A stretch of 64,000 nt of DNA from positions 1-64,000 of the IMG/VR virus record IMGVR_UViG_3300029267_002158, one strand, 5' to 3'. Source of the DNA: a virus. The notes under the pieces are model-generated. The model saw only the letters and a program-made list of their open reading frames with translations. It was not told the DNA's origin and did not search any database. Below, in pieces: positions 1 to 64,000 of the stretch; position 1 is the first letter of the stretch; every line of letters starts with the position of its first letter. Both the position numbers and the translations under genes were made by a program.

Positions 1-237
1 TACCTTGATAGCTTTAGCTATTGCTTTCTGAGGGACCACGCTGAGATCGGTGAACTGTACCTCAACCATGTAATTGTCATCCCAGCCCGCGCCGCTGGTG
101 TTGTTCATTTGAATGACAAGGTACTTGCCGCCATTCAAATGGCGATACCACGCCCCGTCATAGTCTTTAAAGTCTGCATCCCCGGTCAACCACGACCAGC
201 CGGCCATAAGACTTTTCTCAAGATAATGATCTTCCAT
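1..237 (-). CDS. Hypothetical protein, partial at window edge; paralogue of the next gene upstream
   Basis: Reading leftward from ATG at 237 the frame stays open to base 1 (79 codons), so the gene continues outside the window. A purine-rich Shine-Dalgarno (AAAGGGGAAA) precedes the ATG. The N-terminus (MEDHYLEKSLMAGWSWLTGD) is nearly identical to that of the gene at 327-947, followed by a similar WYR-type segment, so the two are tandem duplicates that diverge after about 35 residues. Function unknown. Confidence 0.75.
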   Translation of the reverse strand, partial: MEDHYLEKSLMAGWSWLTGDADFKDYDGAWYRHLNGGKYLVIQMNNTSGAGWDDNYMVEVQFTDLSVVPQKAIAKAIKV

Positions 238-274
238 TGGTTTTCCCCTTTTTGCTGTTTTTTGCTCATTAGTA

Positions 275-309
275 TCTACCATCGCCGTGCATATCACGGC
301 GATGGTAGA
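275..309. other. Perfect 15-bp intergenic hairpin
   Basis: Inverted repeat with arms 275-289 and 295-309 and a 5-nt loop, lying between two paralogous leftward genes. No U-run follows on either strand, so it is not a classical intrinsic terminator. It may be an RNA-processing or mRNA-stability element. Its outer arm (CTACCAT/ATGGTAG) recurs in the hairpin at 1213-1245. Confidence 0.6.
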
Positions 310-326
310 CATTGAGGGCAAAAAAC

Positions 327-947
327 CTATTCCTGTCTCATTTCATCGCCCAGTGTCTCGACAGCGCTGATCAACTCCTCACTTGCACCAAAGATCTTGG
401 CGCACAGTTTAGCAGCAGGGTCGTGGTTCATAACCCCCCGCACCATAGCGGATTTAATATCCCCACGCGCCAACTCGCGAGCCGTTGACCCAAGGGCATT
501 GACAGGTCTGCTTAACATGGTTTCTCGATATAGCGGCGATTTTTCCATTTCTCGGCTCTCTCTCTTTGCCATCCTGAGGAGCCTTCTGTAATTGTTACCC
601 TCCCAGTCCCCCATATTTGCGACGACTCCATATGAGGACAGCATTTCTACCTTGGCAATCTTTGCGGCACGACCGTCGGTTGGCATGCCTTCCCAGCCAC
701 ATGACTCCATAGCATCGTTCAGCAAACTGGTTGGTACCTCCCTCAAATTTATCTCAGATAGCAATACCCAATACGTATAGGATGAATCATCCCCGCACGC
801 ATCTTTCATGTTAACAAGCTGGACAACATGAAAGACATCGGGAGCAATCTCGCGATACCACCTGCCGCCATATTCCACAAAGCCCACGTCTCCGGTCAGC
901 CACGACCAGCCAGCCATAAGACTCTTTTCAAGATAATGATCTTTCAT
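327..947 (-). CDS. Hypothetical protein
   Basis: 206-residue protein, ATG start preceded by GGGGGAAG. The first 35 residues closely match the partial gene at the left window edge. The middle is rich in Trp, Tyr and acidic residues and the C-terminal half is charged and probably helical. No membrane segment and no recognised catalytic motif. It is one of the last genes of the leftward arm. Function unknown. Confidence 0.7.
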   Translation of the reverse strand: MKDHYLEKSLMAGWSWLTGDVGFVEYGGRWYREIAPDVFHVVQLVNMKDACGDDSSYTYWVLLSEINLREVPTSLLNDAMESCGWEGMPTDGRAAKIAKVEMLSSYGVVANMGDWEGNNYRRLLRMAKRESREMEKSPLYRETMLSRPVNALGSTARELARGDIKSAMVRGVMNHDPAAKLCAKIFGASEELISAVETLGDEMRQE

Positions 948-994
948 CGATCTTCCCCCTTTTGGGCCCGCCTTGCGACAGGCCCGATACCATA

Positions 995-1165
995 CTACTC
1001 TGATAAGCCTGGCTTCTTTTTCAAGAATAAGCCGGAGTTAGCCTTGCCCCAGTATACAAGCTGAGTTAAGAACTCCTTTTTCAGCTTGTATGTCCCCGGG
1101 CCCGACCATACGAGAGGGTGATCCTTGTAGTACCCGTTCGGTTCTACCATTTCATACTCTACCAT
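995..1165 (-). CDS. Small hypothetical protein (56 aa)
   Basis: Short frame starting at ATG 1165 behind a GAAGGGGGG Shine-Dalgarno and ending at TAG 995-997. The product is basic and aromatic (several Tyr and Trp, Lys-rich C-terminus). It sits between two leftward genes of the same arm with short gaps, which supports it as a real small gene. No recognised family. Confidence 0.5.
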   Translation of the reverse strand: MVEYEMVEPNGYYKDHPLVWSGPGTYKLKKEFLTQLVYWGKANSGLFLKKKPGLSE

Positions 1166-1212
1166 TCAATACCCCCCTTCATTTGGGATAAACTTGGGAT
1201 AAACTATGGTGG

Positions 1213-1245
1213 ATGGTAGAGGGAGATTAGGTCCCCCTCTACCAT
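1213..1245. other. Perfect 11-bp intergenic hairpin
   Basis: Arms 1213-1223 and 1235-1245 (ATGGTAGAGGG and its complement) with an 11-nt loop, between the stop of the 1251-1595 gene and the small gene at 995-1165. No U-run on the transcribed strand. Just downstream in the transcript is a tandem 11-nt repeat (GGGATAAACTT twice in plus-strand reading, about 1189-1210). Confidence 0.5.
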
Positions 1246-1250
1246 TGCCC

Positions 1251-1595
1251 TTAGGAGCGGTAGTAATATTCTTCTGGGAGATCATATGCCAGCAATGGCC
1301 CATCTCCAGGGCTTTGCAAGTCCCCCGCTCCGGGGTAGCACGGGCTACACGGATAACACCATGTGGTCACTGGGGATATGACAACGGTTATATACCCTGT
1401 TTCGTGATCCCAAACGGCGCAAAATTTAGCATCGGCCATTAACGAGATCCTGCCCTTATTGTCCATCTGCCAGTCCCCAACGTACGATACCAGCATATCA
1501 TCATAGTCGTCATAGTCGCAGAACGCTGTTTCTGTTATCATCGCGTCTATATCGGCCTTGTTCTGATGCTGTACGCCATGTACGACATTACGCAT
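1251..1595 (-). CDS. Hypothetical Cys-rich protein
   Basis: 114-residue protein with an acidic N-terminal half (an FCDYDDYDD stretch) and a C-terminal WCYPCSPCYPGAGDL segment, where three closely spaced Cys could bind metal, followed by a YDLPEEY tail. Its Shine-Dalgarno (GGGGAG) lies in the 3' arm of a small hairpin just upstream of the ATG, so translation may be modulated. Function unknown. Confidence 0.65.
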   Translation of the reverse strand: MRNVVHGVQHQNKADIDAMITETAFCDYDDYDDMLVSYVGDWQMDNKGRISLMADAKFCAVWDHETGYITVVISPVTTWCYPCSPCYPGAGDLQSPGDGPLLAYDLPEEYYYRS

Positions 1596-1600
1596 GACTA

Positions 1601-1619
1601 CTCCCCTTTAGTAGGGGAG
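1601..1619 (-). promoter_or_regulatory. Hairpin sequestering the Shine-Dalgarno of the 1251-1595 gene
   Basis: On the minus strand CTCCCC and GGGGAG form a perfect 6-bp stem with a 7-nt loop, 5 bases before the ATG at 1595. The GGGGAG arm is the only good ribosome binding site. The arrangement resembles simple RNA switches or thermosensors, but the stem is short. Confidence 0.35.
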
Positions 1620-1643
1620 GGCTCTCACCCCCCCCTTATTAAA

Positions 1644-2249
1644 CTAGTCTGCCTTCATCCAGGCGGTTTCCTGATCAATCGCATCTCTGAGCCACTTTGC
1701 TGCCAAGTGGTATTCTACACTGGAGACGAACCCTTGCTCTGATGTGGCGAGAGCGACGTATTTACTTTCTAGGCCAAATAATCTCCTTTCTTCTTCATCT
1801 ACCTCAAACACGGGTATTGGCCCCAGGATGTTGTCATAGATGGTAAAACTCTCCATACCGTTTAGAGCCATGTCGTAAAAGTATGGCGTACACTCCATTT
1901 CCCCCTCGAACATCCCAGGAGAAGTAATAATGTCCCATTCGTTGATCTGGAGCCCCTTCACGACCTCTATTAGTCTCTTTTCCTGTGGCGAAAAGGGGAG
2001 ACCGAGACCTTCTGTTATTTCTCTGGTATCAAGTGGCCCAAACGAGCCACTATCACACAATATTGATTTTCCCCCCTCTGTTTTGATTGCTACCCAAGGC
2101 CCGTCCATTCCGAAAGCATTCATTAGCTTTCTTATTGTGGGTGTTGCTATATATACCTCTACTCTCCAGTCATCGTCTGATGACATTACAAAATCTGGGA
2201 ACCTGCCGAACCTCTGTGTCTTTTCTAGTAGTATCTTGTTTTCTGACAC
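1644..2249 (-). CDS. Hypothetical protein (201 aa)
   Basis: GTG start (2249) immediately follows the upstream stop. The product is a soluble acidic protein with no membrane segment and no clear catalytic motif. It contains a PTIRKLMNAFG segment and several well-spaced Trp and Phe. It is tightly coupled to the membrane protein gene at 2250-2462. Function unknown. Confidence 0.65.
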   Translation of the reverse strand: MSENKILLEKTQRFGRFPDFVMSSDDDWRVEVYIATPTIRKLMNAFGMDGPWVAIKTEGGKSILCDSGSFGPLDTREITEGLGLPFSPQEKRLIEVVKGLQINEWDIITSPGMFEGEMECTPYFYDMALNGMESFTIYDNILGPIPVFEVDEEERRLFGLESKYVALATSEQGFVSSVEYHLAAKWLRDAIDQETAWMKAD

Positions 2250-2462
2250 TTATTCCCCCTTAGTTCGTGCTCTCTCGGCTCTATATTCCTTCATCGCTCC
2301 ATTTACTGCCGTCTTTACCAGCCAGCCAATAATCGTTACTACTCCTAGCGCAATCCGGAGTATAGGAACGACGATTAAGCAAAGAACAACATACGCCAAG
2401 ACTGCTATCACTAAATTCCCCGCCGTGGCACGTAACACATCCCCAAACTTGGCTTGCATCAT
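2250..2462 (-). CDS. Small membrane protein
   Basis: 70 residues from ATG 2462, preceded by AGGAGAA (a TTG start 18 nt upstream is less likely). Residues about 16-50 are strongly hydrophobic and can form one long or two short transmembrane helices. A basic, charged C-terminal tail (AERARTKGE) follows. It is the first gene after the promoter at 2606-2634. Function unknown; a holin/spanin-like or membrane-anchoring role is possible but not shown. Confidence 0.6.
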   Translation of the reverse strand: MMQAKFGDVLRATAGNLVIAVLAYVVLCLIVVPILRIALGVVTIIGWLVKTAVNGAMKEYRAERARTKGE

Positions 2463-2605
2463 TTGAGTTCTCCTATTCAATTCTTAAGGTACTTGGTGTA
2501 CGAAAATAGCGCTTGTGTCAGAATTTAGTTAAGCCTGTTTATTGTTTTCTTCTGTCTATCTGCCCTCCCTTGTTTTCTGGTCGAACGTTTTTTCAATCTG
2601 GTAAG

Positions 2606-2634
2606 ATTATATCACAGAACTGACTTCTTGTCAA
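2606..2634 (-). promoter_or_regulatory. Perfect consensus sigma-70 promoter, leftward
   Basis: On the minus strand TTGACA (2629-2634), a 17-nt spacer and TATAAT (2606-2611), with extended -10 GTGATATAAT. It should start transcription near 2599 and drive the genes from 2462 leftward. It shares CTATTGACAAGAA and a nearby CGAACGTT with the leftward promoter at 12183-12211, hinting at a common regulator. Confidence 0.85.
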
Positions 2635-2726
2635 TAGGTTTTTAAGAAAACGCATATAGACTTTTTTACTTTTAAGGTTTCTTATGCAAAGCCCCCCTTA
2701 CCGGGTAACAGGTAGGGTATCAACTC

Positions 2727-2820
2727 GGTCTCGTTTCGTGTAGTCAAGGGAACAGGAGAGACCTGGTCTCGTTTCGTGTAGTCAGAAAGAGGACGGCCCC
2801 AGTCTCGTTTCGTGTAGTCA
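2727..2820. repeat. Three direct repeats (iteron-like)
   Basis: Copies at 2727-2746, 2765-2784 and 2801-2820. Eighteen bases (TCTCGTTTCGTGTAGTCA) are identical in all three and the two bases before differ only in copy 3. Periods are 38 and 36 bp with unrelated 16-18-nt spacers. The spacing is too short for CRISPR and suits binding sites for a replication initiator or repressor. Confidence 0.85.
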
Positions 2821-3257
2821 TCCCCCCTTCAGAAAATGGCGCGCGCCAGACGGGGCCTACGATCATATCGATTTTTTTTTCGCCACTTTTTTTCAATAGG
2901 GGAGAGGTAGTAATAAAATTTTTCTAATTGCCGAAGCAATACAAGAACGCGCACAGGAGCAAGCGCAAAGAAGTGCGTAGGGTACAAAGGGATATATGAG
3001 ACTAGAAACTAGCGTTAAACTGTGCTTACGGGGCAGACTGAGGTCGTTATATAGTCAGAATGTAGGGTGTTACAGGGGATATACGGGGTAGTGTATACCC
3101 CCTGTATACGAGTTAATCGGTGTACGTGATTCGCCATATGACTGCTACGGCGAAAAAGTAGCCAAGGATTCCTTTTAAGTGGTACCTCATCCTGTCGATT
3201 CTATGTACAGTGCAAGCCAGTGTTCATCGATCCCTTTGACTGATAATCGGCTAAGCA

Positions 3258-3773
3258 TCACCAATTCCTTTCCATGTCATTGATCGTCATGTTTCCGTCT
3301 ATAAGATCCTTGACAAAGCTCTTCCCTCGTCGCAGACCTTCCTTGTAGCTCCTCGCAGAGATGTCGCGTATGGCTTGCAGTAAGTTGCTTGCAGCTTGCA
3401 GCTTCTCTTCTGTCACCTTGGCTATGTATTCGTCTCCAAGCTCGTTATGCAGCCCTTTTATGTAGCCCAGACTCGCATTTGGCTTGTAACCTCCCTTTGT
3501 AGCCTCAATGAGAATGAGTACAGCCTCTTTTATCTCCCTTGAGGCATTGCTGTTCTTTGCGATTCCTGTGTAATGACCAAAATTCCAATTCCGCGCAACA
3601 GAAATTGTGATGGGGCCGTCGTCACTATCTTTCAGCAAACAGTATTCGCGGCCAGCCTTCACATCCCTTCGACACCTTGTGCAAATGTGGTCCCAATCAT
3701 ACGTCATTTGACCACATAACACGCACGGGTGCGAATCGCGCCTCCGTCTTTTTCTTCTGCTAAAGCCTGTCAT
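3258..3773 (-). CDS. Zinc-ribbon protein, unknown function
   Basis: 171 residues. A very basic N-terminus (RRKRRRR) is followed by two CxxC pairs at about residues 17-20 and 31-34, a typical zinc ribbon. The rest is helical, with a KEGLRRGKSF segment near the C-terminus. The basic tail and zinc site suggest nucleic-acid binding. It is the last gene of the long leftward operon before the 0.8-kb gap. Confidence 0.65.
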   Translation of the reverse strand: MTGFSRRKRRRRDSHPCVLCGQMTYDWDHICTRCRRDVKAGREYCLLKDSDDGPITISVARNWNFGHYTGIAKNSNASREIKEAVLILIEATKGGYKPNASLGYIKGLHNELGDEYIAKVTEEKLQAASNLLQAIRDISARSYKEGLRRGKSFVKDLIDGNMTINDMERNW

Positions 3774-3781
3774 GCGTCACC

Positions 3782-3970
3782 TCAATTTTGAGTATTTAGG
3801 GTGCTTATTACATTGCTGTACGGAAGAACAGCTAACTGCATCTCGCTGCTGTGCAGGAAATAAGTTTTGTTATCGCTACATATAACCTCGTAGAGTTCTC
3901 CGACACCAATAACAAGACCCATCTCTTTCGTCTCACGGATGATTACTATGTTGCCCTCCTTAAATTCCAC
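3782..3970 (-). CDS. Small hypothetical protein
   Basis: 62 residues, overlapping the upstream gene by 11 bases. The fold looks like a small beta-barrel (GNIVIIRETKEMGLVIGVGE, then a YEVICSDNKTYFL hairpin), reminiscent of SH3-like or KOW-like modules, but this is inference from pattern only. Confidence 0.55.
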   Translation of the reverse strand: MEFKEGNIVIIRETKEMGLVIGVGELYEVICSDNKTYFLHSSEMQLAVLPYSNVISTLNTQN

Positions 3971-4229
3971 GCGCCCTCACAGTCGATGTGTATGTAAACA
4001 CGCTTGACAGCGAGTACACCTGGGCTTTGAGACCACTCTCTCCTTCTACTTCTTCTGCGCCCCCACTCTCGTCCCCGACAAGGAGATCGTCTGTTGGCTC
4101 GCTCAGGAGAATTACCTTGCCGTTGCTGAGACCAATTTCAGCAAGGTAGTCGTGACCATCAGTCTTCTCCACTGAAATGTATTCGATCTTTTGACCAAGG
4201 GTCATTTTTGCTACGTCATGAACGTTCAT
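3960..4229 (-). CDS. Small hypothetical protein, tandem paralogue family A
   Basis: 89 residues, joined to the upstream gene by an ATGA overlap. The N-terminal pattern MNxHxxAKxxLGxK followed by a beta-rich segment matches the protein at 4527-4784, so the two are paralogues. An acidic, flexible insert follows (around GDESGGAEEVEGE). Function unknown. Confidence 0.55.
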   Translation of the reverse strand: MNVHDVAKMTLGQKIEYISVEKTDGHDYLAEIGLSNGKVILLSEPTDDLLVGDESGGAEEVEGESGLKAQVYSLSSVFTYTSTVRARGI

Positions 4230-4537
4230 CTTATTGATGTCTCCATTTCTATCTTTTCTCGCAACTCGTCAAGACTTGCTTTTCCATCCGCAACATCACG
4301 TGCCTGAAATTCTGTGCTGACTGTAAATGCAGGAGTTGACACCTCCATCCCGACCTTGTCGAAGCACGTTCTGAACGAGAGACTGAACACGTTCGTTAGC
4401 CAAAGCACCTTGCCTATCATCTCGACTAACTTTGTCGTGAACCTCTCCCAATTCGTTAGCTCTCCATTGCGTATCTCTGATAGACTTTCTATCCGCCATC
4501 CCTCTACGCTCCTGGTCAACTTCGTTTCACTCTTCAT
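4226..4537 (-). CDS. Small hypothetical protein, tandem paralogue family B
   Basis: 103 residues. It aligns by eye with the protein at 5241-5600: conserved SEI, NW, VLWLT-V-SLSF, a central V-V pair and a C-terminal LD-L-I. This indicates tandem duplication of a gene pair (family B plus family A) in this operon. Overlaps neighbours at both ends. Function unknown. Confidence 0.6.
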   Translation of the reverse strand: MKSETKLTRSVEGWRIESLSEIRNGELTNWERFTTKLVEMIGKVLWLTNVFSLSFRTCFDKVGMEVSTPAFTVSTEFQARDVADGKASLDELREKIEMETSIR

Positions 4538-4784
4538 CGTACCTCAGCGTGGTGGTGGAGATGTTTTGCAATGATGGGCGCGTAGTCTCAACCACAGTGT
4601 ATCTTTGCCACGGCAAGGTACTTGTCCTCTCCACTGCCTCTGGCCCCTTGCACCGCTCAGCAGCGTATGTGATATTCGCATTACCGCCAGGACTTCCGAG
4701 ATGAATCCTGGAACCATCGTCGAAGCTGATTGCATAAACACGCTTGCCAAGAATGAACTTCTTGGCCGCCTCGTGCTGATTCAT
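4527..4784 (-). CDS. Small hypothetical protein, tandem paralogue family A
   Basis: 85 residues from ATG 4784 behind a GGGGGG Shine-Dalgarno, with ATGA overlap to the gene upstream; a longer frame exists but lacks a ribosome site. The N-terminus MNQHEAAKKFILGKR matches the 3960-4229 product. Function unknown. Confidence 0.55.
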   Translation of the reverse strand: MNQHEAAKKFILGKRVYAISFDDGSRIHLGSPGGNANITYAAERCKGPEAVERTSTLPWQRYTVVETTRPSLQNISTTTLRYDEE

Positions 4785-5071
4785 GCTCCCCCCATTTTCT
4801 TTATTGCCATATGCGACACCCAAGGTGTCTTGGGGCTCACGATATTTGAGACATCTGACACAAACCCAACAACATCGCGCACGTTGAGTTCGATGACAAC
4901 GCGCTCACCCGCAGTGTCTATTACGCTTGTGTCGAAGTAGTGAGATGCAATGGCGGAAAGTGAGCCAAATTCACCAACGAGAGCTATCTCTTTTTCGCCG
5001 TCGTCGTAGCACACCTCGAAATACAGCAAGTGCTTGCCGAGACTATTAACCTTCCAACAGGATAGCTTCAT
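4781..5071 (-). CDS. Small hypothetical protein, possible member of family A
   Basis: 96 residues from ATG 5071, ATGA overlap with the preceding stop. Beta-rich start (LSCWKVNSLGKHLLYFEVCY) resembling family A, then a segment predicted to alternate strands and helices. No known motif. Confidence 0.55.
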   Translation of the reverse strand: MKLSCWKVNSLGKHLLYFEVCYDDGEKEIALVGEFGSLSAIASHYFDTSVIDTAGERVVIELNVRDVVGFVSDVSNIVSPKTPWVSHMAIKKMGGA

Positions 5072-5259
5072 GACCTGTCTTCTTTCTCGCCTTTTGCCCA
5101 TTTGTTCATCTGATTAATGTAATACATCGTCACCTCTCTCTCCGCTCTGATGGACGCGATGATGTATTGCCGAACAGTGTCTATGCCAGCACACTCGAAT
5201 AACCCAATCACCTCATCAGCAATCTCGGATGGCGTTTTCGTTAATGTGGGCGCTGCCAT
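5068..5259 (-). CDS. Small hypothetical protein
   Basis: 63 residues, mainly helical, with a good GGGAGGAAAT ribosome site before ATG 5259. Overlaps the genes on both sides. Charged C-terminus (KGEKEDRS). No recognised family. Confidence 0.55.
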   Translation of the reverse strand: MAAPTLTKTPSEIADEVIGLFECAGIDTVRQYIIASIRAEREVTMYYINQMNKWAKGEKEDRS

Positions 5260-5600
5260 ATTTCCTCCCTCTCATTTGTGATCACCGCCTTCTTTATGTC
5301 TCCCTGGAGCTTGTCGAGCGCATAGCTGCGCGATAAGATTTCTTGAACACATATCGTTTGCGTCACGCCACGCGGGCAACTGAACTTATCTGAATACACA
5401 CGGATGTTAACGTTGACTCCGTTCTCTAAGACAAACGATAAAGAGCTGACATCAGTCATCCAGAGTATATCACTTGCCATTACCATCAACTGCGCCTTGA
5501 TTTCTGCAAACTCCAAAAACCAGTTTGCCTTAATCCTGCCGATCTCGCTGACTACGTATTCCCCACCTGGGACTTTCTCGAAATTAATCTTTATTTTCAT
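5241..5600 (-). CDS. Small hypothetical protein, tandem paralogue family B
   Basis: 119 residues from ATG 5600. Paralogue of the 4226-4537 product: both share an NW-x-x-F helix, an ILWMTDVSSLSF-like strand and a C-terminal LDKLQGDI-like helix. Overlaps the stop of the preceding gene. Function unknown. Confidence 0.6.
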   Translation of the reverse strand: MKIKINFEKVPGGEYVVSEIGRIKANWFLEFAEIKAQLMVMASDILWMTDVSSLSFVLENGVNVNIRVYSDKFSCPRGVTQTICVQEILSRSYALDKLQGDIKKAVITNEREEIWQRPH

Positions 5601-5727
5601 CACGCGCCTCAGTATTTTTAAACACCACCTCTATGACAGGCGCGTCGAAGAAGTCAAGCTGTTCCAAGTCCCACTTGACACAATCTGAACACTTGACCTT
5701 AACAGAGCTCGCTTTCCCTTTCTTCAT
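5584..5727 (-). CDS. Small CxxC protein
   Basis: 47 residues from ATG 5727, chosen because GGAGG lies 9 bases upstream (an ATG at 5757 in the same frame lacks one). Contains one CSDC motif and an acidic C-terminus. The 156 bp between this and the SSB gene hold another open frame without an ordinary start codon, so I left it out. Confidence 0.45.
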   Translation of the reverse strand: MKKGKASSVKVKCSDCVKWDLEQLDFFDAPVIEVVFKNTEARDENKD

Positions 5728-5883
5728 TCCAATCCTCCAGTACCAGCCTGATTGCATAATAGTCAAGATTTATAGGTGGGCAAATCGCGGAGCTAATTGG
5801 CAAACAGGCAAAAGTGATAATACATGCTGCCTCGATCAGCTCCGCGATTATACTTGTGGCCTCCTTGACGAATAAGATGTCCC

Positions 5884-6219
5884 TTACAGAAACAGTACTG
5901 TTTCTGCGTACACGCTGTAGTCAGCGTGTGGTTTCCCAGCATTGTCGTACCAGATATTTGGCGCGCCATCCTTGCCAGGGTCAAGACGGCCACTTACAAA
6001 TACCGCCCTGCCTTTCCTGCCCATCTCTTTGCAAATCTTAGCCAGGGACCCAACTGCCAAAACCCTGTACCATGTCACCTTCTCTACCTTCTCACCCTTT
6101 TTGTAGTAGGTGTGATTAGAAGCAGCGGAGAAGTCACAGTACGGCGTCCCATTTCTATCGTATGTCAACTTCGGATCTCTTCCTAGATTCCCCAGAAACC
6201 ACAATTGCCCAGCATGCAC
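5884..6219 (-). CDS. ssb: Single-stranded DNA-binding protein
   Basis: 111 residues matching the OB-fold of bacterial and phage SSB: N-terminal LGRDPKLTYDRNGTPYCDFS, a central WYRV strand, and the late FVSGRL strand near residue 75. It lacks the long acidic-tipped C-terminal tail of host SSB, so it may not recruit host repair proteins in the usual way. It should coat single-stranded phage DNA during replication or recombination. It lies just downstream of the holin-like gene in the leftward operon. Confidence 0.85.
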   Translation of the reverse strand: MHAGQLWFLGNLGRDPKLTYDRNGTPYCDFSAASNHTYYKKGEKVEKVTWYRVLAVGSLAKICKEMGRKGRAVFVSGRLDPGKDGAPNIWYDNAGKPHADYSVYAETVLFL

Positions 6220-6223
6220 TTCG

Positions 6224-6496
6224 TTATCCTTTCAATAATAGTCTTTTCGCCAGGTCGTAATATCCCATTGCGCTCAATGCACCAGCAATGGAATACACAA
6301 CTAGTTCTACCCACAACACCACAGAGGGGTCAAGCAGCCCTTGCCCAATTGCTTGCGCCAACCCGACGAACGAAAAGCCCAAAACCAACGCCAGGACTTG
6401 ACTCCACTTGCCATTGAGACCAAAACTCTTTGCAGCCTCAACGATGCCGACAATGAGCAACGGGATACTTATAACACCAATTTGGATGTTATCCAT
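6224..6496 (-). CDS. Holin-like membrane protein
   Basis: 90 residues from ATG 6496 behind GAAAGGAGGTG. It has hydrophobic segments at about residues 8-22, 31-50 and 58-76 and a short basic C-terminus (AKRLLLKG). Size, an N-terminal MDNIQIGV-like start and the VGIVEAAK/GLLDP pattern fit small phage holins of Gram-positive-type phages. Placement in an early-type operon beside SSB is unusual for a lysis gene, and no endolysin gene is seen nearby. Confidence 0.6.
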   Translation of the reverse strand: MDNIQIGVISIPLLIVGIVEAAKSFGLNGKWSQVLALVLGFSFVGLAQAIGQGLLDPSVVLWVELVVYSIAGALSAMGYYDLAKRLLLKG

Positions 6497-6659
6497 GTTT
6501 ATCACCTCCTTTCTCATCTGAGAATGCTAGTACGCCAACAAAGAGACTGATAATTGCGGTAATGACGAACCAAAACCAGTCAACGTCGGCATTGATTGTT
6601 ACAAGCAAAAGCAAGAACAAGAACGTGAGCCATCCAAGCACCCCGACCACTTCTATCAC
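6489..6659 (-). CDS. Small two-helix membrane protein
   Basis: 56 residues from GTG 6659 (GTGA overlap with the preceding stop, AAGGAGAG upstream). Two transmembrane helices (about residues 4-22 and 28-46) are separated by a short acidic loop (NADVD), followed by a charged tail. It directly precedes the holin-like gene, so it may be a second holin or antiholin. That is inferred from context. Confidence 0.5.
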   Translation of the reverse strand: MIEVVGVLGWLTFLFLLLLVTINADVDWFWFVITAIISLFVGVLAFSDEKGGDKHG

Positions 6660-6946
6660 AAGCTCAACTCTCCTTCCCCGTCTGATATTCTCAATACCTG
6701 ACGGGCAATCATGTGGCGCTTTGGCGGTCGCCATGCTTTTACAACTTGTGACTTTGGGATTATAACATATCCCGAACGGTGAACAAGCTTCAGCGCCGCC
6801 TCAAGTGTCATTTCCTTCTCGATGTAATAAGTCAACATCGAGTTGCGATCCCATTCCTTGCCTGTATACCTTGCCCTTCCGTCGTTCCGTGACTCACGGT
6901 GTATCTGTCTGGCCGCAGCCTCTAAGATACTACCTACGTTTTCCAT
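6656..6946 (-). CDS. Hypothetical protein
   Basis: 96 residues from ATG 6946 with GGAGG just upstream; the longer frame to 7000 has no ribosome site. Helical N-terminal half with many Arg, then an EAALKLVHRSGYVIIP segment that resembles a short DNA-binding helix-strand unit. Function unknown. Confidence 0.55.
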   Translation of the reverse strand: MENVGSILEAAARQIHRESRNDGRARYTGKEWDRNSMLTYYIEKEMTLEAALKLVHRSGYVIIPKSQVVKAWRPPKRHMIARQVLRISDGEGELSL

Positions 6947-7097
6947 AGGACCTCCAGTGTTTGTGAGATTTCTTTTCGTTCCTAGCAAAAGCCAGCCCAT
7001 CCCTGATTGCCTTTAGTTTTTTAGAGCGTCGCACGATCCGCATGAAGCGCCCTCGCCCAATTCTCCCCTGTGAGTATTCTAAGTAATGACTCTTCAT
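6930..7097 (-). CDS. Small very basic protein
   Basis: 55 residues from ATG 7097 (ATGA overlap, GAGGAG Shine-Dalgarno). Extremely rich in Arg, Lys and His (RRSKKLKAIRDG and KKSHKHWRS), suggesting binding to nucleic acid. No family recognised. Confidence 0.5.
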   Translation of the reverse strand: MKSHYLEYSQGRIGRGRFMRIVRRSKKLKAIRDGLAFARNEKKSHKHWRSYGKRR

Positions 7098-7306
7098 AAC
7101 AGCTCCTCCTCTTGCTTCGTGGTAACAAACTCTATCCACCCCGTGGCCCGCATGGTTTTAGCGCCTACTGACAAGTTGTGACTGACTACAGTTGCGCTTG
7201 TCAGCCCGCGCCCGTCCAGAATACTCTTCGGTGAAACACTCGATGTGTACGGAACGTCGAATAATATTCTGTGCCTTTTCGCAAATAAAACTCGCAAGAT
7301 ATTCAT
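7094..7306 (-). CDS. Small hypothetical protein
   Basis: 70 residues from ATG 7306 preceded by AAGGAGG, ATGA overlap with the preceding stop. Mixed alpha/beta composition, acidic C-terminus (KQEEELL). Function unknown. Confidence 0.5.
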   Translation of the reverse strand: MNILRVLFAKRHRILFDVPYTSSVSPKSILDGRGLTSATVVSHNLSVGAKTMRATGWIEFVTTKQEEELL

Positions 7307-7752
7307 TTCAACCTCCTTATCCATGTTTTTGTAGTGTCGGCTAGGCAATGCAGTGCGTCTGCCATCGCCAACCCTACAAACACCCTTGGGATTGCCCACC
7401 AGGGAAATTCTATGCGCGCCATCCATGCAAATCCAACCAGGCACAATATTGGAAGACCGAGAACAACCGTGAATCTAATTACTGTAGATATGAACGGCGT
7501 GTGTGAAACCTTGTGCCTATGCGGGATTGCATCTTTGTAAACCTCAGTGAACCCTACGTAATCGAGAATAGGGTTCATTAAACCCCTTGGATCAACTAAG
7601 TCCAGATCTGGACTAACAGTTAAACCAATCAGTGCGCCAATTGGAATAGTTGCGTCACGCCAATCACCAGTGATAAACGGCGTGACGCAAAGCATTAACG
7701 CCATTCCCAAGGTTTGATTCCTGTGTCCAAACCTACCTCTATAGCTAGGCAT
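7303..7752 (-). CDS. YdjM/DUF2227-like membrane metal-binding hydrolase
   Basis: 149 residues from ATG 7752, which overlaps the preceding stop. Conserved SPDLDL (about residue 47), PHRHKVSHTP (about 77) and a late ADALHCLAD are the Asp/His metal-ligand pattern of the inner-membrane YdjM/DUF2227 putative hydrolases. Hydrophobic segments lie around residues 16-45 and 90-125. The substrate is unknown. It sits in a block of membrane-associated genes (7.3-10.7 kb). Confidence 0.6.
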   Translation of the reverse strand: MPSYRGRFGHRNQTLGMALMLCVTPFITGDWRDATIPIGALIGLTVSPDLDLVDPRGLMNPILDYVGFTEVYKDAIPHRHKVSHTPFISTVIRFTVVLGLPILCLVGFAWMARIEFPWWAIPRVFVGLAMADALHCLADTTKTWIRRLK

Positions 7753-8422
7753 TTTTGGACTCCAAGATGATAATGCCTTGTCCATTCCTGGACTCGATCT
7801 TCCCAACTGACTCCAACTCTCTCAAGTAATTGTAAATGGTGTTTGAAGATACACCCAAGTACTTTGAAATATCTCCTACAGGGATTAAAGGATCTTGTGC
7901 AATCATCTCCAACATACCCCCAATCCTTTCCTCCTTTGTCTCAAACCTTTGGGTGTCTTGGGAAACTACTTTCAAGTCGGTTTCACCGTCTTGTAAAAAC
8001 GTGAATAGGTCTGTGCCAATAATTTCACTCAGTGCGAAAACGATGAGAGAGATTAACGCAGTCGAGACACCGCCTATTACAGCTTGTAGCCAGTCTATTT
8101 CACGTATTGTCACAGACGTTAAACCCTTTTGGTAAAAGGTTGTGAAACCTTCACTCGCATTGGCAATTGCAGAGACAAAGACAACCGCAATCAGGACAAA
8201 GTAGAAAAACGCTCTCTTTTGATCTTCGCCCTCCCGGCCAATCCTTAACGAAAGACTCACAACCGTTAACTCGATCCCAAACGCGCATACGTAGCCCACA
8301 ACGAAAGGTTCAACATATCGTGACAAGAGACCCCCGGTATGCACAAACGTGTAAATCAACAGCGGGACGAGCGACATCAGGCCCAAGACCGCACCAACCA
8401 CCTTCTCATTCTTCATCGCCAT
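7745..8422 (-). CDS. Four-helix membrane protein with C-terminal winged-helix DNA-binding domain
   Basis: 225 residues. Four hydrophobic helices (about 9-27, 39-60, 71-91 and 108-132) are followed by a linker. Residues about 165-222 form a winged helix-turn-helix (MLEMIAQDP, ISKYLGVSSNTIYNYLRELESVGKI, then a short wing). Known membrane-tethered one-component regulators bind DNA from the membrane, so this may sense a membrane signal and regulate transcription. Overlaps the zinc protein upstream and the hydrolase downstream. Confidence 0.65.
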   Translation of the reverse strand: MAMKNEKVVGAVLGLMSLVPLLIYTFVHTGGLLSRYVEPFVVGYVCAFGIELTVVSLSLRIGREGEDQKRAFFYFVLIAVVFVSAIANASEGFTTFYQKGLTSVTIREIDWLQAVIGGVSTALISLIVFALSEIIGTDLFTFLQDGETDLKVVSQDTQRFETKEERIGGMLEMIAQDPLIPVGDISKYLGVSSNTIYNYLRELESVGKIESRNGQGIIILESKNA

Positions 8423-8627
8423 TCACTTTCACACTCATCGAAAATGGCCTGCCAACAGGCTTGTTGGCGGTAGCGCAGCGACTATGCACCCATTTTCCCC
8501 CGCTCGTTGTCCTCATGCTCTCGTCACGATAAATCACATTTTTGCAAATAACGCAACGCCTCTGGTAGCAAACAGGACATCTCCCATCAAATTCCTTCCA
8601 GCTATTGCAGTACACACACTTATTCAT
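8406..8627 (-). CDS. Small zinc-finger protein
   Basis: 73 residues with three close Cys pairs (CVYC, CPVC, CVIC) and a later HSRC, the pattern of two tandem zinc ribbon/treble-clef units. Probably a nucleic-acid or protein adaptor. The 130 bp between it and the FtsK-like gene contain no convincing gene. Confidence 0.65.
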   Translation of the reverse strand: MNKCVYCNSWKEFDGRCPVCYQRRCVICKNVIYRDESMRTTSGGKWVHSRCATANKPVGRPFSMSVKVNGDEE

Positions 8628-8757
8628 TTCTACCCCCGTCCTATGCTATGAATGCAATTCTGTGAATTGGATACCAAATGCCATTGATTTCATCATAGAA
8701 TCCCTGCTCGTTGATTTGAATATACCTTGAAATTGTAAATTCCGTCCCATTTTTCGC

Positions 8758-10047
8758 TCATTGCCATTTGCCTTCCCCTATGTACCTTTCTATCATTGAA
8801 ACCCCTGTCCAAAAATCTACCTTTAATTTGTAGTGCTGCCCCCTTCCATGCGGCGCTTCTAGCACGCCGGCTTCAACCAAGTGCTTTTTGCCATCTTTGA
8901 TAAACACCTGACCCATTCCAGGATGCTGTTTGTACGTGGCGTGGATACCGGAGGTGTTGTCTCCAACCCGACCACCAATTGCCCATATCTTCCACAACCT
9001 CATTCTAGGGTCGCTGTCCAGCTTGCTCTCTATCTTTCTGCTGAGCACGAGATCGACCTCGCTGCTACTAACCCTCAACGTCTTTCCCCTGTAACGCTTC
9101 GCCCCGTCCTCCATGACAAATTCTCCAGGGCGCTTTGGCAAATCCCCAATGTCAGAACCAATGATCACCTTGCCCTGCTGTGCAGTCGCAACTGCTAGAC
9201 ATATTTTCCTCATCAGCATGTAAGTGATTGACTTGTCGAGGATGTCGTACCTCGGATATTGTGTCGCTATCAACAGAAAGATGCCGGCACTTCTTGACTT
9301 GCGAGCCAGTATTGACAGCAAACGAACGCCACTCTTTTCCTGTGTGATGTCTGCAATCTCGTCAATGATGACAAAAATCGGTTTGGTAACAGGCCGCCTC
9401 TGCCTGACCCGCATTTTCTCCACGAGGCTGCTCAGTAACTCAAGGGCCTCTCTTTCCTCGTCAACATATGAGCAGATAGCTCCCCATCTGTACAACCCGT
9501 CTTCTACATTGCCCTTTAGATCTATAATGTAGATCTCTGAGTTGGAATCAGTTGAGAAGAGCTGAATGAGTATCGAGTTGATTAGGTTTGTCTTACCTCC
9601 GCCAGTTGAGCCGCCAACCAATGTGTGCGCCTCTGAAAAATCGGCTTTAATTGGGTTATCGAGATTGTCGTAGCCAATTATTGCTGATAAGTCAGGGCGC
9701 AGTATCTTTGGATGAACCCTCGCCAGCTCAATGCTCTTCTTTGCAACCGGACTTCGCTGCGGTATGTCCTTCTGTATGTTCCTCATCTTTCTTGGCAGTG
9801 AAATTTTCTTCCTTGTAAAAAGGATAGCGTTATTTACGGTCACTGCCACAAGGGCAATCACTACAGCGATAAGGTGCTGAATGCTTTTCTTAAATAGCGC
9901 CCTGAATGCAATCCATGCCATTAACGCCAAGCCAACCATGTATAGAGATGTGTTCGCCCACGACGATGCTATGTTGTTCCTCAGAATGGCTCCGGCGATA
10001 ATGTACGCCGGAGCCATTGCACTCGCTACGTAACCAATGTAGGTCAT
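8758..10047 (-). CDS. FtsK/SpoIIIE-like DNA translocase ATPase
   Basis: 429 residues from ATG 10047 (ATGA overlap with the upstream gene). Three N-terminal hydrophobic helices within about residues 2-77 precede a RecA-type motor domain with Walker A GGSTGGGKT (about 145-153) and Walker B IFVIIDE (about 224-230). The order is that of membrane-anchored FtsK-HerA translocases. No FtsK gamma domain, but the C-terminal 80 residues could be another DNA-binding unit. Such proteins are typical of plasmids and integrative elements and uncommon in lytic siphophages. It may move DNA at the membrane during partition or transfer. Confidence 0.85.
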   Translation of the reverse strand: MTYIGYVASAMAPAYIIAGAILRNNIASSWANTSLYMVGLALMAWIAFRALFKKSIQHLIAVVIALVAVTVNNAILFTRKKISLPRKMRNIQKDIPQRSPVAKKSIELARVHPKILRPDLSAIIGYDNLDNPIKADFSEAHTLVGGSTGGGKTNLINSILIQLFSTDSNSEIYIIDLKGNVEDGLYRWGAICSYVDEEREALELLSSLVEKMRVRQRRPVTKPIFVIIDEIADITQEKSGVRLLSILARKSRSAGIFLLIATQYPRYDILDKSITYMLMRKICLAVATAQQGKVIIGSDIGDLPKRPGEFVMEDGAKRYRGKTLRVSSSEVDLVLSRKIESKLDSDPRMRLWKIWAIGGRVGDNTSGIHATYKQHPGMGQVFIKDGKKHLVEAGVLEAPHGRGQHYKLKVDFWTGVSMIERYIGEGKWQ

Positions 10048-10658
10048 TTCACTGTCTCCAGGAGCCACTTTCTAGTTACCGTCTTGGCGACATCTTCGTC
10101 AACTATATCTCTGTCCACCCAAGAAGCAACAGCCCCCTGGACAAACTGCTTACCCGTAGCGTCGTCAGGAACCTCAGGAGCTTTGACCTGAACCTTATTT
10201 ATTGCTACTAACAGCTCTTTCGGAACAAGCCTGCCCTCGATATAGCTATGAGTAGCGGTCCGGATCTGGACTCGCGCAAACCCAAGCCGCCGGCCAAGCC
10301 ACGTCGAGGTGTCCTCAAGACCAGCATTGATGTGTCCTATCTGATCACGGGTCGTCTTGATTACGAACAGCCCGTGACGCTTGAAGAAAACACCATTCCC
10401 ATTCGTGTCCCGACACACAGCAAACCATTCGTGATTCCACTTTATCAGCTCGATGATTACGTGTGCGAGCGGATACATATTTAGGAGCAACAGTGCTATC
10501 AGGCGAGGGTAGGAGAATTTGTCGATAAGCGCAAAAGTAGTTACTGTGATTATCGTCCCCCACCAGATACCGTCACTTACCTCAGGCAGTATTTCATACC
10601 AGTGGCGACGGGTGGCGTATACAGTTTTGTATCCCAGTGGCGACGGGAATCTTTTCAT
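10044..10658 (-). CDS. PH-domain (bPH2-like) membrane protein
   Basis: 204 residues. Two hydrophobic helices (about 30-45 and 51-70) are followed by a beta-rich domain with FFKRHGLFVIKTTRDQIGHI and a later LGRRLGFARVQIRTATHSYIE, the pattern of bacterial PH-like DUF304/YdbS domains. The 4-base overlap with the FtsK-like gene suggests the two products act together at the membrane. The C-terminal 50 residues are acidic and helical. Confidence 0.6.
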   Translation of the reverse strand: MKRFPSPLGYKTVYATRRHWYEILPEVSDGIWWGTIITVTTFALIDKFSYPRLIALLLLNMYPLAHVIIELIKWNHEWFAVCRDTNGNGVFFKRHGLFVIKTTRDQIGHINAGLEDTSTWLGRRLGFARVQIRTATHSYIEGRLVPKELLVAINKVQVKAPEVPDDATGKQFVQGAVASWVDRDIVDEDVAKTVTRKWLLETVK

Positions 10659-10674
10659 GCTTGCTTTGCCTTTT

Positions 10675-10998
10675 CTAAAACGCCGTTAAATAAAAAAGCA
10701 CATCACTGCTCAAAGTCATCGGTGATAACCATGTTGCGCCGGGTATCAAAATCTTCCCGGCGTCGTTCAACCTTATCAGCCCTTCTTGCTCCAAAATCCT
10801 GATGTGGTACTGAACGGTCGATAAGCTGCTGACACCTATAATTCCTGCCAGCACCCGGCGTGGTGGCGAATTTCCATCATTCATTTTCTTGTACCTGATG
10901 ATTTCCGCCAGCACCCTTTGCGTCTTTTCTCCGATGCCTCGACTACCTGTCTTTTGGCACGTGCCATTTGACACCAATTGGCCTTTTTGAAAGTCCAT
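10675..10998 (-). CDS. LexA-type winged-helix regulator
   Basis: 107 residues. Residues about 23-90 match the LexA N-terminal DNA-binding domain (QRVLAEIIRYK, then SPPRRVLAGIIGVSSLSTVQYHIRILEQEGLI read in parts). It lacks the C-terminal autoprotease, so it would not self-cleave in an SOS response. It may repress one of the nearby strong promoters. ATG start behind GGGGGT. Confidence 0.65.
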   Translation of the reverse strand: MDFQKGQLVSNGTCQKTGSRGIGEKTQRVLAEIIRYKKMNDGNSPPRRVLAGIIGVSSLSTVQYHIRILEQEGLIRLNDAGKILIPGATWLSPMTLSSDVLFYLTAF

Positions 10999-11278
10999 GA
11001 TACCCCCTAGCTAATTTTGTTATCATACCAACCCTCCATAAATTGGTCAAATTACTGATGAGAGAACTTGGGCCAAATTTGTTCCTCTTGAAGCTACTTC
11101 TCTTTATCAGCTCCGTAAGCTCGTCAATGGTGTACGGCCTGTCCTCAGTGACGGCGCGCAGCCACTCAAACATTAACTGCGAGCGTCTGGTTAACTGAAA
11201 GTTTGGTAAAGTGTCGTAATAATCCTCTGGGTAAACGACGAAGAGATCTACATCTTCGTCATCTCTAGTTTCTTCCAT
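10943..11278 (-). CDS. Hypothetical winged-helix-like protein
   Basis: 111 residues. An acidic N-terminus is followed by MFEWLRAVTEDRPYTIDELTEL and a later helix and beta hairpin, suggesting a winged-helix fold. Overlaps the RuvC-like gene by 31 bases and the LexA-like gene by 56 bases, which is a lot, so the true start of one of them may be internal. Confidence 0.5.
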   Translation of the reverse strand: MEETRDDEDVDLFVVYPEDYYDTLPNFQLTRRSQLMFEWLRAVTEDRPYTIDELTELIKRSSFKRNKFGPSSLISNLTNLWRVGMITKLARGYHGLSKRPIGVKWHVPKDR

Positions 11279-11754
11279 ATCGCCCTCGTTGCTAGCGCCA
11301 CTCCGATAGCATCAGCAGCGTGCTCTCCAGGACATCCAGGTGCAAGCCGCAGCGCCCATTCAAACATTGTGATTTTTCCAGCCATTCTATCATTAGTCAG
11401 AGCAACCTTCGCCTGTGCTGGAGCAACCTCTACGACCTGCAATCCCTCATCCCATACAGCGGAGTAGATTATACCGCACACTTTTGCTAACTTGATCGCC
11501 GTCTGTGGATTCCTGCCTGACCACGGCATTTCTATCCCGACCAAAACCTCATCATCAAGCGCCCTGGTGCGGGCTGCAAAATCCCTCGCCCAAATACCGA
11601 TTTTCTCCATACGATACAATAGACTCTCCGCAGCGCTTAACTTCTTTGGAATGCCTCTGGTAAAATCGACCTGGTTACAGGTGATGATTTCATGATCACT
11701 TAAGGCGGCGTACCCGATGTGAAATGTACCTGTGTCAATGCCTGCAAAAATCAT
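11248..11754 (-). CDS. RuvC-like Holliday-junction endonuclease
   Basis: 168 residues with the RuvC/RNase H fold signature: GIDTGTFHIGYA at residue 5, VGIEMPWSGRNPQTA (catalytic Glu) near 70, VVEVAPAQAK near 100, and EHAADAIGVALA (final Asp) near 143. Phage RuvC-type enzymes cut branched DNA before packaging. It is near the promoter-proximal end of the leftward operon, one gene after the divergent control region. Confidence 0.85.
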   Translation of the reverse strand: MIFAGIDTGTFHIGYAALSDHEIITCNQVDFTRGIPKKLSAAESLLYRMEKIGIWARDFAARTRALDDEVLVGIEMPWSGRNPQTAIKLAKVCGIIYSAVWDEGLQVVEVAPAQAKVALTNDRMAGKITMFEWALRLAPGCPGEHAADAIGVALATRAIWKKLEMTKM

Positions 11755-11759
11755 CTCGC

Positions 11760-11963
11760 CTACTTTTCGTATGCAGGCAAGCTAGCAACGGAGTTTACCG
11801 AAAGGTGGTAGCGTTTGTAATTCTCCGCGATCTTTTCCCGATACTCAGATGCGGAAACAGTCTTTATCTTTGCGTCCTCTGCGTTCCATGCGATGATGCT
11901 TCGATGAACCTCGATCACTTCAGGACCATCCAAATCCACAACGTATACATTGTAAATGTACAT
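11760..11963 (-). CDS. Small hypothetical protein, first gene of the leftward operon
   Basis: 67 residues from ATG 11963 behind GAGGAGG. An in-frame TTG at 12071 with its own GGAGG would give a 103-residue form with a Tyr/Ser- and Lys-rich extension, so the start is uncertain. The core begins MYIYNVYVVDLDG and continues as alternating strands and helices. Function unknown. The 212-nt leader from the 12183-12211 promoter holds no other convincing gene. Confidence 0.55.
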   Translation of the reverse strand: MYIYNVYVVDLDGPEVIEVHRSIIAWNAEDAKIKTVSASEYREKIAENYKRYHLSVNSVASLPAYEK

Positions 11964-12182
11964 GCAGACCTCCTCTTTTTTCTTTTTCACTTCTTCAGTC
12001 GTGTTGCTATAATAGCTGCAACTTGAAAAGTCATAAAATTTTCTGTCGCTATATGCCTTAAGACGAAGCAATTTACTATCCTCCAACGTTTCAGATATTA
12101 AGGCTTTGCCGCGATGCCTCCTTTCAGAATCTTCTATGCAAACTAATGATCAGTAGAAAATACTTTCTGTGCTCATGCTAGT

Positions 12183-12211
12183 ATTATACATCAGTCGAAC
12201 GTTCTTGTCAA
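12183..12211 (-). promoter_or_regulatory. Perfect consensus sigma-70 promoter for the leftward operon
   Basis: Minus strand TTGACA (12206-12211), 17-nt spacer, TATAAT (12183-12188). The spacer contains the 8-bp palindrome GAACGTTC (12197-12204), a likely operator position. Drives the long leftward operon starting with 11963. Confidence 0.88.
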
Positions 12212-12261
12212 TAGCAATTTTCCTTCCAACCTTAAAATTTTGTGCAAATTCGCATTTTTAC

Positions 12262-12290
12262 TTGACGCCATGCGCGATCTGTGGTAGAAT
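12262..12290 (+). promoter_or_regulatory. Near-consensus sigma-70 promoter, rightward, no gene immediately downstream
   Basis: TTGACG (12262-12267), 17-nt spacer, TAGAAT (12285-12290). Expected start near 12297. No protein gene with a ribosome site follows for 800 bp; instead the transcript runs into structured sequence and a strong terminator at 12666-12700, indicating a non-coding RNA. Confidence 0.75.
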
Positions 12291-12296
12291 ATTGTC

Positions 12297-12700
12297 ACAT
12301 CAGACATCCGGGATAGCGGCCTGGAAGAAAAAGTAAGTGAAATACAATTGGCAATAATGCTGGGGTGAAAATGTTAAGGCGGGATTCTAAGAAAAAATGA
12401 TTGAAAAAACTTTTCCACAGCGAGCTCTGCACAAAAATCAAATTCGTCGTAGTATTCAATTGCGCCCATTACGACGAGCCGTATCAGGATCATTTTTTCT
12501 GCTTTTTCCGCTTTCTGCGTTTTTGCCTAACATTGCTGCTGTGCGGATTGTATTTCACGTAGTGCTTCTGTCCGATGTGCGTCGCGTAGCGCGTATCCTG
12601 CCAGCTAGCAGTGATGCTATGCGACACGCAGGGCTCGCGGTGGAAGAGTTTTTTCAATCTGGAAGCCCGTCCTTGCTTTCTTCGCAAGGGCGGGTTTTTT
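12297..12700 (+). ncRNA. Candidate structured non-coding RNA of about 400 nt
   Basis: Bounded by a promoter (12262-12290) and an intrinsic terminator (12666-12700). Internal structure visible by eye: a perfect 8-bp stem 12444-12451/12470-12477, and a long stem 12581-12590/12616-12625 extended by 12578-12580/12628-12630 and containing a nested CTGC/GCAG hairpin. A sequence matching the DnaA-box consensus (TTTTCCACA, 12411-12419) is also present. Phages carry large ornate RNAs such as GOLLD and ROOL, but I cannot assign this one to either family. Confidence 0.5.
12666..12700 (+). terminator. Intrinsic terminator
   Basis: 11-bp stem (12666-12676 with 12684-12694, one G-U pair), 7-nt loop and a run of six T at 12695-12700. 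Ends the transcript from 12262-12290. Confidence 0.85.
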
Positions 12701-12727
12701 GTTTTCCTGAGGTAACTTCATAGCACT

Positions 12728-13035
12728 AATGCCCAGCCTCGTCGCTGGCCTCAGAGCGACAGGCACTAGATGGCCCGAAGGGAAGTCGCCAATAAATACC
12801 GTTGCCATCTACCCGACCCCTCTTTGCGCGGGGCAAATGCAATACCAGGCGTTCCGAGAACCGCTGCTGATTCAAGTGGAAAGCGGTGGCGATGTGCAGA
12901 TATAATCGGGAAACCGAGTGGTTATATAGGAACCGGGGCCATGTTTGCGAAACTGCATGTGAGTAGGATAACCCCATGCTGTCAGCAAGTTGTCCTTACT
13001 AGTGGCGGATAAAGGTCTAAATTGACTTTGGCCTT
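12728..13035 (+). ncRNA. Second candidate structured RNA segment
   Basis: About 300 nt with dense pairing on the plus strand: CCAGC/GCTGG near 12732, AGATGGC/GCCATCT near 12768/12803, ACCGCT/AGCGGT near 12869, and a TATAA-TCGG stem closed by a GAAA tetraloop near 12901. An 11-bp stem with one bulge (12962-12972 with 12989-13000) encloses a nested UGCU/AGCA hairpin. No ribosome site fits the frames here. It may be a 3' part of one 730-nt RNA if the 12.7-kb terminator leaks, or a separate RNA. I see no strong promoter of its own. Confidence 0.45.
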
Positions 13036-13054
13036 ATGGTATTTTTGCGCCTAT

Positions 13055-13083
13055 TTGACAAAACTATCAATGAATGTTATAAT
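13055..13083 (+). promoter_or_regulatory. Perfect consensus sigma-70 promoter, rightward operon
   Basis: TTGACA (13055-13060), 17-nt spacer, TATAAT (13078-13083). The start would be near 13090, directly before AGGAGG (13091-13096) and ATG 13101, so the leader is only about 11 nt. Confidence 0.88.
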
Positions 13084-13100
13084 AATAGAAAGGAGGTTCT

Positions 13101-13334
13101 ATGGAAACTAAACGCAATTTACTGAAAGAAACCGTTGAGTTAGTGGCGGCATTGAAAGACGACAAAACACCGGTAGGCATTCCTTACCTCATTGAGGTGT
13201 TCAGGTTGCTGGCCGCCAGAATTGTTGTTTTTGAGATGTACTTGTTGCGGATGAGCATTGAGATAGACATCGGCAACGAGAAGGAGTTCAAAGAAGTAGC
13301 ACTTGAAATGTGCAGTAAAATGAAAGGGGTATGA
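13101..13334 (+). CDS. Small hypothetical protein, first rightward gene
   Basis: 77 residues behind AGGAGG. All-helical composition with amphipathic segments. No recognised family. It follows a perfect promoter with a minimal leader, so it is probably strongly and early expressed. Confidence 0.65.
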   Translation: METKRNLLKETVELVAALKDDKTPVGIPYLIEVFRLLAARIVVFEMYLLRMSIEIDIGNEKEFKEVALEMCSKMKGV

Positions 13335-13529
13335 ATGACATTGAATGCGGTAACTGACTTGAAAAAGGTAAAACCAGAATCGCGTGAAACTTGCGCGACG
13401 TGCAGATGGTTCAGAGACAAGCCTGGATACTTATCGGTGTGGTGTTTAAGACCTGGTGGCCCTGGCTGGTTAAAAAAGGAGAAGGAGGAGTTTCAACACG
13501 TGTGCAGTAATTACAGGAGGAGGAAATGA
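13335..13529 (+). CDS. Small Cys-containing hypothetical protein
   Basis: 64 residues, starting directly after the previous stop. CATC near residue 21, then WC and HVC later, give a possible four-Cys zinc site; the C-terminus is basic (NYRRRK). Four-base overlap with the next gene. Confidence 0.6.
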   Translation: MTLNAVTDLKKVKPESRETCATCRWFRDKPGYLSVWCLRPGGPGWLKKEKEEFQHVCSNYRRRK

Positions 13530-13924
13530 TTGCAGAAGTGACTGTCAAGGCGGGGCTCAATACCCTTAACGGATTTACAGTTAAGGGAAATTTCTCAAAG
13601 ATGGTGTCAATGAACGAGCACATGAGTTCTCAAATAATCTGGCGCGCCGGCTCTGCGCCGGCAACAGTCTTTGTTGGCGGGCTGACCATAAAGGCAAATA
13701 GCGTCATCTTTTTTCGTGACGTCACAAGCAAGAAAGGGCAAATAATTGTTGATGCAAAAAGTACAAGGGGGCACTTTAACCATAGTGAGAATGTGATGTA
13801 CAAGGTGTCCTTTCCTGGATCTAGGATATGGATTGAAGGGGAAGCTGAGCCTACTATCCAGACGACATCTGGAACTGATGCGATTGTTACGTGCAGAACG
13901 GCGAATCTGGGAGGCGCGCTTTGA
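13526..13924 (+). CDS. Hypothetical beta-rich protein
   Basis: 132 residues, ATGA overlap and AGGAGGAGG upstream. Alternating short strands with Gly and Thr suggest a small beta-sandwich. No catalytic motif. Function unknown. Confidence 0.6.
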   Translation: MIAEVTVKAGLNTLNGFTVKGNFSKMVSMNEHMSSQIIWRAGSAPATVFVGGLTIKANSVIFFRDVTSKKGQIIVDAKSTRGHFNHSENVMYKVSFPGSRIWIEGEAEPTIQTTSGTDAIVTCRTANLGGAL

Positions 13925-14400
13925 AAGTATACATAGCAGGCCCGTACACCGGTGATTCTGAACAAGAGACACTTGAGAATGTAGAGTTAGCAATTTTCAT
14001 TGCAGAAAGACTTCTCTTGTTAGGGCACCAACCATTCATCCCCCACCTGTACCATTACTGGCACGAAGTCTATCATCATTCTTATAGGCAATGGATGCAG
14101 TTGCGCCTTTCGTGGCTGAAAGAATGCGACGCAATGGTTTGCCCTCCAGGGGATTCACGCGAGGTCGATGAAGAGATCCAATTCGCAAAGAAGAATGACA
14201 TCAATATCATACGGGATATGAAATTTGCACTAGATCTAGATGTTGACGCCAAGACATTTGAGGAGTCCAGGCCGACGGAGTCCAGTTCTGGACAAGCCGC
14301 AGTGAATGACTTTCTTGATTTCCTCGACAAGTACCGTCACGGGTATTTTACACCGCTATTTTACGAAGAGGTTGAAAAGCTAAGGAGTTCAGTATGCTGA
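13921..14400 (+). CDS. Nucleoside 2-deoxyribosyltransferase-like protein (DUF1937/DUF4406 type)
   Basis: 159 residues from TTG 13921 (TTGA overlap). KVYIAGPYTG at the N-terminus, a central GHQPFIPHLYH, and CDAMVCPPGDSREVDEEIQFA are the signature of the nucleoside 2-deoxyribosyltransferase superfamily: a Rossmann-like core, an active-site Glu in the SREVDEE segment, and a GD loop. Phage members are thought to act in nucleotide metabolism. The 55-residue C-terminal extension is unusual and helical. Confidence 0.7.
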   Translation: MKVYIAGPYTGDSEQETLENVELAIFIAERLLLLGHQPFIPHLYHYWHEVYHHSYRQWMQLRLSWLKECDAMVCPPGDSREVDEEIQFAKKNDINIIRDMKFALDLDVDAKTFEESRPTESSSGQAAVNDFLDFLDKYRHGYFTPLFYEEVEKLRSSVC

Positions 14401-14786
14401 AGAGCTTAATCCTAATCGGAGCCGCGACATTCTACATTGGTTCATCAAGCGCGCCGTTGTATTGCGACCAATTTTTCCCCAAAGAAACGCTGACCTATGG
14501 CTCTGTGGAAGAGCCGTGGATTGCGTTAGATGTTGGCATGTATGAGGAAGGCAGCGTGCTTCCAGGAGACGAGATTCTTGTCTCGTTCAACGACAGTGGC
14601 AAGCAGGAGGTGTTCAAGGCCCTTGATGCCGGCCTGTTGTCCGGAAACAAGGTGGACCTCGATATGGATGGCAAGAGGGACACGCCAATAGTTATAGACA
14701 TCCCAGAAAGATTCAAACCAGATGAAAATATGAGCTGGGGTGTTGTAGTCGTCAACCTCTCAGCCTTGAAGAGGATGTTTGAGTGA
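14394..14786 (+). CDS. Hypothetical secreted or membrane-anchored protein
   Basis: 130 residues. A short hydrophobic N-terminus (LKSLILIGAATFYIGSSSA) looks like a signal peptide or anchor; the rest is soluble and acidic, with a DLDMDGKRDTP segment that could bind calcium. Function unknown. Confidence 0.55.
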   Translation: MLKSLILIGAATFYIGSSSAPLYCDQFFPKETLTYGSVEEPWIALDVGMYEEGSVLPGDEILVSFNDSGKQEVFKALDAGLLSGNKVDLDMDGKRDTPIVIDIPERFKPDENMSWGVVVVNLSALKRMFE

Positions 14787-15184
14787 AAAGAGTAGACCCA
14801 ACACCATTCAAAAAAGAAGGGTTAATGATGCCGGATATGAAGGTTGATTTCCACGAGTGGCGCATGGGGCTAAAGCGCCACTTGATGAGAAGGGACAAGG
14901 TGTGCAGGTCGTGCGGCGGGCCGTTCGGCAACGGTATACATATGCACGAGGGGATATTCTCTCGCGTACAAGTTGTTGGCTGGCCCAGGAAATGGAGAGT
15001 GCTCATTCACTGCGAGCTAAATTGCGTTCTCCTGCACCCAAATTGCAATCTTGGGCGGCATGGAATGTCTCCTCCGCCCAGGGAGCAAGTATGGAATGAG
15101 CACTGTGAGATGTACGGCAGTGATGTCATGATGTCGTGGGTATCGTCTTTGCCGTTCAAGTATTTTCCAGCATGGATACGATAG
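14783..15184 (+). CDS. HNH endonuclease-like protein
   Basis: 133 residues, GTG start. A CRSCGGPFGNGIHMHE segment near residue 41, a central HCELNCVLLHPNCN and a following HG give the Cys pairs and His of HNH nucleases. HNH proteins beside the terminase are common in siphophages and can be required for packaging with TerL. That role fits this position just upstream of the terminase genes. Confidence 0.7.
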   Translation: MKRVDPTPFKKEGLMMPDMKVDFHEWRMGLKRHLMRRDKVCRSCGGPFGNGIHMHEGIFSRVQVVGWPRKWRVLIHCELNCVLLHPNCNLGRHGMSPPPREQVWNEHCEMYGSDVMMSWVSSLPFKYFPAWIR

Positions 15185-15224
15185 AATGAATGTTGGAGCA
15201 AAGAGTTTGCATTGTGCGCGAGCG

Positions 15225-15254
15225 TTGACAATTTGCTAATAATTGTGATATAAT
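15225..15254 (+). promoter_or_regulatory. Strong sigma-70 promoter for a leaderless terminase transcript
   Basis: TTGACA (15225-15230), 18-nt spacer, TATAAT (15249-15254) with extended -10 GTGATATAAT. The expected start (7 nt after the -10) is base 15261, the A of the ATG of the next gene, so the mRNA would have no leader. Confidence 0.85.
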
Positions 15255-15260
15255 TTGTTC

Positions 15261-15803
15261 ATGAGCAAGCTGTCAGAACAATGCAAGAAAACTTACGTCG
15301 AATTTTGCGCCAGAGAGAACCGCCTGGTACCCCTAGTGACTTTTGTCGATGCGAGCCTAAACCTAATTGGTCGGCAGCTCGAATACGACAGAGTCAAGCA
15401 CTGGTCTCTTGAAGAGGGGTGGAAAGATGCGGCCTCCCTGGCGCTTCATGGTTCTGAGGAACGCAAGGAGATCCGTTACATTTTGAACCTGGCGTTCTCG
15501 TCAGCCATGAACGCTGATGACGCAAAGGAGCTGATACAGTACGGCAAAGCGTACCAATACACCCTAGATGAGCTTGTAGATTCAGAGCTTGTTGATGAAA
15601 TAGAAAGAATGGAGGGTCTGCGTAGGCACATCAAGTCATTCATAATGGCTAGCGGGAGTGAAATGGGAGGGAATAACCTGGCCGGACTGACAAGGCTCAG
15701 CGCCATATTGCACAAGCGGTTGATGCCGCTTATTACTATGGAGGGTGAGGGCACCGTTGATCCGGACGCCTTCATTTTAGGCATTGAAGAGACGTATAAC
15801 TAA
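15261..15803 (+). CDS. Probable terminase small subunit
   Basis: 180 residues. Assigned mainly by position: it directly precedes and overlaps the large subunit by 20 bases. The product is mostly helical, as expected, with an N-terminal KKTYVEFCARENRLVPLVTF segment that may form a helix-turn-helix for recognising the packaging site. ATG 15261 sits exactly at the predicted transcription start, with no ribosome site; an in-frame TTG at 15255 lies in the -10 spacing and is unlikely. Confidence 0.65.
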   Translation: MSKLSEQCKKTYVEFCARENRLVPLVTFVDASLNLIGRQLEYDRVKHWSLEEGWKDAASLALHGSEERKEIRYILNLAFSSAMNADDAKELIQYGKAYQYTLDELVDSELVDEIERMEGLRRHIKSFIMASGSEMGGNNLAGLTRLSAILHKRLMPLITMEGEGTVDPDAFILGIEETYN

Positions 15804-17430
15804 GAGTCAGCTAGAAGAACTTAAAAGGTGCAAGGCTGATGTGGTCTATATGGTCAAGAAATATGGATGGCTTCAGCATACGTCACGCGGAGAGATACGC
15901 TGGGAGCCATACGACTACCAGATTGAGATGCTAGAGTCTCTTCAGAATGGCGACAATATCATAACCCTTAAATCGAGGCAGATAGGTTGCTCATGGACAA
16001 CCGCAGCATACTTAATCTGGCTCATTATTTTCAACCCATCCATAAACTGCATTGTTCTTTCACAGAAAGAGCTTTATGCGGTCAAATTCTTGGAAAAGGC
16101 AAAATTCTTTTTCAATCGCCTTCCAAGATTCTTAAAGCCTAACGTTGTCTCTGATTCAAAGACGCAATTTACCGTGCAGTTTAGAGCAAAAAGACCAGAT
16201 GGCGATTACAAGATCGCCAATTCATCTGTTGATTCACTTACCACAACAACAGATACGGGTCGTAGTTTTTCTGCGCGGCTGGTCATTATGGACGAAGCCG
16301 CGTTTTTGCCAAATGGCGAAGACACGTGGAAGGCCGTTAAGCCAACAACGACACACGGCGGCCAGATAGCTGTAATCTCGACACCGAACCGTATAAACTG
16401 GTTTCATACACTGTGGGCAAAGGCCGAGGCTGGAGAATCACTTACCTTTAAGCCCATCATCGCCTATTACAGAGATTGCGGCTTTGACGACGAATGGTTG
16501 GCAAAAGTCACTGATGGAATGTCAGTGACAGACATTCTCCAGGAATACGAATTGCAGTTCCTGACAAGTGGCAATCCATTCTTTGATCTGAACAAACTCG
16601 CCCTTTGCTACTACGATACTGACGAGTTGGGTAAGATTGTTGACGCAGATGGCAAAAGCCTTAATGTCAAGACGTATATCAACTTCACGGGCGTGGACCC
16701 GTCAGAGGGGGCAGGAGACTATCATTCAATTGTATCTCTTAACCAGCACGGGGTGCAATTAGACGCTTGGCATTCTAAAGATACAAGCCTTGAAGATTTC
16801 TCCGGCTACACAATGACACTGCCTGATGGCAGTCGTGTGGAAGTGGAGGGAAGGACCTCTAAATGGCACAGGATGTATCCTGGATATATGGTCATCGAGC
16901 AAAATAACTCCGGTCAGACGGTGTACTCTCGTCATATAACGCCAGACGATGATAGAAGCATCACCATTTCCAGAAAAACAACCGGCGGCACAGCGGGGGC
17001 AGGTTCCAAGATGAGGATTTTAAACCTTCTGAAGTTGGCCGTTGCTGGAAGGCAGATCTACATCACCGACCTATTCACATACCGGTGTATGCAATCATTC
17101 GAGAGCAAACAAGGCGGTCAAAAGGCCGAGGCTGCTGACGGGGCGTATGACGATCCGGTTATGGCGCTTGCTCATTCGTATGCGGAGCTATATAAGTATG
17201 GCGGCTACGTCATAGAGATGCCAGAGAGGACAGTTGGCGGGCAGAGAATGGTGGCTTTGCGGAAAGAGGACGATTTATCCATAGATGAGCTAGCATCAGC
17301 GATACACGTTGATGGTGGCGTCATAGATGGACCTATATTAGATGAAAGCCCAGGTGGTAGGAGATTTGTTGATGAGCGAGATAGGCGTTTGCGCCCGCCC
17401 AGGGTGTCAGAACGAATTGAAAACTGGTAG
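15784..17430 (+). CDS. terL: Terminase large subunit
   Basis: 548 residues, TTG start. N-terminal ATPase with Walker A-like LKSRQIGCSWT (about 62-72), Walker B LVIMDE (166-171) and coupling motif STPN (199-202). C-terminal RNase H-like nuclease with GVDPSEG (Asp305), IEQNNSG (Glu372) and YDDP (about Asp456-457). It powers DNA packaging into the prohead and cuts the genome at start and end. The length matches the family. Confidence 0.92.
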   Translation: MKRRITKSQLEELKRCKADVVYMVKKYGWLQHTSRGEIRWEPYDYQIEMLESLQNGDNIITLKSRQIGCSWTTAAYLIWLIIFNPSINCIVLSQKELYAVKFLEKAKFFFNRLPRFLKPNVVSDSKTQFTVQFRAKRPDGDYKIANSSVDSLTTTTDTGRSFSARLVIMDEAAFLPNGEDTWKAVKPTTTHGGQIAVISTPNRINWFHTLWAKAEAGESLTFKPIIAYYRDCGFDDEWLAKVTDGMSVTDILQEYELQFLTSGNPFFDLNKLALCYYDTDELGKIVDADGKSLNVKTYINFTGVDPSEGAGDYHSIVSLNQHGVQLDAWHSKDTSLEDFSGYTMTLPDGSRVEVEGRTSKWHRMYPGYMVIEQNNSGQTVYSRHITPDDDRSITISRKTTGGTAGAGSKMRILNLLKLAVAGRQIYITDLFTYRCMQSFESKQGGQKAEAADGAYDDPVMALAHSYAELYKYGGYVIEMPERTVGGQRMVALRKEDDLSIDELASAIHVDGGVIDGPILDESPGGRRFVDERDRRLRPPRVSERIENW

Positions 17431-20400
17431 CACATATTGTTCCAGAAAATGCGCGGCTGCTGACAGGGCAAGGGTTAAGTCTTTGCGCCAGAAGTTGTCG
17501 CGTGACGCGATGAAGCTTATACCTGGAGATATTACGACTACAATGGTTGACGCCTTGGGAAACGGAGCTTACCGTGTATTGGAGGAATGGGCTACAACTC
17601 TTGCCGAGAGCAAGGAATTAGCACCTCCGTTGTTGTCATACACGAGTGAGTCAGGCGATTACTCTAATCGTTACGGCTCCATTCAAACAGATCACGCTTT
17701 GTACAGGGCGACGGATCAGTTAGGGTATGACACGATAGATGATATGATGCGTAACGGTCAGGTTGCATTTGGCGTAGAGATGAAACGCTCTTGGTTGCTG
17801 AGCGTGTTCAGGAACTCGCGTTCTTGGGACATAGAGTGCCAAGACGAGGATACAAAGAACATTGTGCGCGCCATGATGAAGCGTGTACTCACCCGCCATG
17901 CCGGAGAGTTTATGGAAGCCATTCCATACGGCAGTTACTTTGGCGAGAAAATATGGGACTTCAAGGAGGCCAGCTATTGGGGAATAGATGGTGTCCAGGA
18001 TGATGAAAAATATTACGGACTAAAATCGATAGAGGCCATTCACCCAAGGTCCATAAACCGCATTGTGTTTGATGATTCCGGACATCACTTTGACGGCTTC
18101 GTGCAGAACCAGGCGTTCGGTGAACAGAAGATTCCTGTTGCCCAGTCACTTATTTTGACGTACAACAAGCATTTCCGCAATTTGTGGGGTACACCAGCGC
18201 TAGATCCGGTGTATCCTTTTTGGTTTTGGTACGAGGTGTGCATGCGCTCCTTCGTGCGATATATGGAGCGCATGGGCACGCCAGTGACAGTGTGTCGCGC
18301 CCCGTCGAGAGGCCAGATTCGCGTCCCTGATGGAGCGCTGATGAAGTCCATGAAGTACGCTTTTCTCGTGGCGGGCAATGTCGCAGAGTCAAATGCAGTT
18401 GCCTTGCCCAGTGATGTCGATCCTGACACTGGACAGAAGCTTTGGGAGCTTGAATACCTCGCTGACGACAAGCGCGGCACGCAGTTCAAGGACGCGCTAG
18501 AACTTCTTGGCACGCTTATTATCAGATCGTTAGTAATAAGCGACAGAGCTATTACCCAGGGCCCAACAGGGAGCTATGCTGCTGCGGCGAAACACTTCGC
18601 CGTGACAATGTTGCACAACGAACATGTTTTGACACAATTCATCAATCAGCTAAATTCATATGTCATACCACAGATTGTCGAGTACAACATCGGGGCGAAT
18701 GCTAAGCCGGCTACTCTTGTCACAGAAGGATTGGACCCGGAGGAGAAAGAGAGGTTATTCAAACTCCTCTCGACGATGGGCAATCAGGCCGGCCAGACCA
18801 CAATGAACTGGATAGACTGGAAGAAGATCTTTGCTGTAGAAAACATTCCAGTTCTTAACCAGGAAGACTACGACGCCCTCAAAGAGGAGAAACAGGCTGC
18901 CGCCGACGAAGCTATGGAGCGGCAACGGAAAACAGGTGGGCAGTTCCCAGAGAACGGAGAGGAAGAAGAGCCGGAAGAAAAGGACGAGTCAATTAGCGAG
19001 AAGGTAGAGCAATCTGCCGACTGGGCTCTAATGCACATCGCAAGCGGAGCTAGATTTCCGGTTGTGTTAACAGCCGAGGGGGCGAATGCTATTTTTGACA
19101 GGCTTGGAAAGAGAAAATTCCAACTCGCTAATCCGTATCATGATCCATTTGGCAGATTCACATCAAAGGCCGGCTCGTCTGTGGCTTCTGGCGCGCAAGC
19201 GATTGCCGATAACACATTCAGGGATCCAAATTGGGTTGCTGCCGCCGCTGTTGTTCATAGCGGCAAGGCCAGAGAGATCATGCGTAGCCCTGAAGAGAAG
19301 GCAAGGATAGAAAAGGAGACGAAGCTCGCCCTTGATGCAGTTCCAGAAGAATTGCGACGCAAGGATCTGCGTGTGAGGCACCACGCAGGCATAGGCACGT
19401 ATGTGAGCGAGGCGGCAAGCATAGAGTCGATGGGCAATACAAACCCGATGGTCGCAATGTCTGCGGGGTACGTAAAACGAACCGGGGATCGCACGATTCA
19501 TCTCTCACCATCGGTTGTGAGGGAGCTCTCCAGTGACAACGAGGTTCAACGCGCCTTTGCCCGCCACGCTATTATTCACGAATCGCTCCATGCTCGCAAG
19601 AGAGAATTTGGCGCAGAGCAAATATTGAAGCGCATCCCGATCGTATCTGGTGTTTATGGCAATCTCTCCACGCCGATTGAGGAGGGATTGACAGACCTAA
19701 TGGCAAGTCAGATTAGCGGCGTGGCTGGTGCGGGGCCATACTCCAAGTACCGTGACAGAATGGCAAAGATTGCTATGTCCGTCTCTGGTAACAACAAAGA
19801 GAGGGCTAATCAATGGATAAAAGATTCACACAAACGGGCAACAGGCCCGATGGATTTGACACGCCAGTTAAACATGGCGGGTTACAAGACAAACCTCGTA
19901 GAGACCATAAAATATCTTAGCGGAGGCAAGGGGTCTCTTGTAGATCAGATTGGTACCGCTAAGGGGTACGGAAACACGTTTACCCGCCCCACCAGGAAAT
20001 ACAAGGGGCAATGGGAAACAGACACAAACCTTAAAAGGTTGGCGACTGGTGCAGCCGAGGCGCTGTCAGCCTCGTATTATAGAAAGGGGATTGCAACTGG
20101 TATTGGCGAAGCGCTAAAGGAGGCGATGAAGACGTGGCGGGAGATGGAAGGTGTGGATTTGGAGTATGAGGAATTTGCCCCTGAGGAGTGGGACTGGGAT
20201 TTGTCTGTCATTGCCTCAGCAGCCGGCAGCGAGATGAGTGACATCATTGCCGATGTGCCAGACGAGTACAAAGACGCGATAGTTACATACTTTGGCCTCG
20301 GCTACGATTTCGTACCTCGTATGCTTGGCGATTTCCCGAAGCAACAAGAGAAGTTGCTTGAGGCGCATTACCTGTTCAACCCATACCATGATAAAGATGG

Positions 20401-22138
20401 CGAGTTTACGTCAAAGAAGGATGCAACTGTAGTTACAAGAACCACGACGAAGCAGACGGCAAAGAAAACAAGCAAGAAGAATGGTAAGGAAGGATTCTTT
20501 CAAAAAGCTTATTCAGCCATGAGTGCGGGGGCGCAAAAAGCATTACTAGCCCCCGCTGAATATATGTCTAGGAAGAGCGGTCTTGGCCCCAGGCTTGCTA
20601 AAATGGGCGTCGAGATAGGGTCTGATATGCTCATAGAGAAACTTGTTGGCGCTGCCGTCCTTGCCAAGGCGTCGGTGGCCGGCGCTGCTTTGACGCAGAT
20701 AGCCGCAACGGCAATCATGGGAGCCGCAATGCCCGCTGCGCTGCCCGCTGTTGGTGGTGTACTGCTTGGCATTGGGGCGTCGTGGGCGATCACGACAGGG
20801 ATTGACTACCTCCAGACAAGGAGTTTGAACGCCTATGTGAACAGATACTCACCAAAGGACGATCAGCACGTTACGCTGACCATGCCCAAGATGGGAAAGT
20901 TCAAGAAGGCGAGAATGCTATTCTCGTTTGCCCCAAAAGCAATTGTCGGGACAGGAAACATAATGGATATGATTAACGGTGGCGAGCTTGCATCAGGCAT
21001 GGGGATGGAGGAATGGGATGCGGTAGTCCTCGAAAGTGACGACAAGCCGCCTAGTGAAACGCAAAAGTTTGTTGCCTCCATATGGCCGCTCGTCAGCCTC
21101 GTGCTTAGTGATGAGAAAACTGACGGTATGAGGTTGCCATACCTGGAAACACTAGACGGGTTTCCAGGCTTTGAGAAGAGCGGGGAATACCTCGTGATGA
21201 ACAAGGCAGGCGCGGAGAAATTCGCAGAGCATTACTCGGAAGCAGATTTCCCTGAGATAGAAAAGGTCTCGTTTGGAAACCCTGATGGCATGTGGAAGAC
21301 ATTGGAAGAAGAAGGGGCGCTGACACCAAAGGGATCAGAAAAGAAACTGGAAGCCTACCAGTTATTTAATCCGTTTCACGACAAAAAGGGACAGTTTGCC
21401 TCCAAGGGATCTAAGGCTATCAGCAAGGTTGGCACAAGATTGTCAAACATGCCTGATAATCTGGATATTGTATCTCATGATAGCAACAAGAGTGTGGAAA
21501 AGGCGCTTGGTGATTTCAGCAAAAATGGCTTGGCCGCCTACGATAACGGAAAGATTCACGTAACCCCCAGGGGAGTAGAGGTATTTGCCAAGAATACAAA
21601 GCTGAGGGATCACGTGTACACTCACGAGGCTGTTCATGGCCGGCTGCGGGCCAATGGCAAGCCAATGGTCGCTAGAAACGTGAAACAAGCGCAGTTCGAG
21701 GAGGGGGCAACGGACTTGATGGCTGCGGCTATCAACGGTTCTCCAAACCTCATAGCGTACAAGGGGTATGCGGCCTCCATCGCCACGATGGCAAGGGAAT
21801 CATCCAAAAATCAGGACGGCGCGTGGCGGTTTGTATCGGAGTCTCATTACAAGAATAGCGATCCTGGCTTCGCCCCTAGTCTGAAGCCTGGAAAATGGGA
21901 GGATGTGGAATGGTTGATGTCAAGTGCGCCACAGAAGCTAGAGGACGTGTCAACGGAGGGTCTTGATGAGTGGAAAAAATCAGAAGAGGCAAAGTGGAGA
22001 CACATCTACAATATTACTGAGGGGGGTCCGGATTCCGAAGAGAGTAATAGAGGAAATGGAGATGGAGCACGGAAAGCTGGTAACGGACACCGGGCTAACG
22101 ATGTGGTTGGAAAGAGTTCTGGCGATAAAGAAAGCTGA
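17372..22138 (+). CDS. Giant portal fusion: DUF935-type portal plus three tagged modules
   Basis: 1588 residues from ATG 17372 (GGAGA upstream). A CX4C...CX3C zinc motif at residues 7-27 precedes a Mu gp29/DUF935-like portal (about 55-515), which forms the DNA entry ring and packaging dock. An acidic linker follows. Three modules each begin with an NPxHDxxGxFxSK tag (residues about 587, 1003 and 1333). Module 1 has HESLH (736-740) with a downstream EEGLTD, a zinc-peptidase pattern. Module 2 has a long Ala/Gly hydrophobic stretch (about 1087-1148). Module 3 has HEAVH (1418-1422) with EEGATD. Portals are usually 400-550 residues, so about 1000 residues are extra. The C-terminal 40 residues look frame-shifted (see 22021-22026). 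Confidence 0.88.
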   Translation: MSEIGVCARPGCQNELKTGSTYCSRKCAAADRARVKSLRQKLSRDAMKLIPGDITTTMVDALGNGAYRVLEEWATTLAESKELAPPLLSYTSESGDYSNRYGSIQTDHALYRATDQLGYDTIDDMMRNGQVAFGVEMKRSWLLSVFRNSRSWDIECQDEDTKNIVRAMMKRVLTRHAGEFMEAIPYGSYFGEKIWDFKEASYWGIDGVQDDEKYYGLKSIEAIHPRSINRIVFDDSGHHFDGFVQNQAFGEQKIPVAQSLILTYNKHFRNLWGTPALDPVYPFWFWYEVCMRSFVRYMERMGTPVTVCRAPSRGQIRVPDGALMKSMKYAFLVAGNVAESNAVALPSDVDPDTGQKLWELEYLADDKRGTQFKDALELLGTLIIRSLVISDRAITQGPTGSYAAAAKHFAVTMLHNEHVLTQFINQLNSYVIPQIVEYNIGANAKPATLVTEGLDPEEKERLFKLLSTMGNQAGQTTMNWIDWKKIFAVENIPVLNQEDYDALKEEKQAAADEAMERQRKTGGQFPENGEEEEPEEKDESISEKVEQSADWALMHIASGARFPVVLTAEGANAIFDRLGKRKFQLANPYHDPFGRFTSKAGSSVASGAQAIADNTFRDPNWVAAAAVVHSGKAREIMRSPEEKARIEKETKLALDAVPEELRRKDLRVRHHAGIGTYVSEAASIESMGNTNPMVAMSAGYVKRTGDRTIHLSPSVVRELSSDNEVQRAFARHAIIHESLHARKREFGAEQILKRIPIVSGVYGNLSTPIEEGLTDLMASQISGVAGAGPYSKYRDRMAKIAMSVSGNNKERANQWIKDSHKRATGPMDLTRQLNMAGYKTNLVETIKYLSGGKGSLVDQIGTAKGYGNTFTRPTRKYKGQWETDTNLKRLATGAAEALSASYYRKGIATGIGEALKEAMKTWREMEGVDLEYEEFAPEEWDWDLSVIASAAGSEMSDIIADVPDEYKDAIVTYFGLGYDFVPRMLGDFPKQQEKLLEAHYLFNPYHDKDGEFTSKKDATVVTRTTTKQTAKKTSKKNGKEGFFQKAYSAMSAGAQKALLAPAEYMSRKSGLGPRLAKMGVEIGSDMLIEKLVGAAVLAKASVAGAALTQIAATAIMGAAMPAALPAVGGVLLGIGASWAITTGIDYLQTRSLNAYVNRYSPKDDQHVTLTMPKMGKFKKARMLFSFAPKAIVGTGNIMDMINGGELASGMGMEEWDAVVLESDDKPPSETQKFVASIWPLVSLVLSDEKTDGMRLPYLETLDGFPGFEKSGEYLVMNKAGAEKFAEHYSEADFPEIEKVSFGNPDGMWKTLEEEGALTPKGSEKKLEAYQLFNPFHDKKGQFASKGSKAISKVGTRLSNMPDNLDIVSHDSNKSVEKALGDFSKNGLAAYDNGKIHVTPRGVEVFAKNTKLRDHVYTHEAVHGRLRANGKPMVARNVKQAQFEEGATDLMAAAINGSPNLIAYKGYAASIATMARESSKNQDGAWRFVSESHYKNSDPGFAPSLKPGKWEDVEWLMSSAPQKLEDVSTEGLDEWKKSEEAKWRHIYNITEGGPDSEESNRGNGDGARKAGNGHRANDVVGKSSGDKES

Positions 22139-22289
22139 GAATCCCAGTCTCAGGATCAAATTGCTTCGCCATCCGCTCATTGCTGGGGTTGAATTTATCC
22201 CGGCGGAGATCAAGGTGGGCAACTTTCTTGGAATGAAGGACATCAAGACAGGGTTTCACATATTCTTTAAAAGAAAGAGGGTGTACTAG
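22056..22289 (+). CDS. Hypothetical protein overlapping the portal C-terminus
   Basis: 77 residues from ATG 22056 with AGAGG just upstream. The frame is open further upstream (to 21963) and continues naturally from the portal frame through a G6 run at 22021-22026, so this may be the real C-terminus of the portal fusion after a +1 shift, or a separate small gene. Sequence is basic at the end (FFKRKRVY). No family recognised. Confidence 0.5.
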   Translation: MEMEHGKLVTDTGLTMWLERVLAIKKAENPSLRIKLLRHPLIAGVEFIPAEIKVGNFLGMKDIKTGFHIFFKRKRVY

Positions 22290-22877
22290 ATGAACAAAGA
22301 GGGATTTACAAAGGTTCCAGTTGGCTTACGATTAAGCGATGGGCGGACCGAGTATAAACACAGAAGATTTAAAGATGTCCTTGCGTTTCTTCATGACAGA
22401 TACGGCGACAAGTATTTAAAGCTAGAACTTGGGCCGGGCAGGAAACAATCTTTGTTGACGCACCCGTCAATAGGATTGAATCCATCGGCTGACCCGGTGG
22501 CTGATATATTCTGGGATCTTAATAATGGCATTCCGCTACCCGGCGATTGTATCGACGAGATCTACTCGAATCAGACATTGGAGCATATCAAGCGAGAGAA
22601 TTTTATCTTCTTGATGAATGAAATGTGGAGCGTAATGAAGGTTGGCGGTGTCATGGAGCACTGTGTACCGGAGTACACCTCCTCCGCCGCAGTCGGGGAC
22701 CCGACGCACTACAATATGTTTTCACGCGATTCTTTCAGATATTTTTGCATCCGCAACGACGGCACGATGTTTACTGACCGATTTTCTGACTACGGGATAA
22801 CGTGCAGATTCATGATGGAGTCTCAGGAGGTCAGGCCGGGACTTGACATCACTGTCAGAATGGTGAAGCTCAAGTGA
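22290..22877 (+). CDS. SAM-dependent methyltransferase (class I)
   Basis: 195 residues. LKLELGPGRKQ is the SAM-binding motif I; the DIFWDLNNGIPLP and EIYSNQTLEHI segments match motifs II-III of the Methyltransf_11-like families encoded with glycan-synthesis genes. First gene of an eight-gene modification island inserted between portal and head protease. It probably methylates a sugar or small acceptor, but the substrate is unknown. Confidence 0.75.
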   Translation: MNKEGFTKVPVGLRLSDGRTEYKHRRFKDVLAFLHDRYGDKYLKLELGPGRKQSLLTHPSIGLNPSADPVADIFWDLNNGIPLPGDCIDEIYSNQTLEHIKRENFIFLMNEMWSVMKVGGVMEHCVPEYTSSAAVGDPTHYNMFSRDSFRYFCIRNDGTMFTDRFSDYGITCRFMMESQEVRPGLDITVRMVKLK

Positions 22878-23407
22878 GAAAATATTGGAAATGCTTCCTC
22901 TCAACACTAAAGCACAAGTTCTATGTCTTGATTGCTGGCATGTGGCTTGGCGTTCCGCTGTGGCAATTGTTGGCACACGACATTAGCAAGTTTTCCGTTG
23001 CCGAGTTTCCGAGGTATGCAAGATATTATTTTGGGCAAGAAAAGGACAGAGGGGAATGGGCAAAGGCTTGGCACCATCACCAGCGGTTGAATGCACATCA
23101 CCCAGAGTATTGGCTGCTGTCCTGGCGGTTCTGTGGAGGGGTGGGGCAGCCTGTTGCTGATAATGTTGTCGTCCTCCCTATGCCAGAGATGTATGTTCGC
23201 GAGATGGTTGCTGACTGGTTTGCGGCGTCCAAGATTTATACTGGCAGGTGGGACATAGCGACGTGGCTGAACAAGAATGGCCCAAAGATGATAATGCACA
23301 AGGGCACCGTGCGGCTCGTTGGGGATATTATGGTCGAGATGGGATACTACCTTACTGATAACTGCTCCTGGTCATGGATGGCGGGCGAAAGGTTTTTGAG
23401 AAAATGA
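22874..23407 (+). CDS. DUF5662-like protein
   Basis: 177 residues, 4-base overlap with the methyltransferase. Conserved HDISKFS near residue 35, WHHHQRLNAHHPEYW near 66 and MVADWFAAS near 113 are the His/Asp signature of the DUF5662 family common in phages, likely a metal-binding HD-like helical fold. A basic, hydrophobic N-terminus could associate with membrane. Biochemical role unknown. Confidence 0.7.
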   Translation: MRKYWKCFLSTLKHKFYVLIAGMWLGVPLWQLLAHDISKFSVAEFPRYARYYFGQEKDRGEWAKAWHHHQRLNAHHPEYWLLSWRFCGGVGQPVADNVVVLPMPEMYVREMVADWFAASKIYTGRWDIATWLNKNGPKMIMHKGTVRLVGDIMVEMGYYLTDNCSWSWMAGERFLRK

Positions 23408-24003
23408 ATTATCTTATCGAGGAGTTGGTAAGAAGGCAAAACCTTACGGTGAGGGGGCAAGACTGGGATACAAACCACGAGCGTCTTACAAAAAATGTGG
23501 TTGATCAATTTGCTCCTCTTATTCCAAAGGGGAAGGTAGTTGATGTTGGTTGCGGGAAAGGACTTGCGAGGAAGCACTGGGTGCGTCACGGCTTTGATTG
23601 GGTTGGTGTGACAATTGGCCCTGACTGGGAGTATATGAAGCACAAAGAGTGCGTGCGGGGTGATATGCACATCCTGTCAAGAATCGTTGACGCTGATGTT
23701 GTATACGCAAGGCATGTGCTAGAACATTCACCAATGCCGGTTGTGGCTCTGCGTCGGTGGATGGATATATCGACGCGCATTATTGTCGTTGTTCCAAAAC
23801 CAACACCTCGCGCCATAGATGACACAGCGCACTTAAGCGTGTTGCCCAGAGTAAACTGGATTAAGTATTTCAACTTTCTTGGGTTGAGAATTGCGCTACA
23901 ATCAGAAGTGGAGTACAGTAACCCAGCGCCGTGGCCGCAAACCGGTGGCGAGTTCAGATTTCTTCTATCACACAATCAAAAAAAGCTATTTTGCAGGAGG
24001 TAA
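23404..24003 (+). CDS. SAM-dependent methyltransferase
   Basis: 199 residues from ATG 23404 (ATGA overlap). VVDVGCGKGLARKHW is motif I, and YARHVLEHSPMP and IIVVVPKP follow as motifs II and III. Member of the class I fold; no acceptor-specific signature. Same island as the sulfotransferase that follows. Confidence 0.78.
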   Translation: MNYLIEELVRRQNLTVRGQDWDTNHERLTKNVVDQFAPLIPKGKVVDVGCGKGLARKHWVRHGFDWVGVTIGPDWEYMKHKECVRGDMHILSRIVDADVVYARHVLEHSPMPVVALRRWMDISTRIIVVVPKPTPRAIDDTAHLSVLPRVNWIKYFNFLGLRIALQSEVEYSNPAPWPQTGGEFRFLLSHNQKKLFCRR

Positions 24004-24006
24004 GGG

Positions 24007-24795
24007 GTGAGGCCCATTTTCTTTATTGGAAACAAGCGATCAGGCACGTCGCACGTGGTAAGACTACTCAATGCTCATCCGAATGTCCATGTGTGTTACG
24101 AGCAAGACTTAGCATGGATTCTATATCAGTGCGAAAAGGGATGGTGGCCTGATTTGGTGGGGTATAAATATGACACGCCTTATGGAATGTGGGGCGCTTT
24201 GTGGCGATGCAAGAACTATAATCACTTTGGAGGAATAAATATTGCGAATGACAAGCACGAAGCCATCAGGAATGCTTACTTTAAAGCATCCCTGGCATTG
24301 ATGGAGGATTCTCCTTCTGGCAAGTTTCGTGACGCAATAAAGTGGATAGGCGATAAAAAGCCTGTCCAAAACGCAGATCCGGAGGTATTCGATTTCATAC
24401 GAAGGCATTTCCCCGATGCAAAGTTTATACATCTCATTCGCCATGTGGCAGACTTCGCTGAGAGCACCAATTCCAGGATTGCGTGCTACAAGCACGGTCC
24501 AAAATTCTGGTATTATGAAAGAGATCACCTATTCAGAATGTGGGCAATAATTGAGGGGTGGGTCCTGAGAGACAAGGAGCAAGCGCCGGATTGCATAATT
24601 GATGTACGATACGAGGATTTGTGCAGCTCTCCCGTCGAGGAAATGGAAAGGGTGTTCAGTTTTCTCGATCTGGAGATGGATTCGCGCGTTGAAAGGATAG
24701 TCAGCGAGACCACTACCCCCATCCCCAAGTACGATAGATCTGTTTCTGATTTCGGATCTGCGAGAGAGATAATGAGGGCGTACTCCTATGCGTAA
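24007..24795 (+). CDS. PAPS-dependent sulfotransferase
   Basis: 262 residues, GTG start. FFIGNKRSGTSHVVRLLNAHP at the N-terminus contains the 5'-phosphosulfate-binding loop; FIHLIRHVADFAES near residue 140 supplies the Arg and Ser of the 3'-phosphate-binding site. IDVRYEDLCSSP near 200 is the conserved YEDL motif. It transfers sulfate from PAPS to a hydroxyl of a sugar or lipid, so the island probably builds a sulfated glycan. Host-made PAPS would be needed. Confidence 0.82.
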   Translation: MRPIFFIGNKRSGTSHVVRLLNAHPNVHVCYEQDLAWILYQCEKGWWPDLVGYKYDTPYGMWGALWRCKNYNHFGGINIANDKHEAIRNAYFKASLALMEDSPSGKFRDAIKWIGDKKPVQNADPEVFDFIRRHFPDAKFIHLIRHVADFAESTNSRIACYKHGPKFWYYERDHLFRMWAIIEGWVLRDKEQAPDCIIDVRYEDLCSSPVEEMERVFSFLDLEMDSRVERIVSETTTPIPKYDRSVSDFGSAREIMRAYSYA

Positions 24796-25297
24796 GGCGT
24801 CATTTTTATTTTGCAGGGTCTTGTTTACTAAATTCGGCGTTGACCCGGCGGCGGGCAGGGCAATTGATGTTGGCGGGGCGGACAGGATTGTATATCTCAA
24901 AAAGAAGATGCCAAACCCCCTACTGGAGTGCAGTCCAGATCTGGACTTCTTCGACAATGGATTTCTTGGTTCTGATAATCGCGATTTCCTGAATGAGGAT
25001 GACGTTGCTCCCCTGGAGGGCAAATACAACATTGTTTACAGCTTCGACACCTTGGAGCACGTCAAGGACCCGTGGTTGTTTTACAAAAACATGGTTCGTG
25101 TTTCAAAGAAGGGAGGGCATATATTTATAGCAGCGCCATTCAGGCGGCCTTACCATCCGTCCCCTGGTGATTATTGGAGGTTTACGCCGGAGGGGCTTAA
25201 GTTGCTTTTCGAGAAGATGGACAACGTCAAGGTTCTGGCCGCTGAGTGGGACATTGATCTTGTCGGTTCCGTTTTATTAGTCAGGAGGACAGAATGA
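24788..25297 (+). CDS. SAM-dependent methyltransferase
   Basis: 169 residues. AIDVGGADR is motif I, NIVYSFDTLEHVKDP motif II, and the HPSPGDYWRFTPEGL segment is a conserved late motif of glycan-cluster methyltransferases. Overlaps the sulfotransferase and sulfatase-like genes, so all three are translated together. Confidence 0.78.
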   Translation: MRKASFLFCRVLFTKFGVDPAAGRAIDVGGADRIVYLKKKMPNPLLECSPDLDFFDNGFLGSDNRDFLNEDDVAPLEGKYNIVYSFDTLEHVKDPWLFYKNMVRVSKKGGHIFIAAPFRRPYHPSPGDYWRFTPEGLKLLFEKMDNVKVLAAEWDIDLVGSVLLVRRTE

Positions 25298-26334
25298 AAA
25301 GAAATATCTTACTGGTGATCATTGATTGCTTGCGTTTCGACAAAGTCAATGAGGATCTCATGCCGTTTACACGGCGATGGGGAATGGAGAATGTGTGGTT
25401 TAGCAATCACCGGGTTGTTAGCCATTGCACCGACCCATCTATCACAATGATGCTAAGCGGCGTTCATCCTGATGTAATTGGATTGTACTCAATGATGTAC
25501 GAACACCGAGATTACACTATTCCCAATGACATTAAAATGATCTCGGAGGTCGCTCGTGGGTATGGATACTTCACCGGCCTGGTATCTAACCTTGCGAGGT
25601 GGTATAGGCGGGGGCAGAATGTGTACCTTGATTGTCGCGGGTGGGCCGGAAGCAAAATCTTTGACGAATCTGTGCGGCTTGTCAAGAGTTTCAATCTTCC
25701 ATGGTTCCTCATTGTTCACGACGATTCCTGTCACCGTGAATACGAACGCGGCAGCTATGATAACGCTTGCCGCGCAGTGGATACCTATATCAAAAAGCTG
25801 CTCGATTCTGTTGACCAAGAAAACACAGACATCATTATCACGGCGGACCATGGCGAGGGACTGGGGCAGGAGAGCGTGACAGGGAGAAAGATTATCCAGC
25901 ACGGATTTGGCCTCGATCCGTTTCTCACACACGTCCCTTTGCTGGTGAAGAGGGGGGCGGGCGATATGTTTCCCAAGAAATGTGTAATAGACCAGGTGAC
26001 GGACAATATGTATATTTACCAGGCGCTTAGATATAGAATTTGCGGCGCGAATGCCATTCCGGCGTTTGGCAGGCCGGTGTTTCAGGCTGGCGATACCCCG
26101 CCAAACATTCGACATAGGGGCATTGTCCTCCCCGACCAGAAACAGTTCATTATCGAATCGCAGGGCGGAAAGGTGAATGGAAGGTATTATATAGGCCAAT
26201 TCACAGAAGGGGAAAAGCGCAGCGCCGAGGAGATGTTGGCCGGCCACTGTTCCAGACATGGCATTGATTACTGGGCGGAGAGTATGGAGCCGGAGGCGGA
26301 ATCAAGGCTAAGGGGGTTAGGATACTTTGGATAG
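25294..26334 (+). CDS. Sulfatase-family (alkaline phosphatase superfamily) hydrolase
   Basis: 346 residues. N-terminal ILLVIIDCLRFDKV (metal-binding Asp), a CTDPSITMMLSGVHP nucleophile segment in which Thr replaces the usual sulfatase Cys/Ser, ITADHGEGLGQES (Asp-His pair) and a following HGFGLDPFLTHVPLLV (His) give the full metal site. With a T-x-P-S nucleophile it resembles phosphoglycerol or phosphoethanolamine transferases and phosphonate hydrolases as much as sulfatases, and no formylglycine would form. No membrane segment, so it acts in the cytoplasm or virion. Confidence 0.75.
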   Translation: MKRNILLVIIDCLRFDKVNEDLMPFTRRWGMENVWFSNHRVVSHCTDPSITMMLSGVHPDVIGLYSMMYEHRDYTIPNDIKMISEVARGYGYFTGLVSNLARWYRRGQNVYLDCRGWAGSKIFDESVRLVKSFNLPWFLIVHDDSCHREYERGSYDNACRAVDTYIKKLLDSVDQENTDIIITADHGEGLGQESVTGRKIIQHGFGLDPFLTHVPLLVKRGAGDMFPKKCVIDQVTDNMYIYQALRYRICGANAIPAFGRPVFQAGDTPPNIRHRGIVLPDQKQFIIESQGGKVNGRYYIGQFTEGEKRSAEEMLAGHCSRHGIDYWAESMEPEAESRLRGLGYFG

Positions 26335-26452
26335 GATAAACGAGGACAGATTTAGTCTAATTCAAAGCAAGGAACTTGGTTACTGGAAGAACACGCATTG
26401 CGATCCTAGGGGCCGTGGTATCATTACGACAGAAGGTTCATCAGTCACATGA
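26327..26452 (+). pseudogene. Out-of-frame N-terminal fragment of the following methyltransferase
   Basis: Frame from TTG 26327 encodes about 41 residues including KELGYWKNTHCDPRGRG, a typical N-terminus of these methyltransferases. Read one frame back, the bases upstream of ATG 26449 encode YHYDRRFISH, which continues smoothly into the next gene. So one base appears to be missing near 26405-26420 (or a -1 shift occurs). Confidence 0.6.
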
Positions 26453-26937
26453 GGAGGTTTGATACTGTTGTTGATGTCGGGAGTGGCCCTGTCCCGTATT
26501 TCTGCAATCACAACGTAAGGTTCGGGCGAGCGGTTGCCGTAGATCCCCTTGCTGTACCTTATTCCAAGATAGACAAATACCAACCATTCGTCAGCAAGTG
26601 CGAGTACTCGACGGCGAGCGGAACCGTCGAGTTATTAAGCGGCTTTGCTGATGCTGTGTTTTGCATGAATACATTGGACCACTGCCAAGATCCAGCGTTT
26701 GTTCTGGGTGAGCTGAAGAGGATTGCAAGGCCAGTAAGTAAATTGTTTTTTCAGTGCGATGTTGGCAAGAAGCCAGACCACCTGCACCCGCACACCATTG
26801 ATGCAGACTGGGTATCAAGTGTGCTTTTGAAATGGTTTTCTCCTATTGTGAATTATACCTCAAAGAGTTGGAAATTTGATTGCGATGTCTTATGGTTTGT
26901 GGGAGATATGAAAAATGAAAATAGTCCACGTCAGTAA
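26449..26937 (+). CDS. SAM-dependent methyltransferase (N-terminus in another frame)
   Basis: 162 residues from ATG 26449. TVVDVGSGPVPYFC is motif I, AVAVDPLA motif II, and DAVFCMNTLDHCQDP motif III. The missing N-terminal 40 residues lie in the -1 frame just upstream. If the shift is real and not an assembly error, the protein is expressed either truncated or by recoding. Fourth methyltransferase of the island. Confidence 0.72.
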   Translation: MRRFDTVVDVGSGPVPYFCNHNVRFGRAVAVDPLAVPYSKIDKYQPFVSKCEYSTASGTVELLSGFADAVFCMNTLDHCQDPAFVLGELKRIARPVSKLFFQCDVGKKPDHLHPHTIDADWVSSVLLKWFSPIVNYTSKSWKFDCDVLWFVGDMKNENSPRQ

Positions 26938-27865
26938 ACGAAAGAAGCATGACAAAGACGGTTTGCACCTTGGTGGAGTCGAGGCGTTTTCAAGCTACCT
27001 GAAGGAGGTGATTCCTGAAATGGAATTGTTCTCCTGGCTCGATTTCAATGATTGGCTCGCGACCCCGGACATACCAGACTTCGAGAGGGCCTCGATGCTA
27101 AACACTTACCTCTTGGAAGTTGGCGGGATTGACGAAGAAACAATTGTCATAGTCGATGGGTACTGGGGGCTCGGCCTAGAGGGGAAGGTAGCGCGATTAA
27201 TATCCGTTTGTCACGGCAGCTTGTATGGCCGGTTTATTCAGTCCCAGATTTATCCTTGGGGCGGAGTGGTCGATATGGAAGAGGTTGAGGCTCAGCTATA
27301 CATGTTTAAAAACTCAGAGGTAGTAAGTGTATCGTCCGAGTCTCATTTAGAGTTGCTCAAAGCCGGCGTACCAGGGTCAACTGTTATTCGTCACGGCGTA
27401 CCGCTAGACAAGTTCATGCCGTATCAAAAGAAGAGAGATGTGTGGATGCACGCTGCAACATCAGCGCGCAAGGGCGCGGATCTCTTGCATCATATTGCAG
27501 CCGAGGTCGGAGAGGGGTTCAGCATCGAAGCCATGAATGAGCGCAGTGGCATACCAAAGAAAAAGTCTATGAGACTGTCCCAAGCCAAGGCTCTTATTGC
27601 TCCTACAAGGCACGAGGGAAATTCCTATTTGCTCCTCGAAGCACTTGCTAGCGGAACACCGTTGCTGACATATCAAACGGGTCTCGCTTGTGAGATGGAT
27701 GAGAGATGTGGTATTATCACAGACGATTTATCTCCAGCGAACTTTGGGAGGCATATCAGGCATTGGGATGAATACACCTTTGCCCCACGAGAATGGGCAG
27801 AAGAGAATTTCTGTTTTGCAGATTTCGAGAGAGATTGGAGAGATTACCTTGACTATCCTGATTGA
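26915..27865 (+). CDS. Glycosyltransferase, GT4-like (GT-B fold)
   Basis: 316 residues. KIVHVSKRK and HLGGVEAFSSYL at the N-terminus (acceptor half), VIRHGVPLDKF in the middle, and APTRHEGNSYLLLEALASGTPLLTY near residue 230, the nucleotide-sugar-binding Ex7E motif of GT4 enzymes. It adds a sugar to a glycan. Overlaps the preceding and following genes. Confidence 0.82.
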   Translation: MKIVHVSKRKKHDKDGLHLGGVEAFSSYLKEVIPEMELFSWLDFNDWLATPDIPDFERASMLNTYLLEVGGIDEETIVIVDGYWGLGLEGKVARLISVCHGSLYGRFIQSQIYPWGGVVDMEEVEAQLYMFKNSEVVSVSSESHLELLKAGVPGSTVIRHGVPLDKFMPYQKKRDVWMHAATSARKGADLLHHIAAEVGEGFSIEAMNERSGIPKKKSMRLSQAKALIAPTRHEGNSYLLLEALASGTPLLTYQTGLACEMDERCGIITDDLSPANFGRHIRHWDEYTFAPREWAEENFCFADFERDWRDYLDYPD

Positions 27866-30800
27866 GATACCAACAAAGGGCAGGGATTCAACACTGGGTC
27901 GTTGCCTTGCGGCCCTGTACAATCAGTCGTGTCAGGGCTTCGATGTGCTAATTCTGAATGATGGCTACCATCCCGTCGGTGATACAAAGACAACGGAGTT
28001 TATCATTTCAGAGATGGCGAGGCACCATGACATCTCTGTCCGGGATGGCTCACGCATCAGTCAAGCGCACAATCACAACATGCCGCTTTATGATCGTGAG
28101 CTTCTGGATTACGAGTACATTCTTCGCCTCGACGACGACATTCTACTTGATCGTACAGCACTGGCAAGGATGGTTGCTTTTATGGACAAGCACCCCAATG
28201 TCGGCGCTGTCTCCGGTTTGTGGTTTGAGATGGAGTGGAAGGACAAAGAGTGGCATGACCGCGCAGAGATGAGCTTTAGCCCTGAAACTAAGCAAGAGAC
28301 AAGCGGCGACGTCGGGGCTGTCAACTCTAATTGGCAGCAGAGGATGTACCATCCGTCCAACGAGCCACAGGCTGTAAACCACCTTTATGGGCCGTGCATG
28401 TATCGAGCCGGCGCAATGCGTCATGCGGGCGGCTGGCCGGAGGTATACAGCAAGGGGGTGGCTCACGGCGAGGAAACAGATGGTACCTTTCGTCTGTGTA
28501 TAGACGGGTTCGATCTTTTTGTGCTACCTGACGTCACTGGGCAACATCTAAAGACCAGCGGTGGTATTAGGGCCGACAAGGACGTTGGAAAGAAGCAGTT
28601 TACCGACTGTATAAAATGGAGAAACAGGCTTCCGCTGATAGAGGGTATAAATTTCAACCCCACTGTCGCAGTGTGGTGCCAGCATTCATTTGGAGTCGGC
28701 GGTGCCCAGAGACAGTTTTATCAAACAGTTAGCTTGTTGCAATCCAAGTCTGGGCTCAGAGTAGATCCCGTCTTTACGTCCCAGTATATGCAGCCCGAAG
28801 AGTGCGAAGAAGTCTTCGGCGTCTCCTACGAGGAGCGCGATCCACTGGATGAATACGATGTGTGCATTGTCATGGGGCATGAGCCATTTGTGCCCGTGAA
28901 AGCGAAGCACTACATTTTGTACGTCTTCTTTCCCGAACCAAAGGCGGTGTTGCAAAGTAATTTTGACAGCAGAATAAGAGCGATAGTGGGCAACAGCAAG
29001 TATACCGCTCAATGGATAGAGAACAGGTGGCGTTACAAAGCAAGTCACATATATCCCGCAGTGGACATGATAGGCGTGGACGATGCAGAGAAAGATGACC
29101 TTATCCTCTGTGTCAGCCGAGGAGATCCGCACAAAGCGCCTATGTGGCTGATGGAGAGATTCAAGGAAATTGATCTCCCTGGCTGGGAATTTCATCTAGT
29201 TATGGCTACCACTGGCGGCGTCTACACGTCATACGAGGAACAACTGCGGGAATTTGCAAGCAAGAACGACGATATTTTCATTCATGAGAATGTCAGCGAT
29301 GACGACCTGGTTAAAATGTATCGCAGGTCAAAGATTCTCTGGTCCGCAAATGGCATTCACGGTTCTGAGAACCCGCAAAACGCAGAGCATTTTGGGTTGA
29401 CACCAATTGAATCGTGGTCTGCAAAGTGTCTGCCGATTGTGTTTGACTGGGGCGGGCACAAGGAAACGGTGGACAAGTGCTTCAGGTGGAGCGACGCAGA
29501 TTCTCTAAAGAAGCTGACCGTCAAGGTTGCGCAAGAGGGGTACGGAGTGTTTGGTTGTGGCGAGCCAGTGGCTCTTTCTCTGTACAACGAGGGGGATTAT
29601 GCCTGGGAATTTGAGCAACTTATCAGGAGGGTAAACGCCCTGGCTTTGAATGTCGAGAGAGTGGAAGTAACAGAGGTGAAAGCGCCAAAGATTCGTGTTG
29701 GAGCCTGGACGGATTCCCCAAGACTGACAACCGGCTTTGGGACTGTTGCGAGCCAGATTTACAACCTTCTGGGGAAGCAAAATGATATTGAGCTTTGCGT
29801 CTTCGGCATGATGGATTCTATGCACGCTAGGCCAGATGAGGAGATGCCATTCCATTTTATGCCATCGCCATTGTCAGATCCGGAGGGCTGCGGAAACAAA
29901 ACAATGCCCCACTTTTTCAACTGGGCTAGGCCAGACGTAATGTTTTGGCTTTACGATCCGGGAGGTATGAACTCTCAAATATCCACTGCGAAAATCACCG
30001 GCTGGTCAGGGCCGAACGTCGCTTATTTTCCCATTGAGGGATTGCCCGCCCCAAGGCCTGTTGGTCAGCTTGTGTCAAATATTGAATATCCCGTGACCTA
30101 TTGCAAGTCAGCAGCGGAGCACATCAAGCTGCTGACTGGCACAGATGTTGATTTTGCGTATCACGGTATAGATCATGCCCCGTTTGAACCGCTGAATGAT
30201 AGAGACAGGAATCAGATTAGAAATTTAGTTGGGTGGGGCGATAAGTTTGTGATCATTAACGTGGGCACAAACAAGAGGGTAAAGCAACAGCCCTATCTCA
30301 TAGAAATGATGAGGCACATTCTTAAGATGGGGCATGACGACATCTATCTGTATATGCACACCAAGGCATTTGACAATCACGTCCTGCAAGGATGGGTTTT
30401 GGACTATATCAGGGACCTGTACTCTGCGATTGACGGCAGCGATTTAAAGAAGCATATTCTGTTTCCGAGAGATCATGCAAAGTGGGCAGGCCCGCCATAC
30501 AAATTCCATGAAGATATACCGGTGTGGAAAATGACAAAGCCTCCCCTTCCAAGCATGAGGGGTGCAATATTCGAGGCACTGGACTTGATAACAAGGTACC
30601 AGATTGCCGACCTGTACGTTGATACGTCATCCGTAGAGGGATGGGGATTGCCCACTCTTGAATCTGTGGCTTGCGGCACACCAGCAATAACCGTTGACGA
30701 CGGGCATGTCAGGAGCGAGGTTCATTCAAAATATTGCTACACCGTAAGTCCAAAGCACTGGACAACATGGCATACTGGCGCAAGGTTGCAGCTTATTGAT

Positions 30801-30962
30801 CCTGAAGAGATGGCGCAGAAGGTTATCGACGTTCGCAAATTCTGTCGATTCGAGGCGGAATACAAGTCAAAGATGGTGCGTGACGATCTCCCTTGGGAGC
30901 CAACGTGTGAAAAGTTCCTGGGGCTTATAAGGACCGCCTATGGAAAACTCGAAAGGCAATAA
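27849..30962 (+). CDS. Three-domain glycosyltransferase (GT2 + GT4 + GT4)
   Basis: 1037 residues from TTG 27849 (GGAGAG upstream). Domain 1 (about 1-290) is GT-A: LIEIPTKGRDSTLGRCLAAL, LRLDDDILL (DxD) and HGEETDGTFR. Domain 2 (about 300-620) is GT-B: GVGGAQRQFYQ and an EHFGLTPIESWSAKCLPIVFD motif. Domain 3 (about 640-1037) is GT-B again: SPRLTTGFGTVA, VGTNKRVKQQPYL and EGWGLPTLESVACGTPAI. It could assemble a three-sugar unit by itself. The largest enzyme of the island. Confidence 0.85.
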   Translation: MTILIEIPTKGRDSTLGRCLAALYNQSCQGFDVLILNDGYHPVGDTKTTEFIISEMARHHDISVRDGSRISQAHNHNMPLYDRELLDYEYILRLDDDILLDRTALARMVAFMDKHPNVGAVSGLWFEMEWKDKEWHDRAEMSFSPETKQETSGDVGAVNSNWQQRMYHPSNEPQAVNHLYGPCMYRAGAMRHAGGWPEVYSKGVAHGEETDGTFRLCIDGFDLFVLPDVTGQHLKTSGGIRADKDVGKKQFTDCIKWRNRLPLIEGINFNPTVAVWCQHSFGVGGAQRQFYQTVSLLQSKSGLRVDPVFTSQYMQPEECEEVFGVSYEERDPLDEYDVCIVMGHEPFVPVKAKHYILYVFFPEPKAVLQSNFDSRIRAIVGNSKYTAQWIENRWRYKASHIYPAVDMIGVDDAEKDDLILCVSRGDPHKAPMWLMERFKEIDLPGWEFHLVMATTGGVYTSYEEQLREFASKNDDIFIHENVSDDDLVKMYRRSKILWSANGIHGSENPQNAEHFGLTPIESWSAKCLPIVFDWGGHKETVDKCFRWSDADSLKKLTVKVAQEGYGVFGCGEPVALSLYNEGDYAWEFEQLIRRVNALALNVERVEVTEVKAPKIRVGAWTDSPRLTTGFGTVASQIYNLLGKQNDIELCVFGMMDSMHARPDEEMPFHFMPSPLSDPEGCGNKTMPHFFNWARPDVMFWLYDPGGMNSQISTAKITGWSGPNVAYFPIEGLPAPRPVGQLVSNIEYPVTYCKSAAEHIKLLTGTDVDFAYHGIDHAPFEPLNDRDRNQIRNLVGWGDKFVIINVGTNKRVKQQPYLIEMMRHILKMGHDDIYLYMHTKAFDNHVLQGWVLDYIRDLYSAIDGSDLKKHILFPRDHAKWAGPPYKFHEDIPVWKMTKPPLPSMRGAIFEALDLITRYQIADLYVDTSSVEGWGLPTLESVACGTPAITVDDGHVRSEVHSKYCYTVSPKHWTTWHTGARLQLIDPEEMAQKVIDVRKFCRFEAEYKSKMVRDDLPWEPTCEKFLGLIRTAYGKLERQ

Positions 30963-31149
30963 CTACGACTACACCATAGCAGTTGATTATCAAGGCGACT
31001 GGGTGCGCTGCAATTGTGGCAGGGCCTTGTTTTGGGTTAGCATAGCATACGGCGTAGTGAATATCAAATGCCCCTCTTGTGGCAAGGTTGTTCGCGTTGT
31101 TCTAGGAGTGATGATAAAGGAACGACTTGACAATGTAGAGCAAACGTGA
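30940..31149 (+). CDS. Com-like zinc-ribbon protein
   Basis: 69 residues. CNCGRALF and a later NIKCPSCGKVV form the four-Cys zinc ribbon of the Mu Com family; Mu Com is an RNA-binding translational activator of mom. No Mom-like gene is visible here, so the target is unknown. Its 3' end contains the -35 of the capsid-operon promoter. Confidence 0.65.
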   Translation: MENSKGNNYDYTIAVDYQGDWVRCNCGRALFWVSIAYGVVNIKCPSCGKVVRVVLGVMIKERLDNVEQT

Positions 31150-31155
31150 TATAAT
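31127..31155 (+). promoter_or_regulatory. Perfect consensus sigma-70 promoter for the head operon
   Basis: TTGACA (31127-31132), 17-nt spacer, TATAAT (31150-31155) with extended -10 GTGATATAAT, the same 10-mer as the promoters at 2606 and 15249. Transcription should begin near 31162. Confidence 0.85.
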
Positions 31156-31197
31156 AACAGATAATTACGTAATTGAGCCCATCAGACCGTTGAGTCA

Positions 31198-31235
31198 ACA
31201 GGGCCGCGTGAAACTTGCGCGGCCCTGTTTTTTTT
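31198..31235 (+). terminator. Strong intrinsic terminator between promoter and first head gene
   Basis: 11-bp perfect stem (31198-31208 with 31218-31228) plus one G-U pair, 8-nt loop and T8 (31228-31235). GGAGG of the next gene follows at once. It would end transcripts from the upstream island, and also most from the 31127 promoter after about 70 nt unless antitermination occurs. Confidence 0.85.
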
Positions 31236-31245
31236 GGAGGTTCTT

Positions 31246-32400
31246 ATGCCAGCAGCGTTAGATAGTTGCGTGGAATCACTTTTGACAAAATGGGACAAGG
31301 ACCCGTCCAGCAGGCCAACTCCAAAGAAGGACGAGGAAGGGAAGCCACAGGACGCAAAGTCTCAGGCAACCGCCATTTGCCAGTCTTCGCAAAAGAAAGA
31401 TGAGCCGAAGAAGGAAACCCCGCCGTCCACTTCAAAGAAAGAAGAGCTGGAGTGGAACAACCCCACTATCACCGGAATGGCTCTGACAAACAGGCCGCAT
31501 ATCAAGGGGCTAGATCCTATTTCCTGGATTCAGGAGGGTGGCAAGAAGCTGTTAAAGGTCCCGTTGCTCATTCTGGGGAAGTGGTCTCACCCAACAGGCG
31601 TGTTGAATTTCAGCAAAGAAACCATTGATAGAATGGTAGCCAACTTCAAGGACAGGCTCGTCGGTCACGACATATCAATTGACGCTAAGCATCTGCCAGA
31701 GATTGGGGCAGTCGGGTGGACGGAGAGGTTTGATTCCGAGGTCCGCGCCGACGGAAAAACGCAATTCTTTGCCGTAGCCGAAGCAACCGCCGCCGGAGCA
31801 AAGATTGTTGACGAGAAGCGATACCGTTACGCCTCTCTGGAGTTCCACACGAATTGGGAACACCCTCTTCGGGCAGCTTTGTCAACAGATGAGTTAGCAC
31901 CGTTTACAGAGGAGGCTATTATGCCTAACGAGAACGTCATCAGTCTTGAAGCTCAGTTGGATGAGGCTAACAAGTCTCAGCGCGATCTTCAAGAGGCTTT
32001 GAGGCTGGAGGAGGAAAAGCGCAGCAAGCTGGAGGAGCGGCTTGTCGTGCTGGAGAAGCAGAATTATCGCCAGAGCGTCGATAGCATCTTGCTTAAAGCT
32101 GAGGCGTATCGAGACGAGAAAAACAGGGGGCACAGCAAGACCATTCTTGACTGGGCTCGCGATGTTTTTCTTGAGGAGTCTATTGGCGAGGACGACACAG
32201 CAATAGAGCTGGAAGACAGGATGGATACTGGGCAAGTACGCTCCTATTATCGTCGCGCAATTGCACGCTTGCTGGAAATACTACCTGGCGCGGTTCCGAT
32301 GAGCGCCGGGGTCAGCGACCCGGACAAAAAGCGTTTTCTCTCTGATGACATTGATGAGGAATCCATGGCCGACGCTGTGAAGCAGATGTGGGAAGCATAA
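31246..32400 (+). CDS. Mu I-like head maturation protease with scaffold domain
   Basis: 384 residues from ATG 31246 (GGAGG upstream). A charged N-terminus (about 1-70) precedes the protease (about 75-225) with KVPLLILGKW, ISIDAKHLPEIGAVGW and YASLEFHTNWEHP, matching the phage Mu I protease family. Residues about 245-320 form a coiled coil, the usual scaffold part. It shapes the prohead and then cleaves the scaffold. Confidence 0.82.
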   Translation: MPAALDSCVESLLTKWDKDPSSRPTPKKDEEGKPQDAKSQATAICQSSQKKDEPKKETPPSTSKKEELEWNNPTITGMALTNRPHIKGLDPISWIQEGGKKLLKVPLLILGKWSHPTGVLNFSKETIDRMVANFKDRLVGHDISIDAKHLPEIGAVGWTERFDSEVRADGKTQFFAVAEATAAGAKIVDEKRYRYASLEFHTNWEHPLRAALSTDELAPFTEEAIMPNENVISLEAQLDEANKSQRDLQEALRLEEEKRSKLEERLVVLEKQNYRQSVDSILLKAEAYRDEKNRGHSKTILDWARDVFLEESIGEDDTAIELEDRMDTGQVRSYYRRAIARLLEILPGAVPMSAGVSDPDKKRFLSDDIDEESMADAVKQMWEA

Positions 32401-32410
32401 GGAGGACAAC

Positions 32411-32800
32411 ATGCCTTTCCGAACAGAGCGCACGCACCGTCAGGTGTACGATGTCCTCCGGGACAATCATTTTAGCGTCCACAAGTCACGGGTGTTCGAT
32501 AGCTCGTACATCGCCGCTGACACTTATCAGAATAAGTACTTGTACCCTGGCATGATCCTTGCCAAGGACAGCTCGACGAACAAGTACGTTCCATACAATG
32601 CCGCTGCCAGCTACGGAACCGGCTCCAATACGGCTGTAGGCGTCCTTGTTGATTTTTGGGATATGACCTACGGCGACAAAATCGTCGCGCCGGTTTGGCA
32701 CGCTGCCGTCAGGGAGGATTACTGCTTCGTTTACGGTGGAGCGCTTGGCACTGTGCCCGCTGCGGTAAAAACGGCCCTTGACGATATTGAGTGGGTCTAA
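32411..32800 (+). CDS. Probable head decoration protein
   Basis: 129 residues between protease and major capsid genes, the usual place of a lambda gpD-like decoration protein. KYLYPGMILAKDSSTNKYVPY and a central AVGVLVDFWDMTYGD are typical of this beta-tulip fold. It would bind the expanded capsid at threefold sites. Confidence 0.72.
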   Translation: MPFRTERTHRQVYDVLRDNHFSVHKSRVFDSSYIAADTYQNKYLYPGMILAKDSSTNKYVPYNAAASYGTGSNTAVGVLVDFWDMTYGDKIVAPVWHAAVREDYCFVYGGALGTVPAAVKTALDDIEWV

Positions 32801-32815
32801 GGAGGCAATTGAGAG

Positions 32816-33970
32816 ATGGCAACTTATCCTAATCCGCTTACAACCACGTTTATGGACAAAGCGATCAAAGAACGGCCCACCAAAGAGGCTATCAAGCAGA
32901 GTTACATCGGGCTTAGTATTCTACCAATGAAAGATGTCCCGGACTACGAATTGACCTGGGATATTATCAAGCACCAGAACCATCTTGCCGGCGTGTATTC
33001 TCACACCGGTGTTCCGATTCCTGGTGATGACCCAGACTTCAAGCAAGTAATGGCTGATGTGATCAATATCATGGCCGCGAGGGTTATGGACGATCAGTCA
33101 GTCATGGTGTTGAGGGACCCTGGTGAGCCGTCGCTCCGCAGCAACATCGTAAATTCAGCGAAGCAAAAGGCGATGAAGCAATTAGCCAATAAGATTGCCA
33201 GCGCTGACGATGAGGTAGAGGCCGTTATCGAATACCTCATTATGCAGTCATTGCAGGGTAGCATTACCTGGCCGCCAAAGGACGACGACGGTAACGCGAT
33301 TGCCAATACGCCGGCTTATTGGGGCGACGTGTCATTTACGCTCTCGCTTGGGTTTCGCTCTGCGTACACCCAGAATATCTCCACGCTGGCCGGATGGGAT
33401 GGCAGATCTGGTGGAGGGTACAACTGGAAGCACGCCAACGCCGATCCGATGCTTGACCTTGAGGTTTTGGACGGGTTATTCACAAAGACCTCCGGCCTGA
33501 GTATGGACGGAGCAAAGATAATTATGTCCCGGTCGGTGTTGAGCTATATGGCGACCCGCCCGAACGTGATTAACTGGTTCAAGGGAACTGATTCCGGAAT
33601 CAAGTATATTCCCGTTCACGAGCTAAAGGACTACATCAAGCTCAAAACCGGCTTCAACATCCAGACATACGATGCTAGGTGGACGTATGCTACTCCCACC
33701 AAGAGCGCTTCTGGTCAGACGGAGAACCTTGTACACTTTCTAAAGGAAGGAAAGATGCTGGTTATCCCGAAAGGCGCACTTGGTCGTGACATCGCGTACT
33801 TTGCCACTGCCCCAACGAGTGGCGCGGACGATAGTTACAAGCCTGGCAAGTACACTTGGGCCGAGAAGCTGAAAAAGCCCCCCTGGAAATGGGAGGTTGG
33901 TGTCGGGATCAAGGGTTTCCCGATTCTGAAGTCAGTTCGGGAAATTGGCGTCTTTGATGTTTTCAACTAG
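32816..33970 (+). CDS. Major capsid protein (gpE-like, HK97 fold)
   Basis: 384 residues with GGAGG upstream. Pattern of the gpE-type capsid family: N-terminal PLTTTFMDKAIKERPT, ILPMKDVPDYELTWDII, and the late KMLVIPKGALG and WKWEVGVGIKGFPILK strands. No predicted long delta domain, in line with a separate scaffold. Forms the icosahedral shell. Confidence 0.85.
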   Translation: MATYPNPLTTTFMDKAIKERPTKEAIKQSYIGLSILPMKDVPDYELTWDIIKHQNHLAGVYSHTGVPIPGDDPDFKQVMADVINIMAARVMDDQSVMVLRDPGEPSLRSNIVNSAKQKAMKQLANKIASADDEVEAVIEYLIMQSLQGSITWPPKDDDGNAIANTPAYWGDVSFTLSLGFRSAYTQNISTLAGWDGRSGGGYNWKHANADPMLDLEVLDGLFTKTSGLSMDGAKIIMSRSVLSYMATRPNVINWFKGTDSGIKYIPVHELKDYIKLKTGFNIQTYDARWTYATPTKSASGQTENLVHFLKEGKMLVIPKGALGRDIAYFATAPTSGADDSYKPGKYTWAEKLKKPPWKWEVGVGIKGFPILKSVREIGVFDVFN

Positions 33971-34570
33971 ATGACAGCGCCTACAAGGCCGTATTCGACA
34001 CCGTCGCAGGTTTCATATCTGCTACAAAACAGGTTCTACGGGCAGTCTCCGTCCGCACTGACTGTCCCGTCAAGCACCGTTATAACGCAGTTGATCGTAT
34101 GGGCCGACGGCGTGATTGAGATGGAATTTCACGCCGTTGGTTACAAGATGCCGTTCGCTGAGATCTCAGGCGAGACGTGGCCTACGCCGCAAACGACGCT
34201 ACTCTCTTACATGAGTGCAATCGGTGCTGCCGCGATGGCTGGCGGACACATCTTGAAGCCTGCACCCGCTATGTCTCCTGGAAACAAAGGTAGTCAGGGA
34301 AGTGTATATGGAAAGGCGTTCGAGGCGATGCAGGCGCACATAAAAGAGGACGGGTATCGTTTCAGGTCGCAGTACTACTCTGCCTCGAAGGCTGAGAAAT
34401 GGATTGCGGAGTCGTATGGACCAAGGATGGACTTCCTGGAGGACTATTACGATCCGACCCGGTATATGCTACTCAAGGAGTATACCGAGGAGATGCAAGG
34501 TGTTTTCCAGGACATAACAGAGTTTAACATCGACTGGGATTATTTGTACAGGCTCAGGAGTGCAAACTAG
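33971..34570 (+). CDS. Head-tail connector (adaptor) protein, putative
   Basis: 199 residues starting directly after the capsid stop. Helical protein with PSQVSYLLQNRFYG at the start and an internal region of helices. Position after the major capsid gene fits the head-completion adaptor (HK97 gp6-like). Assigned by gene order. Confidence 0.6.
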   Translation: MTAPTRPYSTPSQVSYLLQNRFYGQSPSALTVPSSTVITQLIVWADGVIEMEFHAVGYKMPFAEISGETWPTPQTTLLSYMSAIGAAAMAGGHILKPAPAMSPGNKGSQGSVYGKAFEAMQAHIKEDGYRFRSQYYSASKAEKWIAESYGPRMDFLEDYYDPTRYMLLKEYTEEMQGVFQDITEFNIDWDYLYRLRSAN

Positions 34571-34571
34571 C

Positions 34572-35183
34572 GTGCCAGTAATAAGGAATCTGTTTGGAAA
34601 ACTTAAACACGCAGCGCGAGATGCGGGCAAAGATCGCGGGCAACTGGCTGAAGGCGCAGCCAAGAAGGTGAACAAAATCTTCTTCGCAGCCGTTGTTGAT
34701 AAGCAGCCGGTGGCCGAGGCTGACAGTTGGGATCAATCAACTACATCTAGCGAGCGTCAGGGGCACGTTGAAATAAGACGTGGGTGGGGAGAGGGGCCGA
34801 TAGTCATTTACAAGAGCATAGGTGACGTATCAATATCCCTGAGAAACGTTTCTGAACACACAAAGTACCTTGTGTGGAGTATTGGCGGAATAGTGAATCC
34901 CAAACTCGGCACAAGGAAGCACGATATTCCTCCGAGCGGCACGGCAAAGACGGTTTACGGACACCCGCTTGCATTCTGGTGGAAAAAAGAGATACGGCCA
35001 GAAGTCAGGTGGAGTATGGTTGGTCATCCTGGCACGGAGGGCACGCTAGCGGATCGCCACGAAGGAATGGACTTTGTTCAGGCCGCTTGGTCAGATGTCA
35101 AGGATGAAGCAGAAGCAATTATTTACAACGAGATCGAGAAGGCTGCCTTTGGCTGGCTGCGCCGCTTCGGTGATTCGTTGTGA
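34572..35183 (+). CDS. Neck/head-tail joining protein, putative
   Basis: 203 residues from GTG 34572 (AGGAG 12 nt upstream). An N-terminal helical region is followed by a core with HTKYLVWSIGGIVNPKLG and a C-terminal helix, consistent with HK97 gp10-like or minor tail joining proteins. Assigned by order between connector and tail terminator. Confidence 0.6.
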   Translation: MPVIRNLFGKLKHAARDAGKDRGQLAEGAAKKVNKIFFAAVVDKQPVAEADSWDQSTTSSERQGHVEIRRGWGEGPIVIYKSIGDVSISLRNVSEHTKYLVWSIGGIVNPKLGTRKHDIPPSGTAKTVYGHPLAFWWKKEIRPEVRWSMVGHPGTEGTLADRHEGMDFVQAAWSDVKDEAEAIIYNEIEKAAFGWLRRFGDSL

Positions 35184-35734
35184 ATGAGCGCGCAGCCGTA
35201 CAGGCGGTTTACACAGTCCTGGATAGCGCCAGAGCGTCACTTGTCACGGGCATTACGCACAATGGTGTCGCCAGAACAATAAAGCATCTATCAACTACAA
35301 ACCTTGCTGCCCCTGTTGAGTACTACGCGGTGAGTGTGGAATGCACAAGCTGCAAGGAGTTCTCGATGCAGGGTGCAAACTCGGTAGCCGGTGTTCCATG
35401 GGCTGTATATGAGATGGTCATTCAGCTTGGCGACGTGGCGAACATTCAGCCGTCAAGTGACACGAACCCGTACGAAACAGCGCACGCAGACTTCAGAAAG
35501 TTAAGAGACAGAGTGGTTAAGCTGATTAGGGAAACGGTGAAGTGGATGCCGGCCTCTTCGGCTAATCCAAGGTTCAGGCTGGCGGTTGGCAACGGCGAGT
35601 ACGACCGGCCTGTCAGTGTGGAGAATCAGAATTTTACCTTTTCTGACATAGAGGACGTGGAGTACGCAATGCTTTTTAGTAGAATTTCTTTCAGTTTGCA
35701 AGATCATTGTTCTGATAGCTCGTTGCTTTATTAG
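35180..35734 (+). CDS. Tail terminator/completion-like protein, putative
   Basis: 184 residues, GTGA-type overlap with the preceding gene. A helix-rich start and then a beta sheet (EYYAVSVECTSCKEF, AVYEMVIQLGD) fit tail terminator proteins that cap the tail tube. Assigned by position. Confidence 0.55.
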   Translation: MNERAAVQAVYTVLDSARASLVTGITHNGVARTIKHLSTTNLAAPVEYYAVSVECTSCKEFSMQGANSVAGVPWAVYEMVIQLGDVANIQPSSDTNPYETAHADFRKLRDRVVKLIRETVKWMPASSANPRFRLAVGNGEYDRPVSVENQNFTFSDIEDVEYAMLFSRISFSLQDHCSDSSLLY

Positions 35735-35743
35735 GAGTAAATT

Positions 35744-36451
35744 ATGCTGCCTAGCGCTGCGATAAAAGAGTACTCTATGATGTGGGGGCGGAGCCTGGCC
35801 GCAGAAGAGCAAGAGAAGTTTATCGCCCTTGGAGAAGCATTGAATAGCGGTGATTACAGCAATGCAGTCACGCTGTTCAACCCGGACCACGAATCTTCAT
35901 CCGGGCGGTTTGCGACGAGCAAAGGAGGCAGTTCGTCTTCTAGCTCAAAGTCTTCAGATAATAGGTCTGAACAGGATAAAATTGACGACGAGTATTCCGC
36001 CAAACTGGATAAAGATCCTGATTTTCAGCGCAGCGTAAAGGCTGCAAAAAGGACCGCGCGCGCCGGCGCTGCAATCGGATTACTTTATGGAATTAGCGCG
36101 TGGAAGCCTTTGTCTGGCGAGAGCTTTGCAACTGGCGTGGTTAAAGCTGCTGGTAGCGCTGCCGTCGGCTACGGGGTAGGATGGGTATCAGGTGCGATTG
36201 TCTCAAACGCCAAGGCCGGCACGCTGGAAGAATATTGCTTTGCAGACGATGGGGCTAAAAAGTGGGCAACAAATCTCCGTAAGTTTTTGGAGATTATGGT
36301 AGAAAACGGCAAGAGCGATCCGGTAGAAATCGGTCCAACTAATGTCGATATGAAAAAGCTAGGCTTCTCAAAATCGGGGAAAAAGGGATGGTCCATTTCC
36401 CAGAAGCGCGCAGGCACGCTCGTCAAAATTCTCATAAAGGCCGGCTTTTAG
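35744..36451 (+). CDS. Tagged hydrophobic-core protein of the cargo family
   Basis: 235 residues. After a 43-residue N-terminal helix it carries a tag FNPDHESSSGRFATSK (nt 35876-35923), the same type as the three tags in the portal fusion, then a Ser-rich linker and two Ala/Gly hydrophobic segments (about residues 106-120 and 132-165). A basic C-terminus follows. A standalone tagged membrane-active module inside the neck/tail genes has no standard structural role; it could be packaged in the head and inserted into the host membrane. Confidence 0.65.
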   Translation: MLPSAAIKEYSMMWGRSLAAEEQEKFIALGEALNSGDYSNAVTLFNPDHESSSGRFATSKGGSSSSSSKSSDNRSEQDKIDDEYSAKLDKDPDFQRSVKAAKRTARAGAAIGLLYGISAWKPLSGESFATGVVKAAGSAAVGYGVGWVSGAIVSNAKAGTLEEYCFADDGAKKWATNLRKFLEIMVENGKSDPVEIGPTNVDMKKLGFSKSGKKGWSISQKRAGTLVKILIKAGF

Positions 36452-36473
36452 CAAGGCTGGGCCGGGAAAGATA

Positions 36474-36553
36474 GTATTTTGTAGGAAATACAACACGGGA
36501 TTAGATGGCTTCACGCCCATGACGTAAGCCTTTATCCCAGTCCATTTCTGGAC
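36474..36553 (+). promoter_or_regulatory. Structured 5' leader of the major tail protein gene
   Basis: Three stems in series: 36474-36479/36486-36491 (GTATTT/AAATAC), a nested pair 36497-36501/36534-36538 with 36507-36511/36526-36530, and 36540-36543/36550-36553 (GTCC/GGAC) ending just before AGGAGG. No T-run, so not a terminator. It may stabilise or tune translation of the very abundant tail-tube protein. Confidence 0.45.
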
Positions 36554-36565
36554 AGGAGGTTTAGC

Positions 36566-37207
36566 ATGGCAGGGACTTATTACACGGTTTCCGCGCCTAC
36601 GGTAACGGCTGGTTTCTTTGTGAAGCCGGAGTCTCAAATGCGGATTGGAACAACGAGCTTGTACGGCTCGTTAGACGTTACCTCGTGGGCCTATAGCACT
36701 TATGAGGCTTCCATTGGATTGCAGGCCGGAACAAGTTTCGACGTTGGTCAGGTCGCGGATCTCTCCTGGTCTCACAAGCCGGACTTTGCTGCTGTCGAGG
36801 GCTTCAACGTGGGCGACGACAGCATTTGGGAAGTCCAGGGTGAAGAGACTATGTGCAGCGTCGAGATACAGCAGCTTGATCCACGCTTGTTTGAACTGGC
36901 TGTTGGAACGGGTAGTTATTACTCGCTTGGCCTTGAGAGGTTGATCACGTTTGGTGGCGGTTGCCAGATGAAGAACCGCCCCCTCTCCATCGAGTGGGTC
37001 AACGATTCGTGCAACGCGCCTTCGTCACAGGACGCAAGTTCTGGTATCTCTGGCGGCGTCGTGACGCTTTATGACTGCTTTATCTCTAGCGGCTTAGAGT
37101 GGAGCATGAACGCTAAAGAGAACAACACTATTTCTCTTGAGTTCCAGGCTAGGCCGGTGCTGGCGAGGTCTCGTGGGAATCGGCTTGGGTCTTATTACAT
37201 CTATTAG
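36566..37207 (+). CDS. Major tail (tube) protein, putative
   Basis: 213 residues behind AGGAGG. Beta-rich, with TTSLYGSLDVTSWAYSTYEA, later WSHKPDFAAVEGFNV and a repeated pattern of strands typical of tail-tube proteins. Position just before the chaperone pair and tape measure supports the call. Forms stacked hexameric rings of the tail tube. Confidence 0.72.
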   Translation: MAGTYYTVSAPTVTAGFFVKPESQMRIGTTSLYGSLDVTSWAYSTYEASIGLQAGTSFDVGQVADLSWSHKPDFAAVEGFNVGDDSIWEVQGEETMCSVEIQQLDPRLFELAVGTGSYYSLGLERLITFGGGCQMKNRPLSIEWVNDSCNAPSSQDASSGISGGVVTLYDCFISSGLEWSMNAKENNTISLEFQARPVLARSRGNRLGSYYIY

Positions 37208-37216
37208 GAGATAATT

Positions 37217-37663
37217 ATGCCCAAGAAATGTGAAGTGGAAGTTGGTGGCCGCAGGTGGGAGATCATTCCTCTGAGGGGACTCAAGTCCATCAAGCTCATG
37301 CCAAAGGTCATCTCTATTGGTAGCGAGCTTTTGTGGGCAGCCAACAATGCAGGTTTCCCACTTGCTGAACTGTTCACCGAGGAACAAGATCTTACCGCTT
37401 CTTTTGGTGATGTTATCAAGGCGGTCAAGTTTGTTTCCGACACGCTAGGTACGCGGTTCGATGAAATACGCATCGAGATCATTCCGTTTCTCCTGCAACA
37501 GGAAACGCAATGGTTGCAAGATAACGGGACGCCAAGAGAGATCTTTCTGTCTTTGTGGAAGGCTATCAAGTTTCATGCAGAGACCTCGTTTGGCGAAGAG
37601 GTTGTAGAAGCTCTAAAAAAATCTCTAGCCGCCGAGGAGGGGGAGTCCGAGGCGGAGGACTAG
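37217..37663 (+). CDS. Tail assembly chaperone (G-like)
   Basis: 148 residues. Short protein between tail tube and tape measure, with the -1 slippery heptamer A AAA AAA at 37615-37621 near its 3' end. In lambda and most siphophages this position encodes gpG, which coats the tape measure during tail assembly. The last residues (EEGESEAED) are acidic. Confidence 0.82.
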   Translation: MPKKCEVEVGGRRWEIIPLRGLKSIKLMPKVISIGSELLWAANNAGFPLAELFTEEQDLTASFGDVIKAVKFVSDTLGTRFDEIRIEIIPFLLQQETQWLQDNGTPREIFLSLWKAIKFHAETSFGEEVVEALKKSLAAEEGESEAED

Positions 37664-38136
37664 GGACAGAGCGAAGCATAGCCCTTGTATGTAAGCACTT
37701 CAACATGTCAGCGGCTTACATAGAGAACGAGCTTCCTTGGTCACGTTGGTTGCCATACCTGGTAACAGCCCTTGATTTGGAAGAGCTGTCGAACTACAGG
37801 GATTGGTGGATGGCGGGCCAGGACCCAAAGAAGTTTACGTGGTTGTCTGATGATAAAGCTGGCACGACATCAAGTAGCGTTAATCACCTTGAGCGCAAGA
37901 TTATGAAATTTGCTGCGGAGAAGTTAAAAGCTGCTCCGATAAAGGGTGACATATGGACGCTTGCTAAGCAAAAAGGAATGACGCCAGTATATCGCGTCGA
38001 GGATGGAGGCAAGGTGTTCTATGTCGATGAAACTGGCAAAGAGATTGCGCCCTCGAAGGGTAGCGGATTTATTGGTTCGGCGTCGCTGAAAGAGGCGCAC
38101 AAAAACAAAGGTTTCTATATCAGGAAGAGCGGCTAG
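37217..38136 (+). CDS. Tail assembly chaperone frameshift fusion (GT-like)
   Basis: About 306 residues: the first 135 from the zero frame, then 171 from the -1 frame after the A7 heptamer. The extension (SWRWLPYLV-like WSRWLPYLVTALDLEEL and a later FAAEKLKA helix) matches the T domain of lambda gpGT, which binds the tape measure. The -1 frame could also start at an internal ATG (37705), but the overlap and slippery site favour fusion. Confidence 0.8.
37615..37621 (+). other. Programmed -1 ribosomal frameshift site
   Basis: A AAA AAA in the correct phase (codons AAA 37616-37618 and AAA 37619-37621). Slipping back one base opens a frame with no stop until 38136, 14 codons before the zero-frame stop. 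Confidence 0.85.
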
Positions 38137-38145
38137 CTCTTCCTC

Positions 38146-38211
38146 TTTCTTATCTCGCTCTCAACGGGATGTAAGATCCTGGGCGCGTCTCTGCGAGGGC
38201 GAGATAAGAAA
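38146..38211 (+). other. Long inverted repeat upstream of the tape measure gene
   Basis: 17-bp stem with one G-U pair (38146-38162 with 38195-38211) and a 32-nt loop, between the chaperone stop and the tape measure start. It is followed by A-rich sequence, so it is not an intrinsic terminator on this strand. It may be an RNase III or mRNA-decay site that lowers tape measure expression. Confidence 0.65.
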
Positions 38212-38222
38212 AAGGGATCTCA

Positions 38223-41200
38223 ATGGCTGAATCGAATGAGGTTTTTCGTTATTCAATTAAGGGTGATGTTGAAGGTGCTGACAAGACTGTTAACACCCTA
38301 AACTATGTTGAGCAAGAAGCAATTGGCTCTGCACAAAACATAGATGAAGGGTTTAGCCGTATTGGTGGCACCTTTGATCGGTTGGATGCAAAGAGTCGAA
38401 AAGTGTTGAGCGGCACACTTGTTGCCAGTTTGAGAAAGGTTAGCAAGAGCGTCGCCGACGTTGTTCTTGGGACGAAAAATTTCAGCACTGAGGTAGAGAC
38501 GTTCGCTGACGCCGCAGATCTAATGATGGAGCGCCCTAAGCGCGGCATTATTGATTTTCTGTCAATATTCAGGGTTGGGATGGAGGAGATCAAGACCGAG
38601 GGCGGTAACGCAGCCGGGGCAATCAAGGTCATGGCCTCCGCTGCAAGTGACACTATCGGGCAGATCGACAGACTAAAGGGCGTGGCCTCTGTCTTTGACA
38701 AGGTTTCAAGTTTTGCGAATATCTTTTCTGGTGCATTTGGTCGTATGTCTGGTAGTGCGAATCAGCTTGGGCAGGACCTTAATCGCCTCGTAAGGGTCAA
38801 TATCCAACTGACACAGACCTTTAACCGGCAAGCCGCTGGCTGGAGAATGACGCGACAGGTTGAAAGGCAGGCTATTAGCGGCGCACTGAGAGACATAGAA
38901 GAGCTTGGGGAAGCTGCGGATCTCAAGGACGTGATAGCCGTCTTTGGCAAAATTCCAGAGGCGATCAGGCCAAGTGTAGATGGAATAAGGAATGTAGATG
39001 AGGCTATCAAGCGGGTAAGAACGCAAATTGGTCTGCTTGGCGCGCAGGACAAGCAAATTTCACGCATCACGCAGAAGATGAACACATTTGCCCATTCAGT
39101 TGCAGAGACCAGCACGACCTTGCAATCAACTGGGAAATGGTCTGACAGGCTCGCAGAGAGAAGCCGGCGACACGCAAGGGCAATTGAGGCCGAGTTTAGG
39201 GCTGTTCAAAAGATGGGGGTTCAGATACCTCCTGAGTTGGCAAAGACTTTTGAACAGGTGAGGGATCAATTCGCCCTGGCAGAAAGCAAAGCTAAGAGAC
39301 TTGGAGTAGAAGGCAAAAAGACAGGCAACATATTGAAGGATGCTGGAGAAAAAGGGGCTCGCGGATTCAAGGGTCTGAATAAGGTCGTTGATACGACATC
39401 GAGTAAGGTGAAAAACTACTCGCAGTCTACGAGTCAGGCTGCGGACGCCAACAGGATGCTGATGCAGTACGTTCAGCCGCAAGGCATGATGAACACTGGG
39501 CTGCAAAGAGTTGGCTCGAATGTCACAAAAACCTCATCCGCCGCGACTAACCTGTCAGTGTCATTCGGGTCCCTTGTTGGCATGGCGGGTATGCTTGGCG
39601 GGACACTGGGGCAAATGAACCCCGCCTTCTCCGCTGTACTGGTCGGTGTTTCACAGATGGCTGACCAGTTTGTCCGCTCTTTCACCGCTATGATGTCTAT
39701 CTCCGGCACCGGCGCGCAAAAAGTCAAAGCGGCTATGGGCGTCATCTCCAGTTCCTTTATGGGTTTTGGAATGATGGCAATGGGCGCTATGGTCAAGATG
39801 GGGATGGCCGGCGCTGAGGTGAAAACACTTGAGATCACGCTCAGGCAGATAGCAAAGAACCTAGGTAAGGAAGCCGGCGTGAACATAGACAAGTTCTCGG
39901 ATCATGTAATGGGTTTGCGTGACGAGATTGTCGCCACTGGTATTACAACGCGAGAGGCAACAAACGCTCTCTCGCAATTCTTGCGCGCCAAGTTGCCCAT
40001 TGGCCGCGTCAGCGAGCTCGCTGACGCGGCAAAGAACTTGGGCGTGACTGTTGCCAACATGAGTTCTTCTGAGGTTTTTGGTCGATTTATTCAGTTTATT
40101 CAGACTGGAAACTCCGCGCTACTTGACGCCATTGGTGTTGCCAAAAACGCATCAGTTATGATGCGAGAGTATGGCAAGGAGATTGGCAAGGGTGCAAACC
40201 AACTAACAACAATGGAGAAACAGCAAGCGCTTATCAATGGCATTATTGCAGAGACGGCCACAGTGCAGGGTGTTTACAACGAGTCGATGAAAACAGCCGG
40301 CAAGCAATTGTCGTCTATGAAGCGTCTGTTCGAGGAGTCTATTCTGACACTTGGCCGGCGATTCGAGCCCACGCTGGCCTTGATTATCACGGCGATGAAC
40401 AAGGTGCTCAAAGCGTTTACTAACCTCGCCCCGGAGGTTCATGACAGCATCGCTAATTTCATAAAGTGGACTGCCGTTGTCGGTATCAGCACCGGAGCCG
40501 CACTGAAGCTGGTGCCCGCACTGAAGTCATTGATGACGCTTTTCGTAAAGATGGGCACAAAGATGCTAACGGCGTCGCCGCAAATATTAGCAATCGCCCT
40601 GGCGATAGGGGCAATCGTCGCTGTTGTCAAGGGGTTTAAAACGCTCTGGGATCAGAACTTTGGCGGCATAAAAGATTCCGTAATGGAGTTGGTTAATGTC
40701 GTCAAGCTAGGGCTTGGTCCTATTATTGCCGATATTCGTTATTGGATTGGTCAGATAGGCGATAGGTTCAAGATTATCGTGCGCGAGATCACGGATGGTC
40801 TCAAGGTTGTCGTGGGGTTCATAGCCGGAGCCCTGGACGGAACAAAGTCCAAGTTCGGGAGCGTATTTAGCAACATACGCGACCTCGTGAATGGATTCAT
40901 GAGGGTAGTTCACGGCGCTGTCACTATTATCACGCAGCTTCTCCAGGGCGACGCTGACGCAGCGTTTCGCACCCTGGAAAGAGTTGTCTCTGACGTCTTA
41001 ACACAGGTAGGCTTCTTTTTTGAGAACTTTGTTGCCAAAGCTGCTACCTGGGGATGGAATCTAATCGTAGGCTTTGCAAACAACATGCAAAGGGCGGCAA
41101 GCTCAGTTGTTGCAAAGGTTATGAGTTATATCGGCAGTCTCATTGGCCGATTCATCAAGCCTGGCTCGCCGCCAAAGGAAGGCCCTCTTTCGCACATTGC

Positions 41201-43115
41201 GGAATGGGGACAGGGTGTTATGGACACCTATTTGCGAGCATTTGGAACGGCAGACTTTGGCATGCTACGCGATATTATGGCTCCCATTCAAAAATCTCTA
41301 CAGGACGCCTTTGCCGCCGGCACAATTGGAGAAAAAGAAATTGTGCCTCGCGTCAAGGCTGTGCGCGAGAACGTGGCAGCTCTTCTTGCAGATCTTCGCA
41401 AGACGGGAGAGCTGAACGAGGGAATCATGGATTCCATCTCCGAGAAGCTTGGGGTCGGCGGCAAGGACATTGTAGAGTATATTCGTCGCCTGGGTGCTCA
41501 CCAGAGGGCGATGAAAAACCTAAGTGAGGCACAAGGCGAATATGCCGAGGCCGAGGCCACAGGCTTTGTGACGAAAGAGGTAAAGGACAGGTTAGCGGCT
41601 GCTGAGGAAGAGGTAGACGCGACAAAGGACGCTGTGAGTTGGCAAAAAGAATACATGGCCGCCCAGCAAGACACGATGGATCTGCAAGTCAAGCAGCTCA
41701 AACTCTTAGAGCGCATGGCAAAGGCCCTGGAGAGCGCTGCTAAAGCGGCTGCTGACGGGCTTGTACCAGAGACGGAATACGAGCTTGACTTCGAGGAGAA
41801 GGGGGAGGAGGAAAAGAAGAGCCTCTTTGATGACCTGGTTGGTGAAAAAGAGGTGCTGGGCGGAGTATCAAAAGAGTGGTCTGATATGAAGGCCAAAGTT
41901 GATGACGCCATCGCCTCGGTGAAAGAGTGGTTTGAGCTCCCCTGGAGGGATAAGCTAATATCCATTTCCGGCTGGATCAAGGACATCACCGGCATAGATC
42001 TTGAACAGTGGTGGAAAGACAACAAGCAGGCAGTCGAGGATTTTATTGAAGCCAATTTCGTGCAGTGGTGGGAAGATTTTAAGGATCAGATTAACGAGTC
42101 TTGGGAGAACGTTAAGCCGTCTTTCGACAAAATGAAGGAAATGTTTGAGGAGATTAAGAAAGCGTTTGGCGACGCTACGGGCAGAGGAATTGACTTCAAG
42201 GCTATACTTGATGTAGTATTCAAGGCTGTAAACACCGTCTTTATGGTCATATGGAAAGTCATAAGCGGCATTTTGATGGGTGTCGCCAAAGCTTTTGACA
42301 ATGTGATTGCCGCAATTGCCAACATCTGGACAGTATTTCAGAGCGGTATTCAGATGATAATTCTCCTGTTCCAGGGAGACATGGACGGAGCAAGGGAAAA
42401 AGCAGAAGAAGTCTTGACGGCTCTTAAAGACTACTTCGTGAATATGTTTACTGCAATAGCGGACCTGATCACAGGGTTCCTGGATGAGACGTTCCCCGGA
42501 TTAACGGATGCTATCTCGCAATTTTTCGTCGATCTCGTAATATGGTGGAACGATACAAAGGAGACTGTCACTGAAGCATGGGTTCTGTTTTGGGACGAGT
42601 TGATTACAAAGGCGGTCACGACAGTGACTTCCATTGTCGATACTGTGACAGGCGTCACGGACACATTGACTGAGTGGGTCGGTGGTCTAGTTGACGTTGG
42701 AACCGCGATTGTAGACAACATATGGAAGGGTGTTACCGATGCTTGGGAAGGATTCAAGTCCAACCTCTCTGGCAAATGGGAAGAGGTCAAGGCTATGCTT
42801 CCTTTCTCTGAGCCACACGATAAGTCTTCACCCCTGTACGGTCTTGGCAAGTCCGGTGCCGCTATCTTGCAGAATATCATGGACGGCATGGGTGATGTTG
42901 ACTTAACCGGCCAGTTCTCTGCTCAGTTAGAGAGCATGAGAGCGCAGATTGCAGGTTCGTCCATCACGAACACTTACGGAAGAACGATGAATTTCAATAA
43001 CGGTGCGTTTTCTGGCGCATTCCCAAATGTAACACAGCAGCAAGACGCGGCAGGGTTAATGGAAACGTTTCGTTCGTATATTGATGACGCAGATACAATG
43101 AGGAGAGGGCGTTAA
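38223..43115 (+). CDS. Tape measure protein
   Basis: 1630 residues, largely helical. Hydrophobic helices in the middle (around residues 440-530 and 780-810) and near the C-terminus, and two C-terminal GSPPKEGPLS and SEPHDKSSPLYGLGKSG motifs that recur in tape measures. No lysozyme or peptidase motif seen. At the usual 0.15-0.16 nm per residue the tail would be about 250 nm. It sets tail length and is ejected first into the host. Confidence 0.9.
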   Translation: MAESNEVFRYSIKGDVEGADKTVNTLNYVEQEAIGSAQNIDEGFSRIGGTFDRLDAKSRKVLSGTLVASLRKVSKSVADVVLGTKNFSTEVETFADAADLMMERPKRGIIDFLSIFRVGMEEIKTEGGNAAGAIKVMASAASDTIGQIDRLKGVASVFDKVSSFANIFSGAFGRMSGSANQLGQDLNRLVRVNIQLTQTFNRQAAGWRMTRQVERQAISGALRDIEELGEAADLKDVIAVFGKIPEAIRPSVDGIRNVDEAIKRVRTQIGLLGAQDKQISRITQKMNTFAHSVAETSTTLQSTGKWSDRLAERSRRHARAIEAEFRAVQKMGVQIPPELAKTFEQVRDQFALAESKAKRLGVEGKKTGNILKDAGEKGARGFKGLNKVVDTTSSKVKNYSQSTSQAADANRMLMQYVQPQGMMNTGLQRVGSNVTKTSSAATNLSVSFGSLVGMAGMLGGTLGQMNPAFSAVLVGVSQMADQFVRSFTAMMSISGTGAQKVKAAMGVISSSFMGFGMMAMGAMVKMGMAGAEVKTLEITLRQIAKNLGKEAGVNIDKFSDHVMGLRDEIVATGITTREATNALSQFLRAKLPIGRVSELADAAKNLGVTVANMSSSEVFGRFIQFIQTGNSALLDAIGVAKNASVMMREYGKEIGKGANQLTTMEKQQALINGIIAETATVQGVYNESMKTAGKQLSSMKRLFEESILTLGRRFEPTLALIITAMNKVLKAFTNLAPEVHDSIANFIKWTAVVGISTGAALKLVPALKSLMTLFVKMGTKMLTASPQILAIALAIGAIVAVVKGFKTLWDQNFGGIKDSVMELVNVVKLGLGPIIADIRYWIGQIGDRFKIIVREITDGLKVVVGFIAGALDGTKSKFGSVFSNIRDLVNGFMRVVHGAVTIITQLLQGDADAAFRTLERVVSDVLTQVGFFFENFVAKAATWGWNLIVGFANNMQRAASSVVAKVMSYIGSLIGRFIKPGSPPKEGPLSHIAEWGQGVMDTYLRAFGTADFGMLRDIMAPIQKSLQDAFAAGTIGEKEIVPRVKAVRENVAALLADLRKTGELNEGIMDSISEKLGVGGKDIVEYIRRLGAHQRAMKNLSEAQGEYAEAEATGFVTKEVKDRLAAAEEEVDATKDAVSWQKEYMAAQQDTMDLQVKQLKLLERMAKALESAAKAAADGLVPETEYELDFEEKGEEEKKSLFDDLVGEKEVLGGVSKEWSDMKAKVDDAIASVKEWFELPWRDKLISISGWIKDITGIDLEQWWKDNKQAVEDFIEANFVQWWEDFKDQINESWENVKPSFDKMKEMFEEIKKAFGDATGRGIDFKAILDVVFKAVNTVFMVIWKVISGILMGVAKAFDNVIAAIANIWTVFQSGIQMIILLFQGDMDGAREKAEEVLTALKDYFVNMFTAIADLITGFLDETFPGLTDAISQFFVDLVIWWNDTKETVTEAWVLFWDELITKAVTTVTSIVDTVTGVTDTLTEWVGGLVDVGTAIVDNIWKGVTDAWEGFKSNLSGKWEEVKAMLPFSEPHDKSSPLYGLGKSGAAILQNIMDGMGDVDLTGQFSAQLESMRAQIAGSSITNTYGRTMNFNNGAFSGAFPNVTQQQDAAGLMETFRSYIDDADTMRRGR

Positions 43116-45610
43116 TGGCTACAACGTTTGAGCTTCAACCGGACGATTACGCGAATATAACTTTCTACGCAATCACGCCGGAGGGGCCGGAGAGCACATC
43201 TCTGAATAACTACGAGTACTCTCTGGCGTCCTTGACGTTTAACGAGGAACAGCGTGTTCAGGTTGAATACGCTCAGTATCAATATCGAGAGGGCGGGGAA
43301 GCCAAGAGGCTTCGCTATCCCCTCGTTCCTGTTACGTTTACCGGTCGCGTCATCGGTCTTGGCGCAACTGCTGAATTGCGACACCAGGATCTTCTCGCTA
43401 AAAGCAGCGCCTTGATGCGAGCGGTGTACAATTCAGACGGCTACATCAGATATAAGCCTGACGGCCTGGCGGCTGGTGTTCGGGACACGTACTATCACTA
43501 CATTCAATCAAGTCCGCCAAAACCAGCGCCGGGGGAGTATTGGTGCCGCCCAAAGGCTTCGTTCTCATCCACAAGCTATATTGATGGCATTCCAACCAGG
43601 TCGTTCAGTATCTCTCTGATGACTAAGCCGATTGCTACGTCAGATCCCACCTCTCCCATTCAGGTCTTGTCAGCGACAACACTGGACAACATCAATGACG
43701 GGACAGGTGATTACGTGACGATAACAAACGCGACAATCGATGGTGATATGCCCGCCCTGACGCGCATTGTGGCGCAGCCTCTGACCTCTGATATTGGCAA
43801 GCTGTGGTTGGCAAAAAGAACAAGCGGGCTGGCAAATTTTACTGCAACGTACCTCACATCCGCAGCGCAATCGCCCAGTGCTGTGTGGGGCACTGAGGTT
43901 GACGCCGGCAGGTGTGGCGGATCTTATTACCGTTGCACGCCAATACTTAACAATGTGATGTATGCTCGTCGATACACCATATCTAATTGGCAAGACCACA
44001 AAGGTCGCGCCGCAGTTATGGTTATCGCAAGAAGCAATGAGGCTCAGGCTGGTGATTTTTATGTATACTACCGGTGGCCGATTGCCAACTATCCATTAAC
44101 TGGCGAGGCGAAACAACTTACCCAGGAGAATGCTTGGGAGCCCCTTATACTAGGCGAGATCGATCTCCCTGAAACGGAAATATCTAGTCAAGAAGACCTT
44201 GATCTGTACATTGACATTTGCGTGGAGAGAAAGGCTGGTTCTGGAACTCTGGATTTGGATTGCATGAAGCTGTTGTTTACCGACGAGGCTGCTATTCAAG
44301 TTAGTGTTCCAGGGACGGACGGGGCAGAGACAACGCATGAGTTTTTCCTTGAGAACTTTAACGAAGAGATAGCGCATATCAACACCCACGCAGACGACAA
44401 GTTGGCATATATCGGCAATGCGTATGGTGATTTTTTGACCCTTGAACCTGATTCTGACAATCGTATTGACGTAGTCTGGCAGAGGTCGTACACGTATTTC
44501 TACGACGACTTCACAGGGCACGGGGATTATTGGGAAGGGATAGCGGCGTGCGAGAGCGACGAGGCGTGGACAGGTGATGTGTCTTTTGGTTCAGGGTATC
44601 AGGTCATGGAGGGGGACCACAATCTTGAGATAGGCACAGCGACGTCGTCGTTAACATTCGCCTCCGCTTTGGACCTGTCCAGATTCTCAACGGGTGATTT
44701 TCTAAGATTCTACACATCATACTTTGGAGCAGGGACAATACGGCTGTACTCATCTGACGCTAATTATTATGAGCACTCTTGGAATGATGGCGACGATGAT
44801 TCAAGATATAGATATGTCAAAATAAGCGATATGTCCGCAGTTGGCTCTCCGAGTCTAGGAGGTATAACGAAGGTTGAGGTTGTTGGCGACGGGATCTCAG
44901 CAACAATAGACGACATACGAATTGTGTCTACCGACCCAAATGCTGCCACAAAGCCAAATGGCACAGGTGGTGCGTGGAGATACTTTGACGCGATGTGGGC
45001 CGTCCTGGACCAGGGCGCCGTAGCGAAGAGGTTCAGGGCTGAAGTAAAAAATGATGGTGTTGCCTTGATAAACCAGTCTCTAGGAACGGATGTGCAAGTA
45101 AAGGTCAAGGTGAGCGGCCTTGGAGTGTCACGGTCAAAGGTGGGTATTGTTTTCAGGTCGCGGTTTGTTGCGACACAGGATGAAGCCGATTACTATTTGT
45201 TCTCAACGGATCAATTTGCTGGTTCGGGGAACCACGGGCAATATGCCCTGACGGCATATGCTCTTGGAGTACCTGATGTAAGGGCTACACTGGATAGAAC
45301 AAGGGACATTTCAGGTGATTTGTGGATGGGTGTAAAGACGTCCGGAACAAACATTCAGTGCTTTGCAAGTGCTGAAGAAACAAGTTTGTGGGAAGAGGCT
45401 AATAGGATTTTTAACGCAACTAATCTAACGCACTTGGTTGGAACAAGGGTGGGGCTGTATAATAGGGTTTATCATACCGCAAGGACGAATGACGAGGCAT
45501 TTGATTCCATCGAAGTGATTGGCAACTCAGATCTTCATGTTCCGACTGATGAGATTCAGTTATCAGCATACGCATTATTCCGCACAATCTATCCATTCCA
45601 CGAGGCTTAA
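43115..45610 (+). CDS. Distal tail-like protein with C-terminal jelly-roll domain
   Basis: 831 residues, ATG overlapping the tape measure stop. The N-terminal 180 residues (SLASLTFNEEQRVQVEYAQY, then QDLLAKSSALMRAVYNSDGY) fit the distal tail hub seen after the tape measure. The C-terminal half has LamG/DUF1080-like beta jelly-roll segments (FDAMWAVLDQGAVAKRFRAE, KVGIVFRSRFVA), which may bind sugar on the host surface. Confidence 0.65.
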   Translation: MATTFELQPDDYANITFYAITPEGPESTSLNNYEYSLASLTFNEEQRVQVEYAQYQYREGGEAKRLRYPLVPVTFTGRVIGLGATAELRHQDLLAKSSALMRAVYNSDGYIRYKPDGLAAGVRDTYYHYIQSSPPKPAPGEYWCRPKASFSSTSYIDGIPTRSFSISLMTKPIATSDPTSPIQVLSATTLDNINDGTGDYVTITNATIDGDMPALTRIVAQPLTSDIGKLWLAKRTSGLANFTATYLTSAAQSPSAVWGTEVDAGRCGGSYYRCTPILNNVMYARRYTISNWQDHKGRAAVMVIARSNEAQAGDFYVYYRWPIANYPLTGEAKQLTQENAWEPLILGEIDLPETEISSQEDLDLYIDICVERKAGSGTLDLDCMKLLFTDEAAIQVSVPGTDGAETTHEFFLENFNEEIAHINTHADDKLAYIGNAYGDFLTLEPDSDNRIDVVWQRSYTYFYDDFTGHGDYWEGIAACESDEAWTGDVSFGSGYQVMEGDHNLEIGTATSSLTFASALDLSRFSTGDFLRFYTSYFGAGTIRLYSSDANYYEHSWNDGDDDSRYRYVKISDMSAVGSPSLGGITKVEVVGDGISATIDDIRIVSTDPNAATKPNGTGGAWRYFDAMWAVLDQGAVAKRFRAEVKNDGVALINQSLGTDVQVKVKVSGLGVSRSKVGIVFRSRFVATQDEADYYLFSTDQFAGSGNHGQYALTAYALGVPDVRATLDRTRDISGDLWMGVKTSGTNIQCFASAEETSLWEEANRIFNATNLTHLVGTRVGLYNRVYHTARTNDEAFDSIEVIGNSDLHVPTDEIQLSAYALFRTIYPFHEA

Positions 45611-45611
45611 A

Positions 45612-45884
45612 ATGGGAAAACCAGAAGACAACCAACGTAGGATCTCAGAGCTTGAAGCCGAGATGCAGCGCCTTCGCAAGCGTATAGAACAAATGCTGTC
45701 TCGCAAAGGCGGGCGCGTAGAAGGCCAGGTTCACCTGGAGGGATGGCTTCAATTCGAGTCGCAGAGCCAGGCGACAGATCCGTCTGGCGGCTCTGTCAGG
45801 TTACAGGTTATTACCACTGGCAGCAAGTTACAGCTTGTTGCTATTTACCCGTCCGGTTTAACAGAAATAATCAGTCAAGGATGA
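45612..45884 (+). CDS. Small tail-associated coiled-coil protein
   Basis: 90 residues from ATG 45612. Residues about 8-35 form a coiled coil (ISELEAEMQRLRKRIEQML), followed by a short beta domain (LEGWLQFES, LQVITTGSKLQLVAIYP). Likely a trimeric tail tip or fibre adaptor. Inference from pattern and place. Confidence 0.55.
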   Translation: MGKPEDNQRRISELEAEMQRLRKRIEQMLSRKGGRVEGQVHLEGWLQFESQSQATDPSGGSVRLQVITTGSKLQLVAIYPSGLTEIISQG

Positions 45885-45887
45885 TTT

Positions 45888-46427
45888 ATGGAAATCATAA
45901 TGGAGCTTGCTGATAAATACGGATGGATCATTGCAACATCCATATTTATTATTTACTCACAGAGGGAAAGAGTTGGGTTTGCGATAGAGAGGTGGTTTGG
46001 CATTAGCATTAAGGCCAAAGAGTCAGAAGATAGGTTTGAAAACGCATTGCGCGAGAAGGCTCTGCAAAACGGGGATTACAGCAAGGAGCTAGTTAGGAAG
46101 CTGTTCGCCAAAGCCGAAGACGAGACCGCTGAGAGGCGGACAAAAGACAAAATGCTATATGACCAAACACGAAGCACGGAGGTCCTTGCGTCGAAGGCCA
46201 TAGAAGTGATGCAGGACTTCGCCAGCGTTGCCAGGAGCCAGGCGGACAGAAACGCATTACAATGGAAAGAGGTGTCAAGTGCAATATCAAAATTAAATAG
46301 CACGATGGAGGGAATTGGATTCCTTCTTGCCCAGGACAGTATCATGAAAAAGCAAGGACTTAACTTTGATGTAGTGAGTCAAGCCATCGGAAAAGGAGCC
46401 CAAGATGGAGATATACATACTGACTGA
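45888..46427 (+). CDS. Membrane-anchored coiled-coil protein
   Basis: 179 residues. One N-terminal transmembrane helix (about 9-23, WIIATSIFIIYS) is followed by 130 residues of charged helix with a long coiled coil (KAEDETAERRTKDKMLYDQ). Between tail genes and the second glycosyltransferase island. It might be a holin-like, superinfection or envelope-anchor protein. Confidence 0.55.
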   Translation: MEIIMELADKYGWIIATSIFIIYSQRERVGFAIERWFGISIKAKESEDRFENALREKALQNGDYSKELVRKLFAKAEDETAERRTKDKMLYDQTRSTEVLASKAIEVMQDFASVARSQADRNALQWKEVSSAISKLNSTMEGIGFLLAQDSIMKKQGLNFDVVSQAIGKGAQDGDIHTD

Positions 46428-47649
46428 CTTTTATTCTCTAGACGAGGCGTACTCGTTATGCGGCGTCGTGTCGGAGCAATTATCAATGCTTCGAGAGTAC
46501 AATCCCATTCTCATTGTGGACGAGGCATTCCCCAAAAGCGGAACCCCGTGGCATGAATTTAAAATGCAAAAAATTCCCGGTATACCTAGGAGTAATTCGT
46601 TCAAGCCGCCCGTAGAAAAGGACGTGGAACGGATGCGCGCCGCGATGAGCGACATACTAAAAAGTGGCGTTGTTATAACCCACGATATGATATACCAGCC
46701 CAGTATGGTCGGACACCACGCCGCCGCCAGAAAGGTGGCGGCGGAAAACCCCAATTTGAGATGGCTGCACTGGATTCATTCCGCTACTCCGTGCTTTGCC
46801 AGGCAACACTCTCAATATTTCAAGGGAGTGTTTCCGAACTCAAAGATTGTGTTTCCCAATGAATACGATCAGTCAAGGGTGGCGGCAAACTACAATGTTC
46901 CAGAAAGCGATGTTGTCTTTGTACCTCATTCTACAGACCCGGTAGAGTTTCTAATGCAGCACGAGTTATCAAAGCAACTGGCAAGAGAAATTAATTTGCT
47001 GGAGGCTGATGTCATAGGGTGCTACCCCGCTAGACTGGACAGGGGAAAGCAAGTTGAAATTGGTATAGAGATTTTTGCTGGCATAAAGAATACCGGTAAG
47101 TCGGTGCGGTATATCATATTTGACTTTCATTCAACAGGCGGAGACAAAGTAAGCTATCGAAGAAGTCTTGAAAGCAAGTGCGCCGAGCTTGGCTTGGCGG
47201 TTGGTCGCGAGGTCGTGTTCGTTTCAGAATGGCGCAAAGAGACAAAGTATTCGTCCCCCAGACAAATGGTCAAGGATTTTATGACGGTAGGGGATCTATT
47301 GATCCTCCCTAGTCGCTCAGAGACTTATTCTTTAGTCGCGCAAGAAGCGGCCTTGTGCAAGAACTTATTGGTGTTGAACTTTGATTTTCCTCCTATGCGG
47401 TCGATATATGGACGCGACGCTTTGTATGAAAAGTTTTCATCGGACATAGACGCTCTATCAGGAGCGAATGGTAGAACGGAAACAAAATACGAAAATCGAC
47501 AAGACTACATGAACAGGGTAGCGCTGCGAGCAGTGAGTTATCTCGAAGAATCAATGACGCTTCGACAATTCAGGCTTTTAAGAAAGACGCGCAACCCGAA
47601 AGCTGTGTTGAGAGATTACTTGGAGCCGCTCATCTGGAGGGGATCATGA
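46405..47649 (+). CDS. Glycosyltransferase, GT4-like
   Basis: 414 residues; start overlaps the previous gene by 23 bases. YILTDFYSLDEAYSLCGVVS at the start, VIGCYPARLDRGKQVEIGIEIF in the middle and LILPSRSETYSLVAQEAALCKNLLVLNFD near residue 310, the GT-B donor-site motif. First enzyme of the second island; it adds a sugar to a glycan, with the acceptor not known. Confidence 0.82.
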   Translation: MEIYILTDFYSLDEAYSLCGVVSEQLSMLREYNPILIVDEAFPKSGTPWHEFKMQKIPGIPRSNSFKPPVEKDVERMRAAMSDILKSGVVITHDMIYQPSMVGHHAAARKVAAENPNLRWLHWIHSATPCFARQHSQYFKGVFPNSKIVFPNEYDQSRVAANYNVPESDVVFVPHSTDPVEFLMQHELSKQLAREINLLEADVIGCYPARLDRGKQVEIGIEIFAGIKNTGKSVRYIIFDFHSTGGDKVSYRRSLESKCAELGLAVGREVVFVSEWRKETKYSSPRQMVKDFMTVGDLLILPSRSETYSLVAQEAALCKNLLVLNFDFPPMRSIYGRDALYEKFSSDIDALSGANGRTETKYENRQDYMNRVALRAVSYLEESMTLRQFRLLRKTRNPKAVLRDYLEPLIWRGS

Positions 47650-48362
47650 CAAAGTTCTCAATAATCATACCTGTGAGAAACAGACTGGGTGAGCTGTGCA
47701 GGGCACTAAAGAGCGTGGACTCCCAAACATTCCAGGATTTTGAATGCGTCGTGGTTGATGATGAATCAAGATTACCGATAGGGCCGGTTGTCTTTCAGAA
47801 TTACGGGCCGTGGTTCACCGGTATTCGCCTTGACGATCGCAGCGAGCGCGTCGTGGCGTGGACAAAAGGTATTGAGGCGACCAGTGGAGAGTGGCTTTGC
47901 CGACTGGACAGCGACGATGAGTTTGCGTCGCATTATCTAGAGGCAGTCAACGGCGCTATCTTACAACACCCTGAAGCAAGGTGCTTTAACTTCGGGGCAG
48001 TTATCCATCACCGAAAACGATCCGACAACGGCCCTGTGTACACTAGAACAAGTATCAGGCCGACGTTCAGGCCGAAGTGGCTCGGTGATAAGCACGTGGA
48101 GTTCAAAAGCGGGAAAATAGGAACGGGACACTTTGTGTTCCATCGAAGCGTGCTCGATGAAATAGAGTGGTTGCCACAAGTCAGGAGCCCGTACAAATTT
48201 CATGAGATGGCAACAGATGTGCATCACCTGTACCCGTTCCCAGGGACTACTTTGGGGAATCCTTGGGGTGATGACTATCTCGCATTCTACCGCATCACAA
48301 GAAAGTTTCAATCAATCCCTATCGAGCCGGCGCTGTATATTCAACACACGAGGACAGGATGA
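47646..48362 (+). CDS. Glycosyltransferase, GT2 family
   Basis: 238 residues, ATGA overlap. FSIIIPVRNRLGELCRALKS at the N-terminus, CVVVDDESR, and RLDSDDEF (DxD) near residue 85 are the GT2 (GT-A) donor site. The later PYKFHEMATD and GDDYLAFYRI segments fit the acceptor half. Confidence 0.85.
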   Translation: MTKFSIIIPVRNRLGELCRALKSVDSQTFQDFECVVVDDESRLPIGPVVFQNYGPWFTGIRLDDRSERVVAWTKGIEATSGEWLCRLDSDDEFASHYLEAVNGAILQHPEARCFNFGAVIHHRKRSDNGPVYTRTSIRPTFRPKWLGDKHVEFKSGKIGTGHFVFHRSVLDEIEWLPQVRSPYKFHEMATDVHHLYPFPGTTLGNPWGDDYLAFYRITRKFQSIPIEPALYIQHTRTG

Positions 48363-49078
48363 TAGATATTTGCATTGTTACATTCAATAGACTTAACTTT
48401 TCAACCGAGTGCATAGAAAAGATTGCTCTCAGGACAAGAACGCCGCACCGTATTATCGTTGTAGACAACGGCTCGACGGACGGAACGGCTGAGTGGATAG
48501 CAGACACAGGGATCATTGATAAGAAAATCTTGCTCAGAGAGAACAAGGGCATACACTACGCCTGGAACCTTGCTTTGCTGCATGTCAAGTCAGATTACTT
48601 TGTCTGCTGTGACAACGACATACTTTGCCCTGATTTGCGACCGGTTGATTGGCTAGGCCAGCTATGGGACTTGATTGAGAATTATCCTCAATACGCTGCT
48701 ATATCAGCGAGGCCACAAGTGCTTGTTGGGGAACCTGGTGATATGTTCGATGTTGATAAACCAATTGTTGACAGACCGCACGTCGGCGCATCTTTGAGGA
48801 TTATGCGCGCCGACGCTGTCCGTAGGGCTGGTGGGTGGGAGAAGACCACCAGGCCAGAGAGGAATCACGAAGAGAGGTGGATTTGCTCCCGGCTGAAGAA
48901 ATTGAATTTCTCGGTTGGTTACGCAAAAGATATTCGCTGCTGGCATTTGTTCGGAGATAGCAATTGGGGGTACAAGAACGTACCTCACGGCCACAGGGAT
49001 GTTTGGCCGCCGGTCGAAGTGTGGGATTCTGAGAATTTCAGAGCAAAATTCGACCCGATGACATTCGAGGAGATGTGA
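48359..49078 (+). CDS. Glycosyltransferase, GT2 family
   Basis: 239 residues, ATGA overlap. IDICIVTFNRLNFSTECIEKI, IIVVDNGSTDGTAEW and FVCCDNDILCP (DxD) are GT2 signatures; NHEERWICSRLKKL near residue 178 supplies the catalytic Glu region. Works with the preceding GT2. Confidence 0.85.
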   Translation: MIDICIVTFNRLNFSTECIEKIALRTRTPHRIIVVDNGSTDGTAEWIADTGIIDKKILLRENKGIHYAWNLALLHVKSDYFVCCDNDILCPDLRPVDWLGQLWDLIENYPQYAAISARPQVLVGEPGDMFDVDKPIVDRPHVGASLRIMRADAVRRAGGWEKTTRPERNHEERWICSRLKKLNFSVGYAKDIRCWHLFGDSNWGYKNVPHGHRDVWPPVEVWDSENFRAKFDPMTFEEM

Positions 49079-49080
49079 TA

Positions 49081-49761
49081 ATGGACATGTCATTTTTGGT
49101 TACAGGGCACGGACGTTCAGGAACAAAGTGGTTATCTAGGTTGCTGAACCAAGATCCAAGTGTTTCTGTGCATCACGAGCCGCTGGCGCAGGCTGACAGG
49201 GCTGCCTATGCCAAGATATATTACGGCAAAATGCGTGCTGACGAGTACCTTATGGCGCGCAAAATTGGAATGACAACCATTTGGAACAGAGCTAGCAGCA
49301 AGGGATTCGCAGAGGTAAACTCATACATGCGCTATTGCGCTAATGAATACAGACTTGTCTTTAATGTCCCTGTGGCCGCCATCGTCAGGGACGGACGATG
49401 TGTTGTAAGATCTATGATGGCGCGTGGGGTGTATCAAAAGCCAGGCTATCCTGAGATACTTGGGCACGGTATGACCCCATTCGAGAAATGCTGCTGGTAT
49501 TGGGCCGATACATATAGGCGTTTATCCAACATAGAGACTTTTCGCCTTGAGGATCTGAATAGTAATTACGATGAGTTTTGCCGATTGTGCTACATGCTCG
49601 ATGTAAAAGTCAGTGCTCGCGTGTGGGAAAAGCACAGACGCACCCTTGTTAATGCAGATGTAGGATTGAGGACACCGCCATACTGGGGGAGGAAGCAGAA
49701 ACTTGCCTTCGACGACGTTGCCGGAGACATATACTATAAATTCTACGGAGGAATATTGTGA
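49081..49761 (+). CDS. PAPS-dependent sulfotransferase
   Basis: 226 residues from ATG 49081 (GAGGAG upstream; a GTG at 49075 is possible). FLVTGHGRSGTKWLSRLLNQDPSV is the 5'-phosphosulfate loop (residues about 4-27), and AIVRDGRCVVRSMMARG near 105 is the 3'-phosphate site. A second sulfotransferase in the window. It could sulfate the same glycan made by its neighbours. Confidence 0.8.
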   Translation: MDMSFLVTGHGRSGTKWLSRLLNQDPSVSVHHEPLAQADRAAYAKIYYGKMRADEYLMARKIGMTTIWNRASSKGFAEVNSYMRYCANEYRLVFNVPVAAIVRDGRCVVRSMMARGVYQKPGYPEILGHGMTPFEKCCWYWADTYRRLSNIETFRLEDLNSNYDEFCRLCYMLDVKVSARVWEKHRRTLVNADVGLRTPPYWGRKQKLAFDDVAGDIYYKFYGGIL

Positions 49762-50003
49762 GTGATAGTGATATGATGGACAAATTACTTCGCGGATGGA
49801 TAAGGACCGCGAGACTTAACATTGCAATGCTAGATGTGGTGAGATCTAATGCAATAGACCTTGTAACCGTGCTGGAAGGCAGAGACATCTTTAAGAATGT
49901 TGATGGATACCCAGGGGAGCTTGACGATCAAGTGAGCGGGATAATCTCAAGTTTAAAAGCTATAGTTCTGGAAACGAGTAAGATCATGGTTAAGCTGAAA
50001 TGA
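49758..50003 (+). CDS. Small helical hypothetical protein
   Basis: 81 residues, ATGA-type overlaps at both ends. Entirely helical by composition. Its place between sulfotransferase and glycosyltransferase genes suggests an accessory or carrier role, but there is no phosphopantetheine motif. Confidence 0.55.
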   Translation: MSDSDMMDKLLRGWIRTARLNIAMLDVVRSNAIDLVTVLEGRDIFKNVDGYPGELDDQVSGIISSLKAIVLETSKIMVKLK

Positions 50004-50917
50004 GAATAGCTATAACAGATACGAACCAGGGAAAATTCACAAGAGATATGATGAGGCATTGGCAGTCGCAGGGCCATCACGTAAAACTCTTTGGCACTTG
50101 CCGGCGACCGCATATGGAGTGGGCCGACGTGCTCTGGTTCGACTGCGTGGATGGCAATCTTGTAGCCGCCACAAAAAAAGCCCCTGAGTTAACCGAAGGC
50201 AAGTTTGTTATTGCCAGGGCTATTGATATTGATGTGTGGGCCTGTCATTTCAATGCTGTTAATTGGTCAAGGGTAAACCATATTATATTCATTGCGAAGC
50301 ACATCAAGGATTACATGCTCGAAGAGAAGAACATGCGCCACAAGGTGCATTGCCCTGTTCATCTCATACCGTGCGGGGTCGATACGAATAGATTTACTAT
50401 GCGAAGAAACCCCGTGAGAAACAATAATGTCGCTGTAGTGATGAGGTTGTGGCACGGGAAGGGCATAGCCTTGCTGTTACAGCTTATTGCCGATATGCCA
50501 GATTATCATTTCCATATTTGTGGGAAATGGGGGATGTCCGGCATAGAGAAAGGGTGGTTCAAACACTATATCGACGACTACCTGAGCCGGCACGACAACT
50601 GGACACATGTCGCTCAGGTCGATGATATGAATGAGTGGCTGGAGGATAAGGCGTACGCCCTCATTCCGTCGATGAAGGAAGCTTTTAGCTATGCAGCCGC
50701 CGAGGCGATGGCTAAGGGGATCAAGCCCGCCATCCATAATTTCTACGGCGCTAGCACTCTGTGGCCGGAGGAGTACAGGTGGTCCACAATCGGACAAGTG
50801 AGAGAAATATTCAGTGAGGAGTACAAGCCTGAAAGATACAGAGGGTATATCGAGGGGGCCTACCCCTTATCAAAAATGATGAACGCATTTGACAAAATTC
50901 TGGAGGAGGCATCTTGA
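50000..50917 (+). CDS. Glycosyltransferase, GT4-like
   Basis: 305 residues. RIAITDTNQGKFTRDMMRHW at the N-terminus, HLIPCGVDTNRF and VVMRLWHGKGIALLLQLIADMP in the middle, and YALIPSMKEAFSYAAAEAMAKGIKPAIHNF as the GT-B donor motif. Same fold as the first enzyme of this island. Confidence 0.83.
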   Translation: MRIAITDTNQGKFTRDMMRHWQSQGHHVKLFGTCRRPHMEWADVLWFDCVDGNLVAATKKAPELTEGKFVIARAIDIDVWACHFNAVNWSRVNHIIFIAKHIKDYMLEEKNMRHKVHCPVHLIPCGVDTNRFTMRRNPVRNNNVAVVMRLWHGKGIALLLQLIADMPDYHFHICGKWGMSGIEKGWFKHYIDDYLSRHDNWTHVAQVDDMNEWLEDKAYALIPSMKEAFSYAAAEAMAKGIKPAIHNFYGASTLWPEEYRWSTIGQVREIFSEEYKPERYRGYIEGAYPLSKMMNAFDKILEEAS

Positions 50918-51723
50918 ATACCATTGTTTTTCCGGTTGTCCGCACAGACTTGATTAAACATGCTCTTGGGTCATTTTGGCAACACAATGACAGAGAGCTG
51001 CACAGGGTTATCGTCATCGATCAGTCCAGAACTGGACTTGACGACCTGGTTAACGCCGGCTTGGCGCACGCCCACCTTCGAGTACACAGGAATCTAGGAT
51101 TTGCCGGCGCATCCAATAGAGGGATACGCCTTGCTGACACCAGATACGTTACCGTGTCAAATGACGACGTGATCTGGTTTGATCCTCGGTGGTGGGAAGG
51201 TGTAATGAAAATATTTAACCGTGATGAGAAAATGGTCGCGGTTAACCCCTCTTGCCCCAAGCTGCCAGGATGGAGCTTCGGAGACAAGGTTGATAGGTAC
51301 ATCGCTGGTGCCGATTCTCCAGAGAAATGCGACTGGGATACGCTGAAGAAGGAGACCCCATTGCGCGGCCTCGTGCACGGAATCTGTATGTGGTGTACGA
51401 CGTTTGATATGAGTAGGCTCAGCGACATTGGCGTCATTGGTGATAGGGGGCACTTGTTCGACGAGCGGTTCTACCCCGGAGGATCTGAGGATTACGATCT
51501 GAACGCCAGGATATTCAGGGCCGGCGGGCTGGCGGTAGGAACTCATGAGAGCTGGTTGTGGCATTATTGGGGGAAATCAAAGGATGAAAAGGGGCATGAT
51601 GGCATGGCTCCGATAGCGGAGAAGCCAGCGTGGAACAGAATGGGTGATTTGTGGGAAAAGGGATTCACTGTGCAAGGTGGGTCCGCCAGAAAGACAGATG
51701 AGGTCTACACAGATTCTCTCTAG
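50914..51723 (+). CDS. Glycosyltransferase, GT2-like
   Basis: 269 residues. NTIVFPVVRTDLIKHALGSF, LGFAGASNRGIRLA and YVTVSNDDVIWF (DxD-like NDD) are GT2 motifs, followed by GGSEDYDLNARIFRAGG with the catalytic Asp. Last enzyme of the second island, 10 bp before the Ser/Thr-stalk tail protein. Confidence 0.83.
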   Translation: MNTIVFPVVRTDLIKHALGSFWQHNDRELHRVIVIDQSRTGLDDLVNAGLAHAHLRVHRNLGFAGASNRGIRLADTRYVTVSNDDVIWFDPRWWEGVMKIFNRDEKMVAVNPSCPKLPGWSFGDKVDRYIAGADSPEKCDWDTLKKETPLRGLVHGICMWCTTFDMSRLSDIGVIGDRGHLFDERFYPGGSEDYDLNARIFRAGGLAVGTHESWLWHYWGKSKDEKGHDGMAPIAEKPAWNRMGDLWEKGFTVQGGSARKTDEVYTDSL

Positions 51724-51733
51724 GTGGTGAATT

Positions 51734-54700
51734 ATGGCCGAAGTCTTTAACATTACGCATGATGCAGGAAACTTAAACGAATATGATTCGTTGCAAACCG
51801 GTGACGATCTCGCAGCGACAGAGGCAGCAGCACTTGGGAATACGAGCTATGGGCTTGCTGTAACCATAGACTCCACGACAAGCAGATGGGGAGCGATAGG
51901 CTTTGCAGAGCTATCTAATGGCGGCTATCGCTATAGATTCTATGTTGATCCAAACGGCCTGACGATGGACGGCGGCGACGAGTTTCGCCTCTTTGAGGTA
52001 AACGATGGCGGCCAAATTCGCCAATTCGTAGATATGGAATACTCCAGCAGCGCTTACCATATTCGCGCCCAGATAAGAGATGACGGCGGTAGTTGGTATT
52101 CAACAAGTAGCTCAACAACAATCACTGACGCAGAGCACTACATCGAGGTATGTGTCGAGTATGCTGCAACTAGCAGTTCAGAGGACGGTATTCTCACGCT
52201 GTGGATCGACGGTGTCCAGGAAGACACCATCGAGGATCTTGATTTGCACAGCCTTGGCGAACCAGACGGTGCAAGAGTTGGTGCTACAAATGGCCTTGAA
52301 TCCGGCACGTCTGGAACCCTGTATCTCGACGAGATTGTTTTGCGTGATGACGATACCGAGATAGGCCCTGTTACCAGCGCCTCCACCTCAACCTCGACTA
52401 CTACATCAACCACCACTACAACCACCACATCAACGTCAACCTCGACAACCTCCACTAGTACAAGTACCACAACCACATCAACGTCAACATCAACTACAAC
52501 AACTCTTTGGACAGATGTTGACGTTGACCACGAAAGCTGCGCCTTCAACGAGTATGACAGGCTTGTAAACAGCAGCGATCTCGCAATAACACAAGCCGCA
52601 GGGCTCGCTGACACAAACTGCGGTTTGGCAGTAACTATTGATTCAACATCACCAGCGTATGGCGAGATTGATCTCGGTGTCTTATCGGACCATACTTACA
52701 GCTTCAGATTCTATGTTGATCCAAACGGCCTGACGATGGACGGCGGCGACGAGTTCAGGCTTGTTGAGATGGTAGATAGTGTAGTTGGTGTACTCTCCTT
52801 TGTGGACATAGAGTATTCTAGTAGCGCTTACCATATTCGCGCCCAAGCAAGGGACAAAAATGGAGATTGGTCTTCGTCTGGCAATTACACAATAGATGAT
52901 GACGAGCACTGCATAGAAGTTAATGCGCTTACTGACATTGCCGGCGAAACTCATAGCGCAACTTTCACTTTAAGGATAGACGGTGAGCAGAAAACCAGCG
53001 TAGGCTCCCTTGATGTTACTGGCCTGAGCGTACCAGACTCGATCCGTATTGGAGCCACAGCAGGTATTGAATCCGGCACATCAGGTACATTTTATCTTGA
53101 CGAGCTTATAGCCACAGACTCGTCGAGTGAAATCGGGACGAAGCTCGGTCCGTACTTTATGCAGCCCAATGGAGACAGAACGTCCAACTGGTCAGCCGGC
53201 GGCTCCGGCTCAGGGCACTGGGATAGAGTTGCAAAAGACAGGCAAGCCAGCGATGTGCCTGACAAAACGAGCTATATCTACACAAGCAGCGAATCGCCTA
53301 TAATAGACAGTTTCACTATGACCAACGTTGACATCGCGGGCGGCAATGCTGAAGATATAGCGGTGTGGTTATATTGCGAGGTTGAGAACGTAGGAAGCTC
53401 AGCGTATGTCGATGTAAGTCTCTGGAATAGCGACGAGACAGCCCAATATGGTGCTACAAAACAGATAACTCCAATTTCTACCCCGTCATGGCCGTCGGTA
53501 AAATTCGAGAATAGAAATCTCTCGCAAGCACAAATGAACGATCTTGTGGTGAGAATTTCATACGTCAACGATCCTGATCCACCAGAGGAAATAAAGGTCT
53601 ATGCGCTTTACGCTGAGGTAACTAGACTCTCTGGCACTACCTCGACAAGCACAAGTACTACAAGTACGACGTCCACCTCGACCTCCACAACCTCGACATC
53701 GACATCGACAAGTACTACGTCAACAAGTACTTCAAGCACAACCTCGACATCGACATCGACATCGACATCGACTACTTCAACAAGCACCAGTACTAGCACC
53801 AGTACCAGCACGACCTCGACCTCGACAAGTACAACTTCCACAAGTACATCGACAACCTCAACCACCTCCTCTACTTCAACGGGTACGACTACGACGCTTG
53901 CTTGCGACACGTGGTCGTGTGACGCGGTTGTTGGAGATCATGGATCGAGCGATAACATTGGTGATATGCTCATCTTGCAACGTGTCCGTGCCCTTGCCAG
54001 CGGACACGTGACTAGCGTAAGGTTCTACGCCAATTCTGTTACAATGGACGCGAACGTTCACGCAGCTTTGTACACAGATAATAGTGGCCTGCCAGACAGC
54101 AGACTAGCTAACGGCGAGGCGACTGTTACCTCGACCGGTCACTTTAGTGTTAACTTGACGGTTAATCCTGCCGTTTCCGCAGGCAGCTATTACTGGATCG
54201 CAATTTTCTACCTGCAAGGCACGGGACTTACTGTCACTGTTGATGACACAGCGCCATACGTGGCCGACGAAGCAAGGTATACTGATTATGTTAGTGTGTC
54301 ATATCCGTTCCCGTCAAAGATCACAGAGAGTTACGAGGCAAGCGAGTGTGTATATACCTGCATGTACATTGCTTGCAGCGCGACAACTACTTCCACCTCG
54401 ACCACGACAAGCACCACTACTTCCACCTCGACCACCAGTACCAGTACCAGTACGACCTCAACCAGTACCAGTACCTCTACCTCGACAACCTTAACAAGTA
54501 CATCGACTAGTACAACATCGACTAGTACCAGTACCTCTACAACATCGACAAGTACAAGTACCTCGACCTCTACCTCGACAACCTTAACAAGTACAAGCAC
54601 ATCTACCTCCACCTCCACCTCCACCACGACGACTGCGACCTCCACTTCTACCTCGACAACAACACTGGCCTTCTCTACTTACAGGAAGCGCAAGCCTGTC

Positions 54701-56248
54701 AAGCCGCATATCGAGATCAAGACTGGCGAGAGAGTATATCGGCCAAAGGCGACCGCTATGAAATGGGGAGCGGTGTACTCTCCGTCCGGCAGCGGCTTTG
54801 GCTATTTGTCCTTCACCGTGCTTCGTGACGCGGGAAAAGACTACCCGGATATTGGGTACGGAATGGAAGTTACATTAAGAAAAGGACTGACGAAGATCCT
54901 GTTTCACGGCGTCATCACAAAGATTCAAGAAGAGAGAGGTGACGCCAGCAAAATCTCTGTTGGCTGTACGGGGTGGAAGGTGGTGTTTGAAAACGACCGA
55001 CTTAACAGAATATATACTGATTCAAGAACGGAAAGCGGGGCGTGGATCGTGGATGAGGAGCCAAGTGGATTGTTTCAGCCAAGCAAGTTCGACATCCGCC
55101 TTGGTTCAGAGATAGAGGTGCGCCCAAGGGAGCGGATCGACTTCACCGCCGATGAATATAGCGAGGCGGTGTACTCTATGCCTAGTGGGCAAAATGTAAA
55201 ATGGGTCGAGTTCTCTTGGGCGACTGTATTCCCTAGCGGGTACCCATTCAAATTCGAGATCCTGAGCAATGACAATACTTTGTTGACAACCACGACAACC
55301 GGCGAGCAATCCGGCAGTTCCAGGGCCGTTATCTCTGGTGACGCAACCACTGTGTCAATCCGCCTTACCATCACAGACGCGGGAGAGAGCACGGCTGCGG
55401 ATGATGCTGCATATGCCAAGATCACGGCTGTCTCAATATCAGCCAAGGACACGTACCCTGTTGATATGGCGGTGGTGTTAAAGGACATTGTGGACTATCT
55501 TTATGACGCAGGGCACGGAATTTCTAACGATAAGACTAAGATAGAATCAACAAACCGCACCTTACATCCAGCATATTTCCTCTCTGACCAAACACCAAGG
55601 GAGATTCTGGAATGGTGCGCCAACAGAGGGAATAGTAACGGCAAGCCTGTGTGTTGGGGAATGGAGCTGAATGATAGGAGGAGGGTCTTTCTAAAAGAGC
55701 AAGACCTGGAGACCGTTGGTTATTACTTGCCACACGACGAGGCAAAAACAAACGTGACTGGCGACGCACAAAACTCTCATCAAAAACTGTATGCCACGTA
55801 CAAGGGGATTGACGGAGAGGAATATCGCACAGCCGATACCACTGATCAGGATACCATAGACGATATGAATGGTTATTTCAGAAGGGACGTGATGGGACTT
55901 GACGGGGAAATGAGTAGTGGCCTGGCGAACTTCGCAGTGGCCTTGAATCTGTCAGAAAACAAGAAGCCCACGACCTCATCTAGTTGGGAGGTCAAGGGCT
56001 CCATTCTTAGCAACACGGGCAAGCGCGTCCCTTTTGACGAGATCCTGCCTGGCGTGATGGTAACAGATCGGAATTTCAAGTCCCGTGAAGCGATCTTGCA
56101 AGGAGGAGATGACTTTAGAGACAGGGCCACCACATTCTTTCTTATAGGAACGGAGATTGATTATGACTCAGGTGTCTGTCAGTTGATAAACGGGAGGGAC
56201 GACAAGACCCTAAGTCGATATATGATGGCTATTGCAGATATGCCCTAG
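51734..56248 (+). CDS. Tail fibre/hub protein with three mucin-like Ser/Thr stalks
   Basis: 1504 residues. Two similar jelly-roll domains (about 1-215 and 258-470) come first, each with YRFYVDPNGLTMDGGDEF or a close copy. Ser/Thr stalk 1 lies between them; a beta domain (about 475-630), stalk 2, another sandwich (about 720-880) and stalk 3 follow. The C-terminal 525 residues (KATAMKWGAVYSPSGSGF, VTLRKGLTKILFHGVI) resemble tail hub and baseplate proteins. The jelly rolls likely bind host sugar. The pure S/T stalks lack charge or Pro and are ideal O-glycan sites. Confidence 0.75.
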   Translation: MAEVFNITHDAGNLNEYDSLQTGDDLAATEAAALGNTSYGLAVTIDSTTSRWGAIGFAELSNGGYRYRFYVDPNGLTMDGGDEFRLFEVNDGGQIRQFVDMEYSSSAYHIRAQIRDDGGSWYSTSSSTTITDAEHYIEVCVEYAATSSSEDGILTLWIDGVQEDTIEDLDLHSLGEPDGARVGATNGLESGTSGTLYLDEIVLRDDDTEIGPVTSASTSTSTTTSTTTTTTTSTSTSTTSTSTSTTTTSTSTSTTTTLWTDVDVDHESCAFNEYDRLVNSSDLAITQAAGLADTNCGLAVTIDSTSPAYGEIDLGVLSDHTYSFRFYVDPNGLTMDGGDEFRLVEMVDSVVGVLSFVDIEYSSSAYHIRAQARDKNGDWSSSGNYTIDDDEHCIEVNALTDIAGETHSATFTLRIDGEQKTSVGSLDVTGLSVPDSIRIGATAGIESGTSGTFYLDELIATDSSSEIGTKLGPYFMQPNGDRTSNWSAGGSGSGHWDRVAKDRQASDVPDKTSYIYTSSESPIIDSFTMTNVDIAGGNAEDIAVWLYCEVENVGSSAYVDVSLWNSDETAQYGATKQITPISTPSWPSVKFENRNLSQAQMNDLVVRISYVNDPDPPEEIKVYALYAEVTRLSGTTSTSTSTTSTTSTSTSTTSTSTSTSTTSTSTSSTTSTSTSTSTSTTSTSTSTSTSTSTTSTSTSTTSTSTSTTSTTSSTSTGTTTTLACDTWSCDAVVGDHGSSDNIGDMLILQRVRALASGHVTSVRFYANSVTMDANVHAALYTDNSGLPDSRLANGEATVTSTGHFSVNLTVNPAVSAGSYYWIAIFYLQGTGLTVTVDDTAPYVADEARYTDYVSVSYPFPSKITESYEASECVYTCMYIACSATTTSTSTTTSTTTSTSTTSTSTSTTSTSTSTSTSTTLTSTSTSTTSTSTSTSTTSTSTSTSTSTSTTLTSTSTSTSTSTSTTTTATSTSTSTTTLAFSTYRKRKPVKPHIEIKTGERVYRPKATAMKWGAVYSPSGSGFGYLSFTVLRDAGKDYPDIGYGMEVTLRKGLTKILFHGVITKIQEERGDASKISVGCTGWKVVFENDRLNRIYTDSRTESGAWIVDEEPSGLFQPSKFDIRLGSEIEVRPRERIDFTADEYSEAVYSMPSGQNVKWVEFSWATVFPSGYPFKFEILSNDNTLLTTTTTGEQSGSSRAVISGDATTVSIRLTITDAGESTAADDAAYAKITAVSISAKDTYPVDMAVVLKDIVDYLYDAGHGISNDKTKIESTNRTLHPAYFLSDQTPREILEWCANRGNSNGKPVCWGMELNDRRRVFLKEQDLETVGYYLPHDEAKTNVTGDAQNSHQKLYATYKGIDGEEYRTADTTDQDTIDDMNGYFRRDVMGLDGEMSSGLANFAVALNLSENKKPTTSSSWEVKGSILSNTGKRVPFDEILPGVMVTDRNFKSREAILQGGDDFRDRATTFFLIGTEIDYDSGVCQLINGRDDKTLSRYMMAIADMP
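51935..51984 (+). repeat. 50-bp exact repeat, copy 1
   Basis: Identical to 52706-52755 over 50 bases, in the two jelly-roll domains of the fibre protein. Flanks are diverged, which suggests recent gene conversion or duplication of this segment. Confidence 0.85.
52379..52506 (+). repeat. Ser/Thr stalk 1 (low-complexity repeat)
   Basis: About 42 residues of only Ser and Thr in irregular order (TCN/AGT/ACN codons), between the two jelly-roll domains. The minus-strand frames across it read Val/Glu repeats and are not genes. Confidence 0.9.
52706..52755 (+). repeat. 50-bp exact repeat, copy 2
   Basis: Second copy of the segment at 51935-51984; encodes the same FYVDPNGLTMDGGDEF motif. Confidence 0.85.
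53632..53895 (+). repeat. Ser/Thr stalk 2
   Basis: About 88 residues, nearly all Ser and Thr, encoded by permuted 6-bp units such as TCGACA and AGTACT. Synonymous codons are mixed, so the protein composition rather than a DNA unit is conserved. Confidence 0.9.
54378..54668 (+). repeat. Ser/Thr stalk 3
   Basis: About 97 residues, Ser/Thr with rare Leu and Ala, joining the carbohydrate-binding-like sandwich to the hub-like C-terminal domain. Confidence 0.9.
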
Positions 56249-56652
56249 CGGGCGATTGTGAAAACCGCCTTGCCGCCTGGCAATATTGCCCACAAGATGC
56301 GCCCTACCAGGCGCATATGCGTGGACAAATAGGGGACGCCGCGATTTTTGGCACAATCTTCGCACAGGTACTCAGGGCCTAGGACGTCGTTAACAATGTA
56401 GGTAGCACACGACCCGCACTCGTCGCACGCCAAATTGTGCCATTCGCCCTCTCCCGTGTTATCTGACAGGTACAGGCACTCCTTGCACAACCGGAGACCC
56501 CTGGTTTCGTAATCTTCCGCCGGACCAATGGATGAATCTTGCCAGCTAAACGGTGCCCCGCAAAGCGTCTTTCTCAAATGCGGGGCACTGTTGTGATTTT
56601 CAGCGTGCGTAAGATGGTATACAAGAGAATTATTGAACAATACTCCCTTCAT
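56245..56652 (-). CDS. Zinc-binding hypothetical protein
   Basis: 135 residues behind AGGAGG. Contains CKECL, CDECGSC and CEDC plus an HLTHAE segment, so up to two zinc sites. Its stop overlaps the stop of the rightward fibre gene (CTAG shared), with no terminator between the convergent operons. Confidence 0.65.
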   Translation of the reverse strand: MKGVLFNNSLVYHLTHAENHNSAPHLRKTLCGAPFSWQDSSIGPAEDYETRGLRLCKECLYLSDNTGEGEWHNLACDECGSCATYIVNDVLGPEYLCEDCAKNRGVPYLSTHMRLVGRILWAILPGGKAVFTIAR

Positions 56653-56666
56653 GGTGCCTCCTTCTT

Positions 56667-57479
56667 TTAAAACATATTCTTTTGTCTAGATTTAATTGCC
56701 TGCCACGCACGGGGAGAGATCCATAACACCTCTGTCTTTCTCGATCCTTTGTTGGCGAATGTCTCCCTTTTCTCCACGTGCCAGCCGGCGTACAACTCAT
56801 TGTACAATGAGCATTCGTACCCACTGACAATTACATGACTCTCGCAATCCCTCAAAGCGACGGCGGCGCTCTTGTGAAATTCCGTGTCGGCGTCCACACT
56901 GTACCTGCTACTCGATCTCTTTTCATGGACATATGGCGGGTCGAAGTAGATCAATGTGTGCGGGGCATCGTATCTCTTGATGACGCTAATGGCGTCATCA
57001 TTCTCTATTTGCACCTGTTTGAATCTTCGCGCCACAGCGTACAGGTACGACATATCACTGTATACTCTACACGCTGCCTTGTACGGAATCGTTTTTCCGG
57101 TGAAGTTTATACCACTGCTGGTATATGGCAAGTTTGATATTGACATAGCGCATCCCGTCCAAAATCTACGGGCATTCTCCACTGGGTCTTCCGTTCTCTC
57201 GTAATGAGAGTAGTACTCCTCCCTACTCCAAGGCGTGAGCTGTAACGCTCTCTCTAGTGCTTCGGTGTTGTCCCGAAGCACCTTGAAAAAATTCACAATG
57301 TCGCTGTTTAGATCGTTTATCGTCTCCACCTCTGACGGCTCCTTGGTCAGGAGTACAGAGGCCGCACCGCAGCATGGCTCAACATACATGCGGTGCGGTG
57401 GGAAAAAGCTTATTATCCAGGGAGCGAGCACGAACTTTCCCCCGTAGTACTTGAACGCTGGCCTCATTAGCGGCTTCAA
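56667..57479 (-). CDS. DNA adenine methyltransferase (Dam/D12 class)
   Basis: 270 residues, TTG start after AGGAGGTG. FKYYGGKFVLAPWI (SAM-binding start), YVEPCCGAASVLL (motif I) and IYFDPPYVHEK (catalytic DPPY) in the order of the Dam/M.DpnII family. It methylates adenine N6, perhaps to protect phage DNA from restriction; target unknown. No matching nuclease gene nearby, so an orphan enzyme. Confidence 0.9.
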   Translation of the reverse strand: MKPLMRPAFKYYGGKFVLAPWIISFFPPHRMYVEPCCGAASVLLTKEPSEVETINDLNSDIVNFFKVLRDNTEALERALQLTPWSREEYYSHYERTEDPVENARRFWTGCAMSISNLPYTSSGINFTGKTIPYKAACRVYSDMSYLYAVARRFKQVQIENDDAISVIKRYDAPHTLIYFDPPYVHEKRSSSRYSVDADTEFHKSAAVALRDCESHVIVSGYECSLYNELYAGWHVEKRETFANKGSRKTEVLWISPRAWQAIKSRQKNMF

Positions 57480-57661
57480 AACATCACCTCCTGCTGACGG
57501 GCTATCCGCTCAATGACTGCCCACAAGTCTCGTCTTGCACCATCGGCGGTCGCTTTTGTATTATACGTGGCGACGAGCAACCCCTTTTCTTCATCGCGCC
57601 ACGCAACGAGGTGGAAGCCGCTTTTATCAGCGGCCTCCACAATAGAGAGGTATTTATTCAT
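57476..57661 (-). CDS. Small hypothetical protein
   Basis: 61 residues, ATGA overlap with the gene before and TTGA with the one after. A strand-strand-helix pattern (FHLVAWRDEEKGLLVATYN) and C-terminal helix. No family recognised. Confidence 0.6.
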   Translation of the reverse strand: MNKYLSIVEAADKSGFHLVAWRDEEKGLLVATYNTKATADGARRDLWAVIERIARQQEVMF

Positions 57662-57924
57662 TCTAGATGTCCAACGAAAAAATGGTTGAGTAATGTATGA
57701 GTATCCCTCACTACTTTTACCCTGCCATTGGCAACATCAATGGTAAAATCTTCCTCGCACGCACTGGGATGCACGTAGCAGTGCGTGGGCGGCTTTTTGT
57801 ACCTGTGAATAAGTTTAACGTACTTATCAATCGCCCTCTTAACTTTTACTTCTATGTCGTCTTTGGATGTGTCGCACCACATCCATCCCTCCGTCATCAC
57901 TTTTGTTTTTCTTTTTTTACTCAT
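57658..57924 (-). CDS. Small hypothetical protein
   Basis: 88 residues. Basic N-terminus (SKKRKTK), central helix rich in Lys and later a YVHPSAC segment with DFTIDVANGRV. Overlaps both neighbours. Function unknown. Confidence 0.6.
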   Translation of the reverse strand: MSKKRKTKVMTEGWMWCDTSKDDIEVKVKRAIDKYVKLIHRYKKPPTHCYVHPSACEEDFTIDVANGRVKVVRDTHTLLNHFFVGHLE

Positions 57925-58558
57925 CTCTCACGACCTTTACGATTCTTGCATTGTCTCCCAGTGCCTTTTTCAAGGCCCTTGCTCTCCCTGGAATATTTTC
58001 TGCATCGTCAATTACCAGGTCAAAGTGAGTTGGCTTAAAGACCGTGAACACTCCCTGTTCTTGCACGAAGGCGTTCTCAGCCACCTCCCTTCTGACCGCC
58101 TGGAGGTGGGCCAGGTACACATAGTGTTTTCCAACCTCAAAGCCGCGAGGTACACTAGCCATTCTTTTTGATATGCCCATCTCCAGGGCCTCGGCTACAA
58201 AATTACTTGTGGTATAATTGTTCTGACCAACCCATAGCAAGCCGGCCTTGTCCCCTGCCACCTCTCTGGGGTTACACATCGGACAGCCCTGATGGTTGTG
58301 CCCCGGATACCCAGGGTCACAGGCTGGCTCATTATCCGGATGAAACATTTCGGACGGGTCGATCCATGTCCATCCTCTAGAGAACTTTATCCCGTGTCCG
58401 CAGCATGGGCACGCAGCCAACGGGAACGGAAGCCTCTCGCAATAACTCAGTCCGCATTCTGGCCCCATCATGTAGATCCCGACGCCGTCCTTTCCGGATC
58501 TTCTATAGCCACACCTTCTCTTTTTTTCTCGCAGTGTAACAACTTTTATTTCACCCAT
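57917..58558 (-). CDS. Cys-rich zinc protein, unknown function
   Basis: 213 residues from ATG 58558, which overlaps the preceding stop (TGATG). CGYRRSG, CPCCGHGIKFSRGWTWIDP and CPMCNP are metal-ligand candidates of one or two zinc knuckles. The C-terminal half is alpha/beta with LVIDDAENIPGRARAL. No catalytic assignment. In the replication-side operon, so probably nucleic-acid linked. Confidence 0.6.
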   Translation of the reverse strand: MGEIKVVTLREKKRRCGYRRSGKDGVGIYMMGPECGLSYCERLPFPLAACPCCGHGIKFSRGWTWIDPSEMFHPDNEPACDPGYPGHNHQGCPMCNPREVAGDKAGLLWVGQNNYTTSNFVAEALEMGISKRMASVPRGFEVGKHYVYLAHLQAVRREVAENAFVQEQGVFTVFKPTHFDLVIDDAENIPGRARALKKALGDNARIVKVVRDE

Positions 58559-59256
58559 CACATTATTATCCTTCCTTGCCGAGATAGCCGTAGCGCTACG
58601 TGCTCTGGCATTTCCCTGATGCTGTACCCTTCCTCCGATTTTCCGTTTGGATAAATCACCCACCAGCGAATGTTGACTTTGTGTCCCTCGCTGTTGTACA
58701 CCCATCCAAATCCGTATTCAGCCTCGGTTGGCAACTCCGCCTTTAGCAAGTTTTTTACCGTTGCGGATGACTCATCGCTGGCAATCCGCTTCCTTACAAA
58801 GCTTGCCAGCTTCTCTCCCGGCTCGTCCCCGCCATTTAGCTTTTCCTCAACACCGGGCACCAACTGTCTAATCTCTCCAGTGACACGGTTATAATCCTGG
58901 ACAAGATTCGTCACAGGCTTAATCGCGTCTATCCCATAGTTGAGCAACTCTTGAGGGGACAATCCCATTCCGCCCATCGCCAGGCGGGCGACCTTGAGAT
59001 ATTCATATGCCCAGGAGCGAGACAGTCCATATTGGTCGAGGAAGTCCCTGAGGTACGAGCCCCAGTCATCGTACCCGTTGTAACTGTATAGAGAATGCTC
59101 TCTGATTGCGTCCAGGCACAGAATACTCCTGGTCAACGCCTCAGAACTCACTCTTATATGAGACACGGCGTGCCTCTCCAAATCAAGGAGGAGGGACTGG
59201 CCCTCCTCCTCGCTCTTGATCACTGATGGAATACTTGGTATCATAAGGTCATTCAC
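58558..59256 (-). CDS. DNA-binding helix-turn-helix protein
   Basis: 232 residues from GTG 59256 (GTGA overlap, GGAGATGA upstream). YDDWGSYLRDFLDQYGLSRSWAYEYLKVARLA near residue 75 is a helix-turn-helix like those in phage replication and partition proteins. The C-terminal third is beta-rich with several Trp. May act with the clamp and helicase genes of this operon. Confidence 0.55.
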   Translation of the reverse strand: MNDLMIPSIPSVIKSEEEGQSLLLDLERHAVSHIRVSSEALTRSILCLDAIREHSLYSYNGYDDWGSYLRDFLDQYGLSRSWAYEYLKVARLAMGGMGLSPQELLNYGIDAIKPVTNLVQDYNRVTGEIRQLVPGVEEKLNGGDEPGEKLASFVRKRIASDESSATVKNLLKAELPTEAEYGFGWVYNSEGHKVNIRWWVIYPNGKSEEGYSIREMPEHVALRLSRQGRIIM

Positions 59257-60536
59257 AGGCTCATCTCCAATTGTATGCACTCATCAGATCTCGCGGGCAA
59301 CCTCTTCTCACTGCGGCACTTGATCACTACATCTCTCAAGTGCTCCCTGGACTTGTTCACCTCTGACCTTGGAGTGTCAGCTTTCCATTCCTTAACGTGG
59401 TCGAGGAAGTACGCAATCAAGGCGGCTTCTCCGTCAGCGATATTGCCAAACTTGATCGCGTCGTCTTTGAACAACCACTTGGTAAAGCCCTCCGCGTCGG
59501 CGTACCCCAGTTCCTTGGCGTACTTAATGATCTCAATTTTTCTTTCCAGGGAGGCAAGCTCGCTAAAGCCATTGTCCGCCACACTGGCATCTACCACACT
59601 GGCATCTACCACGTCATTAACATCGCTGACCGTGAACGGGTCTTCGTTCGTGTCAAATAACTCGTTCATCGCCTCGTCCGGGGTGACAGAGGACGGGTCG
59701 AGAATCTTGCGCCCAATGTCTGCCATCTCGTCTTCGCCAGATGGCGAAGACAGCAAGCCGGCAACCTCTTTGCCAGTCAATCCGAGGGCCTTGATCGCCA
59801 TGGCCGCCTCGATCTTTTTGGTCTGGTCCTCGCCCAGGTATTCTCGCATTGCTTTGCGGTCAATTCTAGACCGCATGACGATAAAGTCTTCTTCTAACTC
59901 CTTCATGGTATACGTTCTTATGTGAAAGAATGCGCGGAGGGCTCGGAGGATTGCGCCAGTCTGCGCCTTCTCCCTGCCAAATTTAGAGGCTTGATCTACA
60001 AACCTTGTGGCCGCCATTCTCGCCAACCGGTCGAACTTAGCCTCCACTGCCTCCGGAAGCTCCACTCTATACAAGTCAAGGTGTTCTGACTTCAGCCATT
60101 CCCCGTCACACTTTACACCTCGGCCAACTCTCTGGAATGTTCCATCTTTCAAGGCGCTCTTTTTCAAGAGGTTGTCCATTGCCACACCGTATCTCTCCGT
60201 CCATCGCGTGCCGCCAACACGGAGATCTATTTCTTTTTCCCCGCTTAGATTCACACAGGTTCCATCAACTTGTGTGAACTTCCCATCCCATTCCCCATGC
60301 CAGAGCCTTGACTCCAGCAGCGACGTCTTTGAGGAAATTTCTTCAATGCCAGCAGCAAGCATCAGTCGCATCAATGCCGGCTTAGCCAGAGCGTATCGCT
60401 TTGCATCGCCATAGCCGGAGACGTAATAGATGTCCCCCTTTTCAATGTCGTTCGAGACGCTGACACGAACCTCACTGATTGAATGAAACATGCTTGCTGA
60501 AATTGGAGCTGTAGTTGCTGATATTCTGTGCGTCAT
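59253..60536 (-). CDS. Hypothetical protein, possible recombination or replication factor
   Basis: 427 residues. An N-terminal GDIYYVSGYGDAKRYALAKPALMRLMLAAG segment (read in parts) and a later REKAQTGAILRALRAFFHI resemble a phage family often found near recombination genes. The C-terminal half is acidic with a repeated VVDAS motif. A single-strand annealing role is possible but I see no decisive motif. Confidence 0.45.
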   Translation of the reverse strand: MTHRISATTAPISASMFHSISEVRVSVSNDIEKGDIYYVSGYGDAKRYALAKPALMRLMLAAGIEEISSKTSLLESRLWHGEWDGKFTQVDGTCVNLSGEKEIDLRVGGTRWTERYGVAMDNLLKKSALKDGTFQRVGRGVKCDGEWLKSEHLDLYRVELPEAVEAKFDRLARMAATRFVDQASKFGREKAQTGAILRALRAFFHIRTYTMKELEEDFIVMRSRIDRKAMREYLGEDQTKKIEAAMAIKALGLTGKEVAGLLSSPSGEDEMADIGRKILDPSSVTPDEAMNELFDTNEDPFTVSDVNDVVDASVVDASVADNGFSELASLERKIEIIKYAKELGYADAEGFTKWLFKDDAIKFGNIADGEAALIAYFLDHVKEWKADTPRSEVNKSREHLRDVVIKCRSEKRLPARSDECIQLEMSL

Positions 60537-60805
60537 TATACCCCCCCTCTACTTCTTGCATCTTTTACTGCCTTAAATAGAGCGGCTAGGCCACCAAGCC
60601 AAGGTGAAACATTCTCCTTTTTTGTGTCACACAGCCCCATCCCGCTCAGCATTTTGCCGCTGGCGTCCAGTCCCGCCCACGTGGCGGCCCACTTGGAATA
60701 GCTTTGTGTTATTGACGAGCCAATACTTTCGAGGTCATGCTTGTCGATGTATTCCTTGATTGCCATTTCAAGGCTTTCACTACAAACCTTTTCAGAATAA
60801 ATCAT
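60536..60805 (-). CDS. Small hypothetical protein
   Basis: 89 residues, ATG behind GGAGG and overlapping the preceding stop. Helical, with a KWAATWAGLDASGKM segment. Function unknown. Confidence 0.55.
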   Translation of the reverse strand: MIYSEKVCSESLEMAIKEYIDKHDLESIGSSITQSYSKWAATWAGLDASGKMLSGMGLCDTKKENVSPWLGGLAALFKAVKDARSRGGV

Positions 60806-61199
60806 TGCCAGCCTCCCGTGCCGCTATCTCTTGTGCGCCCGTGAACGCACGGGCGCTGTGCTCTGACCGTCGGTGAAGCTCCTCAGCCGTGCGGGCGTAA
60901 ATTTCATGCCTGTACTCAGTGAAAGCATCATGGTTCTTTTCCATCTCCGCCTTCAAGATCTCTAGCTTGTCTCTGTATCCATTGACAAGCCGGCGCAGGC
61001 TTAGCCATTCCTCGTTCTGCCTGAGCGCATTCTGGAATTTTGCCTCTCGGATCTCATTGTTCGATCCGAGGGCTTTGTAATCTGTCTCTGCCTTGAGGAG
61101 ATAGTTCAAGTCCTCAAACTCTTCCTCTGCCCCCCGCAGGTCGAGCTTTACCCTGATGTACTCGTCCCTCGCGTCGGCAATCAACTTTGCGTAGCCCAT
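60792..61199 (-). CDS. Coiled-coil hypothetical protein
   Basis: 135 residues, long charged helices throughout (AKLIADARDEYIRVKLDL and KLEILKAEMEKNHD), likely a coiled-coil dimer. One base after the clamp stop, so translationally coupled. Similar coiled-coil proteins often accompany phage recombinases. Confidence 0.6.
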   Translation of the reverse strand: MGYAKLIADARDEYIRVKLDLRGAEEEFEDLNYLLKAETDYKALGSNNEIREAKFQNALRQNEEWLSLRRLVNGYRDKLEILKAEMEKNHDAFTEYRHEIYARTAEELHRRSEHSARAFTGAQEIAAREAGNDLF

Positions 61200-62273
61200 T
61201 TATTTACCTCCCATCTTTCCTTGTGGGGACACAAAGTGGAAAGTATCCCCATTGTGAATCCTAGCATGAAGCACGCCTCCGTGCTCATACATCTCGACTT
61301 TAATTCTCTCTGCGACGTGCTTTACTGCATCTCGCCAAAATTCAGCATTGGCGGTAAAGCTAAAATCGCCGTCTGATATAATGTCAATCTCGGCTGTATG
61401 TGAACCAGCGGCCACGCCATCTGAGGATAGCGTTAGTACGTTGTCCTTGGCTGAGAATCCAGTTCTGTGCCCATCCCCGGAGAGGCGGATGCACAGATCC
61501 AGTTCTGTCATCAAATCGTATTCCACCCTTGGTCGCCAGTTTATAACCGTCGGAATAGACAGCCATTCCTCAAGGATCTCAGCTGGCACACTCGCGCCAG
61601 CTTCCAACGGGATAACAATTTTTCTATCGTCGCCATCCATCACTGCTGTCGTCGAGAGGAGTGTTATTGGCACCGCCCAATCAACAACCCGTCGGGCGAG
61701 AGTAAGATGCTTATCCCTGATTATGTACTGCCCTTTGAACGGCAGAACTCTAGCTATTGTTAACCTGCCGGCGCCTCGCGGAAGGGCAGCAATATGCCCA
61801 TCCACAAAGTGGATACTTCTGAACCAGTGGACTGGCCCGCTGTCGTCCAGGGCCAATGACACGCCCTGTGATATGTCTTTGGGAACAAGGACGCTTTCCG
61901 CATCCTCGCCTACCTCTAATCGCGGGATCGGGAAGTTTTGCGGGTCGGCAGTGGACATATTCCCCTTCAATTTCCTTCCATCCACCAGAAGGGAGCCCTT
62001 CTTAGTTCTTAGCTTGACATTTCCGCTCCGCTTACTCACAACGTGCTTAAGAAAAGGATCGACAAGCACCTCCCCTTGTTCTTGTACCTCTGCCTGACAG
62101 GTGGCAATTGAGAAAAACCCACTACCGTCGCACCCCGTAACAGTCAGTCCGTCTTCGTCTGCACGAAGCAGAACCTTCGCTACGGCTGAAATGGTGGCGT
62201 GGTTCTTTGGCGTCGCCACGCTTGCATCTTCTATGGCGCAACCCAGATCTCTTTGATTAACAGTCAGCCTCAT
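61200..62273 (-). CDS. DNA polymerase III beta sliding clamp-like protein
   Basis: 357 residues with TAAGGAGG upstream. N-terminal LTVNQRDLGCAIEDAS, then VLLRADEDGLTVTGCDGSGFFS and MSTADPQNFP follow the DnaN domain 1 pattern. The length fits three clamp domains. It would hold a polymerase on phage DNA. Phage clamps of the DnaN type are uncommon; most tailed phages use the host clamp. Confidence 0.78.
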   Translation of the reverse strand: MRLTVNQRDLGCAIEDASVATPKNHATISAVAKVLLRADEDGLTVTGCDGSGFFSIATCQAEVQEQGEVLVDPFLKHVVSKRSGNVKLRTKKGSLLVDGRKLKGNMSTADPQNFPIPRLEVGEDAESVLVPKDISQGVSLALDDSGPVHWFRSIHFVDGHIAALPRGAGRLTIARVLPFKGQYIIRDKHLTLARRVVDWAVPITLLSTTAVMDGDDRKIVIPLEAGASVPAEILEEWLSIPTVINWRPRVEYDLMTELDLCIRLSGDGHRTGFSAKDNVLTLSSDGVAAGSHTAEIDIISDGDFSFTANAEFWRDAVKHVAERIKVEMYEHGGVLHARIHNGDTFHFVSPQGKMGGK

Positions 62274-62307
62274 GTTATCCTCCTTAGCAATGACACTACT
62301 AGGAGTG

Positions 62308-62679
62308 TCAAGCTTTCTTCAAGAAGTCCTTCAATGGATGACCTTTTGCCCATTGAGACATTGCTGCGCCGTTTTCTTTTTCTAATACTGCGGCGCATAT
62401 TCTTAACCACAACGACACAGGACAAAGTGTTTCCTTTACCTCGCCGTCCCGATCTACCAAGGCAACCATTTTGTGATCCCCTCCGCATACGCATTGCCCT
62501 TCAACATATCTGATTTTTGATGTCCACACCATCCCTATCCGATCAAGCCACGCAGAGCGGCTCTGTCCCTTCCTGGTGCGATAGAAGCCTTTGTCAAGAT
62601 CTTCGGGTCGAGGCGACAAGTTTCTTACCTCTTTGTAGATGTGCCTTAGGCCATCTACAATTTTATCGCTCCCGTTCAT
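62308..62679 (-). CDS. Hypothetical protein with CxC motif
   Basis: 123 residues from ATG 62679 (overlaps the preceding TAA; GGAGAG upstream). CVCGGDHKMVALVD near residue 66 and a later CP may form a metal site. Between the clamp and helicase genes. Function unknown. Confidence 0.55.
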   Translation of the reverse strand: MNGSDKIVDGLRHIYKEVRNLSPRPEDLDKGFYRTRKGQSRSAWLDRIGMVWTSKIRYVEGQCVCGGDHKMVALVDRDGEVKETLCPVSLWLRICAAVLEKENGAAMSQWAKGHPLKDFLKKA

Positions 62680-63683
62680 TACCACTCTCCTTCAGCCAGC
62701 CTAGCCGGCCTCAGAAACACCCCACTGTTTGGCTCTATTTCCTGCACAACAGCCGGAGGTGGCCGCCGGCGCGTTTCCGTAACCTCGATAGTTACCTCGT
62801 GCGGGGCGGCAACTCTATCGTAACGTGTTGTGAACAGCACATTGCATTCCGCCCCAAGTTTGTCTCCGCCTTTGGCCGTCATTTTGCCAAAGCCTTGACG
62901 AGCCTCACGCGCTGATGTGAGACTTACTTGCGAGATTGCAATCACGATTGTCCCTGGATGAGACGTAACGAACTCACTATATACGTTAACCACCTCTTCC
63001 AGCTTTTTGTAGTCGCTCTCTCCCGGATATTGCTGGAGGTGGTCAGCCGTGAACAGTCTGACCAGGCACCCTTTTGCCTGAGGGTGATCCCCATTGTACA
63101 ACATGTCCCACCTTTGCATGGACAATTTAAGGTTCCTTGCTTTGCCTTGCGTGGGGCTTGCTCCAAACAAAAGGATGGGCAACTTGGATAAATTTGTTTT
63201 GGCCCACTCAATGGCGTCGTGCTGACGACGTGTCCGTTTGTTATACAGTAAAAACTCTTTGGAGATCCCTATCTCGTTCTCGATGTCTGGATGATTAACA
63301 AGATCGTGGTAGGGCGGCCAGTTCTTTCTGTCTTTGCCAAAGACATCTGCAATGAGCTTGCGAGTGGCGCTCATTGCTATCATTACATCCCGGTATGCTT
63401 CTGGTGGCATACCAGATTCCATTGTGTCGGCGCAGAGCCACACTCCCCTTTTCCTAAATTGTAAAGCCACGTTGTAAAGGATGTTTATTGCACACGTGGT
63501 TTTCCTATTCTTCTTCATAGCCTGAATTGCAATTATCTCGCCCCTCCTTGTATTCATCCCGTAGAGGGCATTGTCTATGCGAGGTATTCCGTAATAAACA
63601 ATTCCCTTTTGGTTTTCCTCTGGGTCTCCCCACTCCTCGTCCGTCGAGGCTACTAGATCAGAAATACGAGGGCTATATCCCAA
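62679..63683 (-). CDS. DnaB/RecA-like replicative ATPase
   Basis: 334 residues, TTG start with GGAGG upstream. GIPRIDNALYGMNTRRGEIIAI precedes a Walker A-like AMKKNRKTT, followed by LFTADHLQQY (Walker B) and VIAISQVSL (sensor/motif 3) as in the DnaB C-terminal domain. The N-terminal primase-binding domain is absent. The P-loop has Arg where Gly is usual, so activity should be tested. Probably the replicative helicase or a recombinase. Confidence 0.65.
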   Translation of the reverse strand: MGYSPRISDLVASTDEEWGDPEENQKGIVYYGIPRIDNALYGMNTRRGEIIAIQAMKKNRKTTCAINILYNVALQFRKRGVWLCADTMESGMPPEAYRDVMIAMSATRKLIADVFGKDRKNWPPYHDLVNHPDIENEIGISKEFLLYNKRTRRQHDAIEWAKTNLSKLPILLFGASPTQGKARNLKLSMQRWDMLYNGDHPQAKGCLVRLFTADHLQQYPGESDYKKLEEVVNVYSEFVTSHPGTIVIAISQVSLTSAREARQGFGKMTAKGGDKLGAECNVLFTTRYDRVAAPHEVTIEVTETRRRPPPAVVQEIEPNSGVFLRPARLAEGEW

Positions 63684-63999
63684 GGTACACCTCCAGGGGA
63701 TTCATCGAGGAATTAGCCATACGGCGCTGCGATTCTCTCTCTTTGTCCTCCTCTTCAATTGTGTGCTTGGCGATTGCAAGCGCCATGTCGAATTGCTTGC
63801 CTATCACTCCAAACATGTTTCTTGGAGGGTACAATTTTTGAGACCCGTCACAGTATGTACTGATCACCTCTTCAGCCAATCCTTGGTCCCACTCGCAACG
63901 ACGCAGAAGCGTCGTTGCCGCGCCTGCTTGCGCCATGCGGGGCTTGCTGCCCGCCGGACCAAAGGTGAAATGCCGCAGGCCTGGTCGCCGGATGATGTA
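63673..63999 (-). CDS. Hypothetical protein, partial at window edge
   Basis: The frame from the stop at 63673 is open beyond the ATG at 63936 to the window edge, with no ribosome site before that ATG, so it probably enters from outside. Visible part is 108 residues: a Gly/Ala-rich start, a YPPRNMFGVIGKQFDMAL segment and an acidic helix (TIEEEDKERESQ). Function unknown. Confidence 0.5.
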   Translation of the reverse strand, partial: YIIRRPGLRHFTFGPAGSKPRMAQAGAATTLLRRCEWDQGLAEEVISTYCDGSQKLYPPRNMFGVIGKQFDMALAIAKHTIEEEDKERESQRRMANSSMNPLEVYLGI

Positions 64000-64000
64000 C

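What the first reader, a model, noticed from the sequence alone, without database searches (positions are those of the whole stretch)
17372..22138. Portal protein fused to three tagged modules: a possible head-borne cargo polyprotein
About 1000 residues are added to a DUF935-type portal. Three tags of the form NPxHDxxGxFxSK (nt 19130, 20378, 21368) each begin a new module: HExxH peptidase, hydrophobic Ala/Gly domain, second HExxH peptidase. Similar NPxxxxxGRF-like segments are known in minor head proteins of Mu- and SPP1-type phages just before toxin or enzyme domains, but several tags in one portal chain are not something I know of. The tags could be protease cleavage or head-targeting signals, releasing two zinc peptidases and a membrane-active domain to enter the cell with the DNA.
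Basis: partly seen in the sequence, partly recalled or inferred. Interest (0 to 1): 0.88.

Follow-up and report, generated by a model that had tools for sequence, protein, structure and literature searches.

The report
Phage portal carrying tagged cargo modules
In this virus the protein ring through which DNA leaves the head has grown a long tail of swappable modules, each starting with the same short tag, and the same tag starts toxin- and enzyme-like domains on head proteins of many unrelated phages, so it may be an address label for protein cargo carried in the head.

Summary
One ORF (start 17372, 1588 aa) joins a Mu-type portal to three modules, each opened by L-x-N-P-[YF]-H-D-x-x-G-x-F-x-S-K. 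Modules 1 and 3 are homologous HExxH…EEGxTD domains; module 2 has one hydrophobic segment. It is not a freak. Related portals in at least eight other IMG/VR contigs carry or adjoin such modules, in different orders (two neighbouring modules are swapped between two phages), fused or as separate genes; one copy has lost its catalytic residues but kept the tag. Before it stand portals, Mu-F head proteins and prohead proteases; after it stand ADP-ribosyltransferases, zeta-type kinases and other effector domains; about a third of the ORFs carry it within 40 residues of the start. Best reading: the tag is a head-cargo signal, like T4's capsid targeting sequence, and the ORF is a portal-tethered relative of phage 'polyvalent proteins'. 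Portal–effector fusions and zincin-rich phage polyproteins are known (Iyer 2017); the tag and its shuffled cassettes were not found in the papers searched. Targeting, cleavage and injection are inferred. The peptidase fold is only weakly supported.

The parts
17372..19129 (+). Portal part (Mu-type, PF06074) with an N-terminal CxxxxC...CxxxC zinc-finger-like stretch and an acidic linker
   Evidence: Pfam PF06074 E=1.9e-20, PHROG portal E=5e-21; 59/49/33/32/29% identity to five related portals; start at 17372 by RBS and by homology
19130..19168 (+). Tag 1 (NPYHDPFGRFTSK)
19130..20377 (+). Module 1: HExxH domain
   Evidence: Homologous to L024a M1 (E=6e-24), to module 3 and to L029 M2; no Pfam, NCBIfam, PHROG or PDB-sequence match; AF2 core confident, fold search weakly zincin-like
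19577..19591 (+). HESLH motif of module 1; IEEGLTD follows near nt 19676
20378..20416 (+). Tag 2 (NPYHDKDGEFTSK)
20378..21367 (+). Module 2: Ala/Gly-rich module with one TM-like segment (about nt 20711-20767)
   Evidence: hydropathy and homology to L030a M2, E=1e-25; no family match
21368..21406 (+). Tag 3 (NPFHDKKGQFASK)
21368..22138 (+). Module 3: second HExxH domain, to the stop codon
   Evidence: 59% identical to L029 M3; alignment A7 has H, E, H, E, E invariant over 10 modules; AF2 pTM 0.68, best folds LTA4 hydrolase/M1 peptidases, not significant
21623..21637 (+). HEAVH motif of module 3; FEEGATD follows near nt 21695
31234..32400 (+). Head maturation protease candidate (Mu I-like), which could process tags
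   Evidence: PF10123 E=1.3e-4 (below Pfam cut-off), phrog_328 E=3e-4
32411..33970 (+). Head decoration protein and major capsid protein
   Evidence: PF02924 E=1.4e-7; phrog_29 E=2e-21
35744..36451 (+). Stand-alone ORF with a fourth, looser tag (nt 35879) then a Ser/Gly linker and a Gly-zipper-like hydrophobic region

Best explanation
The chain is a portal-tethered cargo polyprotein. Portal subunits carry, beyond the crown inside the head, a string of exchangeable modules. Each begins with a short tag that marks what follows as head cargo, comparable in role to T4's capsid targeting sequence, and is probably also where the chain can be cut. The HExxH modules are zincin-like peptidases that either process the chain or act as effectors after delivery with the DNA. 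Shown here: the modular, tag-bounded, shuffled and fused-or-split architecture, and the link of the tag to head proteins on one side and effector domains on the other. Inferred: location inside the head, cutting at or near the tag, ejection and peptidase activity.
For: Same architecture in related portals: L005 and L029 (three tags each), L030 (two tags, one variant tag, then two more in the next gene), L153 (one tag) and L152 (tag-like remnant). Shuffling: L005 M1 = L029 M2 (52% identity) and L005 M2 = L029 M1 (37%), i.e. swapped order; window and L029 portals are 58% identical and their M3 59%, but their M1 and M2 differ in kind. Split state: L024 portal ends where tag 1 would stand; the tagged module is a separate gene with its own RBS overlapping the portal stop, so a module does not need the portal in cis. 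Tag kept when catalysis is lost: L024b M1 has the tag but IAYGMVRGR in place of HExxH. Across 7 modules the tag columns L, N, P, H, D, G, F are invariant. In the wider set, pre-tag parts are portals, MuF or prohead proteases in up to 25 of 40, and post-tag parts include ART (8+2), zeta toxin 5, PBECR1, CdiA_C and ParB-like nuclease. In 58 of 165 ORFs the first tag lies within 40 aa of the start; neighbours of such genes include portal, MuF, protease, terminase and capsid genes. The portal crown lies inside the capsid in the Mu-like siphophage JBD30 (PMC11445458). The T4 CTS is a 10-residue N-terminal signal for loading heads (PMC9026906). Zincin domains are the commonest domains of phage and plasmid polyvalent proteins, often several per chain, with processing or effector roles proposed (PMC5512222).
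Against: No virion proteomics. In L151 the (variant) tag stays on the portal C-terminus while the HExxH domain is a separate, untagged ORF, and Pro-Nvie1's portal bears a tag near its end before a separate Rel/Spo-domain gene, so the tag is not always joined to the cargo. In L152 the tag is degenerate while the HExxH module is kept. Twelve fused copies would be about 1.3 MDa at one vertex, which seems bulky. The AF2 tag region has low confidence and the fold hits are not significant. Pfam's polyvalent-protein peptidase model did not match.
Confidence: 0.58

Rival explanations
1. Autoprocessing polyvalent protein: the tag is only a flexible hinge or cleavage site, and the HExxH modules themselves cut the chain (in the head or in the host) to free portal and effectors; there is no targeting signal.
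For: Iyer 2017 proposes zincin-driven processing of phage polyproteins. Every related portal locus with enough downstream sequence has at least one HExxH module. The tag sits at module borders and is unstructured in the models.
Against: Tags open stand-alone proteins only 5-40 residues from the start, where no hinge is needed, and occur in many chains with no HExxH. The cleavage site of a diverged enzyme would not explain one invariant tag in phages with unrelated portals and proteases.
Confidence: 0.27
2. Structural portal extension: the modules stay uncleaved as part of the portal or internal core (DNA spooling, scaffold interaction, pilot complex), and the peptidase-like domains are structural.
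For: A pseudo-enzyme copy exists (L024b M1); fusions to the portal are the common state in this family.
Against: HExxH and EE are invariant in the ten modules of alignment A7 (which leaves out the dead copy); module identity and order change freely while the portal stays conserved; modules occur as separate genes.
Confidence: 0.13
3. The tag is a DNA recombination point that merely records module swapping and has no protein function.
For: Modules are demonstrably shuffled at tag borders.
Against: The three tags in this gene use different synonymous codons, relatives likewise; tags are also present where there is nothing to swap (near protein starts).
Confidence: 0.02

Closest known systems
Polyvalent proteins of phages and conjugative elements (Iyer et al. 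2017, PMC5512222)
   Same: Multidomain chains with zincin-like HExxH domains, sometimes several, interspersed with other domains; PBECR, 2H and InPase domains reported fused to portal or MuF; proposed packaging in the head and injection
   Different: Our HExxH modules match no Pfam family (including the polyvalent-protein peptidase model); a serial portal chain with three tag-led modules, the tag itself and shuffled tag-bounded cassettes were not found in the passages of that paper that were read
MuF polymorphic toxins (Jamet et al. 2017, PMC5576092)
   Same: Head protein encoded beside the portal carries variable C-terminal toxins, about 20% of them metallopeptidases; the tag follows MuF domains in 7 of 40 cases here
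   Different: The window chain has no MuF domain and no MuF hit was found in the ORFs tested; the carrier is the portal itself
T4 internal proteins and Alt with the capsid targeting sequence (PMC9026906)
   Same: A short sequence loads effector proteins into the prohead; removed by the head protease; cargo is ejected
   Different: Different motif; T4's is strictly N-terminal and removed; here it is internal and repeated, and neither loading nor cleavage was tested
Nitrososphaera provirus Pro-Nvie1 portal (FR725450)
   Same: Portal with NPYHDERGRFAS near its C-terminus, followed by a Rel/Spo-domain gene
   Different: One tag, effector in a separate reading frame, archaeal host

Membership tests
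Mu-type (DUF935) portal protein | PF06074 match above curated cut-off, beside a large terminase | tested here: met
   73.9 bits vs 23.9 cut-off; PF03237 terminase directly upstream
MuF polymorphic toxin | MuF domain (PF04233) at the N-terminal side of the toxin | tested here: not met
   Only Portal_Mu matches in the chain; no MuF in the downstream ORFs tested
Polyvalent protein | Two or more distinct effector-type domains in one chain of an invading element | tested here: met
   Two HExxH domains plus a different second module
Polyvalent protein | Match to the known polyvalent-protein peptidase family in Pfam | tested here: not met
   No Pfam peptidase hit up to E=10 for modules 1 and 3
Polyvalent protein | Packaged in the head and delivered with DNA | not testable with these tools
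   Needs virion proteomics and ejection assays
Gluzincin-type zinc metallopeptidase | HExxH plus downstream Glu (ExxxD) | tested here: met
   H, E, H, E, E invariant in 10 modules; EEGxTD in the window modules
Gluzincin-type zinc metallopeptidase | Zincin fold | tested here: inconclusive
   M3: Foldseek ranks 1-18 are LTA4 hydrolases but best E=0.13; M1: several zincins at E>2
T4-type capsid targeting sequence | Short sequence sufficient to load a protein into the prohead | not testable with these tools
   Position and generality fit; function untested
T4-type capsid targeting sequence | Removed by the head protease | not testable with these tools
   A protease candidate is encoded at 31234-32400

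The most novel reading that the evidence does not exclude
[VIL]-x-K-F-N-P-x-H-D-x-x-G-R-F-[TA]-[ST] is a general head-cargo signal shared by many unrelated tailed viruses, including an archaeal provirus. Any domain placed behind it is taken into the head, either in trans or on a carrier (portal, MuF, protease). The portal chain here is the extreme case, a carrier of several cargo modules that are swapped at the signal.
Probability: 0.4. Interest if true: 0.88.

Novelty: new variant of a known kind. Interest (0 to 1): 0.7.

Why it matters
If the tag is a cargo signal, it would let anyone list candidate injected effectors of phages directly from sequence, most of which now have no annotation. 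It would explain how unrelated toxin-like, kinase and peptidase domains reach the head by one route, and it would make protein loading into phage heads testable with a peptide of about 13 residues. The portal family also offers a natural comparison (fused, split, shuffled, catalytically dead) for asking why a phage would hang peptidases on its DNA gate.

Tried and rejected
Assembly or frame artefact: rejected, since five related portals have the same kind of chain. Chance tags: rejected. DNA-level repeat: rejected by codon differences. Known family for modules: Pfam, PHROGs, NCBIfam, PDB sequences and INPHARED gave nothing for the modules. A first scan with the single full-length protein found no relatives; profiles did. 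Internal translation starts before the tags in the window: only weak RBS-like sites before tag 2, none before tags 1 and 3. Programmed frameshift in L151: an in-frame G-GGA-AAA heptamer exists in the overlap, but there is no stable downstream structure (z 0.1 and 0.9), and a TAATG stop-start overlap explains the second ORF as well; left open. Genome scan: 3 loci, one a chance hit in a non-phage repeat protein (L034), two with tagged effector-like ORFs (L033, L035). INPHARED short-peptide searches found only three records with the tag, but 22-24-residue queries are insensitive. Literature search for the motif strings found no phage paper.
Full report
What is there. The window lies in a 73,811-base IMG/VR record of a tailed phage, with a terminase at 15784, a tape measure protein at 38223, a head protease candidate, a decoration protein and a capsid protein at 31234-33970. 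The ORF in question runs without a stop to 22138. Its start is best placed at 17372, where an AGGAG precedes the ATG and the protein begins MSEIGVCARPGC, as does the relative in L024 (MSEICSRPGC). Residues 119-494 match Mu-type portals (E=1.9e-20). Nothing after about residue 500 matches any Pfam, PHROG or NCBIfam family or PDB sequence convincingly.

Modules. Three tags (NPYHDPFGRFTSK, NPYHDKDGEFTSK, NPFHDKKGQFASK) open three modules. Modules 1 and 3 are homologous without the tag (BLASTP E=3e-9) and share HExxH and EEG-x-TDLMA. Module 2 has one TM-like stretch. AlphaFold models from family alignments are fair in the core (M3: pLDDT 70, pTM 0.68; M1: 62, 0.59). Foldseek against the PDB gives LTA4 hydrolases (M1-family gluzincins) as ranks 1-18 for M3, best E=0.13. 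For M1 it gives deuterolysin, a small HB8 protein, LTA4 hydrolase and ACE among others at E>2. The viral library gives a mixture that includes SprT-like and metalloprotease proteins, none significant. So the peptidase assignment rests mainly on the motif (H, E, H, E, E invariant over 10 modules), with weak fold support.

Relatives. Profile scans of IMG/VR found at least eight other contigs with related portals. L029: portal, then a J-domain-like module, HEILH, HEAIH, each tagged. L005: portal, then HEIIH, a J-domain-like module, HEMTH, each tagged (J domain: Pfam E 1.2e-5 and 1.2e-4, both below the curated cut-off but with an HPD motif). L030: portal, HEFYH, a hydrophobic module like window M2, a variant tag (NSTHDELGRF) with HEATH, and a second gene with two more tagged modules. 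L153: portal, tag, TM-like stretch, HELAH. L152: portal, degenerate tag, HEFAH. L151: portal ending in a variant tag, then a separate HEMLH ORF. L024: portal alone, a separate tagged HELVH gene with its own ribosome-binding site, then a gene with a tagged dead copy and a tagged HEIIH copy. L025 is cut at the tag by the contig end. All-against-all comparison shows the shuffling: L005 M1 matches L029 M2 at 52% and L005 M2 matches L029 M1 at 37%, the reverse order; the window and L029 agree in portal (58%) and M3 (59%) but carry different M1 and M2. In the portal tree the split L024 is sister to the fused window and L029, and fused forms also occur in the deeper lineages, so fusion and fission have both been possible (deep branches unresolved).

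The tag at large. A strict DNA pattern for the tag hit 22 stretches in IMG/VR but 3 in 257 Gb of bacterial and archaeal genomes, where about one is expected by chance from the pattern's information content (my estimate). In all, 177 tagged ORFs with 221 tags were collected from 127 loci, consensus [VIL]-x-K-F-N-P-[YNH]-H-D-x-x-G-R-F-[TA]-[ST]; shuffled or reversed proteins give none. The search pattern fixed N, P, H, D, G and F, so only the flanking preferences (K at -2, F at -1, T/A and S/T after) are independent findings. Of 40 non-redundant pre-tag parts, 15 match portal families (four of these belong to the family described here), 7 MuF and 3 prohead proteases. Of 149 post-tag parts, 8 match ADP-ribosyltransferase exoenzymes, 2 polyvalent-protein ARTs, 5 zeta toxins, and single ones PBECR1, CdiA_C, a ParB-like nuclease, topoisomerase IB, NUDIX and others; most match nothing. 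In 58 of 165 ORFs with a defined start the first tag lies within 40 residues of it. In seven loci with such ORFs the neighbours include portals, MuF, prohead proteases, terminases and capsid proteins. Up to six tags occur in one chain (L127).

Interpretation. Portal crown, MuF and the prohead protease all lie inside the procapsid: the crown is shown inside the capsid of the Mu-like siphophage JBD30 (PMC11445458), and MuF protein gp7 of SPP1 binds the portal (PMC5576092); the place of the protease is general knowledge. The tag thus joins things that are in the head to things that look like effectors, and it also opens small proteins that have no carrier. A hinge or a recombination point would not explain the last group; a loading signal would. 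T4 provides the precedent: a 10-residue capsid targeting sequence (PMC9026906). I therefore favour a head-cargo signal that may double as a processing site. Against this stand L151 and Pro-Nvie1, where a tag is left on the portal and the effector is a separate ORF, and L152, where the tag has decayed. The leading rival is that HExxH domains process the chain, as proposed for polyvalent proteins (PMC5512222). The two are compatible.

Relation to what is known. Iyer and colleagues already described PBECR, 2H and InPase domains fused to portal or MuF and zincin domains as the commonest part of polyvalent proteins. Jamet and colleagues described MuF toxins, a fifth of them metallopeptidases. The window chain is therefore a new variant of a known kind. 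The new parts are the serial, tag-bounded, swappable portal cassettes and the wide use of one short tag, which I did not find in the papers searched (the library lacks most subscription journals and preprints).

Noticed in passing
window 22290-30962: Between portal and head protease lies a cassette of methyltransferases, a sulfotransferase (PF13469 E=8e-24), a sulfatase-like protein and large glycosyltransferases; L024 has a similar run. Likely glycan modification.
   Followed up: partly
window 35744-36451: Fourth, looser tag opening a small protein with a Gly-zipper-like hydrophobic region, behind the capsid genes.
   Followed up: partly
window 17387-17450: CxRPGCxxxLxxGxxYCSxxC zinc-finger-like stretch at the portal N-terminus, also in L024, L029, L025, L151, L152 and L153; unusual for a portal.
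   Followed up: no
L151:11037-11083: In-frame slippery-type heptamer GGGAAAA in the overlap of portal and HExxH ORFs, plus a TAATG stop-start overlap; frameshift fusion possible but unsupported by structure.
   Followed up: partly
L005 M2 and L029 M1: J-domain-like modules (HPD motif) with a hydrophobic stretch in the portal chain: could recruit host DnaK.
   Followed up: partly
L031 (FR725450) 4429-6445: Archaeal provirus portal with the tag near its C-terminus followed by an overlapping Rel/Spo-domain gene.
   Followed up: partly
L127, ORF of 2597 aa: Six tags in one chain; content not studied.
   Followed up: no
L015/L010 (contig 3300037408_000121), L145, L134: Arrays of several neighbouring tagged genes, some chains with up to three tags, apparently an effector island inside the head operon.
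   Followed up: partly
window 8758-10068 (-): FtsK/HerA-like ATPase gene (PF01580 E=1.6e-11) in the left arm.
   Followed up: no
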